Shown here piece after piece: positions 1-64,000 of a stretch of DNA of 64,000 bases. The translations under genes were made by a program, and so were the position numbers. The DNA is from Terrihabitans soli (lineage in GTDB: Bacteria > Pseudomonadota > Alphaproteobacteria > Rhizobiales > Methylopilaceae). The DNA is taken from the NCBI RefSeq assembly GCF_014191545.1, contig NZ_AP023361.1, forward strand, positions 186,001 through 250,000, given 5' to 3'. Numbering within the stretch: the stretch's first letter is position 1; every line of letters starts with the position of its first letter. The notes beneath the pieces are model-generated. The model ran no database searches, was not told the origin of the DNA, and saw only the letters and a program-made list of their open reading frames with translations.

Positions 1-309
1 TGCGGGTTGACGCATCTGCATGTCTTTCCGTTCTCGCCGCGTCCGGGCACGCCGGCCGCGCGCATGCCGCAGGTTTCGCGCCAGATCGCCAAGGAACGCG
101 CACAGCGCCTGCGCGAAAAGGGCGACGACATGCTGCTGCGTCATCTGTCCGGCGAGATCGGCCGTCAGCGCATGACGCTTGCCGAAAATCCAAATACCGG
201 CCGCACCGAAGGCTTTGCGCTGGTGAAGTTCGCACGCCCGGCCGAAACCGGCTCCATCGTTCCCGTCACCATCGCCGGCCATGACGGCGCAAAGCTGCTG
301 GCGGCCTGA
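1..309 (+). CDS. mtaB: tRNA t6A37 methylthiotransferase MtaB, C-terminal fragment
   Basis: This is the last 102 residues of a radical-SAM methylthiotransferase that converts t6A to ms2t6A at position 37 of ANN-decoding tRNAs. The reading frame is open to the left edge, so the 5' part lies outside the window. The phrase HVFPFSPRPGTPAA followed by MPQV is the typical end of the radical-SAM domain in MtaB, and the remaining roughly 60 residues have the size and character of the RNA-binding TRAM domain. The catalytic clusters cannot be seen here. It ends 1 bp before ftsY, a pairing commonly found in alphaproteobacteria. Confidence 0.85.
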   Translation, partial: CGLTHLHVFPFSPRPGTPAARMPQVSRQIAKERAQRLREKGDDMLLRHLSGEIGRQRMTLAENPNTGRTEGFALVKFARPAETGSIVPVTIAGHDGAKLLAA

Positions 310-310
310 C

Positions 311-1429
311 ATGGCGGACGAAAAGAAACCGGGATTGTTCGGACGCTTTTTCGGCGGCAAGCCTGCCGAACCGGAAGCTGCGCCGGCCGATGCGGAACTG
401 CCGCCGCCGACCGAAGCTTTTGTGCCCGATACCGCTCCGGTGATCCTCAGGCCTGAAGTCGACGAAGACTTGTCCGAAGCGCTTGCGCCGGAAGTCGAAG
501 TGCCGCGCGAGGCGACCGGCTGGTTCGCGCGCCTGCGCAAGGGCCTGTCGCGCACCTCGGAAAAGCTCGGCTCCGGCATCTCCGATCTTTTCACCAAGTC
601 GAAATTCGATGCCGCGACGCTCGACGAACTTGAAGACCTTCTGATCCAGGCCGATCTCGGCGTCGATGCGGCCATGCGCATCTCGCAGGAAGTCGGCCGT
701 CAGCGCCATGAGCGCGGTCTCGATGAGGACGGCGTGCGCAAGGTCGTGGCCGCGGAAGTCGAGAAATCTCTCGCCGGCGTCGCAAAGCCGCTTGAGATCG
801 ACGCGTCGAAAAAGCCCTTCGTCATTCTGATGGCGGGCGTCAACGGCTCGGGCAAGACGACGACGATCGGCAAGCTGGCGCAGAAATTTTCCGCCGAAGG
901 CAAGAAGGTGATGCTGGCCGCGGGCGATACGTTCCGCGCCGCCGCTGTCGAGCAGCTGAATGTCTGGGCGCAGCGCACCAATGTTCCGATCGTCACGAAA
1001 GAGATCGGCGCCGATGCATCGGGCCTTGCCTATGAGGCGGTCGAGACGGCGAAGGCCGCGGGCGTCGATATTCTTCTGATCGATACCGCCGGCCGTCTGC
1101 AGAACCGCACCGAGCTGATGCAGGAGCTGGAAAAGATCACGCGCGTCATCAAGAAGGTGGATGCGGAAGCGCCGCACGCCGCGCTACTCGTTCTCGATGC
1201 CACGGTCGGCCAGAACGCGCTCTCCCAGGTCGAACTCTTTCAGAAGACCGCGGGCATTACCGGGCTTGTGATGACGAAGCTCGACGGCACCGCGCGCGGC
1301 GGCATTCTTGTGGCGGTCGCCGAGAAATTCGCGCTGCCGATCCATTTCATCGGCGTCGGCGAGGGCGTCGGCGATCTCGAACCTTTTATCGCGGCGGATT
1401 TCTCGCGCGCACTTGTCGGGCTGGACTGA
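311..1429 (+). CDS. ftsY: Signal recognition particle receptor FtsY
   Basis: FtsY is the SRP receptor GTPase that docks ribosome-nascent chain-SRP complexes at the inner membrane. The 372-residue protein has a short acidic, proline-rich N-terminal region (about residues 1-65), then the helical N domain and the G domain. Visible GTPase motifs are [10 protein letters not shown] (about residue 176), [16 protein letters not shown] (about 258) and [10 protein letters not shown] (about 322). The start chosen is the ATG 1 bp after the mtaB stop; a longer in-frame start would run into mtaB. It is probably co-transcribed with mtaB and yciB, which follows after 5 bp. Confidence 0.95.
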
Positions 1430-1434
1430 TTTTT

Positions 1435-2022
1435 ATGACCGTGAAAACAACGGCGGATGCGCCGAAGAAGAAACTGAACCCCTGGCTCAAATTCGCGCTG
1501 GAACTCGGGCCGCTCGTCATTTTCTTCGTGGCGAATTCGCGCGCCGGCCTGTTCTGGGGCACCGGCTGTTTCATGGCCGCGACGGCGGTCTCGCTCGCCG
1601 TGTCCTGGTTCCTGATCCGCCGCCTGCCAATCATGCCGCTCGTCACCGGCGTCGTCGTTCTGATTTTCGGCGGGCTGACGCTCTATCTGCAGGATGAGCT
1701 GTTCATCAAGCTGAAGCCGACCATTGTGAACACGCTGTTTGCCGGCGCGCTATTTGCGGGCCTCTTCTTCGGCAAATCGCTGCTCGCCGTTGTTTTTGAA
1801 GCTGCGTTCGATCTGACGCCGGAGGGCTGGCGCAAGCTCACCTGGCGCTGGGCGTTCTTCTTCGTCTTTCTGGCCGTGCTCAACGAAGTGATCTGGCGCA
1901 ATTTCTCGACCGATTTCTGGGTCGCGTTCAAGGTCTGGGGCACGATGCCTCTGACCTTCCTGTTTGCGCTGCTTCAGGTGCCGCTGCTGACGCGCTACGA
2001 CGCAAAGACGTCAGCGCAATAG
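1435..2022 (+). CDS. yciB: Inner-membrane septation protein A (YciB/IspZ family)
   Basis: This is a 195-residue polytopic membrane protein of the YciB/IspZ family, linked in other bacteria to cell envelope integrity and septation; its biochemical role is not settled. About five hydrophobic segments are visible, and the family-typical stretches KFALELGPL near the N-terminus, [18 protein letters not shown] and the [11 protein letters not shown] region are present. The gene sits 5 bp after ftsY in the same direction, as in many rhizobial genomes. Its 3' end overlaps the convergent ccmG by 12 bp, so the two transcripts must collide or be antisense at their tails. Confidence 0.9.
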
Positions 2023-2592
2023 CGCGGAGGTCGAACCGCGTTCGGCCTTGTCGATCTCGGGCAAAAGCACATCGGTCAGGGAGGCTTCGGTCAGCGGGCC
2101 GATATGCTTGTAGGCGATGCGTCCGTCTTTGCCGATGACGAAGGTTTCCGGAACGCCGTAAACGCCCCAGTCGATGGCGGCGCGGCCTTTGTCGTCGCGG
2201 CCGACGGCTGAAAAGGGGTTCCCCATCTCACTCAGAAATTTCAGCGTGTTCTGCGGCTCGTCCTTATAGGCAAGGCCGACCAGTTTGACCCGGTTCATGC
2301 GCGCCAGGCGCTCGAGCAGAGGATGCTCATCGCGGCAGGGCGCGCACCAGGAGGCGAAGACATTGATGACGGTGACCTGTCCATTGCCGAGATCCTTGCG
2401 CGCAAGGCCCGGCACGGCAGCGCCGTCGGCAAACGTCAGGCCGTCGAGCGGCGGCAGCGTAAACTCCGGCGCTTCGCGGCCGATGAGTGCGGAAGGCAGC
2501 TTCTGCGGATCGCCGGCGTAAAGACGAAAATAAAACAGCGTCACCAGTGCAACGAACAGCACGAGCGGAATAAGAACGCCGAGCCGCCGCAT
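2011..2592 (-). CDS. ccmG: Cytochrome c biogenesis thioredoxin CcmG/DsbE
   Basis: This is a periplasmic, membrane-anchored thioredoxin-like protein that reduces apocytochrome c or its chaperone partners before heme attachment. A single N-terminal hydrophobic anchor (residues about 5-23) is followed by a thioredoxin fold with the active site WCAPC and the family-typical [14 protein letters not shown] and [11 protein letters not shown] stretches, the latter containing the cis-proline. At 193 residues it has normal length. It is the last gene of the ccmA-B-C-D-G order on the minus strand, 1 bp after ccmD. Confidence 0.93.
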
Positions 2593-2593
2593 A

Positions 2594-2740
2594 TCAGTCT
2601 TTCCGGCCGAGTTTGGCTTCGAGCTTTGCGAGGGCGTGCGCTTCGGTGCGATGACTGCGCCAGGCCCAGAGAATAAGCGCCAGCACGATGAGCGCCGTAA
2701 AGCCGTAGGACGCGGCGATATAAAAGAAATGGTCGTTCAT
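2594..2740 (-). CDS. ccmD: Heme exporter protein CcmD
   Basis: This 48-residue single-span membrane protein starts MNDHFFYIAASYGFTALIV and continues with a charged tail, the usual build of CcmD. CcmD helps release holo-CcmE from the CcmABC complex. The ATG overlaps the ccmC stop codon in an ATGA arrangement and the gene ends 1 bp before ccmG, so position as well as sequence supports the call. A longer open frame upstream lies inside ccmC and is not used. Confidence 0.9.
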   Translation of the reverse strand: MNDHFFYIAASYGFTALIVLALILWAWRSHRTEAHALAKLEAKLGRKD

Positions 2741-3504
2741 CGCGCTTCCGCCGCCCGGCGCTGCAAGCCGCGCAAGCGGCGGCGGATAAGTTCGGTGCGC
2801 ATGACGACAAGATGCAAAGTCACGAAGAGCAGCGTGAAGCCCACGGCGCAGACAAGCAGCGGCACGAGAATATCCGGATGAATGGTCGGGCCGTCCATGC
2901 GGATGACGGAGGCCGGCTGGTGCAGCGTGTTCCACCAGTCGACCGAGAATTTGATGATCGGAATATTGATGAAGCCGACAAGCGTCAGGATCGCGACGAG
3001 CTTTGCGGCGCGCGAGGGCTCATCGAGCGCCGCACGCAGCGCAATGACGCCGAGATACATCAGGAAGAGAACAAGGACGGAGGTCAGCCGCGCATCCCAT
3101 TCCCACCAGGTGCCCCACATCGGCCGTCCCCAGAGCGAGCCGGTGACGAGCGCGATCAAAGTGAACGCCGCGCCGATGGGGGCGGCGGCTTCCGCCGCGA
3201 CATCGGCGAGCGGGTGGCGCCACACAAGAACGCCGAGGCTGGCAATCGACATCAGCGTCCAGCCGAACATCGATAGCCAGGCGGCGGGCACATGCACGAA
3301 CATGATGCGCACCGTCTCGCCCTGCTGGTAGTCGGCGGGCGAAACGAAGAAAGCCTGATAGAGGCCGGCCGTCAGCACGATCACGGTGAGAGCCGTGAGC
3401 CAGGGCAGGAGGCGGCCGCTGATCGAATTGAAGCGGGCGGGGTTCGCAAGCGCGATCATCGGGCGCGATGTAGACTTAGGTGTCGAGGCTTTCAATCGGC
3501 TCAT
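2737..3504 (-). CDS. ccmC: Heme exporter/handling protein CcmC
   Basis: CcmC presents heme to the chaperone CcmE. The 255-residue protein has six predicted membrane spans and the conserved tryptophan-rich periplasmic WWD-type segment, seen here as GTWWEWDARLTS, flanked by histidines in the MFVHVPAAW and LHQPAS loops. The start chosen is the ATG that overlaps the ccmB stop (ATGA); a longer frame to the right lies within ccmB. An internal ATG 15 codons downstream (MIALANPARF) is an alternative start. Confidence 0.93.
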   Translation of the reverse strand: MSRLKASTPKSTSRPMIALANPARFNSISGRLLPWLTALTVIVLTAGLYQAFFVSPADYQQGETVRIMFVHVPAAWLSMFGWTLMSIASLGVLVWRHPLADVAAEAAAPIGAAFTLIALVTGSLWGRPMWGTWWEWDARLTSVLVLFLMYLGVIALRAALDEPSRAAKLVAILTLVGFINIPIIKFSVDWWNTLHQPASVIRMDGPTIHPDILVPLLVCAVGFTLLFVTLHLVVMRTELIRRRLRGLQRRAAEAR

Positions 3505-4169
3505 GACTGGCTGGCCCGAAGTGCCGCAGCCGCGGCCAGCGGCGCGAGGACAAGGGAGGCAAGGCCGAGCGCTCCGAGCATGGAAAGCGCCGGACCCGCC
3601 TCGGTGCCGAGGATCAGCGCATTCGTCGCCGAAACGCCGAAGATCAGGACCGGCACTGTCATCGGCAGAACAAGGACCGGCAGGAGAAGCCCGCCGCGCC
3701 GAAGGCCGACCGTCAGCGCCGCGCCGATGGCGCCGAGCAAAGTCAGCGCCGGCGTGCCGAGGAGAAGGGTCAGCGCCACAGCGCCCAGCGCCTCCGGCGG
3801 CAGGTTCAGCATCAGGCCGAGCAGCGGGGCGATAGCGGCGAGCGGCAGGCCGGTCACGATCCAGTGAGCGGCGCATTTGGCCAGAACGAGCAGCGGCAGC
3901 GGCGCGGGCGTGCCGAACAGAAGGTCGAGCGAGCCGTCTTCGGCGTCCGCCGCAAACAAGCGGTCGAGGCCGATCAGGGTCGCGAGCAAAGCGCCGATCC
4001 AGAGGATCGCCGGGCCGATGCGGGCAAGAAGCGGCAAATCAGGGCCTGCTGCGAAGGGCGTCATCACGACGACCGACAGGAAGAAGACGAGCGGCAGGCC
4101 GAACCCGCCGCCGGAGCGGATAGCGAGGCGGAAGTCGCGGCGGATGAGAGCGAGGAGGGTGCGCGTCAT
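3501..4169 (-). CDS. ccmB: Heme exporter permease CcmB
   Basis: CcmB is the membrane subunit of the CcmAB ABC module that powers release of heme-loaded CcmE in cytochrome c maturation. The 222-residue protein begins with the family-typical LALIRRDFRLAIRSGG and shows about six hydrophobic spans. The sequence AEDGSLDLLFGTPAPLPLLVLAK matches the cytosolic loop and second helix of CcmB. It overlaps ccmA upstream and ccmC downstream by 4 bp each, indicating tight translational coupling. Confidence 0.93.
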   Translation of the reverse strand: MTRTLLALIRRDFRLAIRSGGGFGLPLVFFLSVVVMTPFAAGPDLPLLARIGPAILWIGALLATLIGLDRLFAADAEDGSLDLLFGTPAPLPLLVLAKCAAHWIVTGLPLAAIAPLLGLMLNLPPEALGAVALTLLLGTPALTLLGAIGAALTVGLRRGGLLLPVLVLPMTVPVLIFGVSATNALILGTEAGPALSMLGALGLASLVLAPLAAAAALRASQS

Positions 4170-4771
4170 ACGGCGCTCCCCAGAACCATGCGTTTCAGCC
4201 CCGGCCAGTTCAGATCGGCATGGGTCGCGGCCATGACGAGCCCGCCCGAGGCGCGGTGGATCTCGACGAGCTGCGCCAGACGATCGAGCCCATCCGTGTC
4301 GAGGGCGGTCGCCGGCTCATCGAGCAGCCAGAGATCGCGCTTGGCGACGATCAGGCGGCACAGGGAAAGCCGTCTTTTCTGCCCGGCCGAGAGGTAGGCG
4401 GCGGGAAGGTCTGCGGCATGGGACAGGCCGACCGCATCGAGGGCGGTTCCTGTCTCGCGCGGGTCGCCGCCCAAAAGCTCGGCCCAGAAGATGACGTTCT
4501 CACTGGCCGAGAGCTGGGTTTTCACCCCGTCGGCATGGCCGAGAAGGTGCATCTGCTCGGCCGATGTCGCCTCCGCGTCACCTCCCTCCAGTCTGATATA
4601 TCCTGAGGTCAGGGGCAGGAGGCCGGCCAGAGCGCGCAGCAAAGTGGTCTTGCCGGCGCCGTTCGGACCGGTCAAAGCGAGGGCCTCGCCGGAATCGAGC
4701 GTCAGCGACAGGCCGGAAAGGACAGACCTTCCGCCGCGTTCAACGCCAAGATTTTCAACGTTTAAGCGCAT
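4166..4771 (-). CDS. ccmA: Heme exporter ATP-binding protein CcmA
   Basis: CcmA is the ATPase of the CcmABCD complex. The 201-residue protein has a Walker A (GPNGAGKTTLLRAL), an ABC signature that reads LSAGQKRRLSL in place of LSGGQ, as is normal for CcmA, and a Walker B (LWLLDEPATALD) followed by the H-loop ATHAD. The ATG at the start of RLNVENLGVERG is preferred because the domain begins there; a longer upstream frame has no family similarity. It heads the ccmABCDG operon and is divergent from acnA. Confidence 0.93.
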   Translation of the reverse strand: MRLNVENLGVERGGRSVLSGLSLTLDSGEALALTGPNGAGKTTLLRALAGLLPLTSGYIRLEGGDAEATSAEQMHLLGHADGVKTQLSASENVIFWAELLGGDPRETGTALDAVGLSHAADLPAAYLSAGQKRRLSLCRLIVAKRDLWLLDEPATALDTDGLDRLAQLVEIHRASGGLVMAATHADLNWPGLKRMVLGSAV

Positions 4772-4845
4772 TCCCGTCCGCCAAAAGCACAAGTCTGCAG
4801 TGCGCTGGGAACACGCTCCTGTCTCTGGAAGGATTCCATAGTTCT

Positions 4846-4855
4846 TTGTATACAA
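4846..4855. promoter_or_regulatory. Palindrome TTGTATACAA between ccmA and acnA
   Basis: A perfect 10-bp palindrome lies in the 135-bp divergent intergenic region, about 50 bp upstream of the acnA start and 75 bp upstream of ccmA. The form TTGTATACAA resembles half-site pairs bound by FCD-type GntR regulators, but this is resemblance only. It may be an operator for either gene or a chance AT-rich palindrome in an otherwise GC-rich sequence. Confidence 0.35.
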
Positions 4856-4906
4856 TGAAATCGCTGCGGGACGGCCCGGCACCGGGCCCTATTGTATCCC
4901 GCATCT

Positions 4907-7612
4907 ATGATGGGATCCGTGCTCGTGACCAAAACCAGCCTCGACAGTTTCAAGTGCCGCCGAACGCTCACTGCCGCCGGCAAGACCTATGTCTATTACA
5001 GCCTGATCGAGGCTGAGAAAAACGGACTTTCCGGGATCTCCAAGCTCCCGGTCTCGCTCCGGGTTCTCCTTGAAAACCTGCTGCGGACCGAAGACGGGCG
5101 CACCACCAAGGCCGAAGACATCAAGGCCTTCTCGGATTGGCTGACCACAAAATCCTCGGACCGCGAGATGGCGTTCCGCCCGGCGCGCGTTCTGATGCAG
5201 GACTTCACCGGCGTTCCCTCCGTCGTCGACCTCGCCGCCATGCGCGATGCGATGACAACGCTCGGCGGCGATCCGACCCGCATCAACCCGCTCGTCCCCG
5301 TCGATCTTGTCATCGATCACTCGGTCGTCGTCGAAGAGTTCGGCACGCCGAAAGCCTTCGCTCAGAACGTCGCGATCGAATACCAGCGCAATGGCGAGCG
5401 CTACCGCTTCCTGAAATGGGCGCAGCAATCCTTCGACAATTTCCGCGTCGTGCCGCCGGGCACCGGCATCTGCCATCAGGTCAATCTCGAATATCTGTCG
5501 CAGGTTGTATGGACGAAGACCGAAGGCAAGGACGAGGTCGCCTATTTCGATACGCTTGTCGGCACCGACAGCCACACGACCATGGTCAATGGTCTCGGCG
5601 TGCTCGGCTGGGGCGTCGGCGGCATTGAGGCCGAGGCCTGCATGCTGGGCCAGCCCATGTCGATGCTCATTCCGGAAGTCGTCGGTATGAAGCTGACCGG
5701 CAAATTGCGCGAAGGCGTCACGGCAACAGACCTCGTGCTGACCGTCACTCAGATGCTGCGCAAGAAGGGTGTTGTCGGCAAGCTCGTCGAATTTTACGGC
5801 CCGGGCCTTGCCGGCATGGCGCTCGAAGATCGCGCGACCATCGGCAATATGGCGCCGGAATACGGCGCGACCTGTGGCTACTTCCCGGTCGACAAGGAAT
5901 CGCTGCGCTATCTCAACGAGACCGGCCGCGACGAAGACCGCATCGCGCTGGTCGAAGCCTATTGCAAGGCGCAGGGCGTGTTCTGGACGCCGGAGACGAC
6001 GGATCCTGTATTTACGGATACGCTGGCGCTCGACCTGTCGAGCATCGAGCCGTCGATGGCCGGTCCGAAGCGTCCGCAGGATCGCGTTCTGCTCTCCGGC
6101 ACGAAGGCCGGTTTCATCGCCGCGCTGGAAAACGAATTCGGCAAAAAGGGCAAGACCGGCGAGCAGTTCCCGGTCGAAGGCGCGGACTATAAGATCGGGC
6201 ACGGCCATGTCGTTCTGGCCGCCATCACGTCCTGCACCAATACGTCCAACCCGAATGTGATGATCGCAGCGGGCCTTCTCGCCCGCAATGCCGTGGCCAA
6301 AGGCCTCAAAAGCAAGCCCTGGGTGAAGACCTCGCTTGCGCCGGGATCGCAGGTCGTTGCCGAGTACTATCAGACGTCCGGCCTGCAAAAGGAGCTCGAC
6401 GCGCTCGGCTTCAATCTCGTCGGCTTCGGCTGCACGAGCTGCATCGGCAATTCGGGCTCCCTGCCGGAGCCGGTCTCCAATGCCATCAACGATAACGACA
6501 TCGTCGGCGGCGCCGTCATCTCCGGCAACCGCAATTTCGAAGGCCGCGTGAACCCCGATGTGAAGGCGAACTATCTCGCTTCGCCGCCGCTTGTCGTGGC
6601 GTACGCGATCGCCGGTTCGTTGCAGATCGATCTTTCGACCGAACCGCTCGGTACAGACCCGGACGGCAATCCCGTGTTCCTGAAAGATATCTGGCCGTCG
6701 TCGAAAGAGGTCGCGGAATATATCCGCGCCAATGTCACGCGCGAGGTCTTCGCCAAGCGCTATGCCGACGTCTTCAAGGGCGACGAGACCTGGCGCAAGA
6801 TCGCCGTGCCGAAGGGCCTCACCTATAAATGGGATATGGGTTCGACCTATGTGCAGAACCCGCCCTATTTCGAAGGCATCACGCGCGAGGCGCCGCCGGT
6901 CAAGGACATCGACAATGCGCGTCTGCTCGGCCTTTTCCTCGACTCGATCACGACCGACCACATCTCTCCGGCCGGTTCGATCAAGCAGGCGAGCCCCGCC
7001 GGCGAATATCTGATGGAGCATCAGGTCCGTCCGCAGGACTACAATCAGTACGGCACGCGGCGCGGCAATCATCAGGTGATGATGCGCGGCACCTTCGCCA
7101 ATATCCGCATCAAGAACCAGATGCTCCCGGGCGTCGAAGGCGGCGTGTCCAAGCACTATCCGAGCGGCGAAGAGATGCCGATGTACGATGTGGCGATGCG
7201 CTACAAGGAAGAGGGCGTGCCGCTCATCATCTTCGCCGGCAAGGAATACGGCACCGGCTCCTCGCGTGACTGGGCGGCCAAGGGCACGGCATTGCTCGGC
7301 ATCCGCGCCGTCGTTACCGAAAGCTTCGAGCGCATCCATCGCTCCAATCTCGTCGGCATGGGCGTCGTCCCGCTGGTCTTCGAGGCCGGCACGACCTGGA
7401 AGACGCTGGGCCTGAAAGGCGACGAAACCGTCACCATTCACGGCCTTGCCGAGGGGCTGAAGCCGCAGGCGATCCTGACGGCCGAGATCACCTACGGCTC
7501 GGGCGAGGTTAAGAAAGTCCCGCTGATCTGCCGGATCGATACCCTCGAAGAGCTCGAATATTTCAAGAACGGCGGCATCTTGCAGTACGTGCTGAGGTCG
7601 CTGGCGGCTTAA
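4907..7612 (+). CDS. acnA: Aconitate hydratase A (aconitase)
   Basis: Aconitase interconverts citrate and isocitrate in the TCA cycle and carries a [4Fe-4S] cluster. The roughly 900-residue protein has the cluster ligands in SCTNTSNP (Cys about 443) and GCTSCIGN (Cys about 509 and 512). Other AcnA/IRP signatures are GTDSHTTMVNGLGVLGWGVGG, TDHISPAGSI and the swivel-domain YGTGSSRDWAAKG. Length is normal for the family. The start is uncertain: ATG codons at 4907 and 4910 lack a clear Shine-Dalgarno, and GTG codons at 4919 or 4925 just before TKTSLDSF are alternatives that match many homologues better. Confidence 0.95.
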   Translation: MMGSVLVTKTSLDSFKCRRTLTAAGKTYVYYSLIEAEKNGLSGISKLPVSLRVLLENLLRTEDGRTTKAEDIKAFSDWLTTKSSDREMAFRPARVLMQDFTGVPSVVDLAAMRDAMTTLGGDPTRINPLVPVDLVIDHSVVVEEFGTPKAFAQNVAIEYQRNGERYRFLKWAQQSFDNFRVVPPGTGICHQVNLEYLSQVVWTKTEGKDEVAYFDTLVGTDSHTTMVNGLGVLGWGVGGIEAEACMLGQPMSMLIPEVVGMKLTGKLREGVTATDLVLTVTQMLRKKGVVGKLVEFYGPGLAGMALEDRATIGNMAPEYGATCGYFPVDKESLRYLNETGRDEDRIALVEAYCKAQGVFWTPETTDPVFTDTLALDLSSIEPSMAGPKRPQDRVLLSGTKAGFIAALENEFGKKGKTGEQFPVEGADYKIGHGHVVLAAITSCTNTSNPNVMIAAGLLARNAVAKGLKSKPWVKTSLAPGSQVVAEYYQTSGLQKELDALGFNLVGFGCTSCIGNSGSLPEPVSNAINDNDIVGGAVISGNRNFEGRVNPDVKANYLASPPLVVAYAIAGSLQIDLSTEPLGTDPDGNPVFLKDIWPSSKEVAEYIRANVTREVFAKRYADVFKGDETWRKIAVPKGLTYKWDMGSTYVQNPPYFEGITREAPPVKDIDNARLLGLFLDSITTDHISPAGSIKQASPAGEYLMEHQVRPQDYNQYGTRRGNHQVMMRGTFANIRIKNQMLPGVEGGVSKHYPSGEEMPMYDVAMRYKEEGVPLIIFAGKEYGTGSSRDWAAKGTALLGIRAVVTESFERIHRSNLVGMGVVPLVFEAGTTWKTLGLKGDETVTIHGLAEGLKPQAILTAEITYGSGEVKKVPLICRIDTLEELEYFKNGGILQYVLRSLAA

Positions 7613-7677
7613 AGTCTTAAGCTTATCTCGCCCTCGTGACTGGTCCCGGGGGCGGGGTGGGCCTAAAACTCCCGCCA

Positions 7678-8403
7678 ATGAGATATTCAACGCCCCTGTT
7701 CGGGCTTCTTCTGACCCTTGGTGCGGGACCGGTTTTTGCCGGGCCCCCCAAGGCCGTCCTCGAACTCTTCACCAGCCAGGGCTGTTCCTCCTGTCCGAAG
7801 GCTGACAGGCTCGCGGCCGAGCTTGCGCGCGATAAGGACCTCGTCGTCCTCACATTCCCGGTCGACTATTGGGATTATCTCGGCTGGAAGGACACGCTGG
7901 GGTCGTCGGCCCATTCGGCGCGCCAGCGCGCCTACGCCATGGTGCGCGGCGACCGTAAAGTCTTTACCCCGCAAATGGTCGTGAACGGGCGGTCGCAGTG
8001 CAAAGGCTCCGACCGCGCCGAGATCGAAGCGGCGATCAAGCAAACGGCGTCGGAAGCGAGTCTGTTTTCGGTTCCGGCGACGATCAACGAAGCCGATGGA
8101 CAGATCGAGGTCGAGGTGCCTTCGAGCGCTGCGCGCGAAAGCGAAGTCTGGCTTGTGGCCGTCGCCTCCCAGCGCACGGTCGAGATCGATGCCGGCGAAA
8201 ACAAAAGCCGCACCATCAGTTACACAAATGTCGTCCGTCAGATGACCCGGCTTGGCGCGTTTACCGGCAAACCGGCGCATTTCACCGTACCGCGCACGGA
8301 AGCGGTGCCGGCGGATGCCGATCGCTATCTTGTTCTGGTGCAGGATGGATCGGGCTCGATGCCCGGCGTCATTCTCGGCGTTGCCGAGCCGGCAACCAAC
8401 TGA
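7678..8403 (+). CDS. Secreted DUF1223 thioredoxin-like protein
   Basis: This 241-residue protein has an N-terminal signal peptide (MRYSTPLFGLLLTLGAGPVFA) and then the DUF1223 core, which opens with ELFTSQGCSSCPKAD. The CSSC motif sits where thioredoxin-fold proteins have their active site, so a periplasmic redox role is plausible but unproven. The stretch DYWDYLGWKDTLGS and YTPQM-like VFTPQMVVNGR are typical of the family. The ATG was chosen because it directly precedes the signal peptide; a GTG 42 bp earlier gives an unlikely glycine-rich extension. It follows acnA by 65 bp. Confidence 0.85.
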   Translation: MRYSTPLFGLLLTLGAGPVFAGPPKAVLELFTSQGCSSCPKADRLAAELARDKDLVVLTFPVDYWDYLGWKDTLGSSAHSARQRAYAMVRGDRKVFTPQMVVNGRSQCKGSDRAEIEAAIKQTASEASLFSVPATINEADGQIEVEVPSSAARESEVWLVAVASQRTVEIDAGENKSRTISYTNVVRQMTRLGAFTGKPAHFTVPRTEAVPADADRYLVLVQDGSGSMPGVILGVAEPATN

Positions 8404-8427
8404 TCCCAAACATCACTGGAAATAAAA

Positions 8428-8456
8428 AGAAGGGCCGGAATGAATCCGGCCCTTCT
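8428..8456. terminator. Strong 12-bp hairpin after the DUF1223 gene
   Basis: A perfect 12-bp inverted repeat (AGAAGGGCCGGA / TCCGGCCCTTCT) with a 5-nt loop follows the DUF1223 stop codon by 24 bp. An A-rich run lies on its left, giving a U-tract only for a minus-strand transcript; on the plus strand no T-run follows. It may still end the DUF1223 message or act in both directions. The rest of the 298-bp gap up to DUF2794 shows no gene. Confidence 0.55.
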
Positions 8457-8701
8457 CAAGTTCCATCCCGGTTTCCCAGAATGTTTACGGTCGGCCCGGT
8501 CGTTTCGCCCCGTGGGGCTGGGGGGCTGGAATCGAGGCTGACAACCGGACCCCGAGGCAACGATGAGAGACTCGCGTTTGCATGGGGCGCGCGTCGGGCC
8601 GGAAATGGGCAATATTGTGAATTTGAGATTTTCCACTGCTTGGAAATGGGCTTGCGTCATCCGTGTGACAGCGCGAAGATGATGCGCAATTAGAGGTGCT
8701 T

Positions 8702-9091
8702 ATGGGCGAAGTGGTCGAGCCGATAAAACGTTTCCGCGGCGCAAACGCAGCGCCCTCTGATTTCAAATCGCCGCCACCTCCGCCGCCGACGCAGCACATC
8801 GCCTTCGACCGGCACGAGCTTCGCGAAATTCTCAATGTCTATGGCCGCCTCGTCGCCTCCGGCGAGATGCGCGACTACGCCATCGACATGCTGAAGGAGA
8901 AAGCGGTGTTCTCGCTGTTCCGCCGCATGGGCGAAGTGCCGACCTATCGCGTCGAGAAAGATCCGAAACTGCGCAATCGTCAGGGCGCGTATGCGGTCAT
9001 CACGGCGACGGGTCTGATCCTCAAACGCGGCCACGATCTGGCGCGCGTTCTCAGCGTTCTCGACAAGCGCCTGAAGCTCGTCACCAACTGA
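8702..9091 (+). CDS. DUF2794 family protein
   Basis: This is a 129-residue soluble protein of a family confined mainly to alphaproteobacteria; no function is established. After a variable N-terminus with a run of six prolines it contains the conserved block FDRHELREILNVYGRLVASGEMRDYAIDML, then FSLFRRMGEVPTYRVEKDPKLRN. The ATG was preferred over a GTG two codons upstream. The gene stands alone, with a 298-bp upstream region and an extragenic palindrome just downstream. Confidence 0.8.
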   Translation: MGEVVEPIKRFRGANAAPSDFKSPPPPPPTQHIAFDRHELREILNVYGRLVASGEMRDYAIDMLKEKAVFSLFRRMGEVPTYRVEKDPKLRNRQGAYAVITATGLILKRGHDLARVLSVLDKRLKLVTN

Positions 9092-9100
9092 CGGCGTAGC

Positions 9101-9139
9101 CGTCATCCCGGACGCGCGGAGCGCCGATCCGGGATCCAG
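9101..9139. repeat. REP-like extragenic palindrome (ATCCCGGA...TCCGGGAT)
   Basis: The element starts 9 bp after the DUF2794 stop and carries an 8-bp inverted repeat ATCCCGGA / TCCGGGAT around a GC-rich centre. Similar CGTCATCCCGGA...GATCCGGGATCC elements are well known as abundant short palindromic repeats in Hyphomicrobiales genomes. Only one clear copy was found in this window, so its repeat status is from knowledge of the family rather than from copies seen here. Confidence 0.6.
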
Positions 9140-9162
9140 ATAAAAATCAGCAGCCGGGATTT

Positions 9163-9648
9163 CTAGCGCCGCTGCACCGTCGCTGCGAATTCACGCCAAT
9201 CCCGAAACCGGACAAGCCGGTCGGCGATCAAGCCATTGATGCTTCCGTCGGGCAGCTGGCGCCAGGGAACGCCTTCAAAAACCTTGCCGTCCAGTCCCGC
9301 TTCTTCGGACTCCTGACGAAATCTCGCGACCGCATGCGGGCTGGAAGCCCGGTTGAGCGGAATTCGTGCCGCGCCATTCTCGGTCGGCCGGTATGCGCGA
9401 AGGTCGCGCTGCGCGGCAGGCGTGGCCAGGAGTTTTCGAATGAGAACCAGTTCCTTGTGGTTCTGGCGGACCGTCGTCACGACCTGGCCGAAGGCGTAGA
9501 GCAGCACGGCCGGGATGACGGCCAGAACGCCGATCGCAACGATCAATGGCTTTGGATACTCGGCGCTCAAAGAACCGAAATTTGCGAGCCCCATCAAGGC
9601 CGCCGCCGCCACATAAAGGACGGCTACGATACGCAACAACACACCCAT
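9163..9648 (-). CDS. Small two-span membrane protein of unknown function
   Basis: I do not recognise this 161-residue protein. It begins MGVLLRIVAVLYVAAAALMG, a first membrane span, followed by a second span (about residues 39-61, IVAIGVLAVIPAVLLYAFG). A cytosolic or periplasmic charged region of about 100 residues follows, ending with an FRDWREFAATV motif. The ATG that directly precedes the first span was chosen over longer starts. It lies convergent to DUF2794 and upstream of nothing on its strand. Composition is like its neighbours, so it is probably a genuine lineage-specific gene. Confidence 0.6.
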   Translation of the reverse strand: MGVLLRIVAVLYVAAAALMGLANFGSLSAEYPKPLIVAIGVLAVIPAVLLYAFGQVVTTVRQNHKELVLIRKLLATPAAQRDLRAYRPTENGAARIPLNRASSPHAVARFRQESEEAGLDGKVFEGVPWRQLPDGSINGLIADRLVRFRDWREFAATVQRR

Positions 9649-9712
9649 AACAGACCCCCGCACGGACTTTATCCGGCAATTTGGAAGCGTCAATCGGGGG
9701 AATTTTATGTCG

Positions 9713-10240
9713 TCAGGCGGGTTCAAACGAAGGATCGTCATGATCGCCGGTGCCGAGCGAGAGCTGCATCTCCACCGTATCGAGCCAGACGCCGTGCTTG
9801 CGGCCGACGGAGCGGTGCGTGCCGATCATCTCAAAGCCGAGGGTTTTGTGCAGCGCGATGGACGCAGCATTCCGGCTGTCGCCGATCACCGCGATCATCT
9901 GCCGGAAGCCGCGTTCTTCGCAGGAGGCGATCAGCGCCCGCATCAGTGCGCGGCCGACGCCTTTGCCGTGCCAGGCCGGATCGACATAGACGGAATTCTC
10001 GACCGTGAAGTGATAGGCGGCGCGCGGCCTATAGGGTCCGCAATAGCCGTAGCCGGCAACGCGTCCGTCGAGTTCGGCGACGAGATAGGGATAGCCGCCG
10101 GCAACGGTTTTTTCGAAACGCGCGCGGATGTCGTCTTGCGATGGCGGCACGAGTTCAAAACTCGCCGTGCCGTTTTTGACGGCGTCGGCATAGATCGTGG
10201 CGATGGCGGAGATGTCGGAGAGATGTGCGGTGCGGATCAT
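9713..10240 (-). CDS. GNAT acetyltransferase, phosphinothricin/methionine-sulfoximine acetyltransferase type
   Basis: This 175-residue GNAT enzyme has the typical sequence layout of the Pat/Bar/MddA group: an N-terminal IRTAHLSDISAIATIYADAV, then YGYCGPYRPRAAYHFTVENSVYVDP and the acetyl-CoA loop HGKGVGRALM. A late GFEMIGTHRSVGRKHGVWLDTVEMQ segment completes the pattern. Family members acetylate the amino group of phosphinothricin or methionine sulfoximine-like compounds; the natural substrate here is unknown. It is a single gene preceded by the terminator of the Bax inhibitor gene. Confidence 0.85.
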   Translation of the reverse strand: MIRTAHLSDISAIATIYADAVKNGTASFELVPPSQDDIRARFEKTVAGGYPYLVAELDGRVAGYGYCGPYRPRAAYHFTVENSVYVDPAWHGKGVGRALMRALIASCEERGFRQMIAVIGDSRNAASIALHKTLGFEMIGTHRSVGRKHGVWLDTVEMQLSLGTGDHDDPSFEPA

Positions 10241-10260
10241 GCGTCTGTGCAGTCTAACAA

Positions 10261-10288
10261 AAAAGCCCCGGCTTGCGCCGGGGCTTTT
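10261..10288 (-). terminator. Rho-independent terminator of the Bax inhibitor-1 family gene
   Basis: An 11-bp stem AAAAGCCCCGG / CCGGGGCTTTT with a 6-nt loop is followed on the minus strand by TTGTT, so the U-tract is six or more bases long with the stem's own T residues. It lies 22 bp beyond the stop of the Bax inhibitor gene and insulates it from the acetyltransferase gene downstream. Confidence 0.85.
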
Positions 10289-10310
10289 CGTCTCTTCTTA
10301 CCTGCCGCGA

Positions 10311-11072
10311 TTACTCGCGATTGCCGAACAGGTTCAGCAGCATCATGAACAGGTTGATGAAGTCGAGGTAGAGCGACAGGGCGCCCATGATCGCCTTGCG
10401 GCCCATCATGTCGCTATCGTCGACCGCGTTGTACATCTCCTTGATGCGCTGCGTGTCATAGGCGGTGAGGCCCGAGAACACGAGAACGCCGACCGTCGAG
10501 ATGATGAACTGCATCATCGTCGAGCCGAGGAAGATGTTGACGATCGAGGCGATGACGATACCGACCAGGCCCATGAACAGGAATGTGCCGAGGCCGCTGA
10601 GATCGCGCTTCGTCGTGTAGCCGTAGAGGCTGAGCGCGCCGAAGGCCGCCGCGGTGATGAAGAACACGCGAGCGATCGAAGAGCCGGTGTAGACGAGGAA
10701 GATCGTCGACAGCGAGATACCCATCAGGGCCGCAAAGACCCAGAAGGAAATCTGCGCTGCGCCGGCGCTCATGCGGTTGATGCGGGCCGACAGGAAGAAC
10801 ACCATGCCGAGCGGCGCGAGGGCGAACACCCATTTCAGCGGGGTCTGGAACATCGTCTGGCCGAACGAGGTCAGAGCGAGGGCGCCGGAGGCGTCCTGCG
10901 TTACGGCAAGTTTGAACGTGCCGATGGCGACAAGGCCGGTAATCGCAAGGCCGAGCGTCATGTAATTGTAGACGGAGACCATGTAGGCGCGCAGGCCCTG
11001 GTCGATGACAGCGGCCTCCGTGCGGGTGGTGCCGCCTACGCGGGCCGTCCCAGAGCGGTCGAAGTCACTCAT
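10311..11072 (-). CDS. Bax inhibitor-1/YccA family membrane protein
   Basis: This 253-residue protein has seven hydrophobic segments and the BI-1/YccA family pattern, including LRAYMVSVYNYMTLGLAITGL, a FFLSARINRMSAGAAQ loop, the DTQRIKEMY stretch and a C-terminal GALSLYLDFINLFMMLLNLFG. Members are inner-membrane channels or regulators tied to FtsH proteolysis and ion leak; the exact role here is unknown. The ATG beginning SDFDRSG was chosen over a start 30 bp earlier. It is monocistronic with its own terminator. Confidence 0.92.
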   Translation of the reverse strand: MSDFDRSGTARVGGTTRTEAAVIDQGLRAYMVSVYNYMTLGLAITGLVAIGTFKLAVTQDASGALALTSFGQTMFQTPLKWVFALAPLGMVFFLSARINRMSAGAAQISFWVFAALMGISLSTIFLVYTGSSIARVFFITAAAFGALSLYGYTTKRDLSGLGTFLFMGLVGIVIASIVNIFLGSTMMQFIISTVGVLVFSGLTAYDTQRIKEMYNAVDDSDMMGRKAIMGALSLYLDFINLFMMLLNLFGNRE

Positions 11073-11174
11073 GTGATTTTCATCCCTTAAGTTATCCCGC
11101 ATTCGTGCGCGGGATCTCGGCTCTCAATATGGGAAATGCCGACCCTTCCGACAAGCAAAACCGGTCGGAGCGGC

Positions 11175-13736
11175 CTACAAATCCCGCAAGACGGGAGCAG
11201 GCTTGAGGTTAACGAGCCTCCAGGTGCCTGCAAGCCCGAGAACTACTGTAGTACCAAGGGCTAACAACGCCGCCGTGACGGCCCCCGGGACATCGGCAAA
11301 GAAGGCCATATCCATGACCTGGGCGACGACGACCCAAGCGGCGGCGGCCCCGGCGGCGAGGCCGAACAGGGCGGTGGCAAAGCCGATCAGGGCATATTCG
11401 AGGGCGAACGCCGCAAGGATGCGCCGCCGGGATGCGCCCAGCACTTTCAGGATCATGGCGTCATAAATCCGGTAGCGGTGCCCGGCGGCGAGCGCCCCGC
11501 CGAGGACAAGGACGCTGGCAAGCAGCGTCACGCCCGAACCGGCGCGGACGGCCAGCGCCAGATTTCCGGCGAGATCGGAGAGCGTTGTCAGCGCATCCTT
11601 GACGCGGATGGCGATGATGGCCGGAAAGCGCGCCGCGCTGTCGCGCAGCAGCGAAATCTCCTCATTGGGAGCGCCGCCATCGGCGAAGGTCAGGGTCGAG
11701 AGATATTGATAGGGTGCACCGGCAAAGGTGTTGGGCGAGAAGACGAGCACGAAATTGATGCCAAGCGTCTCCCACTCGACTTTACGCAAATTGGCGATTT
11801 TGGCGCGCACCTCGCGGCCGAGCACATTGACCGCAATCTCGTCGCCGACTTTCAGGCCGAGATGGCCGGCATTCTCGGCTTCGAACGAGACGAGCGGCTC
11901 GCCCTCATAATTCTCCGGCCACCATTCTCCGGAGACGATCGTCGCGCCGTCAGGAACTTTCGATGCGAAAGTGAGGCCGCGATCGCCGCGCAGGACCCAG
12001 GCGGCATCGCCCGCCGGATAGTTCTCGCTGCTCTGGCCCTTCAATTCGGTGATGCGTCCGCGCAGCATCGGCACGCGGTCGATCGCCGAGCCCGGCGCTT
12101 TTTCGTTCAGGAATGCATCGAACGCATCGGCATCGCTGTTCGGAATATCGACGAAGAAAAAGCTCGGCGCTTTTGCGGGCAGAGCTGCGGTCAGCTGATT
12201 GCGGATCGAAGAATCGATCAGCGTCAGCGCAACGAGCAGCGCAAGACCAAGGCCGAGCGACAGCACGACCGACGGCGTCAGCGCGCCGGGACGGTGAATG
12301 TTCGACAGCGCGATGCGCAGCCCGGCGTTCGACGGACGCGGCAGGCGGCGCGAGACCGCCATGATGGCGAGTGCAACGCCGCGCAAGAGAAGAAAGATGG
12401 CTGCGGCTGCGGCCAGGAAGATCGCCGCGACATTCTTTTCCGGCGCGGTTGCGATCATCAGCGCAATCAAGGCCGCCAGCGAAAGCCCGATGAGGACGAG
12501 ATAGCGGCGGCGCGGCCAGCGCAGTTTGGTATCGGCCAGATGATCGCGGAACAGCGCCGAAACCGGCAGATCGTGCGCGCGGCCGAGCGGCCAGAGCGCA
12601 AAGACAAGTGCGATCAGAAATCCGTACAGAGCCGCGAGCGCCAGCTGCGCCGGCTGAAGCGTTGCGATGAAGGGCAGCGGGATGATCGCGCCGAATCCCC
12701 ATTTGACGAAGAAGGGCAAGGCCGCGCCGACAACAAGACCAATCGCGATGCCGAGCGCGGCGAGCGCCAGAATCTGCGCCAGATAAATCTGGAAGATGCG
12801 CGTGCCCGTCGCGCCGATACATTTCAGCGCGGCGATGGTCTCGCGCCGCTTTTCGACATAAGACGACACGGCATTGGCGACGCCGACGCCGCCGACAAGA
12901 AGCGCGGTGAGGCCGACCAATGTCAGAAATTGCGTGAAGCGATCGATATTCTGCTCCAGCCGGTCGGAGGCGGCATCGCGCGTGCGCACGCGCCAGCCGG
13001 CATCGGGGAAGGCGGCTTTCGCCTCGTCGGCAAGTGCGGTGACGGCGCTTTGCGGCGCATCGGGAAACAGTGCGACGCGATAGGTCCAGCGCATCAGACT
13101 GCCGGGCTGCAGCAGGCCGCTCGCCATCAGCGCCTCACGCGAGACGAGAAGCCGCGGGCCGAGGCCGACACCGTCGGACAGATTGTCCGGCTCTTTCACA
13201 AGTGCCGCACGTACAGTGAGCGCAATGGATCCGAGACGGATCGTGCCGCCGTTCTGAATTTCGAGGCGCGCAAGAAGCGCGGGATCTGCGATCGCGCCGA
13301 ACGCGCCGTCTTTCTCGGCGAGAAGATCTGCGAGCGGCAGCTGCGGATCGGTCTCCACCGTGCCGGCGAGCGGATAGAGCTGATCGACGGCTTTCAATTC
13401 GGCAAGCGTTGCCGCGCCGCTGTCGCTGCGCGTCATGGCGCGCAGGGTTGCCGCGCTTGAGACCGTGCCGCGCGACGAGAGGAAGGCGAGCTGTTCGTGC
13501 GTCACCTCGCGATGAACGAGCGCAAAACTCGCATCGCCGCCGAGAATGGTGCGGCCCTCGCGCTCAAGTCCGTCCTGCAGACCTTTAGAGATCGAGCCGA
13601 CGCCCGAGATGGCGGCGACGCCGAGCGCGAGGCAGGCAACGAAAATGCGGAAGCCGGAAAGCCCGCCGCGCAATTCGCGCAGCGCCAGCTTCAGCGACAG
13701 AAGAAAGCCCGGAGGTGCGGCGACGAATGAGCTCAC
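11175..13736 (-). CDS. ABC transporter permease, YbbP/FtsX family
   Basis: This 853-residue permease has one N-terminal span, a large periplasmic MacB-like domain (about residues 45-250), three spans, an internal group of spans, a second periplasmic domain and three C-terminal spans. This is the duplicated FtsX architecture of YbbP. The segments VEKRRETIAALKCIGATG and ILKVLGASRRRILAAF are the two coupling-helix repeats that contact the ATPase. It overlaps the upstream ATPase gene by 4 bp and the pair is divergent from an arylesterase gene, the same arrangement as ybbA-ybbP/tesA in Escherichia coli. Substrate unknown. Confidence 0.92.
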   Translation of the reverse strand: MSSFVAAPPGFLLSLKLALRELRGGLSGFRIFVACLALGVAAISGVGSISKGLQDGLEREGRTILGGDASFALVHREVTHEQLAFLSSRGTVSSAATLRAMTRSDSGAATLAELKAVDQLYPLAGTVETDPQLPLADLLAEKDGAFGAIADPALLARLEIQNGGTIRLGSIALTVRAALVKEPDNLSDGVGLGPRLLVSREALMASGLLQPGSLMRWTYRVALFPDAPQSAVTALADEAKAAFPDAGWRVRTRDAASDRLEQNIDRFTQFLTLVGLTALLVGGVGVANAVSSYVEKRRETIAALKCIGATGTRIFQIYLAQILALAALGIAIGLVVGAALPFFVKWGFGAIIPLPFIATLQPAQLALAALYGFLIALVFALWPLGRAHDLPVSALFRDHLADTKLRWPRRRYLVLIGLSLAALIALMIATAPEKNVAAIFLAAAAAIFLLLRGVALAIMAVSRRLPRPSNAGLRIALSNIHRPGALTPSVVLSLGLGLALLVALTLIDSSIRNQLTAALPAKAPSFFFVDIPNSDADAFDAFLNEKAPGSAIDRVPMLRGRITELKGQSSENYPAGDAAWVLRGDRGLTFASKVPDGATIVSGEWWPENYEGEPLVSFEAENAGHLGLKVGDEIAVNVLGREVRAKIANLRKVEWETLGINFVLVFSPNTFAGAPYQYLSTLTFADGGAPNEEISLLRDSAARFPAIIAIRVKDALTTLSDLAGNLALAVRAGSGVTLLASVLVLGGALAAGHRYRIYDAMILKVLGASRRRILAAFALEYALIGFATALFGLAAGAAAAWVVVAQVMDMAFFADVPGAVTAALLALGTTVVLGLAGTWRLVNLKPAPVLRDL

Positions 13737-14422
13737 GCCGTCATGACCTCGGGAAGATGTCCGGATTCGATTTTACCGGAGCGCATTTCGACGACGCGGT
13801 CGCAGCGGCGGGCGAGCGCCGGATCGTGGGTGACGAGAATGAGCGTCGCGCCGCGCTCCTTCGTCTTGGTGAAGATGAGATCGGCAATCGACACGCCCGT
13901 TTTCTCGTCGAGATTTCCGGTCGGCTCGTCGGCGACGAGAATTTTGGCGCCGGGCGCCAGCGCGCGGGCAAGCGCGACGCGCTGCTGCTCGCCGCCCGAC
14001 AGCTCCGCCGGGTAATGGCCGGTGCGTGCGGCAAGGCCGACTTCGGCAAGCTCCTGCTGGGCGCGGCCGAAGGCGTCGGGCACGCCGGCAAGTTCGAGCG
14101 GCACGGCGACATTTTCCAGCGCCGTCATGGTCGGGATGAGGTGGAAGCTCTGGAAGACGACGCCGATATTCTTGCCGCGAAAGGCGGCGAGCGCATCCTC
14201 ATCGAACCGGGTCAGCTCCTCGCCGAGCACCGAGACCTGCCCGGAGTCAGGCCGTTCCAGCCCGGCCAGCACCATCAGCAGCGAGGATTTGCCCGAGCCG
14301 GAGGGTCCGGTGAGGCCGACCCGCTCGCCGCGGCCGATCTTCAGCGAAATGTCCTTGAGGATATGAACGCGGGCGGCGCCGCGGCCGAGGCTGAGATTGA
14401 TGCCGGTAAGATCGATCGCCAT
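13733..14422 (-). CDS. ABC transporter ATP-binding protein, YbbA/LolD type
   Basis: This 229-residue ATPase has Walker A GPSGSGKSS, Q-loop VFQSFHLIPTMTALENV, signature LSGGEQQRVALARAL, Walker B ILVADEPTGNLD and H-loop LVTHDPALA. The long LIPTMTALENV segment is typical of the MacB/LolD/YbbA group that works with FtsX-type permeases. It is translationally coupled to the permease gene. In E. coli the homologous pair lies next to tesA, as here; the function may concern envelope lipid or toxic product handling, but this is inference. Confidence 0.92.
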   Translation of the reverse strand: MAIDLTGINLSLGRGAARVHILKDISLKIGRGERVGLTGPSGSGKSSLLMVLAGLERPDSGQVSVLGEELTRFDEDALAAFRGKNIGVVFQSFHLIPTMTALENVAVPLELAGVPDAFGRAQQELAEVGLAARTGHYPAELSGGEQQRVALARALAPGAKILVADEPTGNLDEKTGVSIADLIFTKTKERGATLILVTHDPALARRCDRVVEMRSGKIESGHLPEVMTA

Positions 14423-14483
14423 ATGCGGTGTCCGCGCTCCGTCAGTCCCTGATCCAAGAGCTCCCCATATGGAGACCCGTTCG

Positions 14484-15152
14484 ATGCCCCGCCAGTCACA
14501 AAGTCTTGGGTTTTTCAGCCTTTATCGTGCCGGCGTGGCGGCGTTTCTGGCGTCTTTTCTTCTCTTTGCGGGTCCGGCTTCGGCCAAGACGCTGCGCCTT
14601 GTGGCGCTCGGCGACAGCCTGACCGCCGGCTATCAGCTTCCCCCGCAGGACGCCTTTCCGGCCGCGCTCGAAAAGGCGCTGAAGGCCAAAGGCTGGGACA
14701 TAAAAGTGGCCAATGCCGGGGTTTCGGGAGACACCGCGGCGCAGGGGGCGGCGCGGGTCGACTGGTCGGTGCCGGACGGCACGGACGGCGTCATCCTCGA
14801 GCTCGGCGCCAATGATGCGCTGCGCGGCCTGCCGCCGGAGGCCGCCAAGGCCTCGCTGGAAAAAATCCTCGAACGGCTGAAGGCGCGCAAAATCCCGGTT
14901 CTGATCGCCGGCATGTATGCGCCGCGCAGCCTCGGGGCCGATTACTACGAAAAATTCGACGCGATCTATCCGGACCTTGCCAAGAAATACGGCGCCGAAC
15001 TCTACCCCTTCTTCCTCGACGGGGTTGCAGGCCAGGTGAAGCTTAATCTCGAAGACGGGCTGCACCCGACCGGGGAAGGGATCCGGGCCATCGTCGAGCG
15101 CATTCTCCCTTCGGTGGAGTCTTTCCTTCGTCGCATTCAGACCCCATCCTGA
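14484..15152 (+). CDS. tesA: Secreted arylesterase / lysophospholipase, TesA-type SGNH hydrolase
   Basis: This 222-residue SGNH hydrolase has a signal peptide ending in GPASA, then block I ALGDSLTAGY with the nucleophilic serine, block II around NAGVSGDTAAQG (oxyanion glycine), block III LGANDALRG (asparagine) and block V DGLHPTGEG with the catalytic Asp-His pair. It is therefore a complete periplasmic esterase/thioesterase I homologue. The ATG beginning PRQSQSLG was chosen because it gives a normal signal peptide; ATG codons 15 bp and further upstream are possible. It is divergent from the YbbA-type ATPase gene. Confidence 0.9.
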   Translation: MPRQSQSLGFFSLYRAGVAAFLASFLLFAGPASAKTLRLVALGDSLTAGYQLPPQDAFPAALEKALKAKGWDIKVANAGVSGDTAAQGAARVDWSVPDGTDGVILELGANDALRGLPPEAAKASLEKILERLKARKIPVLIAGMYAPRSLGADYYEKFDAIYPDLAKKYGAELYPFFLDGVAGQVKLNLEDGLHPTGEGIRAIVERILPSVESFLRRIQTPS

Positions 15153-15175
15153 ACGAAGCGAATCGATTTTTGGCC

Positions 15176-15751
15176 ATGCCCCGTCTGTTCACAGCTCTGG
15201 AAGTGCCGGCCGATATTGGAGCCCAGCTCGCTATTCTGCGCGGCGGTCTGCCGGGCGCACGCTGGATCGACGCCGAAAACTATCACGTTACTTTGCGCTT
15301 TCTCGGCGATGTCGATGACCGCACCGCCAATGAAGCGGCGCACCTTCTCGACGGCATTGCGCGCGAGCCCATCCAGATTTCCATCGGTGAGCTCGATGCG
15401 TTCGGCGGCGACCGCCCGCGTTCGATCATCGCCAAGGTGAAGCCGAACCCGGATCTGCTGGAACTTCAGGCCGAGCATGAGCGCAATATGCGCCGCGCAG
15501 GCCTTGCGCCCGAAAGCCGTAAATACACGCCGCATGTCACTTTGGCGCGTCTGCGCGATGTGAAGCCGCGCGATGTCGCCGATTGGCTGTCGACGCGCGG
15601 CGGCGCGCCGCGTCTCGATTTCGAAGCCAAACGCTTTGTTCTTCTGTCCTCGCGTGCCTCGAGCGGCGGCGGGCCCTATGTGCTGGAAGAGAGCTTTCCG
15701 CTCGGCGTCGGCGAAGAGGACGAGGATCATCATGACGAAGCTCACTGGTAA
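15176..15751 (+). CDS. thpR: RNA 2',3'-cyclic phosphodiesterase (2H family)
   Basis: This is a 191-residue member of the 2H phosphoesterase superfamily, formerly called 2'-5' RNA ligase. The two catalytic HxTx motifs are visible in [14 protein letters not shown] and [10 protein letters not shown]. The protein opens [13 protein letters not shown], typical of the family. The ATG was chosen over a TTG two codons upstream. Its last 20 bp overlap the start of phhB, so the two are likely co-translated. Confidence 0.88.
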
Positions 15752-16031
15752 GGAGCGCAGCGAGGCTCTGGCGTCGCTTGCGGGCTGGAGCGAGGTGGAG
15801 GGCCGCGACGCCATCCGCAAAGAGTTCAAGTTCAGGAATTTCTCGGAAGCGTTCGGCTTCATGGCGCGCGTGGCGCTCGCCGCTGAAAAAATGGACCACC
15901 ATCCCGAATGGTCGAATGTCTACGACAGGGTGGACATCGTGCTGTCGAGCCACGATATCGGCGGGGTGTCAGAGCGTGACATCAAGCTTGCCGCGAAAAT
16001 CGAAAAACTGGCGGGAGCGAAATCCGCCTGA
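15732..16031 (+). CDS. phhB: Pterin-4a-carbinolamine dehydratase
   Basis: This 99-residue protein shows the pterin dehydratase pattern: [19 protein letters not shown], then the active-site block [18 protein letters not shown] with the conserved histidines, and [16 protein letters not shown]. It recycles 4a-hydroxytetrahydrobiopterin in aromatic amino acid hydroxylation, and in bacteria without such hydroxylases its role is unclear. The ATG lies inside the 3' end of thpR, giving a 20-bp overlap; longer starts in this frame lie within thpR. Confidence 0.9.
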
Positions 16032-16058
16032 TCGCGTTGAAGCCCCTGGAGGGACGTG

Positions 16059-16409
16059 ATGGCGAAGAGCAAAGCGCAGCGGATCGAGGATGAGCGGGAG
16101 GTCCGCGAGGGCTTCTGGCCGAAGATCGTGACCTTCGCCGCAAACCTTCCCTTCGCCGAGCAGGCGCTGTCGGCCTGGTATTGCGCCTTCGACCGCGAGA
16201 CCCCGGCGAGCGTCCGCTACACGCTGATGGGCGCGCTCGCCTATTTCGTCCTGCCGACGGACATCATTCCCGACATCCTGCCTCTGATCGGTTTTGCCGA
16301 CGATGCCTCGGTGCTCTCGGCCGCCCTTGTCGCGGTCGGCACCCATATCAACGAGACCCATAGAGCGGCGGCAAGGGACGCCCTGACCAAGCTCGGCCGC
16401 CAGGCCTAA
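16059..16409 (+). CDS. DUF1232 (YkvA family) membrane protein
   Basis: This 116-residue protein carries the DUF1232 core, seen as ETPASVRYTLMGALAYFVLPTDIIPDILPLIGFADDASVL. The core forms one or two membrane spans with the characteristic PxDxIPDxxPxxGxxDD signature. Function is unknown across the family. It starts at an ATG after a GGAGGG ribosome-binding site 27 bp beyond phhB and is likely part of the same transcript. The 183-bp gap after it contains only a weak hairpin (AGACC...GGTCC) near 16420 and no gene. Confidence 0.85.
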   Translation: MAKSKAQRIEDEREVREGFWPKIVTFAANLPFAEQALSAWYCAFDRETPASVRYTLMGALAYFVLPTDIIPDILPLIGFADDASVLSAALVAVGTHINETHRAAARDALTKLGRQA

Positions 16410-16592
16410 AGACCTTAGAGGTCCTTGGGGCGCCTTCCCCCAATCGTTAGCAATTCCTTTCTAAATTCCGCCAATTTTTACCTATTCTTCGTAATTGCGG
16501 ACGCAAAATCGCGCCCGCGAGGGGGCTCTCTTCGATTCCCGTCGCGTTCCATACGCCCGGCCACTGCCGGCGAATGAGGTTTTTCGCACAAA

Positions 16593-17099
16593 ATGTTCAA
16601 GCGCCGACTGGCTTTAGCTTTGCTGCTTACGGCCCATGCCCCGGATGTTTCGACCGCGCAGAGCGGTCAGCAGCTCCTCGGCACGTTCTCGGATTGGAGC
16701 GCCTATGCGGCGAATTCCGCCTCCGGCAAGGTCTGCTTTGCGATTTCGCAGCCGAAAACCCGCGCGCCCGAGGGCCTGAACCGCGATCCGGCCTATTTCT
16801 TCGTCTCGCACCGGCCGGGCGAGGGTGTCCGCAACGAGGTGTCGGTCCAGACCGGCTTTCCGCTGCGTCCCGGCTCGACCGTCGATATCGATATCAAGGG
16901 CGCCCCGTTCTCGCTCGTGACCCAGGACCAGCGCGGCTGGTCGAACGGCCAGGACGACAGCCGCATCGTCGATACCATGCGCGCCGCCGGCGAAATGACG
17001 GTCAAATCGACCTCCGGCCGCGGCAATGTGACGACCGACACCTATTCCCTGCGCGGCGTTTCGGCCGCCCTGGATGCGGCCGCCAACGCCTGCCCGTAA
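16593..17099 (+). CDS. Invasion-associated locus B (IalB) family periplasmic protein
   Basis: This 168-residue protein has a signal peptide (cleavage probably after DVSTA) and the IalB family fold: a FSDWSAYAA opening, a GKVCFAISQPK segment, YFFVSHRPGEGVRNEVSVQTGFPL, then DTMRAAGEMTVKSTSGRGN and a final cysteine. Two cysteines probably form a disulfide. IalB was named from Bartonella erythrocyte invasion, but homologues are general in Hyphomicrobiales and need not be linked to infection. Confidence 0.85.
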   Translation: MFKRRLALALLLTAHAPDVSTAQSGQQLLGTFSDWSAYAANSASGKVCFAISQPKTRAPEGLNRDPAYFFVSHRPGEGVRNEVSVQTGFPLRPGSTVDIDIKGAPFSLVTQDQRGWSNGQDDSRIVDTMRAAGEMTVKSTSGRGNVTTDTYSLRGVSAALDAAANACP

Positions 17100-17137
17100 A
17101 CCCAACTTAGTCGAGAGCGGTGGCCGCTCCGGCGGTT

Positions 17138-18331
17138 ATGGACTATATGTCCGGAATGCTCGCTCCTTTGGACACAGCGCCCGCGCCCTTCGCGGAAAAG
17201 CCCTCGCTTGCGGGTCTCACCCGGGGCGAGCTTTCGGCTGCGCTCGTTTCGGCCGGGGTGCCGGAGCGCGAAGCGCGCATGCGCACCAACCAGATCTGGC
17301 ACTGGCTCTATCATCGCGGCGCGACCTCGTTCGACACGATGACCAATGTGTCGAAGGTCCTGCGCGCCGAGCTTGAGAAGGTTTACTCGCTGGCGCGCCC
17401 GGAAATCGTCACCGAGCAGATCTCGATCGACGGCACGCGCAAATGGCTGATCCGCCTGCCGCCGCGCCCGGACGACAAGCGCCCGCACGAAGTCGAGGCC
17501 GTCTATATTCCCGAAGCCGATCGCGGGACGCTGTGCGTCTCCAGTCAGGTCGGCTGCACGCTCGCCTGCACCTTCTGCCACACCGGCACGCAGGTTCTGG
17601 TGCGCAATCTCACCTCCCAGGAAATCGTCTCGCAGCTTTTGATCGCGCGCGACCGGATCGGCGATTGGCCGGGCATGGAGCGCTCGAAAGAGGGTCTGGT
17701 GCCCGATGCCGAGCGCGCGGTGACGAACATCGTCTTCATGGGCATGGGCGAGCCGCTCTACAATCTCGACGGCGTCAAGGACGCGATCGACGTCATCTCG
17801 GACGGCGAGGGGCTTTCTCTCTCCAAGCGCCGCATCACGGTGTCGACCTCGGGCGTCGTGCCGATGATCGAGCGTCTCGGCAATGAGAGCGGGCCGATGC
17901 TGGCGATCTCGCTGCACGCCACAAACGACGAGCTGCGCAACGAGCTCGTGCCGCTCAACAAGAAATATCCGATCAAGGAATTGATCGAGGCGTGCCGCAA
18001 TTATCCCGGCGTCTCGAATGCGCGCCGCATCACGTTTGAATATGTGATGCTGAAGGGCGTCAACGACAGCGATGCGGAAGCCAAGAAGCTCGTCTCGCTG
18101 CTGAAGGGCATTCCGGCGAAGATCAATCTCATCCCGTTCAATCCCTGGCCCGGCACGCGCTACGAATGTTCGGACTGGGAGAGGATCGAAGCTTTTTCGG
18201 AAATCGTCTTCCGCGCCGGTTATGCCTCGCCTGTGCGTACACCTCGCGGACGCGACATCCTCGCCGCCTGCGGCCAGCTGAAATCGGCGACCGAGCGCCT
18301 GCGCGCCAAGGATCGCGCTGCTGCCCAGTAA
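17138..18331 (+). CDS. rlmN: 23S rRNA A2503 / tRNA A37 C2-methyltransferase RlmN
   Basis: RlmN is a radical-SAM enzyme that methylates C2 of adenosine 2503 in 23S rRNA and of A37 in some tRNAs. The cluster-binding CxxxCxxC motif is at residues about 143, 147 and 150 (GCTLACTFC). The SAM-contacting [15 protein letters not shown] and the C-terminal catalytic cysteine in ILAACGQL are present. The N-terminal domain includes [10 protein letters not shown]. The ATG before DYMSGML was chosen; a GTG six codons upstream is possible. Length 397 is normal for alphaproteobacteria. Confidence 0.95.
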
Positions 18332-18344
18332 TGGCGGCGGCTCA

Positions 18345-18794
18345 GTGATTTTTCTTCTCACGCGTCTGATCCTTGTGCCGCTGGCCTATGTCGCGGCGCT
18401 GGTCGCCGCCGGCGCGGTTGCGGTCGGCATCGCTTTTCTGCGCGCCTATGGGCCGGTCGCCGACGATCCGGTCGCGCTCGGCGCGACCAGCTGGATCCTC
18501 GTCGGCGATTTTCTGATCTTTTGCGGCTTTGTCGGCTACGCCGCCTTCATCCCCTCGGTCATCGCCATCGTCGCGGCGGAAATCTTTTCCATCCGCAGCG
18601 CGCTCTATTTCTGCGGCGTTGCGCTGTTCTGCGGTTTTGTCGCAAGCCGCCTCGCCGATGAAGAGGCGCTGCGCTCGCTGCCCTCCGAGCCCGCCATTGC
18701 CGGCGCCGCGGCTCTCGCCGGGGGCTTTACCTATTGGCTCCTCTGCGGCCGCAGTTCCGGAATCCGCATCAGGCCGGAACCGCAGCGCTCCTGA
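18345..18794 (+). CDS. Membrane protein of unknown function
   Basis: I do not recognise this 149-residue protein. It shows four hydrophobic segments (about residues 5-32, 47-78, 84-101 and 119-134), no signature motif and a short basic C-terminus. It begins at a GTG 13 bp after rlmN, and no ATG is available in frame nearby. Close spacing suggests co-transcription with rlmN. Small unknown membrane proteins are often found after rlmN in this order, but no role can be stated. Confidence 0.6.
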   Translation: MIFLLTRLILVPLAYVAALVAAGAVAVGIAFLRAYGPVADDPVALGATSWILVGDFLIFCGFVGYAAFIPSVIAIVAAEIFSIRSALYFCGVALFCGFVASRLADEEALRSLPSEPAIAGAAALAGGFTYWLLCGRSSGIRIRPEPQRS

Positions 18795-18853
18795 AGTGTT
18801 TTGCCCCGTCAGGCTTCCGGTGTAGAGGAAGCACTCGATATCAGGAGGTTCTC

Positions 18854-19441
18854 ATGGCTTTCGCGCGGTTTCGTGCTCTGGCAGTGGCACTCGTCCTCGG
18901 CACTCTCGTCGCCGGCTGCGGCGTCAACACGATCCCGACCCTCGACGAGCAGGTGAAGGGCCAGTGGAGCGAAGTGCAGAACCAGTATCAGCGCCGGGCC
19001 GAACTCATCCCGAATCTGGTGGAAACGGTGAAGGGCTTTGCCGCGCAGGAGCGCGAAACGCTCACAGCCGTCGTCGAAGCGCGCGCCAAGGCAACGCAGG
19101 TGACCGTCAATGTGGATCAGCTCTCCGATCCCGAAGCGCTTAAGCGTTTCCAGGAAGCGCAGGGCCAGTTGTCCGGCGCGCTCGGACGTTTGCTCGCGGT
19201 CTCCGAAAACTATCCCGAGCTGAAATCCAATCAGAACTTCCTGGCGCTGCAGTCGCAGCTCGAGGGTACCGAGAACCGCATCGCGGTGGCGCGCCGCGAT
19301 TATATTCAGGCGGTGCAGACCTATAATACCGAGGTCCGCACCTTTCCGGGCCTGATCTGGGCGTGGATTTACGGCGCGCAGCCGAAAGCGACATTCGAAA
19401 CGAGCGCTGCCAATCAGACGGCGCCCGAGGTGAAGTTCTAA
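18854..19441 (+). CDS. LemA family lipoprotein
   Basis: This 195-residue LemA protein starts after a strong AGGAGG site. Its signal peptide ends in a lipobox-like LVAGC, so it is probably a lipoprotein. The rest is the helical LemA domain: WSEVQNQYQRRAELIPNLVETVKGFAAQERETL, then SENYPELKSNQNFLALQSQLEGTENRIAVARRDY. LemA proteins pair with TPM-domain proteins in bacterial operons; the complex is poorly understood but is linked to envelope processes. It is followed after 6 bp by a TPM-domain gene. Confidence 0.92.
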   Translation: MAFARFRALAVALVLGTLVAGCGVNTIPTLDEQVKGQWSEVQNQYQRRAELIPNLVETVKGFAAQERETLTAVVEARAKATQVTVNVDQLSDPEALKRFQEAQGQLSGALGRLLAVSENYPELKSNQNFLALQSQLEGTENRIAVARRDYIQAVQTYNTEVRTFPGLIWAWIYGAQPKATFETSAANQTAPEVKF

Positions 19442-19447
19442 CCAGCC

Positions 19448-20221
19448 ATGCAAAAGCTCCTCGCTTTTGCCTTTCTCTCGGTGCTCGCGCTCGCCGTTCC
19501 GGCGGGCGCGCAGACTTTTCCCGAGCTGACGAGCCGCGTTGTCGATAACGCCAATATCATCGACATCCCGACCGAAGCCGAGATCGACAAGAAGCTTGCC
19601 GATCTCGAAACGAAGACGACCAAGCAGCTCGTCGTCGTCACCGTGCCCTCGCTGCAGGGCTATGAGATCGAGGATTACGGCTACCGGCTCGGCCGCCATT
19701 GGGGCATCGGCCAGGAAAAGAAGAACAATGGCGCGCTGCTGATCGTCGCGCCGAACGAGCGCAAAGTGCGCATCGAAGTCGGCTACGGCCTCGAAGGCGA
19801 TCTTACCGACGCCATCTCCTCGCTCATCATCCAGAACGCCATTCTGCCGCGCTTCCGTGCCGGCGATTTTCCGGGCGGCATCTCGCGCGGCGTCGACGAC
19901 ATCGTGCAGGTTCTCGAAGGCGATCAGGAATATGCGCAGCAGGCCAAGCAGGAGGCCGAGGGCGTGCATATCACCGATCAGACGGCCGATATGTTCTTCA
20001 CCGCCTTCATCTTCCTCATCATCGCTCTTCAGATCTGGCGGGCTTTCCGCGGCGGCCGTTCCTCGCGGCGGCGCGGAATGCCGTGGATCATTCCGACCGG
20101 TTCGAGCTCCGGCAGTTCCTGGTCGTCGGGCGGAAGCTCATGGTCGTCGGGATCGAGCGGCGGTGGATTTTCGGGCGGCGGCGGTTCGTTCGGCGGCGGC
20201 GGGTCTTCGGGGAGCTGGTGA
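19448..20221 (+). CDS. TPM-domain membrane protein (YgcG family)
   Basis: This 257-residue protein has a signal peptide (cleaved after PAGAQ or nearby), a TPM domain (about residues 25-165: VVDNANIID, TKQLVVVTVPSLQGYEIEDYGYRLGRHWGIG, VRIEVGYGLEGDLTDA), one membrane span near residue 185 and a glycine/serine-rich tail with aromatic residues. The tail is typical of YgcG-like proteins and may be disordered or mediate assembly. It lies 6 bp after lemA and overlaps the next TPM gene by ATGA. Confidence 0.92.
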   Translation: MQKLLAFAFLSVLALAVPAGAQTFPELTSRVVDNANIIDIPTEAEIDKKLADLETKTTKQLVVVTVPSLQGYEIEDYGYRLGRHWGIGQEKKNNGALLIVAPNERKVRIEVGYGLEGDLTDAISSLIIQNAILPRFRAGDFPGGISRGVDDIVQVLEGDQEYAQQAKQEAEGVHITDQTADMFFTAFIFLIIALQIWRAFRGGRSSRRRGMPWIIPTGSSSGSSWSSGGSSWSSGSSGGGFSGGGGSFGGGGSSGSW

Positions 20222-20841
20222 TGCAGACGCCTTGTCTCAACAATGAAGAAGCGCGGCATGTCTCGGCGGCGATCGAGAACGCGGAAAAGAAAACCGCCGG
20301 AGAGATTTTCGTCGTCGTCGCGCACCATGCCGACGATTACCGCCTCGTGCCGGTGCTGTGGGCGGGGCTCGCGGCTCTCATCCTGATCTGGCCGGTGGCG
20401 CATTTCACGCCGCTGGCGGTCACGAGCCTTTTTCTCCTGCAGGCGGCCATCTTCCTCACCTGGTCGGTGGCGCTGTCGCCGGATGTGATCCGGTTTCGTG
20501 TCGTGCCGGGGCGGCTGGCCGAGGCGGCGGTCGAAAAAGCGGCGCGCGAGCAGTTCCTCGGCCATGGCGTTCATCTCACCTCGGCGCGCACCGGCGTTCT
20601 CATCTATGCGGCGCTGGCCGAGCGCCGCGTCGAGATCGTTGCCGATGACGGCATTGCGAAAAAAGTCGAACAGGCGGAATGGGATGCCATTGCCGCAACC
20701 GTCGTGCAGGCGGCGCGCGAGAAGCGTCTTGCGGACGGTCTTGTAAAGGCGGTCGAGCAATCGGGCGCGCTTCTGGCGCGTCACTTCCCCCCGTCGAAGC
20801 ACGATCGGGACGAACTTCCTAATCGAGTGGTGGAACTTTAG
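20221..20841 (+). CDS. Second TPM-domain protein with central membrane hairpin
   Basis: This 206-residue protein contains a divergent TPM fold interrupted by two hydrophobic segments (about residues 43-63 and 67-86). It reads EEARHVSAAIENAEKKTAGEIFVVVA at the start and SARTGVLIYAALAERRVEIVADDGIAKKV after the spans. Unlike the preceding gene it has no signal peptide. The ATG overlaps the stop of the previous gene (ATGA), so translation is coupled. The lemA-TPM-TPM trio looks like a single unit, perhaps forming one membrane complex. Confidence 0.85.
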   Translation: MQTPCLNNEEARHVSAAIENAEKKTAGEIFVVVAHHADDYRLVPVLWAGLAALILIWPVAHFTPLAVTSLFLLQAAIFLTWSVALSPDVIRFRVVPGRLAEAAVEKAAREQFLGHGVHLTSARTGVLIYAALAERRVEIVADDGIAKKVEQAEWDAIAATVVQAAREKRLADGLVKAVEQSGALLARHFPPSKHDRDELPNRVVEL

Positions 20842-20939
20842 GCCGCCGTCTCGTGTACGCCATACAGGCGGTATAGGCTCCCGCGCCAAGGCTCTCCGTT
20901 GAGACGAGCCGGCCCTCGGGATGAAATCGGAACGAGATC

Positions 20940-23900
20940 GTGACCCCAGCCGAACCGGCACGCCATCAGTCTTCCGCGGATGAGACCGGCACGCCGCCGC
21001 ATTTCACCGATGCTCTGTTCGGCCGCACGCCCGCCGAGGACATGGCCGATCTCACTCCGGCCGATCTTACCGCGCTTGCCGATGCCGCCTGGGCTCATCT
21101 GAAGAACAGAAAGCCCGGCCGCCACGATCTCAAAATCTTCAATCCGCTTCTGCCGGGTGGCGCCGAGATCACCGTCATCGAGGCGGTGAACGACGACATG
21201 CCGTTCCTGCTCGATTCCACCGTTGCGGAACTTGCGGTGCAGGGCATCGAGGCAAAGCTCGTCGCCCATCCGGTTCTTGATCTCGAACGCGACAAAACAG
21301 GCGCGCTCACGCGGTTTTCCGGCGAGGCGCATGACGAGAGCCGCGAGCGCGACAGCCTGATCCATCTTCATATCGAGCGGATCGACGATCAGGAAAAGCT
21401 TGCCGCGCTCGCCGCCGAGCTTGAGCGCACCTATGAGGATATCCGCGTTGCGACCGGCGATTTCGACGCCATGCGCAGCCGCGTCGAGGCGGAAATTTCC
21501 GCGCTCAAAACCTCATCGGCGCCCGTGCCGCCGGAAGAACTGCAGGAAGCCGTCAGCTTCCTCACCTGGCTGATCGAAGGCAATTTCGTTTTCGTCGGCC
21601 TGCGCGACAATCAAGACGTTGAAGCCGCCTTGTCGGCAAAACCCGATGCGGGCGATGTCGGACTCGGTATTCTGCGCGATCCCGAGGTGCGCGTTCTGCG
21701 CCGCGGCCGCGAACTTGTGGCGATGACGCCGGAAATCCGCCAGTTCCTGAAAGAGCCGGTGCCGCTGATCGTCACCAAAGCAAGCTTGCGCTCGCGCGTT
21801 CATCGCAGAGCCCATCTCGATTATATCGGCATCAAGCGCTTCGACCGCGAAGGCCGCGTCACCGGCGAGTTGCGCATTGTCGGTCTTTTCACCGGCACGG
21901 CCTATTCGCTGACCGTCGAATCCATTCCGCTTCTGCGCCGCAAGGTCGAGATCGTGACGCGCCATGCCGGTTTCGATCCGGATTCCTATTCGGCGCGGGC
22001 GCTCGCCAATATTCTCGAAACCTATCCGCGCGATGAGCTGTTCCAGGTCGATGTCGATACGCTCTACGACTCGGCGCTGCGCATGCTGGCGATCTATGAG
22101 CGTCCGCGCGTCCGCGCCGTGGCGAGGCCGGATCGTTTCGACCGTTTCGTTTCGGTGCTCGTCTATGTGCCGCGCGAGAAATACGATTCGGATGTGCGCG
22201 CGCGCATCGGCGAGCGTTTGGCGGAAACCTATCACGGCCGCGTTTCGGCCTTTCATCCGAGCTTCCTCGAAGGCGTGCCGCTGACGCGCGTGCATTACAT
22301 CATCGGCCGCTATGAAGGCACAACGCCCAAGGTCGATATCGCCGAGCTTGAGCGCCGCATCGCCGCCGAAGTGCAGACCTGGCCCGATCTTCTGAAGGCC
22401 GCGCTCATTAAGACCCATCAGGGACAGCAGGGCCGCAAGCTCGCGCTCTCCTGGCTGGAAGCCTTCACCGCCGGCTATCGCGAAGCGTTCACGCCGCAGG
22501 AGACCGTCGCGCATATCGCGCGCATGGAAGATCTCAGCGATGAGAAGCCCTATGCCATTGCGTTCGAGAAAGTGTCTGGCGCCGCCGACCGCATCTCGCT
22601 GAAAATCTTCTCGCTCAACCGCTCTCTGCCTTTGACCGAGCGCGTGCCGATCCTCAGCGATATGGGTTTTGTCGCCGTCGAAGAGCGCACCTATGACATC
22701 GCCGGCGGCCTTGGCCGCCGCGTCTTCCTGCATGACATGACGCTTGTGCGCGGGCGCGGCGGCGAGATCGATCTCGATAGGCTCGACAAACCGCTGACGG
22801 TTTTGGCACTCGCCATCGCGTCGGGCCAGGCGGAGAGCGACTATTACAACGCGCTCGTTCTGGAAGCGGGCCTGTCCTGGCGCGATGCGGCCTTGCTGCG
22901 CGCGGTCTCGCGCTATCTCCGCCAGATCAATATCGCCTTCAGCCATGCCTATATGGCCGGCGTCATCGTCAAGCATGCGGGCATTGCGCAGAAGATCGTT
23001 GCGCTGTTCGAAGCGCGGTTCGATCCGAAGCGCAACAGCGGCCGCAAGCAGGCGCAGGACGACATTATCGCCGAGATCGAAAAGGCGCTGGAGGCTGTCG
23101 AGAGCCTCGACGAAGACCGCATCATCCGCCGCTTCGTCAATCTCGTTCAGGCCATGCTGCGGACGAACGTGTTCCAGCGCGAAGACGGGCGCCAGAAAAC
23201 CGTCATCTCTTTCAAGCTGGAAGCCGCAAAAGTCGATCAGCTTCCGGCGCCCCGGCCGCTCTATGAAATCTTCCTGTCTTCACCGCGCGTCGAGGGCCTG
23301 CATCTGCGCTTTGGCCGCGTTGCCCGCGGCGGCTTGCGCTGGTCGGATCGTCCCGAGGATTTTCGCACGGAAGTTCTCGGCCTCGTCAAAGCGCAGCAGG
23401 TGAAGAACGCCGTTATCGTGCCGGTTGGCGCGAAGGGCGGTTTTGTGCCGAAGAAACTGCCGCCGGCCTCCGACCGTCAGGCCTGGATGGCGGAAGGCAC
23501 CGAAGCCTATCGCATCTTCATCCGCACTCTGCTCGACATCACCGACAATCTTGTCGGCGGAAAGATCGTGCCGCCGGAAGACACCGTGCGGCATGAAGGA
23601 GACGATCCCTATCTCGTCGTCGCCGCCGACAAAGGCACGGCGACCTTCTCCGATACGGCCAATGCGATTGCTCTGGAGCGCGGCTTCTGGCTCGGCGATG
23701 CGTTCGCATCCGGCGGCTCGGTCGGCTACGACCACAAGAAAATGGGCATCACGGCGCGCGGCGCCTGGGAAGCGGTGAAGCGCCATTTCCGTGAAATCGA
23801 TATCGATATCCAGACGACGCCGTTCACCGTTGCGGGCGTCGGCGATATGTCGGGCGATGTTTTCGGCAATGGCATGCTGCTGTCGAAACAGATCCGTCTC

Positions 23901-25694
23901 GTGGCGGCGTTCGACCATCGCGACATTTTTCTCGATCCCAATCCGGACCCGGCTGCAAGCTGGGAAGAGCGCAAGCGTCTGTTCGATCTGCCGCGCTCGT
24001 CCTGGCAGGATTACAATAAGGGCCTCATCTCGCAGGGCGGCGGCATTTTCCCGCGCTCGCTGAAATCCATTCCGCTGTCGCCCGAAATTAAGCAGCTCAC
24101 CGGGATCACGACGGATGCGGTGACGCCGCAGCAGCTGATGACGGCGATCCTGAAACTGAATGTCGATCTGCTGTTCTTCGGCGGCATCGGCACCTATATC
24201 CGCTCGTCCACGCAAAGCGATGCGGAAGTCGGCGACCGCGCCAATGACGCCATCCGCATTCGCGGCAAGGATGTGCGCGCCAAAATCATCGGCGAGGGCG
24301 CCAATCTCGGTATGACGCAGCTCGGCCGCGTCGAAGCGGCGTTTGCCGGCGTGCGTCTCAACACCGATGCGATCGATAATTCCGCGGGCGTCAACACTTC
24401 GGACTATGAGGTGAATATCAAGATCGCGCTGACGCCGGCGGTGCAGAGCGGAAAGCTCACGCCCGAGGCGCGCGTCGCATTCCTCGCCGAAATGACCGAC
24501 GAGGTCGGCGCGCTCGTTCTTGCCAATAATCACCGGCAGACTTTGGCTCTGTCGCTCGCGCAGCGGCGCGGCCAGGAAGATATCGGTTTCGAGCAGCGCC
24601 TGATGCAGGTGCTGGAAAGTCAGGATCTTCTCGACCGCACGGTCGAATTCCTGCCCGACGATGCCACTCTTGCCGATCGCATCCGCGACAAGCTTCCGCT
24701 GACGCGGCCCGAACTTGCCGTGCTGCTCGCTTATGCGAAAAACGCGCTGTTCGCCGAATTGCTGGAGACCGGCGTTCCGGACGATCCCTATCTCGTGCGC
24801 GAACTGGCGCGCTATTTCCCGCATCCGATGCGCGAGCCCTATCGCGCCGACATCGATGCGCATCGCCTGCGCCGCGAAATCATCGCAACGCGTCTCGTCA
24901 ATGCGATGATCGACTATGGCGGACCGTCTCTGATGGTGCGTCTTGTGGGCGCGAGCGTCGAACAGGCGGCTGCGGCATTTGCCGCGGTCTATGACAGTTT
25001 CCGTCTCGCCGATCTTGCGGCGGGGCTCGATGCGCTCGATGCAAAAATCCCCGGCGCGCTGCAGCTCGAGCTTTACGGTGCGGTGCAGGATCTTCTTCTG
25101 TCGCGCATCGGCTGGTTCCTGAAAAACGCCGATCTGTCGGAAGGCCTGCAATCGGTCGTCCATAGATTCAGGGATGGCCTCGATCTCGTGCGCTCGTCCT
25201 TGAAGGACACGCTGTCGGAGGAGAGCGAGAAGATGCGGCAGGCGCGGGCGGCGGAACTCGTGCAGGCGGGCGTGCCGAAAGATCTCGCGCTCGGCCTTGC
25301 CAGCCTTCCGGCTCTGCGCGGTGCGCCGAACGCCGTTCTCATCGCCGAACAATCGGGACTTCCGACTGCAACCGCGGCGGCTATGCTGTTTGCGATTTCC
25401 GACCGTTTCGGTCTCGACCGGCTGCGCGCGGCAGCTTTGGCTCTGCCGGTCACCGATCATTTCGAGCGCATGGCGATCGACAAGGCGCTCGCTTCTATCG
25501 GCACCGCCGAACGCGGTCTTGCGGTTGCGGCAGCCAAGCGCGGCACCGGACCGAAAGACATCGCCGCTTGGGCAAACGGCGATCCGGCCAGTCAGCGGAC
25601 GGCCAAGGCGCTCGACGAGATCGCGCGCTCGGGCCTGACGCTTGCCAAGCTCACCATTGCGGCCGATATGCTGGGCTCCCTCGTTTCGAGCTGA
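20940..25694 (+). CDS. Large NAD-specific glutamate dehydrogenase (GDH-180 type)
   Basis: This 1584-residue enzyme oxidatively deaminates glutamate to 2-oxoglutarate. Size and sequence match the bacterial large GDH family: a regulatory N-terminal half with ACT-like modules (NDDMPFLLDSTVAELA; HPVLDL) and a catalytic core around residues 780-1180 with LHLRFGRVARGGLRWSDRPEDFRTEVLGLVKAQ and VKNAVIVPVGAKGGFV. The core continues with GDMSGDVFGNGML and AKIIGEGANLGMTQLGR. The start is a GTG; no in-frame ATG lies upstream. A 98-bp gap separates it from the TPM gene. It could help feed amino-acid carbon to the TCA cycle. Confidence 0.95.
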   Translation: MTPAEPARHQSSADETGTPPHFTDALFGRTPAEDMADLTPADLTALADAAWAHLKNRKPGRHDLKIFNPLLPGGAEITVIEAVNDDMPFLLDSTVAELAVQGIEAKLVAHPVLDLERDKTGALTRFSGEAHDESRERDSLIHLHIERIDDQEKLAALAAELERTYEDIRVATGDFDAMRSRVEAEISALKTSSAPVPPEELQEAVSFLTWLIEGNFVFVGLRDNQDVEAALSAKPDAGDVGLGILRDPEVRVLRRGRELVAMTPEIRQFLKEPVPLIVTKASLRSRVHRRAHLDYIGIKRFDREGRVTGELRIVGLFTGTAYSLTVESIPLLRRKVEIVTRHAGFDPDSYSARALANILETYPRDELFQVDVDTLYDSALRMLAIYERPRVRAVARPDRFDRFVSVLVYVPREKYDSDVRARIGERLAETYHGRVSAFHPSFLEGVPLTRVHYIIGRYEGTTPKVDIAELERRIAAEVQTWPDLLKAALIKTHQGQQGRKLALSWLEAFTAGYREAFTPQETVAHIARMEDLSDEKPYAIAFEKVSGAADRISLKIFSLNRSLPLTERVPILSDMGFVAVEERTYDIAGGLGRRVFLHDMTLVRGRGGEIDLDRLDKPLTVLALAIASGQAESDYYNALVLEAGLSWRDAALLRAVSRYLRQINIAFSHAYMAGVIVKHAGIAQKIVALFEARFDPKRNSGRKQAQDDIIAEIEKALEAVESLDEDRIIRRFVNLVQAMLRTNVFQREDGRQKTVISFKLEAAKVDQLPAPRPLYEIFLSSPRVEGLHLRFGRVARGGLRWSDRPEDFRTEVLGLVKAQQVKNAVIVPVGAKGGFVPKKLPPASDRQAWMAEGTEAYRIFIRTLLDITDNLVGGKIVPPEDTVRHEGDDPYLVVAADKGTATFSDTANAIALERGFWLGDAFASGGSVGYDHKKMGITARGAWEAVKRHFREIDIDIQTTPFTVAGVGDMSGDVFGNGMLLSKQIRLVAAFDHRDIFLDPNPDPAASWEERKRLFDLPRSSWQDYNKGLISQGGGIFPRSLKSIPLSPEIKQLTGITTDAVTPQQLMTAILKLNVDLLFFGGIGTYIRSSTQSDAEVGDRANDAIRIRGKDVRAKIIGEGANLGMTQLGRVEAAFAGVRLNTDAIDNSAGVNTSDYEVNIKIALTPAVQSGKLTPEARVAFLAEMTDEVGALVLANNHRQTLALSLAQRRGQEDIGFEQRLMQVLESQDLLDRTVEFLPDDATLADRIRDKLPLTRPELAVLLAYAKNALFAELLETGVPDDPYLVRELARYFPHPMREPYRADIDAHRLRREIIATRLVNAMIDYGGPSLMVRLVGASVEQAAAAFAAVYDSFRLADLAAGLDALDAKIPGALQLELYGAVQDLLLSRIGWFLKNADLSEGLQSVVHRFRDGLDLVRSSLKDTLSEESEKMRQARAAELVQAGVPKDLALGLASLPALRGAPNAVLIAEQSGLPTATAAAMLFAISDRFGLDRLRAAALALPVTDHFERMAIDKALASIGTAERGLAVAAAKRGTGPKDIAAWANGDPASQRTAKALDEIARSGLTLAKLTIAADMLGSLVSS

Positions 25695-25704
25695 TCCCGG
25701 ACCC

Positions 25705-27090
25705 ATGGCAAAATCCAAAGTGAAGACCGCTTATGCGGGCGGCCCGGCCATTGCCGGATGGGTGCTGTTCGATTTTGCCGCTCAGCCCGTCTTCACGCTG
25801 ATAACGACCTTCATCTTCGCGCCCTTCTTCGCGGCTCAGCTCGCCGACAGTCCGGTGCACGGCCAGGCGCTGTGGGGTTTTGCGACGGGCGCGGCGGGCC
25901 TCGTCATTGCGATCCTGTCTCCGGTTCTTGGCGCGGTGGCGGATGCCGCAGGGCGGCGCAAACCGTGGATCGCCGCTTTCTCCATTCTCATCCTTCTCGG
26001 TTGCGCGGCGCTGTGGTTTGCGGTGCCGGGTGCCGACTATGCCGTGCCGCTGGCGATGATCGCGTTTGCGATTGCGACCATCGGCGCGGAGTTCGCCGGC
26101 GTGTTCACCAATGCGATGATGCCGGATCTCGTGCCGCCGGAAAAACTCGGGCGTCTTTCCGGCACCGGCTGGGCGATGGGTTATGTCGGCGGGCTCATCA
26201 GCCTTGCGCTCATTCTCGTGTTCTTCGTTGCAAATCCAGAGACCGGCAAAACGCTTGCGGGTTTTGCGCCGGCCTTCGGCATGGATGCGCTGAGCTTTGC
26301 CGGCGATCGCGCCTCGGGTCCGTTCTCGGCGCTCTGGTATCTCGTGTTCGTTCTGCCGCTGTTTTTCTTCACGCCGGATGCGCCAAAACTTGAGCCGGTG
26401 TCACGCGCCGTCCGGTCGGGCATCGCCAACCTGAAACAGACGATTGCGAGCGTGACCTCGCACAAAAACGTTTTTCTCTATCTCGTTGCGCACATGATCT
26501 ACGCCGACGGGCTTGTCGGCCTCTTCGCCTTTGGCGGTATTTACGCGACCGGCATATTCGGCTGGTCCACGACCGAGATCGGTGCCTTCGGCATCCTCCT
26601 GACGATCACCGGATCGCTCGGCGCCTTTATCGGCGGCAGACTCGACGACAGGCTCGGGCCGAAGACGGTCGTCATGGGCGCGCTGGCAGGTCTTATCCTC
26701 GCGGGCCTCGGCATTCTGTCGACGACGGCCGACAGCATTCTCTTTGCAATTCCGGTCCCGCCGCCCGTGCCGGGCGATGGTCTTTTCGCGGCGCCGGCCG
26801 AGCAGTTCTACATGCTGTGCGGCGTTCTCATCGGCGCGGTGGCCGGGCCGTTGCAGGCCGCCTCGCGCACGCTGCTGATTCGCGTCTCGCCTGAGGACGC
26901 CATCACCCAGTTCTTCGGGCTCTATGCTTTGGCCGGAAAGGTCACGAGCTTTATGGCGCCGACTCTGGTCGGCATCGTCACCGCGCTTCTCATGAGCCAG
27001 CGCGCCGGCATGGCGGTGCTGCTCGCCTTCTTCGTTCTGGGCGCGGTTCTGCTCGCAGCCGTGAAGGTCCCGCGCGGGCGACGGGCCTGA
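25705..27090 (+). CDS. MFS transporter, UMF1/Atg22-like family
   Basis: This 461-residue carrier shows about 12 membrane spans. The N-terminal pattern AGWVLFDFAAQPVFTLITTFIFAPFFA and the later VTSHKNVFLYLVAHMIYADGLVGLFAFGG are typical of the UMF1 family of the major facilitator superfamily, related to the vacuolar effluxer Atg22. The cytosolic LGRLSGTGWAMGYVGG loop is also family-typical. Substrate unknown; amino-acid efflux is a guess from Atg22. It starts 10 bp after the glutamate dehydrogenase gene and is probably co-transcribed with it. Confidence 0.88.
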   Translation: MAKSKVKTAYAGGPAIAGWVLFDFAAQPVFTLITTFIFAPFFAAQLADSPVHGQALWGFATGAAGLVIAILSPVLGAVADAAGRRKPWIAAFSILILLGCAALWFAVPGADYAVPLAMIAFAIATIGAEFAGVFTNAMMPDLVPPEKLGRLSGTGWAMGYVGGLISLALILVFFVANPETGKTLAGFAPAFGMDALSFAGDRASGPFSALWYLVFVLPLFFFTPDAPKLEPVSRAVRSGIANLKQTIASVTSHKNVFLYLVAHMIYADGLVGLFAFGGIYATGIFGWSTTEIGAFGILLTITGSLGAFIGGRLDDRLGPKTVVMGALAGLILAGLGILSTTADSILFAIPVPPPVPGDGLFAAPAEQFYMLCGVLIGAVAGPLQAASRTLLIRVSPEDAITQFFGLYALAGKVTSFMAPTLVGIVTALLMSQRAGMAVLLAFFVLGAVLLAAVKVPRGRRA

Positions 27091-27111
27091 AAGCGCTAGC
27101 GATTTTTCAGA

Positions 27112-27276
27112 TTAGTGGGAGAGACCGCCGACCACGCGATGCGCGGTATCGATGCGGTGGGAGTACTGGGTGTCGGCGTTGACGGTGCCGGTATCCGGAG
27201 CGAACGGAACGAGAGCGGCGCCGAGAAGAAGGGCAAGAATCAAATTACGCCAAGCGCGCGTGACGACAAACGTCAT
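27112..27276 (-). CDS. Small putative secreted protein (54 aa)
   Basis: A 54-codon frame opens with ATG and encodes a positively charged N-terminus and hydrophobic core (MTFVVTRAWRNLILALLLGA) that looks like a signal peptide or anchor. A short polar tail ends HRVVGGLSH. No ribosome-binding site is obvious, although GGGGACC lies a few bases upstream. It lies between the convergent MFS gene and purH, and its codon choice (GCC, CTC, ACC, GTC) agrees with the neighbours. Function unknown; a spurious frame cannot be excluded. Confidence 0.5.
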   Translation of the reverse strand: MTFVVTRAWRNLILALLLGAALVPFAPDTGTVNADTQYSHRIDTAHRVVGGLSH

Positions 27277-27394
27277 TGGTCCCCGGTCCCCGTTTTAAAC
27301 GCTTCACTCCCCGCCCGGGCCCCTCAGCCCGAACGGGAGGGAGGTTAGACAGGGCATCCCGGCCTGTCGACCTGCGACAGGCGTAATCCCCCAT

Positions 27395-28978
27395 TCAGTG
27401 TCGAAAATGTCGCACCCCGGTCATGATCATGGCCATGCCCCGCGAATCGGCCGCCTCGATAACCTCTTGATCCTTCACGCTTCCCCCGGGCTGGATGGCG
27501 GCGGTCGCTCCCGCCTCCGCGGCGGTAATTAACCCGTCCGCGAATGGGAAAAAGGCATCGGAAGCGACGACACTGCCGCGCGTGGGAAGTTCTGCGGCTC
27601 CGGCGTCGCGGCCGATCTCTTCGGCCTTGAGAACGGCGATGCGGGCGGCATCGACCCGGCTCATCTGTCCGGCACCGATTCCGACAGTCGCCGCGCTCTT
27701 GGCGAAGACGATGGCGTTCGATTTGACGTGCTTCACGACGCGATAGGCGAAGAGAAGATCGGTGAGCTCCTGATTGGTCGGCTGGCGCTTGGTGACGACT
27801 TTGAGGTCGGCATCGTCGACCACCGCATCGTCGCGGCTCTGCATCAGAAGACCGCCCGCGACCGATTTGAAGGTGAGGCCGGCGGCGCGCGGATCGGGCA
27901 GGCCGCCGGTCAAAAGCAGGCGCAGGTTTTTCTTCGCACCGAGAATTTTGATCGCCTCGTCGCTGGCGTCCGGCGCGATGATGACTTCGGTAAAGATCTT
28001 GACGATCTCGGTCGCGGTCTCCGCATCCAGGGCGCGGTTCAGCGCGATGATGCCGCCGAATGCCGAGACGGGATCGGAGGCGAGCGCGCGGCGATAGGCA
28101 TCGGCAAGGTTCGCACCTTCAGCCACACCGCACGGGTTCGCATGTTTGATGATGGCGCAGGCCGCCGTGCGCGATGGGTCGAATTCGGCGACAAGCTCGA
28201 ACGCCGCGTCGGTGTCGTTGATATTGTTGTAGGAGAGTTCCTTGCCCTGGATCTGGCGCGCGGAAGCGACGCCCGGGCGCGGATCGGCGGAAAGCCAGAG
28301 ACTTCCCGTCTGATGCGGGTTTTCGCCGTAGCGCAGAACTTCCTTCATCGAGGTCGACATCGCGCCCCAGGAGAACGCGCTCTCGCCGATATGGCGCGCG
28401 AGATAGGACGCGATCGCCGCGTCGTATGCGGAGGTCCGGGCGAAAGCTTTCGCCGCGAGCACTTCGCGCAGCGCTTTGGGGATCGCGCCATGCTTGTCGA
28501 GCGCCGAGAGGACGTACTGATAATCGGAGGGATCGGTGACGACGGTGACGAAGTCGTGGTTCTTCGAGGCGCCGCGGATCATCGCCGGCCCGCCGACGTC
28601 GATGTTCTCGATCATCTCGTCATGCGGGGCGTTCTTCTTCAGCGTCTCTTCGAACGGGTAGAGATTGACGACAAGGAGATCGATCGACGCGATGCCGTGA
28701 TCCTTCGCGGCTTTCTCATGCTCGGCATTGCCGCGCACCATCAGAAGCCCGCCATGCACGTTCGGGTGCAGGGTCTTCAGGCGGCCGTCCATCATTTCGG
28801 GAAAGCCGGTGAGCGTCGCGACATCGGTGACCTTGAGCCCGGCTTCGGCGAGCGCGCGGGCCGTGCCGCCGGTCGAGATCAGTTCGACGCCATGGGCGGC
28901 AAGAGCCTTGGCGAAGTCGAGAAGTCCGGTCTTGTCGGAGACGGAAAGAAGGGCGCGGGCAGGCTTGATATCGGTCAT
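27395..28978 (-). CDS. purH: Bifunctional AICAR formyltransferase / IMP cyclohydrolase
   Basis: PurH catalyses the last two steps of IMP synthesis. The 527-residue protein opens with the IMP cyclohydrolase (MGS-like) domain: [55 protein letters not shown]. It continues with the AICAR transformylase domain containing [20 protein letters not shown], and ends with [12 protein letters not shown] and the GGSVKD...[22 protein letters not shown] terminus. It is the third gene of a minus-strand set rsmB, heparinase-like, purH with gaps of about 50-60 bp. Confidence 0.96.
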
Positions 28979-29039
28979 GAGGCTGAGGGAATTATCACTT
29001 CTCGTGAGGCTAAGACAGGTCCAGGGCGTCCCGTCCCCT

Positions 29040-30737
29040 CTATTGGCCCGCCTCGCGTCCGGCCCGGATAAAGGACCAGTTAACGCGGGCCCCGGCGCGC
29101 GCGCCGAGCTTCAGGAGTATCTGCTCCGTCCGCCGCGGGCCGGAGGGGCCGGCGAAGAAAATGCTCTCTTCCAGATCGGCTTTGTGGCCCTCGGCGGCGA
29201 ACAGCCAGATCTCGCCATCGGGCAAAGACAGCAGCACGCCTTCGCCTTCATCGACGAGGCTGGCGCGCACGTCCGGGTGGAGATGGAAAGCCAAAGTGAT
29301 GTCGGCGTGCGTTTTGCGGCGCATCGGGCGCAGCACATCCATGCCGTCAAGGCGTGTGCCCTTCGGATCGAGCTGCAGCGAGCGTTCGTGCACGAGGCCG
29401 AAGCGCGCCTGATAGCCGTTATGGCTGGCGCGGATCAGACCCGCGCCATGGCGGTCCTCGCGGAAGACTTCGACGCGTGTCGGCCCGTCGCGCAGGAGCG
29501 GCCCGAGAATTTTTCGTAAGAAGCGATTTGAGACAAAGCGCGCCGAGGATGCGCCGCCGACGCTCGCCGTCGAATGCGCGGCGGTTTTACGCGCCGCCAT
29601 GCGCCGTCCGGCATGGCCGTCGCGCGGTACGCCGCAATTGACGACGAGGCGCGCATCGCCCGCGGTGAGTTCGAAACTGAGCGTGCCCGCATGCGCATCG
29701 CGCGAGAGTGCCAGCGGCGGCGGAAGCCCGGTATCGGCAATGAGCACGGCGTCGCCCGCTTCCATCCGCTGATAGCCGGAGAAGCTGGCATTCTGCACCG
29801 GCTGGCCGCGCGTCTCGTCGAGAGCAATGGCGGCCGCCAGAAGATCGGTGCGTGTTGCGCCCATGCCGTTGAAGAGCGCGAGCGTGCCGTCCGTATGCCG
29901 GAAGAAGCGCAGCATCGGCAGCATGCGGTCGAGCGCGGTGTTCAGCGCCGGCGGCGGCGCGAGCCCGCGTTCGGTAAAACAATCGGTGAGCGGCAGAAGA
30001 TCGAGCGCCAGCGTCAGCACATCCGATGGGTTGCGTGTCGCAGGTCCGCCGTCCGGCAATATCAGCGCGCCGAGATCATCGTTCAGATAATTCGAACCGC
30101 AGGCAAGATGGCCGGAGGAATCGGGAAGGCACAAACCTGCTTCCGTCAGCGCAATCGCGGTCAGAAGGCGCGGCATGCCGGACGGCAGGCGTCCGATCTC
30201 GCGTCTGAGGCGCGAGGTCTGGCGCGCAAGCCCGCGCAGAAAGCGTCGGCGGAAAACCGCATCCGCGTCGTCGATCAAAAAGTTCGCATAAGTTAGGAAG
30301 TTGATGACGCGCCGCGCCGCGACTTCCGCCTCCCGCGCTTCCTTCTTGCCGCGGCCGAACGCGGCCCATTCGGCGATCAGGCTGCGCGCGTAAGCGCGGG
30401 CGAGCACCGTGTCGGCGGCGGCAAGGTCCGCAAGCCAGGAAAATCCGTGCAGCTCGCGCGCCCAATCGGAGTTCGGCGCTGCGATCTCGAAAATGCTTTT
30501 GCCGGCGGCTTCGCGGCTTGCCCCCGCAAAGGAGAATGTGCCGCCATAGAGCGCCGCGCCCGCAATCGCATCGCCGTCGATGACGGGGCGCGGGATCGCG
30601 ATCAGTCGGTCGGGTACGGAAAAGGGCAGGCCAAAACGCATCAGCCGCCGCGGCGACAGGCGCGCAGCCGCTTCCGTGAGGACCAGCAGCGTCAGCTGCG
30701 TCCTCGTATGCGCGCGATCCGCCATGGCGTCAGCCAT
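29040..30737 (-). CDS. Heparinase II/III family protein
   Basis: This 565-residue protein has an N-terminal alpha/alpha-toroid-like region ([45 protein letters not shown]) and a C-terminal beta-rich half with [14 protein letters not shown] and [18 protein letters not shown] typical of heparinase II/III-like proteins. No signal peptide is seen. In Hyphomicrobiales this gene commonly lies between rsmB and purH, so it may act on a cell-envelope polysaccharide rather than host heparin; the substrate is unknown. Another ATG four codons in ([10 protein letters not shown]) is a possible start. Confidence 0.85.
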
Positions 30738-30788
30738 TCTCAGCCGCTCTCCAGCCGATTCGGCCCCCCGAGGGGCAAACTATCACGC

Positions 30789-32102
30789 TCAGGGGCGCCG
30801 CCGCAGCCGTGCCGCATAGAATCCGTCGAGGCCCGACAGGCGCGGTTCGCCCCGGGCAAGGTGGCAGGGAAGGGTGCGCACTTCCCCGAGCGCGGTCAGA
30901 AATTCCGTTTGTCCGCCAAGTTCTTCCACGGAGACGGGATCGCGCTCGAGATCGGGCCGCCGCTTCAGCAGGGCGGCGATCTGCCCTTCGCCCTCTTCCG
31001 GCTCGAGCGAGCATGTGGAGTACACGAGGACGCCGCCGGGCTTTACGAGATCGGCCGCGGCGTCCAGCAGCCGCGCCTGAAGGGCCGCGAGCTTCTCAAT
31101 ATCTTCCGGGCCTTTCAGCCAAGCGACATCGGGATGGCGGCGGATCGTGCCGGTCGCCGAACATGGCGCATCGAGCAGAACCGCATCGAAGGGCTCGGCC
31201 TTGAACTGAGTCGCGTCGGCGGTGACGGTTTGCGCGGACAGACCGAGGCGTTTCAGATTTTCGGTGAGACGCCGCAGACGCGGCGCCGAACGGTCGACGG
31301 CGACAACGTCCGCGCCGCTCGCCGCAAGCTGGGCCGTCTTGCCGCCCGGCGCGGCGCAAAGATCGGCCACGCGCTGGCCGGCTTTCGCTTTAACGAGTTT
31401 TGCGGGAAGCGCGGCCGCCGCATCCTGCACCCACCACGCGCCGTCATTGAATCCCGGCAGTTCCGGCACCGGCCCGTCGGGTAGAAGACGGATGGTGCCG
31501 GTCGGCAAAATCTCGGCGTTGAGCTTCTGCGCCCATTCGATCGCATCGGATTTTGCGGTGATGTCGAGCGCCGGTTCGGCGCGCTCGGCGGCGGCAATCG
31601 CTTTCGCCGTCTCCGGCCCCCACGCTTTGATGCGGCGATCGTCGAGCCATTGCGGCACATCGCGCGATGGATCGTCGAGGAACTCGCCGAGACTTTCACG
31701 CTCGCGCGCGATATTGCGCAGCACCGCATTCACCAGCGGCGCGAAGGGCTTTGCCGCGCGGTCGTGGTTTGTCTGTTCGACGGCAAGATCGACGGCGGTG
31801 TGGTCGGGCACATCCATCAGAAGGATCTGTGCCGCTCCCGTCAGAAGAATGCTCTCCAGCGCGCCGCGCGGATCCAGCGGCTTTCGGAGGAATTTTTTGA
31901 TCGCGCCGCGCAGGCTGCCGAGACGGCGCAGGCTCGCTCCGGCAATGGCGCGCGACAGCGCCCGGTCGCGCGCATCCAGCGCGGCAAGCGGTCCCTTGGG
32001 ATCGTCGAGGGCTTCGTCGAGCGGCCTTCCGCGCTGCAGGACGCCATGGACCAGGGAGGTCGCGGCTCTGCGGGCGGCAAGGCCCGGAATGGGCACGTTC
32101 AT
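30789..32102 (-). CDS. rsmB: RsmB/NOP family 16S rRNA cytosine-5 methyltransferase
   Basis: This 437-residue protein joins an N-terminal NusB-like RNA-binding domain (RAATSLVHGVLQRGRPLDEAL; LVNAVLRNIARE) to a C-terminal SAM-dependent m5C methyltransferase. In the catalytic domain DLCAAPGGKTAQLAASGA binds SAM, and the two catalytic cysteines lie in LLDAPCSATGT and VYSTCSLEPEEGEGQ. This domain order is that of RsmB, which methylates C967 of 16S rRNA. It follows htpX on the same strand with a short gap and leads toward the heparinase-like gene. Confidence 0.92.
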   Translation of the reverse strand: MNVPIPGLAARRAATSLVHGVLQRGRPLDEALDDPKGPLAALDARDRALSRAIAGASLRRLGSLRGAIKKFLRKPLDPRGALESILLTGAAQILLMDVPDHTAVDLAVEQTNHDRAAKPFAPLVNAVLRNIARERESLGEFLDDPSRDVPQWLDDRRIKAWGPETAKAIAAAERAEPALDITAKSDAIEWAQKLNAEILPTGTIRLLPDGPVPELPGFNDGAWWVQDAAAALPAKLVKAKAGQRVADLCAAPGGKTAQLAASGADVVAVDRSAPRLRRLTENLKRLGLSAQTVTADATQFKAEPFDAVLLDAPCSATGTIRRHPDVAWLKGPEDIEKLAALQARLLDAAADLVKPGGVLVYSTCSLEPEEGEGQIAALLKRRPDLERDPVSVEELGGQTEFLTALGEVRTLPCHLARGEPRLSGLDGFYAARLRRRP

Positions 32103-32139
32103 TGCCGCCCTTATGCGCTAAACCCCGCCTCTTACCAAA

Positions 32140-33063
32140 TCAGCCCCAGGGGCCAGGTTTCTTGGACGGGTTCCAGGGGCCGGCAGGCGAGGCCTCCATC
32201 CGGCGGAAAGAGCGGCCGGTACCCATGGTGCGGGCGATCTCTTCGAGCGCGGCGATGCGGTTCTCGGTGTTCGGATGGGTCGAGAACAGATTGTCCATAC
32301 GCTCGCCCGACAGCGGGTTGATGATGAACATATGCGCGGTCGCAGGGTTCCGCTCGGCCTCATAGTTCGGCGTCTGGTGAGCGCGGCCGGCGATCTTCGA
32401 CAAAGCGGACGCGAGCGCCAGCGGCTGGCCGGAGATTTCGGCACCGCCTTTGTCGGCTTCATATTCGCGCGAGCGCGAGATCGCCATCTGCACGACCATG
32501 GCGGCGAGCGGCGCGAGGATAACGAGCGCGATCGTGCCGATCATGCCCATGCCGTTATTGTTGCGGTTGCCGCCGAACAGCATGGCGAAATTCGCCAGCA
32601 TGGAGATCGCGCCGGCAAGCGTCGCGGTCACGGTCATGGTCAGCGTGTCGTAATTCTTCACATGCGCCAGCTCATGCGCCATCACGCCCGCGACCTCTTC
32701 GCGATTGAGCGTGTTGAGAAGGCCGGTCGTCGCCGCGACAGCCGCATTTTGGGGATTGCGGCCGGTGGCAAACGCGTTCGGCTGCGGATTGTCGATCAGA
32801 TAGACCCTCGGCATAGGCAGGCCGGCATTCTTCGCCAGTTCCTGCACCAGCCCGTAATAGTCGGGCGCCGTACGCGCGTTGACTTCCTGCGCATTGTACA
32901 TGCGCAGCACCATCGCAGCCGAATTCCAGTAGCTGAAGGCGTTCATCGCCAGCGCCACGAAAAAGGCGATCGTCATGCCTCCCGAACCGCCGATCAGATA
33001 GCCGACGCCCATAAAGAGCGCCGTCATGCCGGCCAGGAGAATGAAGGTCCGCATATGGTTCAT
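32140..33063 (-). CDS. htpX: Membrane zinc metalloprotease HtpX
   Basis: HtpX is an M48-family inner-membrane protease that degrades misfolded membrane proteins along with FtsH. The 307-residue protein has two N-terminal spans, the zinc site HELAH in [14 protein letters not shown], a second pair of spans and the downstream [13 protein letters not shown] with the third zinc ligand. The C-terminal [25 protein letters not shown] is characteristic. Length and motif order are normal. Confidence 0.95.
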
Positions 33064-33170
33064 TTTGGTCTCGGTTCCTCTCTAGCGGGCAGGCGTTTCC
33101 TCCGCCCGCCGCGCTCCTATATATTTGCAAGCGATTATGGCGCTGCAAGAACGCCTGCAAGGAGAATTGG

Positions 33171-33359
33171 ATGCAAGAGGAGACCGCCCCTAAACCGGCT
33201 TTGACGCCCGAGGCAGAGCGCGCCCTCAAAGAGGCCGAGAAACGCCGGGCCGCCCAGCAGGCTGGGGAAGCCCCGCCGAAGGAGCTCCGGGGCCGCAAAG
33301 GGCCGGAGCCTGTGCGCTATGGGGATTGGGAAGTAAAGGGAATCGCCAGCGATTTCTGA
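33171..33359 (+). CDS. DUF1674 protein, bacterial SDHAF4-like
   Basis: This 62-residue protein ends in RYGDWEVKGIASDF, which matches the conserved C-terminus of the DUF1674/SDHAF4 family. Eukaryotic SDHAF4 assists assembly of the succinate dehydrogenase flavoprotein, so a similar role is inferred for the bacterial protein. The N-terminal part is charged, alanine-rich and probably helical or disordered. An AAGGAG site 6-9 bp upstream supports the ATG. The last codons overlap the likely start of the extensin gene. Confidence 0.85.
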   Translation: MQEETAPKPALTPEAERALKEAEKRRAAQQAGEAPPKELRGRKGPEPVRYGDWEVKGIASDF

Positions 33360-34086
33360 CCGTCCGCCTGTTCCGGAGACCCCGCCGCCCCCGCCAAGTC
33401 CCCGCCGTCCCAAGGCCGGGACGATCTTCGGCCGGCTTATCCTCGCGCTCCTCGTCATCGCGCCGTTCGCCCTCATCTATGTCGACGAAAAGGCGCCGCT
33501 CGATCCCTCCGCGCCGCCGGGTTTCTTCACGCCCATTCAATTGCGTTTGATGCAGATTTTCCCGGAGCGCTGCATGGCCGCGCTCGGACGGACGAAGAAT
33601 CTCAGTTTCACGCCTGCGCCCAAACCGATGGAAGACGGTTGCGGCTATCCCGACGGCGTTTCGATCACAAAATCTGAAATCTCCTGGGGTGGGTCTGTTC
33701 TGTTGCGCTGCCCGGCGGCGGTGGCGCTCGTGATGTGGGAACGCCATGCGCTGCAGCCGGAAGCGCAGCGCATCTTCGGCAAGCGCGTCTCATCGGCGCA
33801 GACCTTCGGCACCTATTCGTGCCGGAACGTGTATGGGCGCGAACACGGACGCCGGTCGCAGCATGCCACTGCAAATGCGATCGATGTCGCGGGCTTCACC
33901 ATCGAGGGCGGCAATTCGGTGAGTGTCCTGCGCGACTGGACAGATGCGGGGCCGAAAGGCGAGTTCATCCGCTCTGTGCGTGACAAGGCTTGCCGTTCAT
34001 TCGGCTCGGTGCTTTCGCCGGACTACAACGCCGCGCACGCCAATCATCTACATCTCGACATGGCGCCGTGGATGATGTGCCGCTGA
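33352..34086 (+). CDS. Extensin-like C-terminal domain protein, likely ATT start
   Basis: The 244-codon frame encodes a proline-rich N-terminus, a membrane span (about residues 26-43, IFGRLILALLVIAPFALIYV) and an extensin-like C-terminal domain with PAAVALVMWERHALQPEA, FGTYSCRNVYGR, SQHATANAIDVAGFTI and ANHLHLDMAPW. The C-terminal pattern resembles zinc-dependent D-Ala-metallopeptidase folds (H-D...HLH), so a cell-wall role is plausible. There is no ATG, GTG or TTG in frame upstream of a TTG at 33541, which would remove the anchor. An ATT at 33352, after an AAAGGG at 33335, gives ISDRPPVPE and overlaps the DUF1674 stop. The start is thus unusual. Confidence 0.75.
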   Translation: MSDRPPVPETPPPPPSPRRPKAGTIFGRLILALLVIAPFALIYVDEKAPLDPSAPPGFFTPIQLRLMQIFPERCMAALGRTKNLSFTPAPKPMEDGCGYPDGVSITKSEISWGGSVLLRCPAAVALVMWERHALQPEAQRIFGKRVSSAQTFGTYSCRNVYGREHGRRSQHATANAIDVAGFTIEGGNSVSVLRDWTDAGPKGEFIRSVRDKACRSFGSVLSPDYNAAHANHLHLDMAPWMMCR

Positions 34087-34109
34087 ACTCGGGTGTCCCC
34101 GAGTTCAGC
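34082..34109. repeat. CTGAACC-family palindrome at the extensin/msrA convergence
   Basis: A perfect 12-bp inverted repeat (GCTGAACTCGGG / CCCGAGTTCAGC) with a 4-nt loop covers the extensin stop codon and is followed by AAAAGCGGAG. It sits between two convergent genes and could form a terminator stem for either, though the A-run on its right gives U residues only on the minus-strand approach. Its sequence belongs to the same family as elements near 52.7, 55.2 and 55.7 kb. Confidence 0.7.
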
Positions 34110-34127
34110 AAAAGCGGAGAGGGCGGC

Positions 34128-34760
34128 CTAGATTTTCGCGTGCGCCTTCTCGCCCCAGACGGCTTTCAGGCGCGCATCGCGGCGGCAGCCGATGAGATAG
34201 GAATTGTAATGCCCGGGGCTCTTCTTGGCGAAGTCCTGGTGCTCGTCGCCCGCGGCGGTGAAGTCCGAGGCGTCGCGGATTTCCGTCGCGACCGTCGTCT
34301 TCAGCTCCTTTGCGACGTCCTCTTTTGACGCTTCCGCCGCCGCCTTCTGCAGCGGATCGTGCGCGAAGATCGCGGTCTGATATTGCGAGCCGTAATCGCA
34401 GAACTGGCCCGCCGGATCGGTCGGGTCGATATCATGCCAGAAAATGTCGAGCAGCTTGTCGTAACTGATCTGCGTGGGATCGTAGGTGACCTGCACGGAC
34501 TCAAGATGTCCCGTGCCGCCGGAGACGACTTCGGCATAGGTCGGGTTTTTCGTCTTGCCGCCCATGAACCCGGAGACGGCGGAGATAACGCCGGGCTTGC
34601 CGTCGAAAGCTTTCTCGATCGACCAGAAGCAACCGCCGGCAAAGGTTGCCACAGCCTTCTTGCCGTCCTCCTGCGCCAGGGCCGGCGCTTCGAACAGGCT
34701 GGCGCCCCCGGCAAGCGACAGGGCGATGGCGGCGGCGCGGATGGCAAAGACGATATGCAT
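34128..34760 (-). CDS. msrA: Periplasmic peptide-methionine (S)-S-oxide reductase MsrA
   Basis: This 210-residue MsrA has a signal peptide ending in EAPALA, so it likely repairs oxidised methionine in periplasmic proteins. The catalytic motif GCFWSIEKAFDG is present, along with GFMGGKTKNPTYAEV, YDPTQISYDKLLDIFWHDIDPT, YGSQYQTAIF and the C-terminal GHYNSYLIGCRRDA with a possible resolving cysteine. The ATG before HIVFAIRAAA was chosen as it starts a normal signal sequence. It is convergent with the extensin gene and shares a palindrome between them. Confidence 0.92.
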   Translation of the reverse strand: MHIVFAIRAAAIALSLAGGASLFEAPALAQEDGKKAVATFAGGCFWSIEKAFDGKPGVISAVSGFMGGKTKNPTYAEVVSGGTGHLESVQVTYDPTQISYDKLLDIFWHDIDPTDPAGQFCDYGSQYQTAIFAHDPLQKAAAEASKEDVAKELKTTVATEIRDASDFTAAGDEHQDFAKKSPGHYNSYLIGCRRDARLKAVWGEKAHAKI

Positions 34761-34854
34761 AGGCAAGGCTCCGGAAAACGGCGACGTCATCAGATACGCC
34801 CGATTGCGGCGGGCGGATGCCCGGGCGCACCCCCGAGAGGTCAATTCGGCGTGA

Positions 34855-36804
34855 TTATTCCGCCGCCTGCCTGTTCTGCCGGTTATCGACGAGATCGGTG
34901 ACGACGGTCGGATCGGCCAAAGTCGAGGTGTCGCCGAGATTGGAGAAATCGTCCTCGGCGATCTTGCGGAGGATGCGCCGCATGATCTTGCCCGAACGCG
35001 TCTTCGGCAGGCCAGGCGCGAACTGGATCATGTCGGGTGAGGCGATGGGGCCGATCTCCTTACGCACCCATTGCACGAGTTCCTTGCGGAGCGCGTCATC
35101 GCCTGTCTCGCCCGCCATCAGGGTGACATAGGCGTAGATGCCCTGGCCCTTGATGTTGTGCGGATAGCCGACGACCGCGGCTTCCGAAACTTTCGGATGC
35201 GAGACGAGCGCGCTTTCGACCTCGGCGGTGCCGAGGCGGTGACCGGACACGTTGAGCACGTCGTCGACGCGGCCGGTGATCCAGTAATAGCCGTCTTCGT
35301 CGCGGCGGCAGCCGTCGCCGGTGAAATATTTGTTCGGATAGGTGGAGAAATAGGTCTCCATGAAACGCGCATGATCGCCGTAGACGGTGCGCATCTGGCC
35401 GGGCCAGCTGTCGGTAATGACAAGATTGCCGGCGCCTGCGCCTTCAATGGTCTTGCCTTCGGCATCGACGAGTTCGGGCTTGACGCCGAAGAAGGGCTTT
35501 GTCGCCGAGCCGGGTTTTTGCGGAATGGCGCCGGGCAGCGGCATGATCATATGGCCGCCGGTTTCAGTCTGCCACCAGGTGTCGATGACGGGGCAGCGGC
35601 TGTCGCCGACAACGCGCCAATACCATTCCCAGGCTTCCGGATTGATCGGCTCGCCGACGGTCGCCAGCAATTTCAGCGAGGCGCGCGAGGTCTGCTTGAC
35701 CGGCTCATCGCCCGCGCCCATCAGCGCGCGGATCGCGGTCGGCGCGGTGTAGAAGATATTGACCTGATGCTTGTCGACGACCTCCCAGAAGCGCGAAGTG
35801 GTCGGATAGTTCGGAACGCCCTCGAACATCAGCGTCGTCGCGCCGTTCGCCAAAGGTCCGTACAGGACATAGGAATGGCCGGTGACCCAGCCGACATCGG
35901 CCGTGCACCAGTAGATGTCGCCGTCGTGATAATCGAAGGCCAGCTGATGGGTGTAGCTCGCATAGACGAGATAGCCGCCCGTCGTGTGCAGCACGCCTTT
36001 CGGTTTTCCGGTCGAGCCTGAGGTGTAGAGGATGAACAGCGGGTCTTCCGCACTCATCTCCTCGGGTTTGCATTCGGTCGGGACGCCCTTCGAGGCTTCG
36101 TCATACCAGTGATCGCGTCCGGATTTCATCGGCACGTCGGCGCCAACATGGCGGACGACGATCACACTTTTGACGCCGGCGCATTTTTCCAGCGCCGCGT
36201 CGATATTGGCTTTGAGCGGGATCTTCCGCCCGCCGCGCACGCCCTCATCGGCGGTGATGACGAACTCGGATTTGCAGTCCTCGATGCGTCCGGCAATCGA
36301 ATCCGGAGAGAAGCCGCCGAAGACGACCGAATGCACCGCACCGATGCGCGTGCAGGCCAGCATGGCATAGGCCGCTTCCGGCACCATGGGCATATAGATC
36401 GTGACGCGATCGCCTTTCTTGACGCCCTGCGCTTTCAGCACATTGGCGAAGCGGCCGACTTCTTCGTGAAGTTCGCGATAAGTGATCTTGCGGGCGCGCG
36501 CCTTCGGATCGTCGGGCTCGAAAATGATCGCGATCTGATTTGAGCGCTTGATGAGATGGCGGTCGACGCAATTGGCCGAGACGTTGAGCGTGCCGTCCTC
36601 ATACCATTTGATCGACACCTTGCCGGGCGCAAACGAGGTGTTTTTGACCTTGGTGAAGGGGCGGATCCAGTCGAGCCGTTTGCCGATCTCGCCCCAGAAC
36701 CCGTCCGGGTCCTTGATGGAGCGCTCATAGGTTTTCTCGTAATCCGCCGCGTCGACAAAAGCGCGCTTTTCCCATTCGGGACTGACGGGATAAAGCTCGG
36801 CCAT
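34855..36804 (-). CDS. acs: Acetyl-CoA synthetase
   Basis: Acs activates acetate to acetyl-CoA through acetyl-AMP. The 649-residue protein has the AMP-binding P-loop [11 protein letters not shown], the [12 protein letters not shown] core, [35 protein letters not shown], and the C-terminal [11 protein letters not shown] whose lysine is the usual site of acetylation control. Length is normal. Its upstream 458 bp hold no gene but contain many inverted repeats and a direct repeat, so leader-level regulation is possible. Confidence 0.96.
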
Positions 36805-36910
36805 TTCTGTTCCTCCGCACGCTCGGCTGCCCGAGTCTGTTCTGAGAAGCGTCTGTTTGGAGCGATTATGGCGAGGCGGACCGGGAGGGCAAGCCGACGA
36901 AGGTCAGGGT

Positions 36911-36989
36911 AAAATTGAAAGCCCAGGCCATTTTTTAGATGGAGCCTGCACGAGGCCAATGTCGGCCTCGAAAAATTGAAAGCCCAGGC
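36911..36989. repeat. 18-bp direct repeat flanking a nested hairpin upstream of acs
   Basis: AAAATTGAAAGCCCAGGC occurs twice, at 36911-36928 and 36972-36989, with a start-to-start distance of 61 bp. Between the copies is a 7-bp stem CGAGGCC / GGCCTCG (36951-36957 / 36964-36970), enclosed by an outer GGAGCCT / AGGCTCC stem (36941-36947 / 36986-36992). The repeat lies about 110-185 bp upstream of the acs start. It may be a duplicated operator or part of a leader structure. Confidence 0.65.
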
Positions 36990-37032
36990 TCCGGCGCTAA
37001 CGGGCGCGCGTTACCCCCAATCAGGGTGCACA

Positions 37033-37247
37033 CACCGGCGAACTACGGGCCTGGGCGATCTCGTTCCAGTTAGCCCAGCCAGACGGGCATGGCCGCCCTG
37101 GAGCAGCAGCCATGCACGCGCGAGAGCAATTGACCGGCCGGAGTACATCCGTCCGTCCGGTCGCTTCGCCTCAACTCAGTCTTTCGACCGAGGCGGCGAT
37201 GCCTCGCTATCTGGTGGGTTCTCGCTGATATGGGGAGGGTTTCTCCC
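37033..37247 (-). ncRNA. Hairpin-rich intergenic segment, candidate structured RNA or acs leader
   Basis: The segment between the EVE gene and acs has several stems. GGGAG/CTCCC is at 37233-37237/37243-37247. CGAGGC/GCCTCG is at 37189-37194/37201-37206, and overlaps CTCAGTC/GACCGAG at 37175-37181/37186-37192. GACCGG/CCGGTC, with an inner CGGA/TCCG, is at 37132-37162, and CTGGGC/GCCCAG at 37051-37078. On the minus strand the CTCGGTC stem is closed by a GAAA tetraloop and contains a G-U pair, whereas the plus-strand RNA would have an A-C mismatch, so a minus-strand RNA is favoured. No known RNA family was recognised. Confidence 0.4.
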
Positions 37248-37262
37248 GGTTCAAGGCCTAAG

Positions 37263-37682
37263 TCAGAGACTGACTTCGCCCATCTCGCAGATCAGCTTCC
37301 ATTCGGCATCGGTGACGGGCTGAACCGACAGGCGCGCCGAAGTGACGAGAGACATCTTGGCAAGCTTCGGTGTCTTTTTGACGACGGCGAGCGAAATCGG
37401 TTTCGGCACGTCAGCCACAGCGCGGATATCGACGCATTCCCACTGGCCGCTATCGTCGGTCGAATCCGGATGCGCGGCTTTCGCCACTTCGCAGATGCCG
37501 ACGATCTCCTTGCCCTCGTTCGAATGATAGAAGAAGCCGCGATCGCCGACTTCCATCGCGCGCATATTGTTGCGGGCGAGGAAATTACGCACGCCCGTCC
37601 ATTCTTCGCCCTTCTTGCCGGTCTTTTTCAGCATGTCGAAGGAAAAGACATCGGGTTCGGATTTGAACAGCCAGTATTTCAT
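37263..37682 (-). CDS. EVE-domain protein
   Basis: This 139-residue protein is a stand-alone EVE domain of the PUA-like superfamily, starting KYWLFKSEPDVFSFD and containing WTGVRNFLARNNMRAMEVGDRGFFYHSNEGKEIVGI. EVE domains are thought to bind modified bases in RNA or DNA; bacterial single-domain members have no confirmed role. Its start directly abuts the gpsA stop, so it is the last gene of a tsaD-gpsA-EVE operon, an order common in Hyphomicrobiales. Confidence 0.92.
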   Translation of the reverse strand: MKYWLFKSEPDVFSFDMLKKTGKKGEEWTGVRNFLARNNMRAMEVGDRGFFYHSNEGKEIVGICEVAKAAHPDSTDDSGQWECVDIRAVADVPKPISLAVVKKTPKLAKMSLVTSARLSVQPVTDAEWKLICEMGEVSL

Positions 37683-38663
37683 TCATTCCTCGGACGTCAG
37701 CGGCCGGGCGAGCAGCGTTTCGATCGCCTGACTGACGGTGATCTTGCCGTCGAGCACATCGCGCACCGCGGTTGCGATCGGCATTTCGACATGGTTCTTC
37801 TGCGCAAGCTCGACGAGGGCTTGGGCGGTGAAGGCGCCTTCCGCGAGTTTGCCATCAGGCGATGCACCTTTGCCGATGGCCACGCCGTAGGAGAAATTGC
37901 GCGATTGCGGCGAGGTTGCGGTCAATACGAGATCGCCAAGGCCCGAAAGCCCCATCAAAGTTTCCGGCTTGCCGCCGAGCGCCGAGCCGAAACGGCGCAG
38001 TTCGGCAAAGCCGCGCGCGATGAAGGCAGCGCCCGCGCTCTGGCCGAGGCCGACGCCGGCTGCAATCCCGGCGCCGATGGCGATGACGTTTTTCGCGGCG
38101 CCGCCGATCTCGACGCCTATGACGTCATCGGAATGGTAGAGGCGCAGAACCGGCGAGGCGAGGGCGCGCGACAAGTCCGCGGCCAGCCATTCATCCTTGG
38201 CGGCAAGTGTCACTGCCGCCGGAAGTCCGTGCGCAACATCAGCGGCAAAGCTCGGCCCCGACAGCGCGCAGGCCGGATTGTGCGGAAGAGTGGCGCGCAG
38301 AATCTGCGACATGAAAGAGAGCGAGCCGCGCTCAATACCCTTGGCGCAGGAAATGACGGGTACGTCTTTCTTCAAATGCGGCGCGGCAAGCGCGGCCGTC
38401 GCGCGCATATGCTGAGCCGGCACGACCATCAGCGCCGCATCGCAGCCGGCGATCGCGTGGATGTCGGCGGCGGGCGTGACTTCATCCGCAAGCTTCACGC
38501 CGGGAAGGTAAAGCGTATTGACGCGCTCTTTGATGAGGGCATTCGCCTGCTTCTCGTCGAACTCCCAGAGCACGACTTCGCGTCCGGCGCGGGCGGCGGC
38601 ATTCGCGAGCGCGGTGCCCCAGGCGCCTGCGCCGAGCACGGCGATCTTTCGGAACGAACTCAT
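37683..38663 (-). CDS. gpsA: NAD(P)-dependent glycerol-3-phosphate dehydrogenase
   Basis: GpsA reduces dihydroxyacetone phosphate to sn-glycerol 3-phosphate for phospholipid synthesis. The 326-residue protein has the Rossmann motif [16 protein letters not shown], the [11 protein letters not shown] segment, [27 protein letters not shown] with the catalytic lysine, and [14 protein letters not shown]. It overlaps tsaD by 4 bp (ATGA) and is followed immediately by the EVE gene. Confidence 0.95.
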
Positions 38664-39712
38664 GCACGCGCTCCCGGCAGTGCGGCGGCTTCATCGAGCG
38701 GCCAGCGGGCGCGCGGTGCGAAGGACAGCGGATCGCGCATGCCGAGCGTCAGGCGTTCGCAGCCGGCCCATGCGATCATCGCGCCATTGTCGCCGCAGAG
38801 TTCGAGCGGCGGCGCGACGAGATCGACACGCCCGTCGGTGACGCGGCGCACGCCCTCGCGCAGCGCGGAATTAGCCGCGACGCCGCCGGCAACGACGAAG
38901 GCGGTCGGGTCGCCCCATTTTTCTTCGAAAATGCTCAACGCCACGCGCACCCGGTCGATCACCATATCGACGACGGCAGCCTGGAACCCGGCGCAGAGAT
39001 CGAAGACGTCTCGATCACGCAGCGGAGCGATGCGCTCGGCTTCGATGCGCACAGCCGTTTTGAGCCCGGCGAGCGAGAAGTTCGGTTCGATGCGGCCGAT
39101 CATCGGCCGCGGCAGCTGAAAGCGCGTCGGATCGCCGTTCAGTGCGGCGCGCTCGACGGCAGGACCGCCCGGATAGCCAAGGCCAAAGAGCTTGGCGACC
39201 TTGTCGAAGGCTTCGCCGATCGCATCGTCGATTGTCGTGCCGAGGCGCACATAACGCCCGACGCCTTCGACGGCGAGCAGCTGCGTGTGACCGCCGGAGA
39301 CAAGAAGAAGGAGATATGGGAAGCGGATATTGTCGGTGAGGCGCGCCGTCAGCGCATGCGCTTCGAGATGGTTCACCGCGATGAAGGGCCGGCTGGACGC
39401 AAAGGCCAATGCCTTGGCGGTGGTGAGGCCGACGATGACGCCGCCAATCAGGCCGGGTCCGGCCGCCGCGGCAATGCCGTCGAGCTGGCCGATGCTGACG
39501 CCGGCATCCCGCAGCGCCTGGGCGACAATGGTGTCGAGCGCATCGACATGGGCGCGGGAGGCGATTTCCGGCACGACGCCGCCATAGGCGGCATGGCGCC
39601 TTGCCTGCGACAGCACGGTATTCGACAGAATCCGGCCGCTGCCGTCGGGCAGGCGTTCGACCACCGAGGCGGCGGTTTCGTCGCAGGTCGTCTCGATGCC
39701 GAGTACGCGCAT
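38660..39712 (-). CDS. tsaD: tRNA N6-threonylcarbamoyladenosine synthase catalytic subunit TsaD
   Basis: TsaD transfers the threonylcarbamoyl group to A37 of ANN-decoding tRNAs, producing the substrate later used by MtaB. The 350-residue protein begins [18 protein letters not shown] and holds the metal-binding histidines H115 and H119 in NHLEAHALT. Further ASKHA-fold motifs [23 protein letters not shown] and [13 protein letters not shown] are visible. It is divergent from hemC across a 105-bp promoter region. Confidence 0.96.
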
Positions 39713-39817
39713 TGGGGGTCCAGAACTTAAAGGGTCGGGGCGGAGGTTTCGAAGTGGGCCGCCACCCTATAATCTCTGCCTGCGCGCCGCCACAAGCACG
39801 AACCCCTTCAGGCCCTG

Positions 39818-40753
39818 ATGACCAGCCCCTTCCTCCGCATCGGTACCCGCGGCAGTCCGCTTGCCCTCTGGCAGGCCCGTGCCGTGCGCGCCGCGCTGGC
39901 CTCGGCCCATGAGGTGGACGAGGGGGCGATCGAAATCGTCACCATCAAGACCTCGGGCGATCAGGTGAAGGACCGCCCGCTGGCCGATCTTGGCGGCAAG
40001 GGCCTTTTCACCAAGGAGATCGAGGAGGCGCTGCAGGGCAACAGGGTCGATATCGCCGTGCATTCGGCCAAAGACGTGCCGACCTTTCTGCCCGACGGGC
40101 TGATGCTCGCCGGCTGCCTGCCGCGCGCCGATGTGCGCGATGTTCTGATCGCGCCCGAGTACAGGACTCTCGCCGCGCTCCCGGAGGGCGCAGTGATCGG
40201 CACCGCCTCGGTGCGCCGTTCGGCGCTGCTCAAACATTTGCGGCCCGATCTCAAAACCGTGCTCCTGCGCGGCAATGTCGAGACGCGGCTGCGCAAAGTG
40301 GAATCGGGCGAATTCCAGGCAACGCTTTTGGCGTTGGCTGGGCTGACGCGGCTTGGCCTCGCAAGCCACGCGACGGAAATCTTCGAGACCGAGACCATGC
40401 TGCCGGCCTGCGGTCAGGGCGCGGTCGCCATCGAAATCCGCGCCGATGACGAGACGGCGCGGGGCAGGGTCGAAGCCATCGATCATCGCGAAACATCGCT
40501 GGCGCTCGTAGCCGAGCGCGCCATGCTGGCCGTGCTTGACGGTTCCTGCAAAACACCGATTGCAGGCCACGCCGTGCACTACACAAGCGGTTCGCTGCAT
40601 CTGCGCGGCCTCGTCATCGCGCCGGACGGCAGCGAGGTGTGGAACATCAAGGCGGAAGGCGCGGCAAGCGATGCCGAAAAGATCGGCCGCGCCGCGGGCG
40701 AGGATCTTCTGGGCCGCGTGCCGAGCGGCATTCTCACCGAGGGCCCGCGATGA
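39818..40753 (+). CDS. hemC: Hydroxymethylbilane synthase (porphobilinogen deaminase)
   Basis: HemC polymerises four porphobilinogens into hydroxymethylbilane in heme synthesis. The 311-residue protein has RIGTRGSPLALWQA, the active-site aspartate region DIAVHSAKDVPTFLP, VRRSALLKHLRPDL and the dipyrromethane-cofactor cysteine in LDGSCKTPIAGHA. The first gene of a heme operon, it overlaps hemD by ATGA. Confidence 0.96.
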   Translation: MTSPFLRIGTRGSPLALWQARAVRAALASAHEVDEGAIEIVTIKTSGDQVKDRPLADLGGKGLFTKEIEEALQGNRVDIAVHSAKDVPTFLPDGLMLAGCLPRADVRDVLIAPEYRTLAALPEGAVIGTASVRRSALLKHLRPDLKTVLLRGNVETRLRKVESGEFQATLLALAGLTRLGLASHATEIFETETMLPACGQGAVAIEIRADDETARGRVEAIDHRETSLALVAERAMLAVLDGSCKTPIAGHAVHYTSGSLHLRGLVIAPDGSEVWNIKAEGAASDAEKIGRAAGEDLLGRVPSGILTEGPR

Positions 40754-41445
40754 TCCTTCTGACGCGCCCGCAAGGGGCTGCCTCCGGCACCAAAACACGT
40801 CTTGAAGCGCAAGGCCGCGCGGTGCTGCTCGATCCTTTGCTTGAACTGAGCTTCTTTCCGCCCGAGCGCCTTCTCGGTGGTGCGGTGCCCGACGCCCTCG
40901 TCGTCACGAGTTCGAACGGAGCGCGGGCCATCGCGCGCCACAGCGAGCTTGAAAAGCTCGCCGCCCTCCCGGTCTGGACGGTCGGCAGCCGCACGACGGC
41001 GGCGCTGCGCGAGCTCGGCTTTTCGGAGCCGCGCGGCGAAGCGCCGGATGTCGGCCATCTTGCAGCCCTACTGGCGAAAGAGGCGCCGCAGTCGCTTCTC
41101 TATCTCGCCGCGGAAAATCGCGCCGCCGAACTCTCCGAACTTCTACCTATGCATAAGGTGCGGACCGAAGTCGTCTATCGCGCGACACCGGCCTCGGCTC
41201 TTGCGCCGGACACGATCGCGGCGCTGCGCAACGGAAAGATCACAGATGTGCTGCACTATTCGCGACGTCTTGCGGAATATTATGTAGCTCTGGCGGACGC
41301 GGCGGGCCTTGGCTCCCAATCGCTCACGCCGCGCCAGCTCTGCCTGTCCGAACAGGTGGCGGCGCCGCTGCGCGAGGCGGGGGCAAAAAGCATTCGGGTC
41401 GCCGGGACGCCGAAAGAAGATGCGTTGATCGGCCTTTTGGACTGA
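40750..41445 (+). CDS. hemD: Uroporphyrinogen-III synthase
   Basis: HemD cyclises hydroxymethylbilane into uroporphyrinogen III. This protein family is weakly conserved; the 231-residue product shows the usual LLTRPQGAASGTKTRLEAQGR start, a VVTSSNGARAIA segment, WTVGSRTTAALRELGF and a late AGTPKEDALIGLL end. The position directly after hemC with a 4-bp overlap is strong support. A Mic60-like gene follows after 70 bp. Confidence 0.9.
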   Translation: MILLTRPQGAASGTKTRLEAQGRAVLLDPLLELSFFPPERLLGGAVPDALVVTSSNGARAIARHSELEKLAALPVWTVGSRTTAALRELGFSEPRGEAPDVGHLAALLAKEAPQSLLYLAAENRAAELSELLPMHKVRTEVVYRATPASALAPDTIAALRNGKITDVLHYSRRLAEYYVALADAAGLGSQSLTPRQLCLSEQVAAPLREAGAKSIRVAGTPKEDALIGLLD

Positions 41446-41515
41446 GCGTCCTTTCTCGCCAAGGGGTGAGGCGGACGTTAGATAGACACTGAAGCGATTC
41501 CGGAGAGCGGCGCGA

Positions 41516-42643
41516 ATGGCGGATGAGGACACGACCAAGAGATCGATGAAGCCGAAGCCCGGCGTGATCGACCTTGAAGCGACCGAAATCGAGCGCGAGA
41601 AGCCGCCGGAGCCGTCGCCCATGGAGGACGATGCGCCGCCCGCGGACGAGGTTTCGAGCAAAGCGGAGGCGCTCGACGACGAGCCGCGTTCGCCGCTCGG
41701 CACTTTGATCGGGGCCGGGGTCGCGGGCGCCGCGATCGCGCTTCTTCTGTTTGTCCTTCTTCTCGCGCTCGGCCTGATCCCGGTCGGCTCGGGCTCGGAT
41801 CCGGCGCTCGGCAACAGAGTGGCCGATCTCGAAGCGCAGCTCGCGGCTCAGCAGACGGCGCGGCCGGTCTCGCCGGATCAAAGCGCCCTCCGCAGCGACA
41901 TTGCGCAACTGCGTCAGGACATCGACAGTCTCCGCAACAGGCCGGTGCCCTTGCCCGATGTCGGGCTGCAGACGCGCATCAGTGAGCTTGCGGCGCGCCT
42001 GGATGCGCTTCAGCCGCCGGACACCGCCTCGGTCGATCAACTCAAGACACGCGTCGATGAGGTCGCGGCCCAGGTCAGTGCTGCGCGCGAGCCCGATCCG
42101 GAGACTGCGCAAGCGATCAAGGCGTCGAAATCCGCCTCGGCGATTGCCGCCTTTGCGCTGCTCGAAAGCTCCGTCGCGCGCGGGGCGCCCTATGCGGATG
42201 CGCTGGCGCATTTGAAGAAGCAGCTTCCCGATGCGGATATTGCCGGCCTCGAAGCCGGGGCGGAAAAGGGATTGCCTGCGGCATCTGTTCTCGCGCGCGA
42301 CTATGAGCGCGATCTCGAAGCCGCCGGCCCACCCGATACGCAGCCCCAGGGACTAGCCGACAGGCTGGCCGAAGGCGCGCGCAGCCTTGTGCGTATCCGC
42401 CCCGTCGCGGGCTCTCCCGATGCCGACAAGATCGATCCGAACGATCCGTGGTCGGCGCGCAATGTCATCGTCACGCGCCTTCGCAGCGGAAATTATGCAG
42501 GCGCGGTTTCCGATCGGTCGAGTCTTGATCCGGTGGCGCTGAAAGCAACGGAGCAGTCCGCGGCTCAGCTTGAGGCCCGCCTCAAGGCGGATGCTGTGCT
42601 CGACAAACTGCGCGCCGGGATCACCGCGGAGGCAAATCCTTGA
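41516..42643 (+). CDS. Mitofilin/Mic60-like membrane protein (COG4223 type)
   Basis: This 375-residue protein has an acidic cytosolic N-terminus, one membrane span (about residues 62-85), a predicted coiled coil (about 100-195) and a helical C-terminal mitofilin-like region with KSASAIAAFALLESSVARGAPYADAL and LPAASVLARDYERDLEAA. Alphaproteobacterial Mic60 homologues are known to lie in the heme operon next to hemY and are related to the mitochondrial cristae-junction protein. It overlaps hemY by 4 bp. A role in shaping inner-membrane folds or in heme-pathway membrane organisation is inferred only. Confidence 0.8.
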   Translation: MADEDTTKRSMKPKPGVIDLEATEIEREKPPEPSPMEDDAPPADEVSSKAEALDDEPRSPLGTLIGAGVAGAAIALLLFVLLLALGLIPVGSGSDPALGNRVADLEAQLAAQQTARPVSPDQSALRSDIAQLRQDIDSLRNRPVPLPDVGLQTRISELAARLDALQPPDTASVDQLKTRVDEVAAQVSAAREPDPETAQAIKASKSASAIAAFALLESSVARGAPYADALAHLKKQLPDADIAGLEAGAEKGLPAASVLARDYERDLEAAGPPDTQPQGLADRLAEGARSLVRIRPVAGSPDADKIDPNDPWSARNVIVTRLRSGNYAGAVSDRSSLDPVALKATEQSAAQLEARLKADAVLDKLRAGITAEANP

Positions 42644-44211
42644 TCCGCATTCTCGGCTTTCTGGTCGGCATTGCCCTGCTTGGTTTCGGTATCGGCTGGC
42701 TGGCCGACCGTCCGGGCTCTTTCACGCTCGTTTGGCAGGGCTGGCAGATCGAGACCTCGGTGCCGGTGGCGCTGCTCGGCATTGTGCTGCTCGCGGCAGC
42801 CGTCATCGTGCTCTTCTGGTTTGTGCGTACGATCGTCGGCGTACCTGATGCGATCACCGATTTCTTCCGCGGCCGCAGGCGTCAGCGCGGAATGACGGCG
42901 GTCGCCCATGGCCTGATGGCGGTGGGTATCGGCGACGGGCGCGCGGCGCGGCGCTCGGCCAATGAAGCGCGGCGGCTGATCGGCGATGAACCGCTGACAT
43001 TGCTTCTGCGCGCCCAGGCGGCGCAATTGGCCGGCGATCGCGAAGAAGCGGAAAGCGCTTTCCGCGCCATGCTCGATCAGCCGGAAACGCGCCCGCTCGG
43101 TTATCGCGGCCTCTTCGTCGAAGCGCGCCGCAGAGGCGATGCTGTAGAGGCTATGAGCCTTGCCGAGCGTGCGGTGAAGGCAAATCCGAACGTACCCTGG
43201 GCCGGGCCTGCGCTGCTCGAACTTCAGGGCACAAAGCGCGATTGGGACGGCGCGCTCGCGAGCGTCGAGCGCAATGCCGCAAACCGCCTCGTCGAAAAAT
43301 CCGATGCACGCCGCCAGCGCGCGGTGCTTCTGACCGCAAAGGCGCTCGATCGCATCGATCGCGGCATTGCCGATGAAGCGCTCGATCTTGCAACGGAAGC
43401 GGTGAAGCTTGCGCCCGATCTCGTTCCGGCGGCGGCGCTCGCTGCGCGGCTTTACGCAGAAGGCGGCGATACGCGCCGCGCGTCCAAGATCGTTGAGGCA
43501 GCGTGGCGCGCGGGACCGCATCCTGATCTCGCCGAAGTCTATGTGCATGTGCGCCCCGGCGAGAGCGCTTTGGAGCGGCTGAAGCGCGCCGAATATCTCG
43601 CCAAGCGCATCCCCGATCATCCGGAAGGCATCCTCGCGCTCGCCCAGGCGGCGCTTGCGGCGCGCGAATTCGGGCGCGCGCGGACCGTCCTCGCGCCGGT
43701 CGCCGGTGCGCCGACGCGGCGCGTCTGTCTTCTGATGGCGGAAATCGAAAACGCCGAGACGGGCGATCTCGGCCGGGCCCGGGCCTGGCTGGCGCGCGGT
43801 CTCAACGCGGCGCGCGATCCGCAATGGGTTGCCGACGGCCTTGTGTCGGATACGTGGGAGCCGGTCTCGCCGATTTCCGGCAGGCTCGATGCGTTCGAAT
43901 GGAAGGTGCCGCAGGAAAGCCTGACGGCTTCGACGAGTTCGCTGATCGATCAGGACATCGAGGTCATTGTCGAACCGGCGCCCGCACCGGTCACGGCGGC
44001 TCCGAAACCTGCCCCGGCGCCGCAGCCAGCGGCACCGCCGCCTCCACCTCCCCCGTCAGCCCCGCCTCCGCCGGCGCCCGCCCCGAAGGTTGTCCGGACC
44101 CCGCCCTCGGAGGTCCTTCTGCCGCTCGCCCGGGCGCCGGACGATCCGGGGCCGGACGATGATGAGGACGAAACCCTGCCGCCGCCGCGGCCTTTGGGAC
44201 TTACCCCTTAG
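42640..44211 (+). CDS. hemY: HemY-type TPR membrane protein of the heme operon
   Basis: This 523-residue protein has two N-terminal spans (about residues 3-22 and 40-64) followed by the HemY_N signature region VVGVPDAITDFFRGRRRQRGMTA and TPR-like helical repeats. A long proline-rich tail (about residues 447-500, with runs of six prolines) precedes an acidic end. This is the proteobacterial HemY found after hemD, not the protoporphyrinogen oxidase of the same name; its action in heme synthesis is unclear. The tail is longer than usual and may be disordered. Confidence 0.85.
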   Translation: MIRILGFLVGIALLGFGIGWLADRPGSFTLVWQGWQIETSVPVALLGIVLLAAAVIVLFWFVRTIVGVPDAITDFFRGRRRQRGMTAVAHGLMAVGIGDGRAARRSANEARRLIGDEPLTLLLRAQAAQLAGDREEAESAFRAMLDQPETRPLGYRGLFVEARRRGDAVEAMSLAERAVKANPNVPWAGPALLELQGTKRDWDGALASVERNAANRLVEKSDARRQRAVLLTAKALDRIDRGIADEALDLATEAVKLAPDLVPAAALAARLYAEGGDTRRASKIVEAAWRAGPHPDLAEVYVHVRPGESALERLKRAEYLAKRIPDHPEGILALAQAALAAREFGRARTVLAPVAGAPTRRVCLLMAEIENAETGDLGRARAWLARGLNAARDPQWVADGLVSDTWEPVSPISGRLDAFEWKVPQESLTASTSSLIDQDIEVIVEPAPAPVTAAPKPAPAPQPAAPPPPPPPSAPPPPAPAPKVVRTPPSEVLLPLARAPDDPGPDDDEDETLPPPRPLGLTP

Positions 44212-44274
44212 AGCGCGTCCCTTAGATCGCTTGCCTTTCGGGGGTCGTTTCGCTACCACCCCCCTCTCTGCGGC

Positions 44275-44350
44275 GCCGCAATAGCTCAGTTGGTAGAGCA
44301 CCTCATTCGTAATGAGGGGGTCGGGGGTTCGAGTCCCTCTTGCGGCACCA
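44275..44350 (+). tRNA. tRNA-Thr (anticodon CGT)
   Basis: The 76-nt sequence folds as a cloverleaf: acceptor stem GCCGCAA / TTGCGGC, D arm TAGCTCAGTTGGTAGAGCA, anticodon stem CCTCA / TGAGG around loop TTCGTAA, and T arm GGGGGTTCGAGTCCCTC. Discriminator base A and an encoded CCA follow. Anticodon CGT reads ACG threonine codons. It lies 63 bp after hemY. Confidence 0.97.
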
Positions 44351-44483
44351 GTTTTCCAGCATTTTAGGTTTATTCTCCCCTGCATATTTTGCCGGGCGCG
44401 GCGCATTTTGCCGGTCTGAATCGCCGATTCGAGGGCGTGTCCCCTCTGGCGAGGGATGGCATGGGGGTTGCTGCACTCCTCGC

Positions 44484-45068
44484 ATGTCAAACAGTCTTGC
44501 GTCCTTCCTCGCTTTGTCCATCGGCTCGCCGACCTCCTCCACCTATGGGTCGAGGCGTGACCGCGACGACGACAAAGACACGGGTCTCTCGGATTTCTTT
44601 CAAATGTTCGGTCAGGGCTTGATGCAGAGCGCGCTGGAGCAAATCCGCGCGCTCGATACACAGGCGACGCCCGACAGCGCCGGCGGCGAGGGGGTCCAGG
44701 ACTTTGCCGAGAACTATCTTCGTCAGAGCACGCTTGAGATGATGAGGAGCGTGACCGCTCGGGGAAACACCGGCTGGCCGGGGAATCTGCTCGGTTCGAA
44801 CGACAACATTTTCTCCGGCCTGGGGCTCGGAGATCTTTCAGGGTTCGCGGACTTTCCGGGTTTGTCGGATTTTTCCGGGCTCGCGAGCTTTCCGGGGCTC
44901 GGTGCCTTTCCGCAGCTCGGCGCGTATCAGAATGCAGGGTTGGCGAGCCAGCTCGGCGGCAGCAGCTATCTTATCGAAGATGCGCTCAAGACCATTGCGA
45001 AGGGCTTGGGAAAATCGCTGGACGAAGTCCGGGCGACGCATCTCAGCGGCTTCACCGCCGCTCTATAA
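44484..45068 (+). CDS. Hypothetical protein with tandem GL-x-F repeats
   Basis: I do not recognise this 194-residue protein. Its first third is polar, and residues about 110-155 are a run of imperfect 6-8 residue repeats such as GLGDLSGFADF, PGLSDFSGL, ASFPGLGAF and PQLGAYQNAGL. The C-terminal 35 residues (IEDALKTIAKGLGKSLDEVRATHLSGF) look helical. No signal peptide or membrane span is seen. The ATG before SNSLASFLAL was chosen; earlier in-frame codons run into the tRNA region. It lies just after tRNA-Thr and appears lineage-specific. A GC-rich imperfect hairpin (45089-45115) follows. Confidence 0.55.
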   Translation: MSNSLASFLALSIGSPTSSTYGSRRDRDDDKDTGLSDFFQMFGQGLMQSALEQIRALDTQATPDSAGGEGVQDFAENYLRQSTLEMMRSVTARGNTGWPGNLLGSNDNIFSGLGLGDLSGFADFPGLSDFSGLASFPGLGAFPQLGAYQNAGLASQLGGSSYLIEDALKTIAKGLGKSLDEVRATHLSGFTAAL

Positions 45069-45177
45069 ACCTCTCTCCAAAACGAAAGACCCCCGCCTCG
45101 CGATCGAGACAGGGGCCTCTCCTGTGTGCGGCGTGCTTCGAGCGCCGCACTGCGCGAATTACGCCGCGCGAGTGAGG

Positions 45178-45498
45178 TTACTGACCGAGATTGCCGGAAT
45201 TGGTGCTCGAGCCGCCATGGGTCGCGCCCATCGGCTGACCGCCCGGCAGGCCGGGCTCAGACGACTCCTCCGCGCCGCGGATCACATCGCTGTTTGTTTC
45301 GAGATTGCTGGACCCGGAGCCGCCGCCGAGAGTCGAACTGCGGCCTTCCTCCATCGCGCCGATGCCGCCGGGCTGCTGCGACTGGCGGGCGCCTTCCAGA
45401 ACGTCGGACTGCGTTTCGAGGTTTGAGTTGTTCGACTGCGCGAAAGCCGGCGAAGCGAGAAGCGCCACGGCAGCGGTCAGTGCTAGATACTTCTTCAT
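45178..45498 (-). CDS. Small secreted protein with duplicated SNLETxSDV motif
   Basis: This 106-residue protein has a clear signal peptide (MKKYLALTAAVALLASPAFA). The mature part is polar, rich in Gly, Ser and Asn, and carries two copies of a motif reading NSNLETQSDVLEGA and SSNLETNSDVIRGA about 40 residues apart. There are no cysteines. It starts after a GGGAGATTT leader on the minus strand. I know no family for it; it is probably an exported, partly disordered protein. A 396-bp gap lies upstream, described under separate entries. Confidence 0.65.
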   Translation of the reverse strand: MKKYLALTAAVALLASPAFAQSNNSNLETQSDVLEGARQSQQPGGIGAMEEGRSSTLGGGSGSSNLETNSDVIRGAEESSEPGLPGGQPMGATHGGSSTNSGNLGQ

Positions 45499-45672
45499 TG
45501 AAATCTCCCTTTTCCATGCGGCGGCTTGGGGGCGGGCGCCGCATCTACAGAGACAAGCCCTCAGAGGACTCGAAGTTCCTCGTGCGGCGCAGGGCTAAAA
45601 GTATGAGTCGAAACGGATAATTTCTGCGTGAGGGAAGGGAACGGATCAACGCTTGCGGCAAGCGCGCGCCTC

Positions 45673-45700
45673 GCATTTTGCGAATGCTTTTGCAAAATGC
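45673..45700. promoter_or_regulatory. Inverted repeat GCATTTTGC-N10-GCAAAATGC
   Basis: A perfect 9-bp inverted repeat with a 10-bp spacer lies about 175 bp upstream of the small secreted protein gene and about 55 bp before the putative small-RNA promoter. Further arms AGCGC / GCGCT (45661-45665 and 45701-45706) extend its symmetry. It could be a regulator-binding site or a stem in a transcript. The rest of 45499-45660 shows no gene. Confidence 0.45.
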
Positions 45701-45766
45701 AGCGCTGATCGGATGCCAACGAATACGCGCGCGTCCATACGTTAGGTAAAAGCGCTATATCTTGTG

Positions 45767-45885
45767 CTTAATGCACGTTAAGGCGGTTGGCCGGTTGCTT
45801 GCTCTTGGGAAGGCGACCGGCAGTCAGGTATTGCGTCGCCGGAGAATTTCGACGGGAGGACCGCAGGGGCGGCCCTCCCGTTTTT
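45767..45885 (+). ncRNA. Candidate small RNA with strong intrinsic terminator
   Basis: No plus-strand gene lies within 780 bp upstream, yet a strong plus-oriented terminator is present. Its stem is CGGGAGG-A-CCGC / GCGG-C-CCTCCCG with loop AGGG, followed by TTTTT (45853-45885). A second hairpin at 45790-45821, GCCGGTTGC / GCGACCGGC, pairs fully only in plus-strand RNA because of a U-G pair. A CTATAT at 45755-45760 could be a -10 box, giving an RNA of about 120 nt. The 5' end is a guess and the -35 box is not clear. It ends 9 bp from the convergent hibernation factor gene. Confidence 0.5.
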
Positions 45886-45894
45886 CATTTCCGT

Positions 45895-46479
45895 TCAATC
45901 GGCTTTCACGCGCACCTTCACCGCGGTGGGGCCGGTATCGCCGTGATCTTCGACATAGTGCACGCGGTCGCCGCGCTTCAGCGCATCGAAATCGCCGCTC
46001 AGAAGGCTGTTGCGGTGGAAGTAGAGCAGCCCGCCCTCCTTGGTAAGCAGGAAGCCGTGATCGCGCTCGGGCGCGAGTTCCGCCACCTGGCCGAGGAACT
46101 GGTTCTGCGCGTCGCTGAACGGCGCTTTGGTCTTGCCCTTCAGCTGTTCCTTGAAATCCAGCAATTGCCGCTCGGCGATGCGGAAGGCCTCGTTGATGGC
46201 GATCCGCATATCGGGATCGGAGAACTTCTGCTGAAGATGCTCCGGTTCGTGGCTGACGACGAGATCCTTGTGGCCGGGCACTCCGATCTCGATGCGCACG
46301 ACGGGCGGGATCGAGTTGTGGCCGTTGCTCGCATTGTTCGCGCGCTTTTCGACGCGTACCCGGCAGGTCACAAGCCGGTCGAACAGCTTTTCGAGGCGGG
46401 CGATCTTTTCGCGGATAGCCTGCTCGGCCCAGTCGGAATGCTGAATATTGTGAAAGGCAATCTCGGCCGGAATCTGCAT
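45895..46479 (-). CDS. Ribosome hibernation factor-like protein with cold-shock-like C-terminal domain
   Basis: This 194-residue protein opens with an HPF/RaiA (S30AE) domain (IAFHNIQHSDWAEQAIREKIARLEKLFDRLVTCRVRVEK; KDLVVSHEPE). It ends with a beta-rich region, ERDHGFLLTKEGGLLYFHRNSLLSGDFDALKRGDRVHYVEDHGDTGPTAVKVR, that matches a cold-shock domain. It probably binds the ribosomal decoding region during stress or stationary phase. The C-terminus is not the dimerisation domain of long HPF. The ATG follows a strong AGGAGGAG site; a TTG one codon upstream is in frame. Confidence 0.82.
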   Translation of the reverse strand: MQIPAEIAFHNIQHSDWAEQAIREKIARLEKLFDRLVTCRVRVEKRANNASNGHNSIPPVVRIEIGVPGHKDLVVSHEPEHLQQKFSDPDMRIAINEAFRIAERQLLDFKEQLKGKTKAPFSDAQNQFLGQVAELAPERDHGFLLTKEGGLLYFHRNSLLSGDFDALKRGDRVHYVEDHGDTGPTAVKVRVKAD

Positions 46480-46550
46480 CAAACTCCTCCTGTGCCCCCC
46501 TATCCCAACGCAAGGATAGGCCTGATCGTTTCCGCTGAACAGAAGGTATG

Positions 46551-46582
46551 AAAAAGCCCGCCGGAGAGGTCTCCGGCGGGCT
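46551..46582 (-). terminator. Rho-independent terminator after the panE2-like gene
   Basis: A perfect 12-bp stem AGCCCGCCGGAG / CTCCGGCGGGCT with a 4-nt loop is followed on the minus strand by TTTT. It lies 24 bp after the stop of the reductase gene and closes the gcl-hyi-glxR-reductase transcript before the hibernation factor gene. Confidence 0.88.
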
Positions 46583-46606
46583 GATTTCGTCTGAAGATCG
46601 AGCGGC

Positions 46607-47581
46607 TTAGTTGAGGCCGGCGATCTTGGCGCGCTGCTGGATGAGGGCCAGGACCACGTCGAGCGTGGGCGTCGCGACGTCCATCATGCGTCCCATTTCC
46701 TGGACGACGGTGACGAGCGGCTCGATTTCCATCGGGCGGCCGCGCTCGAGATCCTGCAGCATGGACGTCTTGTGGGCGCCGACAGCGCCCGCGCCGTTGA
46801 TGCGGCGTTCGACGTCGACGCGGAAATGCACACCCTGCTTGGTCGCGATTTCCTGGGCTTCGAGCATCATGGCCTTCGCTACGGCGCGCGTGCCGGGATC
46901 GGACGCGATGATATCGAGCGTCGCATGGGTCAGCGCCGAGATCGGGTTGAAGCAGAGATTGCCCCACAGCTTCAGCCAGAGTTCGTCGCGGATGTTTTCC
47001 ATGACCGGAGCGCGCAGGCCGCCGGCATTCATGACTTCCGACAGTCTCTCGATGCGCGCGGTCTTCTCGCCCGAAGGCTCGCCGATCGGGAATTTGTCGC
47101 CATAGACGTGCTGGATGACGCCGGGTTCCACGACTTCCGTCGCCGGATAGACGATGCAGCCGATGGCGCGTTCGGGACGCAGAGCGTTCCACTGCTTGGC
47201 GCCGGGATCGATCGTCTCGAGCGTGCGGCCTTCATAGGCGCCGCCGAATTTGTAGAAATACCAGTACGGCACCCCGTTGACGGCGGTGACGACCGAGGTG
47301 TCGTTGCCGAGAAGCGGCTGCATGGCATCGACCACGTTCGGCACCGAATGGGCCTTGAGCGCGATGATGACATAGTCCTGCGGGCCGAGCTCTTTCGGAT
47401 CGGAGGTGCAGTTCAGCTGTTCGACCCTCTCCTCACCGTCGATGATGAGTTTCAGGCCGTTCTTCTTCATGGCTTCCAGATGGGGCCCGCGAGCGACCAG
47501 GCTGACCTCGGCACCCGCGCGCGCAAGCTGCACGCCCATATAGCCGCCGATCGCGCCTGCTCCGTAGATGCAGATCTTCAT
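46607..47581 (-). CDS. panE2: PanE-family reductase, candidate oxalyl-CoA reductase
   Basis: This 324-residue protein has the ketopantoate reductase fold: Rossmann motif CIYGAGAIGGYMGVQLARAG at the start, GPQDYVIIALKAHSVPNVV, VTAVNGVPYW, then a helical C-terminal domain with KLWGNLCFNPISALT. By sequence alone it would be called 2-dehydropantoate 2-reductase. Context argues otherwise: it is the last gene of a gcl-hyi-glxR set and lies near oxc and frc. In Methylobacterium extorquens the PanE2 homologue in such a setting reduces oxalyl-CoA to glyoxylate. This would supply the substrate of Gcl. The assignment is an inference; pantothenate synthesis is the alternative. Confidence 0.75.
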   Translation of the reverse strand: MKICIYGAGAIGGYMGVQLARAGAEVSLVARGPHLEAMKKNGLKLIIDGEERVEQLNCTSDPKELGPQDYVIIALKAHSVPNVVDAMQPLLGNDTSVVTAVNGVPYWYFYKFGGAYEGRTLETIDPGAKQWNALRPERAIGCIVYPATEVVEPGVIQHVYGDKFPIGEPSGEKTARIERLSEVMNAGGLRAPVMENIRDELWLKLWGNLCFNPISALTHATLDIIASDPGTRAVAKAMMLEAQEIATKQGVHFRVDVERRINGAGAVGAHKTSMLQDLERGRPMEIEPLVTVVQEMGRMMDVATPTLDVVLALIQQRAKIAGLN

Positions 47582-47645
47582 TCAAACCCCTCCTGTCGGC
47601 TCCCGGTGCCGCGCAAGTCCTGCTGCGGCCGGGCTTTTTGTCCGT

Positions 47646-47671
47646 GGGAGCGCGTTATCGCGCTCCCTTTT
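47646..47671 (+). terminator. Plus-oriented hairpin within the gcl operon
   Basis: A perfect 9-bp stem GGGAGCGCG / CGCGCTCCC with loop TTAT is followed by TTTT on the plus strand. It lies in the 140-bp gap between glxR and the reductase gene, both of which run on the minus strand, so it cannot be their terminator in the usual sense. It may be an mRNA processing or stability stem in the minus transcript, or the end of an antisense RNA. Confidence 0.5.
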
Positions 47672-47721
47672 CGCTGTCATGGGGCAGTTATGTTCAAAAC
47701 CCGCCCCGGATGCAAACGCTA

Positions 47722-48612
47722 TCAGCCCTTGGCGATTTCGTGGCCCGAGAGCAGCTCGATGGCCTTGATCAGGGCCGAGTGGTCGAGCTGGGCGCCGCCA
47801 TTGGCCGCAAGGCCGTTCATCAGCTGAGCTGCCGTCGCCGTGTTCGGCAGAGCAACGCCGAGGGACCGCGCGCCGGTGAGGGCGAGGTTGAGGTCCTTCT
47901 GGTGCAGTTCGATGCGGAAGCCCGGATTGAAGGTGCGCTTGACCATGCGTTCGCCATGCACTTCGAGAATGCGCGAATTGGCGAACCCGCCCATCAGCGC
48001 TTCGCGGACCTTGGCCGGGTCGGCGCCGGCCTTGGCGGCGAAGACGAGCGCTTCGGCCACGGCCTGGATGTTGAGGGCGACGATGATCTGATTGGCGACC
48101 TTGGTGGTCTGACCGTCGCCATTGCCGCCGACGAGCGTGATGTTCTTGCCCATCTTCTCGAGCAGGGGCTTCACTTCGTCGAAGATCGCCTGGTCGCCGC
48201 CGCACATGATGGTCAGCGAGGCGGCTTTCGCGCCGACTTCACCGCCCGACACCGGAGCGTCGATATACTTGCCGCCGAGATCTTCGATCTTCTTGGCGAA
48301 CTTCTTGGTCTCGATCGGCGAGATCGACGACATGTCGACGACGATCTTGCCCTTGCCGAAGCCTTCGGCGACGCCGTTCTTGCCGAAGAGCACGTCTTCG
48401 ACATGGTGGGTGTCGGGCACCATGGTGAAAATGATGTCGGCCGCTTTCGCGACCTCAGCCGCGCTGCCGGCCTTCTTGCCGCCCGCGGCGACGAGATCTT
48501 CCGGCACGCCTTCGATCGTGTAGAGGTGCACCGTGTTGCCGGCGGCAATGAGATGGCCAGCCATGGGCTTGCCCATGATGCCGAGGCCGATAAAGCCGAG
48601 TGTCTTAGCCAT
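47722..48612 (-). CDS. glxR: Tartronate semialdehyde reductase (2-hydroxy-3-oxopropionate reductase)
   Basis: GlxR reduces tartronate semialdehyde to glycerate with NAD(P)H, following Gcl. The 296-residue beta-hydroxyacid dehydrogenase has LGFIGLGIMGKPMAGHLIAAG, the DAPVSGGEVGAKAASLTIMCGG signature and the catalytic lysine segment GDGQTTKVANQIIVALNI. The late NPGFRIELHQKDLNLAL is typical of GlxR/GarR. It lies 39 bp after hyi and before the PanE-like gene on the same strand. Confidence 0.93.
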   Translation of the reverse strand: MAKTLGFIGLGIMGKPMAGHLIAAGNTVHLYTIEGVPEDLVAAGGKKAGSAAEVAKAADIIFTMVPDTHHVEDVLFGKNGVAEGFGKGKIVVDMSSISPIETKKFAKKIEDLGGKYIDAPVSGGEVGAKAASLTIMCGGDQAIFDEVKPLLEKMGKNITLVGGNGDGQTTKVANQIIVALNIQAVAEALVFAAKAGADPAKVREALMGGFANSRILEVHGERMVKRTFNPGFRIELHQKDLNLALTGARSLGVALPNTATAAQLMNGLAANGGAQLDHSALIKAIELLSGHEIAKG

Positions 48613-48651
48613 GACGTATCCCCTTAGAGGTGTATGGACGGGTCTTGCGGG

Positions 48652-49419
<768 letters not shown>

Positions 49420-49466
49420 AGGCGTCCTCCCTCAAATGTAAATACAATCGGGCGAAGCCCGGCCGA

Positions 49467-51233
49467 TTACTCGGCCGGGATGCTCTCCGGGGCGAGATCG
49501 AGGACGTCCTCGAACTCGTTGATCTTGTCGATCTCGGTGCCCATGGCGATGTTGGTCACGCGCTCGAGAATGAACTCGATCACGACCGGCACCTGATGTT
49601 CCTTCATGAGTGCCTCGGCGCGCGCGAACGCGTCCTGGAACTCGTTCGGCGATTTCACGCGGACCGCTTTGCAGCCGAGGCCTTCGGCCACGGCGACATG
49701 GTCGACGCCGTAAGCGCCCGTCTCTTCTTCGGTGTTGATGTTATCGAAGGAGAGCGACACCTCGAAGTCCATGTTGAAGCCGCGCTGCGCCTGGCGGATG
49801 AGGCCGAGATACGAGTTGTTCACGACGACATGCAGGTAAGGCAGCTTGTGCTGCGCGCCGACCGCAAGTTCCTCGATGAGGAACTGGAAGTCATAGTCGC
49901 CCGAGAGCGCAACGATATGCGCATCCGGACGCGCGGCGCGCACGCCGAGAGCTGCGGGCAGCGTCCAGCCGAGCGGGCCGGCCTGGCCGCAATTGATCCA
50001 GTGGCGCGGCTTGTAGACGCGCAGGAACTGCGCGCCGGCGATCTGCGACAGGCCGATCGTCGTGACATAGACGGTGTCCTTGCCGAACGCGGTGTTCATT
50101 TCTTCATAGACGCGCTGCGGCTTCAGCGGGACGTTGTCGAAATGCGTCTTGCGTTGCATGCGGCGCTTGCGGTCGAGGCAGTCGGCCGCCCATTTCGAAC
50201 GGTCCTTGAGCTTGCCCTTCTTCTTGAGATCCTTGGCGACCTCAACGAAGAGCTCAAGCGCGGCCTTGGCGTCGGAGACGATGCCGAAATCGGGGCCGAA
50301 CACGCGGCCGATCTGGGTCGGCTCGATGTCGACATGGATGAATTTGCGGCCGGCGGTATAGACCTCGACCGAGCCGGTGTGGCGGTTGGCGAAGCGGTTG
50401 CCGATGCCGAAGACGAAGTCCGAGGCCAGCATGGTCGCATTGCCGTAGCGGTGGCTCGTCTGCAGGCCGCACATGCCGGCCATCAGGTCGTGATCGTCCG
50501 GGATCGTGCCCCAGCCCATCAGGGTCGGGATGACCGGAACGCCCGTCAGTTCGGCGAACTCAACCAGAAGTTCGGAGGCGTCGGCATTGATAATGCCGCC
50601 GCCGGCGACGATCAGCGGGCGCTCGGCCTCGTTGAGCATCTGGATGGCTTTCTCGGCCTGCTTGCGCGTCGCCTTCGGCTTGTAGACCTGCAGCGGCTCG
50701 TAGGTATCTTCGTCGAATTCGATCTCGGCCGTCTGCACGTCGACCGGAAGGTCGATGAGGACGGGGCCGGGGCGGCCAGACCGCATCAGATGGAAGGCCT
50801 GCTGGAACACCATCGGTACAAGGGCCGGTTCACGGACCGTGACGGCCCATTTGGTGACGGGCTTGGCGATGCTCTCGATATCGACGGCCTGGAAGTCCTC
50901 TTTATAGAGGCGGGCGCGCGGCGCCTGGCCGGTAATGCAGAGGATCGGAATGCTGTCGGCCTGGGCCGAATAGAGGCCGGTGATCATGTCCGTGCCGGCG
51001 GGGCCGGACGTGCCGATGCAGACGCCGATATTGCCGGCAACCGCACGGGTATAGCCCTCGGCCATATGCGAGGCGCCCTCGACATGACGGGCCAGGACGT
51101 GGCCGATCGAGCCACGGGCTTTCATCGCAGAATAGAGAGGGTTGATGGCGGCGCCGGGGACGCCGAAGGCGAGTTTGACGCCTTCCTTCTCCAGGACACG
51201 GACGGCCGCGTCTACGGCGCGCATCTTGGCCAT
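49467..51233 (-). CDS. gcl: Glyoxylate carboligase
   Basis: Gcl joins two glyoxylates to tartronate semialdehyde with loss of CO2, using thiamine diphosphate and FAD. The 588-residue protein is colinear with E. coli Gcl ([10 protein letters not shown] start; [25 protein letters not shown]). In [13 protein letters not shown] a valine (V51) stands where other ThDP enzymes have the catalytic glutamate, the known mark of Gcl. The ThDP motif begins GDYDFQF and continues to [10 protein letters not shown]. The ATG before AKMRAVD was chosen; longer starts are unlikely. It heads the gcl-hyi-glxR-panE2-like transcript. Confidence 0.96.
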
Positions 51234-51469
51234 GTGCAATTCCTTCACGCTGACGGCGCCCCGCTGTAAGGGAGCCACTTTATTATTGATGGAGATTTTG
51301 TTCGGGCTAGGCCGTGCCACAATCAGCCCGGGACCGCAACACGAAAGTAACACTAGCGTGAGCGGCCTGCGGTCTCACCCCGGGGGAAGGCGCAGCCGGA
51401 AACCCTATGGGAGCCAAAATGTCGCTCCCTTTCAGCCAAAAGTAGACGTGAATACGCCCTCAGTTTGCG

Positions 51470-51497
51470 ATATTGCCATCGCCAAGGCACGCAATAT
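51470..51497. promoter_or_regulatory. Inverted repeat ATATTGC-N14-GCAATAT in the gcl/tctC promoter region
   Basis: A perfect 7-bp inverted repeat with a 14-bp spacer sits in the 378-bp gap between divergent gcl and tctC, about 115 bp upstream of tctC and 237 bp upstream of gcl. Arm length and symmetry suit a dimeric regulator such as the GntR protein encoded at 56.0 kb, but this is not shown. The gap holds no gene. Confidence 0.45.
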
Positions 51498-51611
51498 ACT
51501 GCGCGCGCTTTAGCCGGACCCATTAACGGGCCGGCAGGGCACGAACCCGCATCCGCGGGTTGCTGGGATCCGCCGGTCAAGAGCGGACGAGACTGGGAGA
51601 GAGAGAACGCG

Positions 51612-52619
51612 ATGAAGAAAGAGCTATCCCGAATTGCGTCTTGCGGTGCGGTGGCTGCGGCTGCTGTTCTTGCGCTGACGGTGAGTGCGTCTGCGCAGTG
51701 GAAGCCGACGAAGACGGTTGAGTTTATCGTGCCGGCCGGCACGGGCGGCGGCGCCGACCAGATGGCGCGCACGCTTCAGGGTGTTATTCAGAAGCACGAG
51801 CTGATGGATCAGTCGCTTGTTGTTCTGAACAAGTCGGGCGGCGCCGGCGGCGAGGGCTTCCTCGACGTTAAGGGCTCGGCCGGCAATCCGCACAAGATCA
51901 TCATCACGCTGTCGAACCTGTTCACGACGCCTCTGTCGACGGGCATTCCGTTCAGCTGGCAGGACATCACGCCGGTTTCGATGCTGGCGCTTGACGAATT
52001 CGTCCTGTGGGTGAACTCGGAGTCTCCGTACAAGACGGCGGGCGATTACCTGACGGCTCTGAAGGCGTCCAAGCCGAACGACTTCAAGATGGCTGGTACC
52101 GGCACCAAGCAGGAAGACCAGATCATCACGGCGGCTCTTGAGCAGACGACGGGTGCGAAGTTCACCTATGTTCCGTTCAAGGGCGGCGGCGACGTCGTCA
52201 CGCAGCTGGTTGGCGGTCACGTGACCTCGACGGTGAACAACCCGATCGAAGCGGTTGCCCAGTGGCGCGCCGGCAAGGTCCGTCCGCTGTGCGTGTTCGA
52301 CAAGGAACGCCTGAAGTACACCGACAAGGTGACCTCGGACATGGCCTGGTCGGACATCCCGACCTGCATCGAGTCCGGCATCAACACGGACTATCTGATG
52401 CTGCGCGGCATCTTCATGCCGTCGGGCGTGGACCAGGCTGCGGTCGACTTCTATGTCGACCTCTTCAAGAAGGTCGCTGCGACCGACGAATGGAAGTCGT
52501 TCATGGCCAAGGGTGCGTTCAACACGACCACTCTGAGCGGAGCCGAATACAAAGCTTGGGTTGCTGACGCGGAAGCGCGCCACAAGGACCTGATGCAGAA
52601 GGCCGGCTTCCTGAAGTGA
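51612..52619 (+). CDS. tctC: TctC-type periplasmic solute-binding protein of a tripartite tricarboxylate transporter
   Basis: This 335-residue Bug-family protein has a signal peptide ending in LTVSASAQ. The mature part begins WKPTKTVEFIVPAGTGGGADQMARTL, the carboxylate-binding loop region of TctC proteins, and contains FTYVPFKGGGDVVTQLVGGHV, which contributes the second ligand loop. It delivers a carboxylate to the TctAB carrier. The ATG follows a GAGAGA leader. A strong terminator follows, then tctB 339 bp later. The substrate is unknown; oxalate, glyoxylate or a related small acid is suggested by the neighbours. Confidence 0.9.
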   Translation: MKKELSRIASCGAVAAAAVLALTVSASAQWKPTKTVEFIVPAGTGGGADQMARTLQGVIQKHELMDQSLVVLNKSGGAGGEGFLDVKGSAGNPHKIIITLSNLFTTPLSTGIPFSWQDITPVSMLALDEFVLWVNSESPYKTAGDYLTALKASKPNDFKMAGTGTKQEDQIITAALEQTTGAKFTYVPFKGGGDVVTQLVGGHVTSTVNNPIEAVAQWRAGKVRPLCVFDKERLKYTDKVTSDMAWSDIPTCIESGINTDYLMLRGIFMPSGVDQAAVDFYVDLFKKVAATDEWKSFMAKGAFNTTTLSGAEYKAWVADAEARHKDLMQKAGFLK

Positions 52620-52636
52620 TCTGACGAGATGAGAGA

Positions 52637-52674
52637 ACGCCCCCGGCTCCACTGAGCCAGGGGCGTTTTTTTCT
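52637..52674 (+). terminator. Rho-independent terminator after tctC
   Basis: The stem ACGCCCC(C)GGCT / AGCC(A)GGGGCGT is followed by a run of seven T. It lies 17 bp after the tctC stop, between the binding-protein and permease genes, and probably lowers tctBA expression relative to tctC. Confidence 0.88.
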
Positions 52675-52691
52675 GTGAGAGCAAAAGTTAA

Positions 52692-52790
52692 CTGAACCTG
52701 ACTGTTGTCAGGGTTCAGCAAAAGGGAGCTGAACCTGACTGTTGGAAGGGTTCGGCAACAGCACTGAACCCGGCTGTTGCCGGAGTTCAG
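52692..52790. repeat. Three tandem CTGAACC-family palindromes
   Basis: Three imperfect palindromic units follow one another at 52692-52718, 52729-52755 and 52764-52790. Each opens with CTGAACC, has a central CTGTTG and closes with GGTTCAG, GGTTCGG or AGTTCAG. Unit 1 has flank GCAAAAGGGAG. They lie in the tctC-tctB intergenic region after the terminator. The remaining 52791-52958 shows only a T-rich, GC-mixed leader of tctB with no gene. Confidence 0.75.
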
Positions 52791-52958
52791 AAGAACAATG
52801 GTTTCTTCCGGCTCTTCAGCGTGCCGGGTTCTTCTTCCGGTCCCGGGATAGGGGGCGGACCTTGAGTGTCTTCGGGGCCTGTACATACAGGTCCTGAGGT
52901 TTTGGGGTGTACGGCCGTCCTGAGGATGGGCCGTCTTTTGAAGTTTTGAGGGGGTCAG

Positions 52959-53468
52959 ATGAGCAAGCATAGCAGCGCACCGGGCGAATACACGGTGTCG
53001 TACCGCTCGGTCGACGCGGTCGTGGCGCTCCTTTTCATGGCGCTGTCCTGCGTCGTGATGTGGGACAGCTGGGGCATCGGCGCCAAATGGGCGTCGGATG
53101 GTCCGCAGGCGGGTTACTTCCCGTTCTATATCGGGCTGATCATGTTTATCGCGAGCTTGGGTACGCTCGTGCAGTCGATCATCACGAAGACGCCGAACCT
53201 TGAGACCTTCGTCGAGAAGGGCCAGCTCAAAATGGTTCTGGCGGTTCTCGTTCCGACGGCTGTGTATGTTGCGGCGATCCCGTTCCTTGGCCTTTACGTG
53301 GCCGGCGCGATCTTCATCGCCTTCTTCATGGTGGCGATTGGCAAGTACAACATCCTGAAAGCGATCCCGGTCGCGATCGGCGTGCCTTTGGCACTCTTCA
53401 TCCTGTTCGAGATCTGGTTCCTCATTCCGCTGCCCAAGGGCCCGGTTGAGAACTTCCTCGGCTACTGA
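52959..53468 (+). CDS. tctB: TctB-type small permease subunit
   Basis: This 169-residue protein has four hydrophobic segments and matches the TctB pattern: VDAVVALLFMALSCVVMWDSWGIG, the GPQAGYFPFYIGLIMFIASLGTL loop typical of the family, and a FEIWFLIPLPKGPVENFLGY end. TctB partners the large TctA channel in tripartite tricarboxylate transporters. The ATG follows GAGGGGG with suitable spacing. A 116-bp gap separates it from tctA. Confidence 0.88.
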   Translation: MSKHSSAPGEYTVSYRSVDAVVALLFMALSCVVMWDSWGIGAKWASDGPQAGYFPFYIGLIMFIASLGTLVQSIITKTPNLETFVEKGQLKMVLAVLVPTAVYVAAIPFLGLYVAGAIFIAFFMVAIGKYNILKAIPVAIGVPLALFILFEIWFLIPLPKGPVENFLGY

Positions 53469-53584
53469 CGATCAGTCTCGCCGCGGCAGGGGGTCTGCTG
53501 CGGCGTCATTTGAGTTTCACAAAAGAACAGCGCCACTAGAAGTCCTTCAGCCCTTAAGGCAGGACCGGCGCTCCGGAGGGGGTC

Positions 53585-55126
53585 TTGGACGCGTTATACT
53601 CACTCATTGAAGGCTTCGGCGTTCTCGGCGATCCGTGGAACATTTTCTACATGTTCCTCGGCGTCACACTGGGCGTTCTCATCGGCGTGCTGCCGGGTCT
53701 TGGCGGCGCCAACGGCGTTGCCATCCTTCTGCCGCTGACATTCTCGATGTCGCCGGTGTCGGCGATCATCATGCTGTCGTCGATCTATTGGGGCGCGCTG
53801 TTCGGCGGCGCGATCACCTCGGTCCTGTTCAACATTCCGGGCGAGCCCTGGTCTGTTGCGACGACCTTTGACGGCCATCCGATGGCGCAGAAGGGACGGG
53901 CCGGCGAAGCGCTCACAGCAGCCTTCACCTCGTCCTTCCTCGGCGGCACGGTGGCGGTCCTTCTGATCACCTTCCTTGCGCCGATCATCGCGGACTTTGC
54001 GCTTGAATTCGGCCCGGCCGAGTTCTTCGGCGTCTATCTTTTGACCTTCTGCTCCTTCGTGGGCATGGGCAAGGAATCGCCGTTCAAGGTTCTGGCGGCG
54101 ATGATGCTCGGCTTTGCTCTTGCCGCGGTCGGTCTCGACTCGGTGACGGGCACGCTGCGCATGACGTTCGGCACGGTCGAGCTGCTGCGCGGCTTTGACT
54201 TCCTGATCGCGGTTATCGGCCTGTTCGGCGTCGGCGAGATTCTGCTGACGATCGAAGAAGGACTGTCGTTCAAGGGCAAGTCGGCGACGATCTCGCCGAC
54301 CGTTGTCTGGCAGACCTGGAAGCAGATCCCGCAGCATTGGGCGACGATCATCCGCGGGGCGGTCGTCGGCTGCTGGATGGGCATCACGCCGGGCGGCGCA
54401 ACGCCGGCCTCGTTCATGTCCTACGGTCTGGCCAAGCGCTTCTCGAAGCGTGGCCGGTTCTTCGGCACGGGCGAACTCGAAGGCGTTGTGGCGCCCGAGA
54501 CCGCGGCGCATGCCGCCGGTACTTCGGCTCTGCTCCCGATGCTGACGCTCGGCATTCCCGGCTCGCCGACGGCGGCCGTCATGCTCGGCGGTCTTCTGAT
54601 CTGGGGTCTTCAGCCGGGTCCGCTTCTGTTCGTCGAACAGAAGGAATTCGTCTGGGGTCTGATCGCCTCGATCTATCTCGGCAATATCGCGGGCCTTCTC
54701 GTCGTTCTGACGACGGTGCCGCTGTTTGCCTCGATCCTGCGCATTCCGTTCTCGATCATCGCTCCCGTGATCCTCGTGATCTGCGCGGTCGGTGCGTACA
54801 CGGTGCACAATGCGTTCGGCGACGTTGCCGTCATGCTGTTCTTCGGCCTGCTCGGTTACGTGTTCAAGAAGCTGAACTATCCGCTGGCGCCTCTGGTTCT
54901 GGCGCTGGTGCTTGGCGATATGGCTGAATCGGCCTTCCGTCAGGCCATGCTGGTCAGCCAGGGCGACCTCACGGTCTTCTGGTCGAACTGGCTTGTCGGC
55001 GGTCTTGTGACGCTCGCGCTGCTGATGCTGTTCTGGCCGGCGATCTCGTTCCTTCTCGGCCGCCTGCTCGGCAAGAAGGGCGGCGCCGACGAGGATGACG
55101 GTCAGGTTGAGACCAAAGCCGTCTGA
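53585..55126 (+). CDS. tctA: TctA-type large permease subunit, TTG start
   Basis: This 513-residue membrane protein has about 12 spans and the two TctA glycine-rich motifs, LIGVLPGLGGANGVAILLPLTF near the N-terminus and LTLGIPGSPTAAVMLGGLLIWG in the second half. ALFGGAITSVLFNIPGEPWSVAT is also typical. Start: a TTG after the strong site GGAGGGGG at 53576; no ATG or GTG lies nearby, and the sequence from DALYSLIEGFGVL matches other TctA N-termini. It ends with a charged tail and is followed by a terminator. Confidence 0.93.
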   Translation: MDALYSLIEGFGVLGDPWNIFYMFLGVTLGVLIGVLPGLGGANGVAILLPLTFSMSPVSAIIMLSSIYWGALFGGAITSVLFNIPGEPWSVATTFDGHPMAQKGRAGEALTAAFTSSFLGGTVAVLLITFLAPIIADFALEFGPAEFFGVYLLTFCSFVGMGKESPFKVLAAMMLGFALAAVGLDSVTGTLRMTFGTVELLRGFDFLIAVIGLFGVGEILLTIEEGLSFKGKSATISPTVVWQTWKQIPQHWATIIRGAVVGCWMGITPGGATPASFMSYGLAKRFSKRGRFFGTGELEGVVAPETAAHAAGTSALLPMLTLGIPGSPTAAVMLGGLLIWGLQPGPLLFVEQKEFVWGLIASIYLGNIAGLLVVLTTVPLFASILRIPFSIIAPVILVICAVGAYTVHNAFGDVAVMLFFGLLGYVFKKLNYPLAPLVLALVLGDMAESAFRQAMLVSQGDLTVFWSNWLVGGLVTLALLMLFWPAISFLLGRLLGKKGGADEDDGQVETKAV

Positions 55127-55150
55127 TCGACGTCAGACAACGTAACGACA

Positions 55151-55185
55151 AAGCCGGGCGCGCAAGCGCCCGGCTTTTTGTTTTG
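55151..55185 (+). terminator. Rho-independent terminator after tctA
   Basis: A 10-bp stem AAGCCGGGCG / CGCCCGGCTT with a 6-nt loop is followed by TTTGTTTT. It ends the tctBA transcript 25 bp beyond the stop codon. Confidence 0.9.
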
Positions 55186-55208
55186 AGCCTGTGCTCCGAT
55201 TTTTGGTT

Positions 55209-55237
55209 GCTGAACCCTCGCAACAGCGAGGTTCAGC
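55209..55237. repeat. CTGAACC-family palindrome at the end of the CBS gene
   Basis: GCTGAACCCTCG / CGAGGTTCAGC with a central CAACAG overlaps the CBS gene stop codon (minus strand) and follows the tctA terminator. It may help end the CBS transcript; read on the minus strand it is followed by the familiar flank GGGTTCAGCAACCAAAAA. Confidence 0.7.
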
Positions 55238-55640
55238 CAGCCAACTCCTCAAGGCGGAGCGCAATGAAGTCTCTGATCGAGACGACGCCGATAAGCGTCG
55301 TGCCGTCGATGACGGGCAGATGGCGCACATAATGGCGGTCCATCAGCTCGAGCACGATTTTGAGATCATCGTTCGGATGGCAGGAGATGACCTTGCGCGA
55401 CATCAGAGCCGAGACCGGCTTTTTGAGTGCGGCCGCGCCATGCTCGACGACGGCGTGCAGAAGATCGCGTTCTGAGAACATGCCGACAATCGTGTCGCCT
55501 TCGGTGCCGACCGAGTCCTTGACGACCAGCGCCCCGACATTCTCCTTGCTGAGGAGACGCGCCGCCGTCTCGACCGGCTCGTCCATGCGCGCCGTCAGAA
55601 TGCGCGTGCCCTTCTTCCTCAGGAGTTCGGCGACCTTCAT
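55233..55640 (-). CDS. Two-CBS-domain protein
   Basis: This 135-residue protein is a tandem CBS pair: TARMDEPVETAARLLSKENVGALVV...IVGMFSERDLLHAV in the first and PVSALMSRKVISCHPNDDLKIVLELMDRHYVRHLPVI...LIGVVSIRDFIALRL in the second. Such proteins bind adenine nucleotides and act as energy-state sensors for a partner protein. It starts at an ATG with AGGAG site 5 bp upstream, and a palindrome immediately precedes that site. It lies convergent with tctA and 400 bp from the GntR gene. Its partner is unknown. Confidence 0.9.
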   Translation of the reverse strand: MKVAELLRKKGTRILTARMDEPVETAARLLSKENVGALVVKDSVGTEGDTIVGMFSERDLLHAVVEHGAAALKKPVSALMSRKVISCHPNDDLKIVLELMDRHYVRHLPVIDGTTLIGVVSIRDFIALRLEELAG

Positions 55641-55655
55641 CGGATCTCCTTTTTG

Positions 55656-55682
55656 CCGAACCCTCGGGTGACCGAGGTTCGG
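55656..55682. repeat. CTGAACC-family palindrome in the CBS leader
   Basis: CCGAACCCTCGG / CCGAGGTTCGG with a GTGA loop lies just upstream of the CBS gene's ribosome-binding site. On the minus strand it is followed by GCAAAAAGGAG, where the AGGAG is the Shine-Dalgarno itself. The hairpin could thus influence translation. The gap from 55683 to 56041 has no clear gene. Confidence 0.7.
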
Positions 55683-55948
55683 ATTCTCCGTTTCAACGCT
55701 TGCCGAAGGGTGAGGGGGGGAGGGTGCCTCTGTCAAACCGAAGCCCGCTCCGGAGAGACGTTGCCCCCTTTATTCGGTTTTGGTGCCGGAGGCTGCCAGG
55801 GCCCTTGCCGGCCCGAACCGGCCGATAAGGGCCAAGTCCTTGAACCGGAAACCGTTGCTGCTCTTGGAGCGGTGGGGTCTTAACGGACGCTCCGCCCTGT
55901 GATCGGAAGGGCATGACATTGGTGTGAATCTGATTGCGTGCGGCTGTG

Positions 55949-55968
55949 GCATACAGTAGACCATATGC
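55949..55968. promoter_or_regulatory. Inverted repeat GCATA-N10-TATGC upstream of the GntR gene
   Basis: A short inverted repeat with a 10-bp spacer lies about 75-90 bp upstream of the GntR start. Autoregulation through such a site is common for FCD-type regulators, but a 5-bp arm is weak evidence. Confidence 0.3.
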
Positions 55969-56041
55969 GCGCATCGCGTCCCGCGGCCGCCCGTTTGAGG
56001 CAGGCTTTTAAAGGGCGCGTTCCCGTGGGAATTTTGATCTT

Positions 56042-56731
56042 TTGCAGCAGCTTGCGTCACCGAAGCTCCATGTGGAGCCCTTGGGCGTCAATGTCAGCCT
56101 GCGGGTTCTGGCCTATGACGCCTTGAAGAAGGCGATCATGGGCATGGACATTTACGGCTCCGAGCAGCCGATCCGCCTTGATGAGCGCCAGCTCTCGGCG
56201 GAGCTTGGCGTGTCGCGCACGCCCATCCGCGAAGCCATTACACTTCTGGAACAAGAGGGCTTTGTGCGCTCGGTGCCGCGGCGCGGCATTTTTGTGGTCC
56301 GCAAGACCAAGGCGCAGATCCTCGAACTCATTACCGTATGGGCAGCGCTTGAGAGCATGTCGGCACGGCTGGCGGCAGCGCGCGCCAGTGACAAGGACCT
56401 CGTTCAGCTGAAGCGCGTCTATGGCGGCGATGAGAGCGAAGACGATGTCTCCGAATATTCGGAGAAGAACGTCGCCTTCCACCAGGCCATCATCCGGCTC
56501 GGCGGCAACAAGCAGATCATGGATCTGTCGGACAATCTTATTTTGCACATGCGGGCGATCCGGGCGGTGTCGATCCGCCAGGAGGGCCGCTTTGAGACCT
56601 CGCGGCGCGAGCATGCGGGGATCATCGCCGCGCTTGAAGCGCGCGATGGCGACCGGGCGGAACGGCTGGTGCGCGAGCACACTCTGGGGCTCGGCACGCA
56701 TGTCGAACGGCATGGAGTTTTTCCCGAGTAA
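56042..56731 (+). CDS. GntR family regulator, FCD-type
   Basis: This 229-residue regulator has an N-terminal winged helix-turn-helix (LDERQLSAELGVSRTPIREAITLLEQEGFVRSVPRRGIFV) and an all-helical FCD effector domain with a metal-binding pattern hinted at by FHQAIIRLGGN and REHAGIIAAL. FCD domains usually bind small carboxylates. It lies directly before oxc in the same direction and is the only regulator in the oxalate/glyoxylate block, so it is a good candidate for its control. A TTG is the first in-frame start; a GTG ten codons on is possible, and no ATG is near. Confidence 0.85.
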   Translation: MQQLASPKLHVEPLGVNVSLRVLAYDALKKAIMGMDIYGSEQPIRLDERQLSAELGVSRTPIREAITLLEQEGFVRSVPRRGIFVVRKTKAQILELITVWAALESMSARLAAARASDKDLVQLKRVYGGDESEDDVSEYSEKNVAFHQAIIRLGGNKQIMDLSDNLILHMRAIRAVSIRQEGRFETSRREHAGIIAALEARDGDRAERLVREHTLGLGTHVERHGVFPE

Positions 56732-56904
56732 AGGGCCGGTTTAAGGCCCGTACGCGGGAGGGGGAGGGGGTGCCTCCGCAATCGTTACAGTCCGGGTTCG
56801 GGCCTGTCCGATTACGGTGGCATTCAAGGGCCAATTCGGCTATGGGCGAGCCTGCGCTAAGCCCCCGAAGAGGCGACGGCAACGATTTTTGAAGGAGGAC
56901 GTCC

Positions 56905-58656
56905 ATGGTGACGGCTGTGGAGACGGTAAAAGAATTGGCTGCGAACGCCGAGAGCCAGCAGGAGTTGACGGACGGCTTCCATCTGGTCATCGATGCGCTG
57001 AAGCTGAACGGCATTGAGACGATCTACGGCGTCCCGGGTATTCCGATCACCGATCTTGGACGTCTGGCGCAGGCGAACGGCATGCGCGTCATCTCGTTCC
57101 GCCACGAGCAGAACGCGGGTAACGCGGCTGCCATCGCCGGCTTTCTGACGAAGAAGCCGGGCATCTGCCTGACGGTGTCGGCGCCGGGCTTCCTCAACGG
57201 CCTGACGGCTCTGGCTCACGCCACCACAAACTGCTGGCCGATGATCCTGATCTCGGGCTCCTCGGAGCGCGAAGTGGTCGACCTGATGCAGGGCGATTAT
57301 GAGGAGATGGATCAGCTGGCGATCGCAAAGCCGCTCTGCAAAGCGGCCTATCGCGTTCTGCACGCCGAAGACATCGGCATCGGCGTTGCCCGCGCGATCC
57401 GCGCGGCGGTGTCGGGCCGTCCGGGCGGCGTCTATCTCGATCTGCCGGCCAAACTCTTCAGCCAGGTTCTCGAAGCCTCGAAGGGCACTGAGAGCCTTGT
57501 GAAGGTGATCGATGCGGCCCCGGCCCAGATCCCGGGCCCCGATGCCGTCAAGCGTGCGATCGATGTGCTGAAGGGCGCAAAGAAGCCTCTCATCATTCTC
57601 GGTAAAGGTGCTGCGTATGCGCAGGCCGATGCGGAAGTGCGTACCTTCGTCGAGAAGAGCGGCATTCCCTTCCTGCCGATGTCGATGGCCAAGGGTCTTC
57701 TGCCGGACAACCATCCGCAGTCGGCCGGTGCTGCCCGCTCCACCGCTCTTCTGGAATCGGATGTCGTCGTTCTCGTCGGCGCCCGTCTCAACTGGCTGCT
57801 CAGCCACGGCAAGGGCAAGCAGTGGGGCCCGAAGGGCTCGAAGAAGTTCATCCAGATCGATATCGAGCCCAAGGAAATGGATTCGAATATCGAGATCGCA
57901 GCGCCGCTCGTCGGCGATATCGGCTCGGTTCTGAACGAGCTGAACAAGGCGATCGACGGCAAGTGGCAGGCGCCGCCGGCCGACTGGGTCAAGACGATCA
58001 ACGACAAGAAAGAGCAGAACATCGCCAAGATGGCGTCCAAGCTCGGCAAGAACTCCTCGCCGATGGACTTCCACTCGGCGCTGGGTGCCCTCAAGCAGGT
58101 CATCAAGGAGCGTCCGGACGCGATCCTCGTCAATGAGGGCGCCAACACGCTCGATCTGGCCCGCGGCATCATCGATATGTACAAGCCGCGCAAGCGCCTC
58201 GATGTCGGCACCTGGGGCGTCATGGGCGTCGGCATGGGTTCTGCGATCGCAGCGGCCGTCGAGACCGGTCTTCCGGTTCTGGCGGTCGAAGGCGACAGCG
58301 CCTTCGGCTTCTCAGGCATGGAAGTCGAAACGATCTGCCGCTACCAGCTGCCGGTGACGATCGTCATCTTCAACAATAACGGCATCTATCGCGGCATCGA
58401 CAAGGACCCGACGGGCCGCGATCCGGGCACCACGGTGTTTGTGCCGGATGCGCGCTACGACAAGATGATGGAGGCCTTCGGCGGCAAGGGCTATTACGCC
58501 ACGAGCCCCGACGAGCTGAAGCGCATGGTCGATGAGGCCATGAACTCAAAGAAGCCGGCCCTCATCAACGCCGTCATCGACCCCGAAGCAGGCTCCGAAT
58601 CCGGCAATATCGGAAACCTCAACCCGCAATCGGTCGTCGGTAAGAAAAAGGCCTAA
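56905..58656 (+). CDS. oxc: Oxalyl-CoA decarboxylase
   Basis: Oxc converts oxalyl-CoA to formyl-CoA and CO2 with thiamine diphosphate. The 583-residue protein has the conserved catalytic glutamate (about E68) in [45 protein letters not shown] typical of Oxc, and the ThDP motif [18 protein letters not shown] followed by [30 protein letters not shown] is also family-typical. A strong GAAGGAGGA site lies 4-8 bp before the ATG. frc follows after 272 bp. Confidence 0.96.
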
Positions 58657-58664
58657 ATTCCTTT

Positions 58665-58705
58665 ACATCCCGGGCGGGCTTCAACCCTCGCCCGGGATGT
58701 TTATA
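58665..58705 (+). terminator. Hairpin terminator-like structure after oxc
   Basis: A perfect 12-bp stem ACATCCCGGGCG / CGCCCGGGATGT with a 12-nt loop is followed by TTATA. It lies 8 bp after oxc. The U-tract is short, so read-through to frc is possible. A further 7-bp hairpin CCCGGAC / GTCCGGG at 58870-58889 lies in the frc leader. Confidence 0.6.
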
Positions 58706-58928
58706 TGAGGCCTCACGGTGCCTTGAGACCGTGCAAAACGAAGAAAGAGTGCGAGAGAAGCGCGCCGCTGAAGGAGGTTCCGACGACTGGCAGCTGAGAA
58801 AAAAATCGGCTAGCTAATCGCCACGATTTCCACCCTGCCGGGCCTCACCGCAAGGCAGAGAAATTCGCTCCCGGACGGCAGCGTCCGGGATATCAGGTTC
58901 AACGCTGAATAAGGGAAACTGACCCATC

Positions 58929-60179
58929 ATGACAAAGCCGCTTGAAGGGATCAAAATCATCGACTTCACGCACGTCCAGGCCGGTCCGGCCTGCACGCAG
59001 CTTCTCGCCTGGTTCGGCGCCGACGTTATCAAGGTCGAGCGTCCGGGTGCCGGCGACGTGACGCGCTCGCAGCTGCGCCACGTGGAAGGCGCGGACGCGC
59101 TCTACTTCACCATGCTGAATTCGAACAAGCGTTCGCTGACGCTCGACACGAAGACGCAGGAAGGTAAGGACGTCCTCACCAAGCTCATCAAGGAATCGGA
59201 CGTCATGGTCGAGAACTTCGGCCCCGGCGCTCTCGACCGCATGGGCTTCTCCTGGGACAACATCCAGAAGATCAATCCGGGCATGATCCTCGCTTCGGTG
59301 AAGGGCTTCTCGGACGGCCATCACTACGAAGATCTGAAGGTTTACGAGAACGTCGCGCAGTGCGCCGGCGGCGCTGCGTCGACCACCGGTTTCTGGGACG
59401 GCCCGCCGACCGTGTCGGCTGCCGCGCTCGGCGACTCGAACACCGGTATGCACCTTGCGATCGGCATCCTCACGGCGCTGCATCACAAGAACAAGACCGG
59501 CAAGGGCCAGAAGGTCGCCGTGTCCATGCAGGACTCGGTGCTCAATCTCTGCCGCGTCAAGCTGCGCGACCAGCAGCGTCTGGATGCCATCGGCTATCTC
59601 GAAGAGTATCCGCAGTATCCGCACGGCTCGTTCTCGGACGTCGTTCCGCGCGGCGGCAATGCCGGCGGCGGCGGTCAGCCGGGCTGGGTTCTGAAGTGCA
59701 AGGGCTGGGAAACCGACCCGAACGCCTACATCTACTTCACCATCCAGGGTCATGCCTGGGCGCCGATCTGCAAAGCTCTCGGCAAGGAAGAGTGGATCGA
59801 GGACGCGGCCTACAACACGCCGCGCGCCCGTCAGGACAAGATTTTCGATATCTTCAAGACGATCGAAGACTGGCTCGCCGACAAGACCAAGTTCGAAGCG
59901 GTCGACATTCTGCGCAAATTCGACATCCCGTGCTCGCCGGTTCTGTCGATGAAGGAAATCGCCGAAGACAAGTCGCTGCGTGAAAGCGGCACCGTTGTCG
60001 AAGTCGACCATCCGCAGATCGGCAAGTATCTGACGGTCGGCTCGCCGATCAAGTTCTCGAACTACAAACCGGAAATCGTGGCTTCGCCGCTCCTCGGCCA
60101 GCACACGAACGAAGTGCTTGCGGGTCTCGGCTACAGCCAGGAAGACATCACCAAGCTGCACGACCTCAAGGCCGTCTGA
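58929..60179 (+). CDS. frc: Formyl-CoA:oxalate CoA-transferase
   Basis: Frc moves CoA from formyl-CoA to oxalate, giving oxalyl-CoA and formate. The 416-residue class III CoA-transferase starts [26 protein letters not shown]. It has the catalytic aspartate at position 169 ([11 protein letters not shown]), the same number as in Oxalobacter formigenes Frc, and the glycine-loop [12 protein letters not shown] that closes over the active site. [25 protein letters not shown] is also typical. It is followed by its own terminator. Confidence 0.96.
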
Positions 60180-60203
60180 TACGGTTCTTCAGGTACGCAC
60201 AAG

Positions 60204-60236
60204 AAAGGCCGCTCTCACGAGCGGCCTTTTTCTTTT
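60204..60236 (+). terminator. Rho-independent terminator after frc
   Basis: The stem AAAGGCCGCT / AGCGGCCTTT with a 6-nt loop is followed by TTCTTTT on the plus strand, 24 bp beyond the frc stop. A separate terminator for the convergent gene lies 20 bp further on. Confidence 0.9.
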
Positions 60237-60257
60237 GTACGGAGAGAGACAAACAAA

Positions 60258-60284
60258 AAGGGCGCCGATCAAGCCGGCGCCCTT
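60258..60284 (-). terminator. Rho-independent terminator after the FAH-family gene
   Basis: The stem AAGGGCGCCG / CGGCGCCCTT with a 7-nt loop is followed on the minus strand by TTTGTTTG. It ends the transcript of the fumarylacetoacetate hydrolase-family gene. Confidence 0.85.
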
Positions 60285-60302
60285 TCCATTCGATGCGATG
60301 GC

Positions 60303-61076
60303 TCAGAGTTCGACGGTGTTGTCGAGCTGGCCGATGCCGTCGATGATGATCGAGACCTGATTGACGGGCTCCTTCATCGAGCCTACGCCGACCGAGGTGC
60401 CGCATTCGATCAGATCGCCCGGATGAAGCGTCATGTCGTGCGAGAGCAGCGAGACGAGCTTTGCTGCCGAGAAGATCATGTCGGAGATCGCATAGTTCTG
60501 ACGCTCCTGACCGTTCAGGATCGTCTTCACCGTCAGCGTTTCCGGCTTCACATCGGTGGCGATGACCGGGCCGAACGGCCCGAAGCCGTCGCAGCCTTTG
60601 GCGCGCGCCCACTGAGGGAAAGTCGGGTCCTTCTGGATGATGGCGGCGGCGGTAATGTCGTTGACGACGGTGTAGCCGAAAATGTGCGAGGCGGCGTCGG
60701 CCTCAGACACATTCGTCGCCTTCTTGCCGATGACGATGCCGAGCTCGCCTTCGAACACGACGGGGCCGTCATAGTTCTTCGGCTTCTTCACGACCGCACC
60801 GGGATCGGTGATCGAGGAGATCGATTTCAGAAGGAACAGCGGCTCGGCGGGTTCCGCCACGTTGAGCTTTGCGGCAAGCGCATGAAAATTGTTCCACATC
60901 GCGATGATTTTCGTCGGCTCGCAGGGCGAGCGCAGCTTCACATCGGAGAGCTTGAGCGTCTCTCCCGTCGGCTTAGGATTATCGAACAGCGAGCCGGAAT
61001 GAACGGCGATTGCGCCATCCTTCAGCGTGCCGATGGCGGTCTTGCCGCCATGGTCAAAACGGACCCAGTGCGCCAT
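60303..61076 (-). CDS. Fumarylacetoacetate hydrolase family protein
   Basis: This 257-residue protein has the FAH catalytic fold: KIIAMWNNFHALAAKL, the metal-binding acidic motif FEGELGIVIGKKA, GYTVVNDITAAAIIQKD and GDLIECGTSVGVGSM. Family members act as acylpyruvate hydrolases, oxaloacetate decarboxylases or diketo-acid hydratases; the exact activity cannot be told from sequence. It sits between frc and pyk. The ATG before AHWVRFDHGG was chosen; an upstream TTG or GTG extension has no similarity. Confidence 0.85.
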   Translation of the reverse strand: MAHWVRFDHGGKTAIGTLKDGAIAVHSGSLFDNPKPTGETLKLSDVKLRSPCEPTKIIAMWNNFHALAAKLNVAEPAEPLFLLKSISSITDPGAVVKKPKNYDGPVVFEGELGIVIGKKATNVSEADAASHIFGYTVVNDITAAAIIQKDPTFPQWARAKGCDGFGPFGPVIATDVKPETLTVKTILNGQERQNYAISDMIFSAAKLVSLLSHDMTLHPGDLIECGTSVGVGSMKEPVNQVSIIIDGIGQLDNTVEL

Positions 61077-61128
61077 ATGCGCTCTCCCCTCCAAAAATGC
61101 TGAACACTACTTTTGCGGCCGGTTCTTT

Positions 61129-62547
61129 TTATTCGCTGCCGACCTGGAAAATACGAAGCAGGTTTGTCGAGCCGGACTGCGCAAACGGCATGCCGGCGGT
61201 CACCGCCATGATGTCTCCGTCCTTCACGGCGTCGTACTTTTTCGCGACATCGGTTGCGAAGGCGACGATCTGTGAGACCTTTTCGAGATCCTGCGTAACG
61301 ACGGCGCTGACGCCCCACACATAAGACATGCGGCGCGCGACTTCGATCTTCGGCGTCAGGCAGAAGATCGGAACGAGCGGACGCTCGCGCGCGGCGCGCA
61401 AAGTCGTCGAGCCCGAGGTCGTGTAGGTCGCGGCGGCGGCGAGCGGCAGAACGCTGGCGACAGTGCCGAGCGAGGCGCAAATCGCATCGGCGATCGTGCC
61501 GCGCGGCGCCGGACGCGAGGTTTCGATCAGGCGCTTATATTCCGGATCCTTTTCCGTCTCGACGACGATCTTGCTCATCATCGTCACGGCTTCGATCGGG
61601 AATTTGCCGGAGGCGCTTTCGGCCGAGAGCATGACGGCGTCCGCACCTTCATAGACGGCGGTCGCAACGTCCGAGGCTTCGGCGCGTGTCGGTGTTGGCG
61701 TGTGGATCATGCTTTCCAGCATCTGCGTTGCGACGATCACCGGTTTTCCGTATTCGCGCGACAGCTTGATCATGCGCCGCTGCACGGCTGGGATTTCTTC
61801 CGGCTGCATTTCGACGCCGAGATCGCCGCGCGCCACCATGATGCCGTCCGAGGCATCGACGATTTCCTCAAGGCAATCGACGGCGGCGGGCTTTTCGATC
61901 TTCGACATGATCAAAGCGCGATCGCCGATCAGTTTGCGCGCATCGTGCAGGTCCTGCGCGCGCTGCACGAACGAGAGCGCGATCCAGTCGGCGCCATTGG
62001 CGAGGCCGAATTCGAGGTCGCGGCGGTCCTTTTCGGTGATGACGTCGAGCGGCAGAACCGCGCCGACAACGCTGACGCCCTTGCGTTCGGACAGAACGCC
62101 GCCGGTGATGATCTTGCCGATCATGTAGTCTTTGCCGTGTTCGGCGACTTCCATGCGGATCTTGCCGTCATCGAGCAGGATCTGAACGCCGGGCTTGGCG
62201 GCCGCGAAGATTTCCTTGTGCGGAAGATAGGCGCGCGTTTTGTCGCCGGGCGCAGAGTCAAGATCGAAGCGGAACGTCTCGCCGTTCGCGAGCGTCACCG
62301 GGCCGTCCTTGAAGGTACCGACGCGCAGTTTCGGGCCCTGCAGATCGAGCAGGATGCCGATCGCAACACCGGTTTTCTTTTCGAGGGCGCGGATCGCCTC
62401 AAAGCGCGCTTTGTGATCTTCATGCGTGCCGTGGCTCATATTGAGGCGGAACATGTCCACCCCGGCATGAAACAGCTTTTCGAGCATTTCGGGGCTCGAT
62501 GAAGCAGGCCCGACGGTCGCGACGATTTTGGCTTTGCGGTTGCGCAT
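61129..62547 (-). CDS. pyk: Pyruvate kinase
   Basis: Pyk converts phosphoenolpyruvate to pyruvate with ATP formation. The 472-residue protein has IVATVGPASSSPEMLEKLFHAGVDMFRLNMSHGTHEDH, the active-site signature IMSKIEKPAAVDCLEEIVDASDGIMVARGDLGVE, and the TQMLESMIHTPTPTRAEASDVATAVYEGADAVMLSAE loop. It lies 36 bp after the glycerate kinase gene and likely shares its transcript, placing the end of the glycerate route next to its entry. The ATG before RNRKAKIVAT was chosen over a TTG in the gap. Confidence 0.96.
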   Translation of the reverse strand: MRNRKAKIVATVGPASSSPEMLEKLFHAGVDMFRLNMSHGTHEDHKARFEAIRALEKKTGVAIGILLDLQGPKLRVGTFKDGPVTLANGETFRFDLDSAPGDKTRAYLPHKEIFAAAKPGVQILLDDGKIRMEVAEHGKDYMIGKIITGGVLSERKGVSVVGAVLPLDVITEKDRRDLEFGLANGADWIALSFVQRAQDLHDARKLIGDRALIMSKIEKPAAVDCLEEIVDASDGIMVARGDLGVEMQPEEIPAVQRRMIKLSREYGKPVIVATQMLESMIHTPTPTRAEASDVATAVYEGADAVMLSAESASGKFPIEAVTMMSKIVVETEKDPEYKRLIETSRPAPRGTIADAICASLGTVASVLPLAAAATYTTSGSTTLRAARERPLVPIFCLTPKIEVARRMSYVWGVSAVVTQDLEKVSQIVAFATDVAKKYDAVKDGDIMAVTAGMPFAQSGSTNLLRIFQVGSE

Positions 62548-62583
62548 GTTTTTTACAGCGGGCGCGGCGCCCGCTCCCTTCAA

Positions 62584-63876
62584 TCAGCTGATTATTATTG
62601 CACGGAAATCATTGACGTTGGTCAGCGTCGGCCCGGTGACGACGAGGCTGTCGAGCTTGCTAAAGAAGCTGTAGCCGTCATTGTCGGCAAGGGCCGCTTT
62701 GGCGCTGACGCCGAGCTTTGCGGCGCGGGCCAGAATATCGTCGAGCGCGATCGCGCCGGCATTGTCCTCGCTGCCGTCGATGCCGTCGGTGTCGGCGGCG
62801 ATGGCATGCACGCCCGGCAAGCCGTCGAGGGCGACAGCAAGCGCGAGCAGGAATTCGGCGCAGCGGCCGCCGCGGCCTTTGCCGCGCACCGTCACTGTAG
62901 TTTCTCCGCCGGACAGCAGCACGCAGGGGCGTTTTGCCGGCTGTCCGTATTTTTCGACCTGGCGGGCAATGCCGGCCATGACGCGTGCGACTTCGCGCGC
63001 TTCGCCTTCGATGGCATCACCGAGAATGAGGGGCGTATAGCCCGCTTTGCGCGCGACTTCGGCAGCAGCTTCGAGAGAGAGCTGCGGCGTTGCAATCATC
63101 TCCAGGACATTGCCCTCAAGGCTCTTGTCGCCGGGCTTGATGCTTTCTTCCGCGCCCTTCTCCAGATGATCGATCGCGGCTTTCGGCTCGGCGATCTTGT
63201 ATTTGCGGACGATGGACAGCGCGTCGGCGAAAGTCGTCTTGTCGGGCACGGTCGGGCCGGAGCCGATGACGGACGGATCATCGCCCGGAACGTCGGAGAT
63301 CAGCAGCGAGACGACTTCGGCCGGATGGGCGGCCGCCGCAAGGCGCCCGCCTTTGATGGCCGAGAGGTGCTTGCGCACGCAGTTCATCTCATCGATCGAG
63401 GCGCCGGAGGCGAGAAGCGCCTTGTTGATCGCCTGCTTGTCGGCGAGCGTCAGATCGCCGGCGGGAAGCGGCATCAGGGCCGAGGCGCCGCCGGAAATGA
63501 GGGCGATGACGAGGTCGTCTTTGGTCAGTCCCTGCACCTTGGCGAGGATCTTGCGGGCGGCGTCTTCGCCGTTCTTGTCGGGGACCGGGTGCGAACTCTC
63601 GAGAATTTCGATGTGTTTGCACGCAACGGCATGGCCGTAACGAGTGACCACGACGCCCTCAAGCGGGCCCTGCCAATGGTCCTCGACCGCTTTGGCCATG
63701 GCCGCTGAGGCCTTGCCGGCGCCGATCACGATGGTACGGCCCTTGGGGGGCTTGGGGAGGTAATTCGGAACGATCACAGCCGGCAACGCCGCTTTGACCG
63801 CCGCATCGAACATGGACAGCAGCAGGTCTTTTGGGGTCACGGCGAGATCGATTTTTGCGGGCTGGCCCGGTGCCAT
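62584..63876 (-). CDS. Type-2 glycerate kinase (glycerate 2-kinase, MOFRL/DUF4147 family)
   Basis: This 430-residue kinase phosphorylates D-glycerate, giving 2-phosphoglycerate in family members from methylotrophs and other alphaproteobacteria. Motifs include IVIGAGKASAAMAKAVEDHW, LVIALISGGASALMPLPAG, KHLSAIKGGRLAAAAHPAEV, DVPGDDPSVIGSGPT and VLLSGGETTVTVRGKGRGGR near ADTDGIDGSEDNAGA. It would use the glycerate made by GlxR. The ATG before APGQPAKIDL was chosen over a TTG 54 bp upstream. The last 124 bp of the window hold its likely promoter and no other gene. Confidence 0.93.
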   Translation of the reverse strand: MAPGQPAKIDLAVTPKDLLLSMFDAAVKAALPAVIVPNYLPKPPKGRTIVIGAGKASAAMAKAVEDHWQGPLEGVVVTRYGHAVACKHIEILESSHPVPDKNGEDAARKILAKVQGLTKDDLVIALISGGASALMPLPAGDLTLADKQAINKALLASGASIDEMNCVRKHLSAIKGGRLAAAAHPAEVVSLLISDVPGDDPSVIGSGPTVPDKTTFADALSIVRKYKIAEPKAAIDHLEKGAEESIKPGDKSLEGNVLEMIATPQLSLEAAAEVARKAGYTPLILGDAIEGEAREVARVMAGIARQVEKYGQPAKRPCVLLSGGETTVTVRGKGRGGRCAEFLLALAVALDGLPGVHAIAADTDGIDGSEDNAGAIALDDILARAAKLGVSAKAALADNDGYSFFSKLDSLVVTGPTLTNVNDFRAIIIS

Positions 63877-64000
63877 TTTTGCCTTCCACCAGGGAAGCAG
63901 TTTTGTGGCGGAACTACCCGGCAAATTCAACCGCGGAACCGGGACCGCGGCAAAAAGGCTTCAAACCAATGTTTTAACCGGTTACGACAATCCGCGTCGA

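Follow-up and report, generated by a model that had tools for sequence, protein, structure and literature searches.

A PanE-like protein closing a glyoxylate carboligase gene run is probably an oxalyl-CoA reductase of the PanE2/ApbA2 type

We propose that the PanE-like protein encoded at positions 46607 to 47581 (minus strand) of a 64,000-nucleotide stretch of Terrihabitans soli DNA (the window) probably belongs to the PanE2/ApbA2 type of enzyme and reduces oxalyl-CoA with NADPH, a reading drawn from its sequence, phylogeny, gene linkage, and genomic co-occurrence. The reduction of oxalyl-CoA by PanE2/ApbA2 is itself already known. An initial annotation of this DNA had put forward this function in place of the ketopantoate reductase (KPR) that an automatic call would give. 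We find the oxalyl-CoA reductase supported by the phylogeny, by neighbors in many genomes, and by genome-level co-occurrence, and the automatic call is indeed as predicted: the best NCBIfam model for the protein (P0002) is NF005089, a broad model named 2-dehydropantoate 2-reductase, whose score of 529 bits (cutoff, 223) excludes a chance match. A second model of that name, TIGR00745, is also passed (189 bits; cutoff, 141). These two subfamily models are the only listed ones whose cutoff P0002 passes, and among the KPR equivalog models listed in NCBIfam none reaches its cutoff (best, 178 versus 252 bits). In Pfam, the protein combines ApbA (PF02558; 92.5 bits) and ApbA_C (PF08546; 102.9 bits). 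Its open reading frame (ORF) proved intact, filling the interval exactly from ATG to stop on the minus strand and encoding 324 amino acids (aa), with a Shine-Dalgarno-like AGGAGGGG at 47587 to 47594 (minus strand), 5 bases upstream of the ATG. The plus-strand frame over the same interval is open too, but we rejected it as a coding gene, as the family matches sit in the minus frame.

Following gcl, hyi, and glxR, P0002 closes a minus-strand run and lies near frc and oxc, in agreement with the initial annotation. A gap of 140 bases separates it from glxR (tartronate semialdehyde reductase, 47722 to 48612; TIGR01505, 426 bits; cutoff, 341), which is preceded by hyi (hydroxypyruvate isomerase, 48652 to 49419, minus strand; TIGR03234, 396 bits; cutoff, 353; the 2-oxo-tetronate isomerase model NF043033 is passed as well, with 393 versus 325 bits) and gcl (glyoxylate carboligase, 49467 to 51353, minus strand; TIGR01504, 1,174 bits; cutoff, 711), whose profile match starts about 40 codons into the ORF and whose true start is probably near 51233. 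Three plus-strand genes that we named by recognition encode a tctC-like substrate-binding protein (51465 to 52619), without an NCBIfam match at 1e-20 and possibly a subunit of an oxalate importer, a tctB-like small membrane subunit (52959 to 53468), and a tctA-like large membrane subunit (53585 to 55126), homologs of which stand before AAE3-panE in Rhodobacterales. On the same strand are the genes for a GntR-family regulator (56042 to 56731; best model below its cutoff), relatives of which accompany panE2 and oxc in both Microvirga and Cupriavidus, oxc (oxalyl-CoA decarboxylase, 56905 to 58656; TIGR03254, 1,012 bits; cutoff, 739; Protein Data Bank [PDB] code 7ayg, 1,037 bits), and frc (formyl-CoA:oxalate CoA-transferase, 58929 to 60179; TIGR03253, 714.5 bits; cutoff, 504). 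Thus oxc and frc, the latter for an enzyme that makes oxalyl-CoA, lie 9.3 kb and 11.3 kb, respectively, from P0002, on the opposite strand. The remaining genes, again on the minus strand, encode a FAH-family hydrolase (60303 to 61094), which is a recurrent panE2 neighbor, pyruvate kinase (pyk, 61129 to 62583; TIGR01064, 502 bits; cutoff, 306), and a glycerate-2-kinase-like protein, of the ttuD type by recognition (62584 to 63930; NF041176, 262 bits; cutoff, 550; below both listed cutoffs). An equivalog cutoff is passed by each of Oxc, Frc, Gcl, Hyi, GlxR, and pyruvate kinase and none by the glycerate kinase. Measured against established pathways, the block covers the route between oxalate and pyruvate, minus the step from oxalyl-CoA to glyoxylate unless P0002 supplies it, in agreement with the earlier remark that the block would otherwise have no such link. 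The step from phosphoglycerate to phosphoenolpyruvate is expected outside the block, elsewhere in the genome.

According to papers that cite it, PanE2 was reported by Schneider et al. in 2012. Among CHARACTERISED relatives, Methylobacterium extorquens PanE2 converts oxalyl-CoA to glyoxylate in an in vitro assay described in passages of PMC8411744, and passages of PMC9485241 describe the M. extorquens enzyme, there called PanE, as reversible and as assayed in the direction of oxalyl-CoA formation. According to passages of PMC7486775, Cupriavidus necator ApbA2 was identified because it is 51% identical to PanE2 and is encoded next to frc-oxc, and after deletion of apbA2 the cells doubled every 10 h on oxalate instead of every 6.5 h. 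We located the first of these enzymes by way of PDB entry 7ayg, which we took to be M. extorquens Oxc from its chain length, 583 residues, fitting E567 plus 16 residues in passages of PMC8411744, and from its four differences from 7b2e, which agree with the positions mutated in that paper; neither PDB code appears in the text of the paper. The 7ayg sequence is 99% identical to the Oxc of a genome of the M. extorquens group (G282) that encodes two PanE-like proteins. One of them (L137) is 48 to 49% identical to P0002 and matches NF005089 with 437 bits (cutoff, 223); the other (L153) is 29% identical to P0002 and matches the equivalog NF005094 with 417 bits (cutoff, 382). NF005089 is not the best model for either L153 or Escherichia coli PanE. 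By the Oxc identity and by family, L137 is the candidate for M. extorquens PanE2, and L153 appears to be an ordinary PanE. Cupriavidus sp. 2SB has two paralogs. L028, with identities of 72% to P0002 and 49% to L137, is the one that would fit ApbA2 and its reported 51%; for L120, the identities are 39% and 40%, respectively. The L028 sequence is from this relative, not from strain H16.

Judged by this 72% identical homolog, which shares a subclade with P0002 at 100/94 and lies near frc-oxc, the ApbA2 of C. necator H16 is similar to P0002 and differs in gene order, L028 standing in panE-gntR-frc-fah-oxc-frc and P0002 at the end of the gcl-hyi-glxR run. The M. extorquens candidate likewise resembles P0002 in identity, in NF005089 membership, and in having the same active-site residues where checked, but its setting is another one. 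The initial annotation had likened the position of P0002 to that of M. extorquens panE2, and this likeness did not hold: in G282 and G224 the candidate gene has as its neighbors not gcl or frc/oxc but an OxlT-type antiporter (TIGR04259, 622 bits; cutoff, 335), a FAH-family gene, and an AAE3-like ligase, in the order oxlT-fah-panE2-AAE3, with oxc on another contig in G282 and on the same contig, at a distance of about 1 Mb, in G224. The closer characterized relative of P0002 appears from these comparisons to be the Cupriavidus ApbA2 type, which adjoins frc-oxc.

We compared P0002 with PanE2 and true PanE in two trees, a check that the initial annotation had called for. ORFs shorter than 270 or longer than 400 aa were removed, the set was thinned according to identity, and proteins of the PanE2 level (at least 47% identity) were omitted if shorter than 290 aa. 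A quick tree of 82 proteins placed the 60 PanE2-level rows on one side of a branch with an SH-aLRT value of 95 and P0002 in a group of eight rows (97) that includes genes of Cupriavidus and Caballeronia. The careful tree had 47 rows, with 31 at the PanE2 level and six long-branch rows dropped. It joined P0002 with Ancylobacter L008, Microvirga L027, Cupriavidus L028, Caballeronia L078, and two further rows (L030 and L175) at 100/94, and at 100/98 it set the PanE2-level rows together with the sister rows apart from E. coli PanE and L153. In neither tree did P0002 fall in a clade with E. coli PanE or L153. The groups of M. extorquens PanE2 and of P0002 formed one clade against the sister group in 26% of the bootstrap trees of the careful analysis; given this weak deep node and the subclade at 100/94, the firm link is that of P0002 to the ApbA2 type.

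For the active site, we took the residue roles (NADPH binding, catalysis by Lys176 and Glu256, and substrate-contacting Asn and Ser) to be those of E. coli PanE (b0425), which shares with P0002 the family, the NADPH-binding Gly motif, and the catalytic Lys and Glu. P0002 keeps N98 (as N102), K176 (K204), N180 (N208), N184 (N212), S244 (S273), and E256 (E285), along with the predicted NADPH-site residues R31 and K72 (K76). Six of the seven active-site positions checked are unchanged, and hence the pocket does not exclude ketopantoate; the seventh, N194, is Leu222. P0002 further departs from E. coli PanE in its low identity (23%) and in about 21 extra residues after N102: the segment from N102 to I143 has a median of 40 residues in PanE2-level proteins and 37 in the sister group, versus 20 in other PanEs and 19 in E. 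coli PanE, so that the insert is common to the PanE2-level and sister groups. Two positions distinguish those groups, H270, conserved in 170 of 171 PanE2-level rows versus 5 of 21 sister rows, and E295, conserved in 171 of 171 versus 2 of 21. These residues are consistent with an altered pocket in a reductase whose mechanism is unchanged; alone, they do not show the substrate.

In the pathway that we envisage, Frc would load CoA onto oxalate, and one share of the oxalyl-CoA would be decarboxylated by Oxc to formyl-CoA for energy, with the other share being converted by P0002 to glyoxylate and CoA. Glyoxylate would then be taken towards pyruvate by enzymes that are likewise encoded in the block, namely, Gcl, GlxR, glycerate kinase, and pyruvate kinase. 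Chemically, with the KPR fold and the catalytic K204 and E285 kept, an NADPH hydride would attack the thioester carbonyl and the thiohemiacetal would collapse to glyoxylate and CoA, a reaction that is reversible. We infer the substrate, cofactor preference, in-cell direction, regulation, and transport associated with P0002.

We examined the neighborhoods of PanE2-level genes at 80 loci kept from 150 in a scan of named genomes and at 79 loci from a sample of the order, counting neighbors at identity thresholds that we set ourselves and with a reach of 9.6 kb, flanks being short near contig ends. Many of these loci come from close relatives (e.g., Ancylobacter and Marivita) and do not represent independent events. 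In Ancylobacter the order is oxc-frc-frc-gcl-hyi-glxR-panE-fah, all in one direction, and in Microvirga it is panE-gntR-oxc-frc. In Marivita and other Rhodobacterales, panE2 comes after an acyl-CoA synthetase gene, often behind tctCBA. The best PDB matches of that synthetase are to oxalate-CoA ligase/oxalyl-CoA synthetase (411, 381, and 343.5 bits), with malonyl-CoA synthetase reaching up to 195 bits; no NCBIfam equivalog model corresponds to this AAE3-type ligase, for which the best model, FadD7, stays below its cutoff (406 of 650 bits). The arrangement of tctCBA followed by the AAE3-type ligase and panE2 (L041 and other Rhodobacterales loci, 5.2 to 9.9 kb) suggests oxalate import by this Tct transporter. 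The window, too, has tctCBA-like genes, between gcl and oxc.

At the 80 named-genome loci, an AAE3 gene was a neighbor in 44, oxc/frc in 17, and gcl/hyi/glxR in 25; 72 had any of these or the antiporter, and 8 had none. The corresponding figures for the 79 order loci were 25, 11, and 6, with none of these or the antiporter at 33. By comparison, 0 of 20 sister loci (38 to 42% identity) had AAE3, oxc/frc, gcl/hyi/glxR, or the antiporter. Where both flanks reached 3 kb or more, such neighbors were lacking at 2 of 58 named, 23 of 63 order, and 18 of 18 sister loci. Ten further loci, from oxc genomes or prior loci and including three repeats, all had such neighbors (10/10) and were not used as evidence. 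AAE3 and oxc/frc, two routes for forming or consuming oxalyl-CoA, have one reductase in common and were never found in one neighborhood (0/80 named and 0/79 order loci). A FAH-family gene, with no evident place in an oxalate route, stands beside panE2 at 25 of the 80 named and 22 of the 79 order loci; examples are L159, Ancylobacter loci such as L008, and, in the window, the gene at 60303 to 61094.

At the level of whole genomes, the order sample of 297 contained a PanE2-level gene in 76 genomes (ten others, with matches of only 38 to 43% identity, being counted outside them), oxc in 62, and AAE3 of at least 59% identity, a threshold set after we had seen a gap in the identities, in 27. All 27 of these AAE3 genomes have a PanE2-level gene; with no threshold, the figure is 28 of 29, the match at 50% (G489) being without one and that at 45% (G355) with one. 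PanE2-level genes coincide with oxc in 41 genomes and with oxc or AAE3 in 64 of the 76, leaving 12 with neither, while 21 of the 62 oxc genomes have no PanE2-level gene and 23 of the 27 AAE3 genomes have no oxc. Genomes with another strong ApbA_C protein and no PanE2 show no such excess (oxc or AAE3 in 18 of 111). Of the 20 genomes with a sister gene, 10 carry oxc or AAE3 (Fisher P = 0.03), and each of these 10 has a PanE2-level gene as well; oxc or AAE3 was found in 0 of the 10 genomes with a sister gene only. Such genome-level Fisher P values ignore relatedness; at the level of genera, with genus codes counted by hand, all 13 AAE3 genera are among the 39 PanE2 genera of 122 (P = 7e-8). An in-frame TGA in seven AAE3 matches was dismissed as an end effect: inspection of the seven flagged loci and one unflagged locus showed a stop in three, located two positions short of where the alignment ends, and none in the others.

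The pantothenate question bears on several alternative readings. The window lies within a single contig of 3,114,641 bases, in a genome that is 99.1% complete, and the only ApbA_C match genome-wide is P0002. At a loose threshold, PF02558 has four matches above cutoff, namely, P0002, a gpsA-like ORF at 37683 to 38663 (named by recognition), and two short matches (74 positions) in longer frames, and ApbA_C was not found in the latter three proteins. The initial annotation had advised a search for a second panE near panB/panC, and none was found, P0002 lying at 0.23 Mb and panB and panC at 1.50 and 1.83 Mb. It had also named as contrary to its proposal a place in the true PanE clade with no other panE in the genome; the latter part is what we observe, but the former is not, P0002 being apart at 100/98. 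P0002 might accordingly combine oxalyl-CoA reduction with service as the cell's only KPR for vitamin B5, a reading that overlaps the preferred one and that we consider unlikely. It draws on the sole copy in a genome with panB and panC, on the retention of K204, E285, N102, N208, N212, and S273, and on the single ApbA_C match in 20 of the 76 PanE2-level genomes (at the PanE2-level gene in 17, at an unlisted place in G440 and G552, and elsewhere in G322, whose PanE2-level match is a fragment) and in 13 of 24 named-locus genomes. However, P0002 is unlinked to panB and panC, and a sole ApbA_C copy is no proof of a pantoate role, given that 78 of 243 panB-bearing genomes of the order are without any ApbA_C match; for this reason we dropped the argument that the sole ApbA_C protein must be the pantoate enzyme. 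In the same 297 genomes, of which 43 fall outside the class of at least 90% completeness and at most 5% contamination, ApbA_C occurs in 204 and panB in 251, the 243 omitting eight weak-match genomes (E above 1e-7) and retaining a few whose matches, of middling strength (down to 2e-16), could come from paralogs; one of these, G435 (2e-40), is among the 78. Another KPR must therefore be common in the order, with IlvC as a candidate.

An ordinary KPR that came to lie beside glyoxylate genes by chance would account for the NCBIfam name, the fold, and the sole ApbA_C copy, but we rejected it on phylogeny and repeated linkage and regard it as extremely improbable: P0002 is below every listed equivalog cutoff, the 100/98 split sets it apart from E. 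coli PanE and L153, linkage to oxalate genes recurs in both alpha- and betaproteobacteria, and G282 has a separate PanE, L153, above its equivalog cutoff. We give a modest chance, the largest among the alternatives, to the same enzyme working mainly oxidatively, from glyoxylate and CoA to oxalyl-CoA, with disposal of glyoxylate via Oxc, which also overlaps the preferred reading. The reversibility and the assay of oxalyl-CoA formation in passages of PMC9485241 are in keeping with it, as is the proposal of this direction in C. necator on glycolate in passages of PMC7486775, where, however, it is a secondary route; moreover, P0002 ends a glyoxylate-consuming gcl run, and the transporter and frc suggest oxalate as the substrate. 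Finally, the recurrent FAH-family neighbors and the 33 of 79 order loci without oxalate neighbors could mean that P0002 reduces some other 2-oxo acid or acyl-CoA and that the FAH-family enzyme is its partner in a pathway linked to glyoxylate. This is very unlikely in our judgment, as the AAE3-type oxalate-CoA ligase, Oxc/Frc, and the OxlT-type antiporter point independently to oxalate. Counting against the preferred reading itself are those order loci, the 12 of 76 PanE2-level genomes with neither oxc nor AAE3, and the 21 of 62 oxc genomes without a PanE2-level gene, along with the weak deep node, the sole ApbA_C copy beside panB and panC, and the unchanged active-site positions.

In the literature passages covered, we found no description of a panE at the end of gcl-hyi-glxR; nor was the pairing of AAE3 and PanE2 in bacteria found among the open papers listed or in the passages seen, namely, those of PMC8411744, PMC12686821, PMC12927642, PMC7486775, PMC3720670, PMC11045627, PMC10127448, PMC9485241, and PMC10192776. 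The gene set of an oxalotrophy survey, as given in passages of the last of these, comprises oxdC, oxc, frc, and oxlT. We think it somewhat more probable than not that the clade of P0002 marks an overlooked oxalate-assimilation module that dispenses with decarboxylase and CoA-transferase and consists of an AAE3-type ligase, a PanE2-type reductase, and a Tct, ABC, or OxlT-type transporter, the same reductase being built, in the window, into a glycerate operon serving oxc/frc. The AAE3-PanE2 module occurs in Rhodobacterales, Hyphomicrobiales, and some gammaproteobacteria. If this is true, oxalotrophs with only that module would be missed by surveys for oxc, frc, or oxdC, and a second class of oxalate users, uncounted by oxc-based surveys, could be recognized in sequence data by the linkage to the AAE3-type ligase. 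Plasmid records assign pantothenate biosynthesis to panE2-like genes; together with the name of NF005089, this means that automatic models would add a vitamin B5 step that genomes may lack there, and they would also miss the route from oxalate to biomass in such genomes.

Several additional loci deserve mention. On a Phyllobacterium plasmid (L303), panE2-fah is followed by a gene annotated as BhcR, with frc and a thiamine diphosphate (ThDP) enzyme 26% like Oxc nearby; BhcR is the name of a regulator from the beta-hydroxyaspartate (glyoxylate) cycle. In Nonomuraea (L305) and Cupriavidus metallidurans (L302), panE2-like genes are near frc and an Oxc-like protein of 27 to 28% identity, which is perhaps another ThDP lyase. 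In the window, a CBS-domain gene (55233 to 55736) lies between tctA and gntR, and a similar gene is directly behind panE2 in Skermanella and Azospirillum plasmids (L301 and L306). The tctCBA-gntR-oxc stretch of the window (51599 to 55649 and 55911 to 58656) has a second copy in the same genome with 99.8 to 99.9% nucleotide identity (L280, G000:C1:940000-959900), the product of a recent duplication or gene conversion; a differing stretch lies between the two copied segments, and a different frc (72%) stands behind the second copy.
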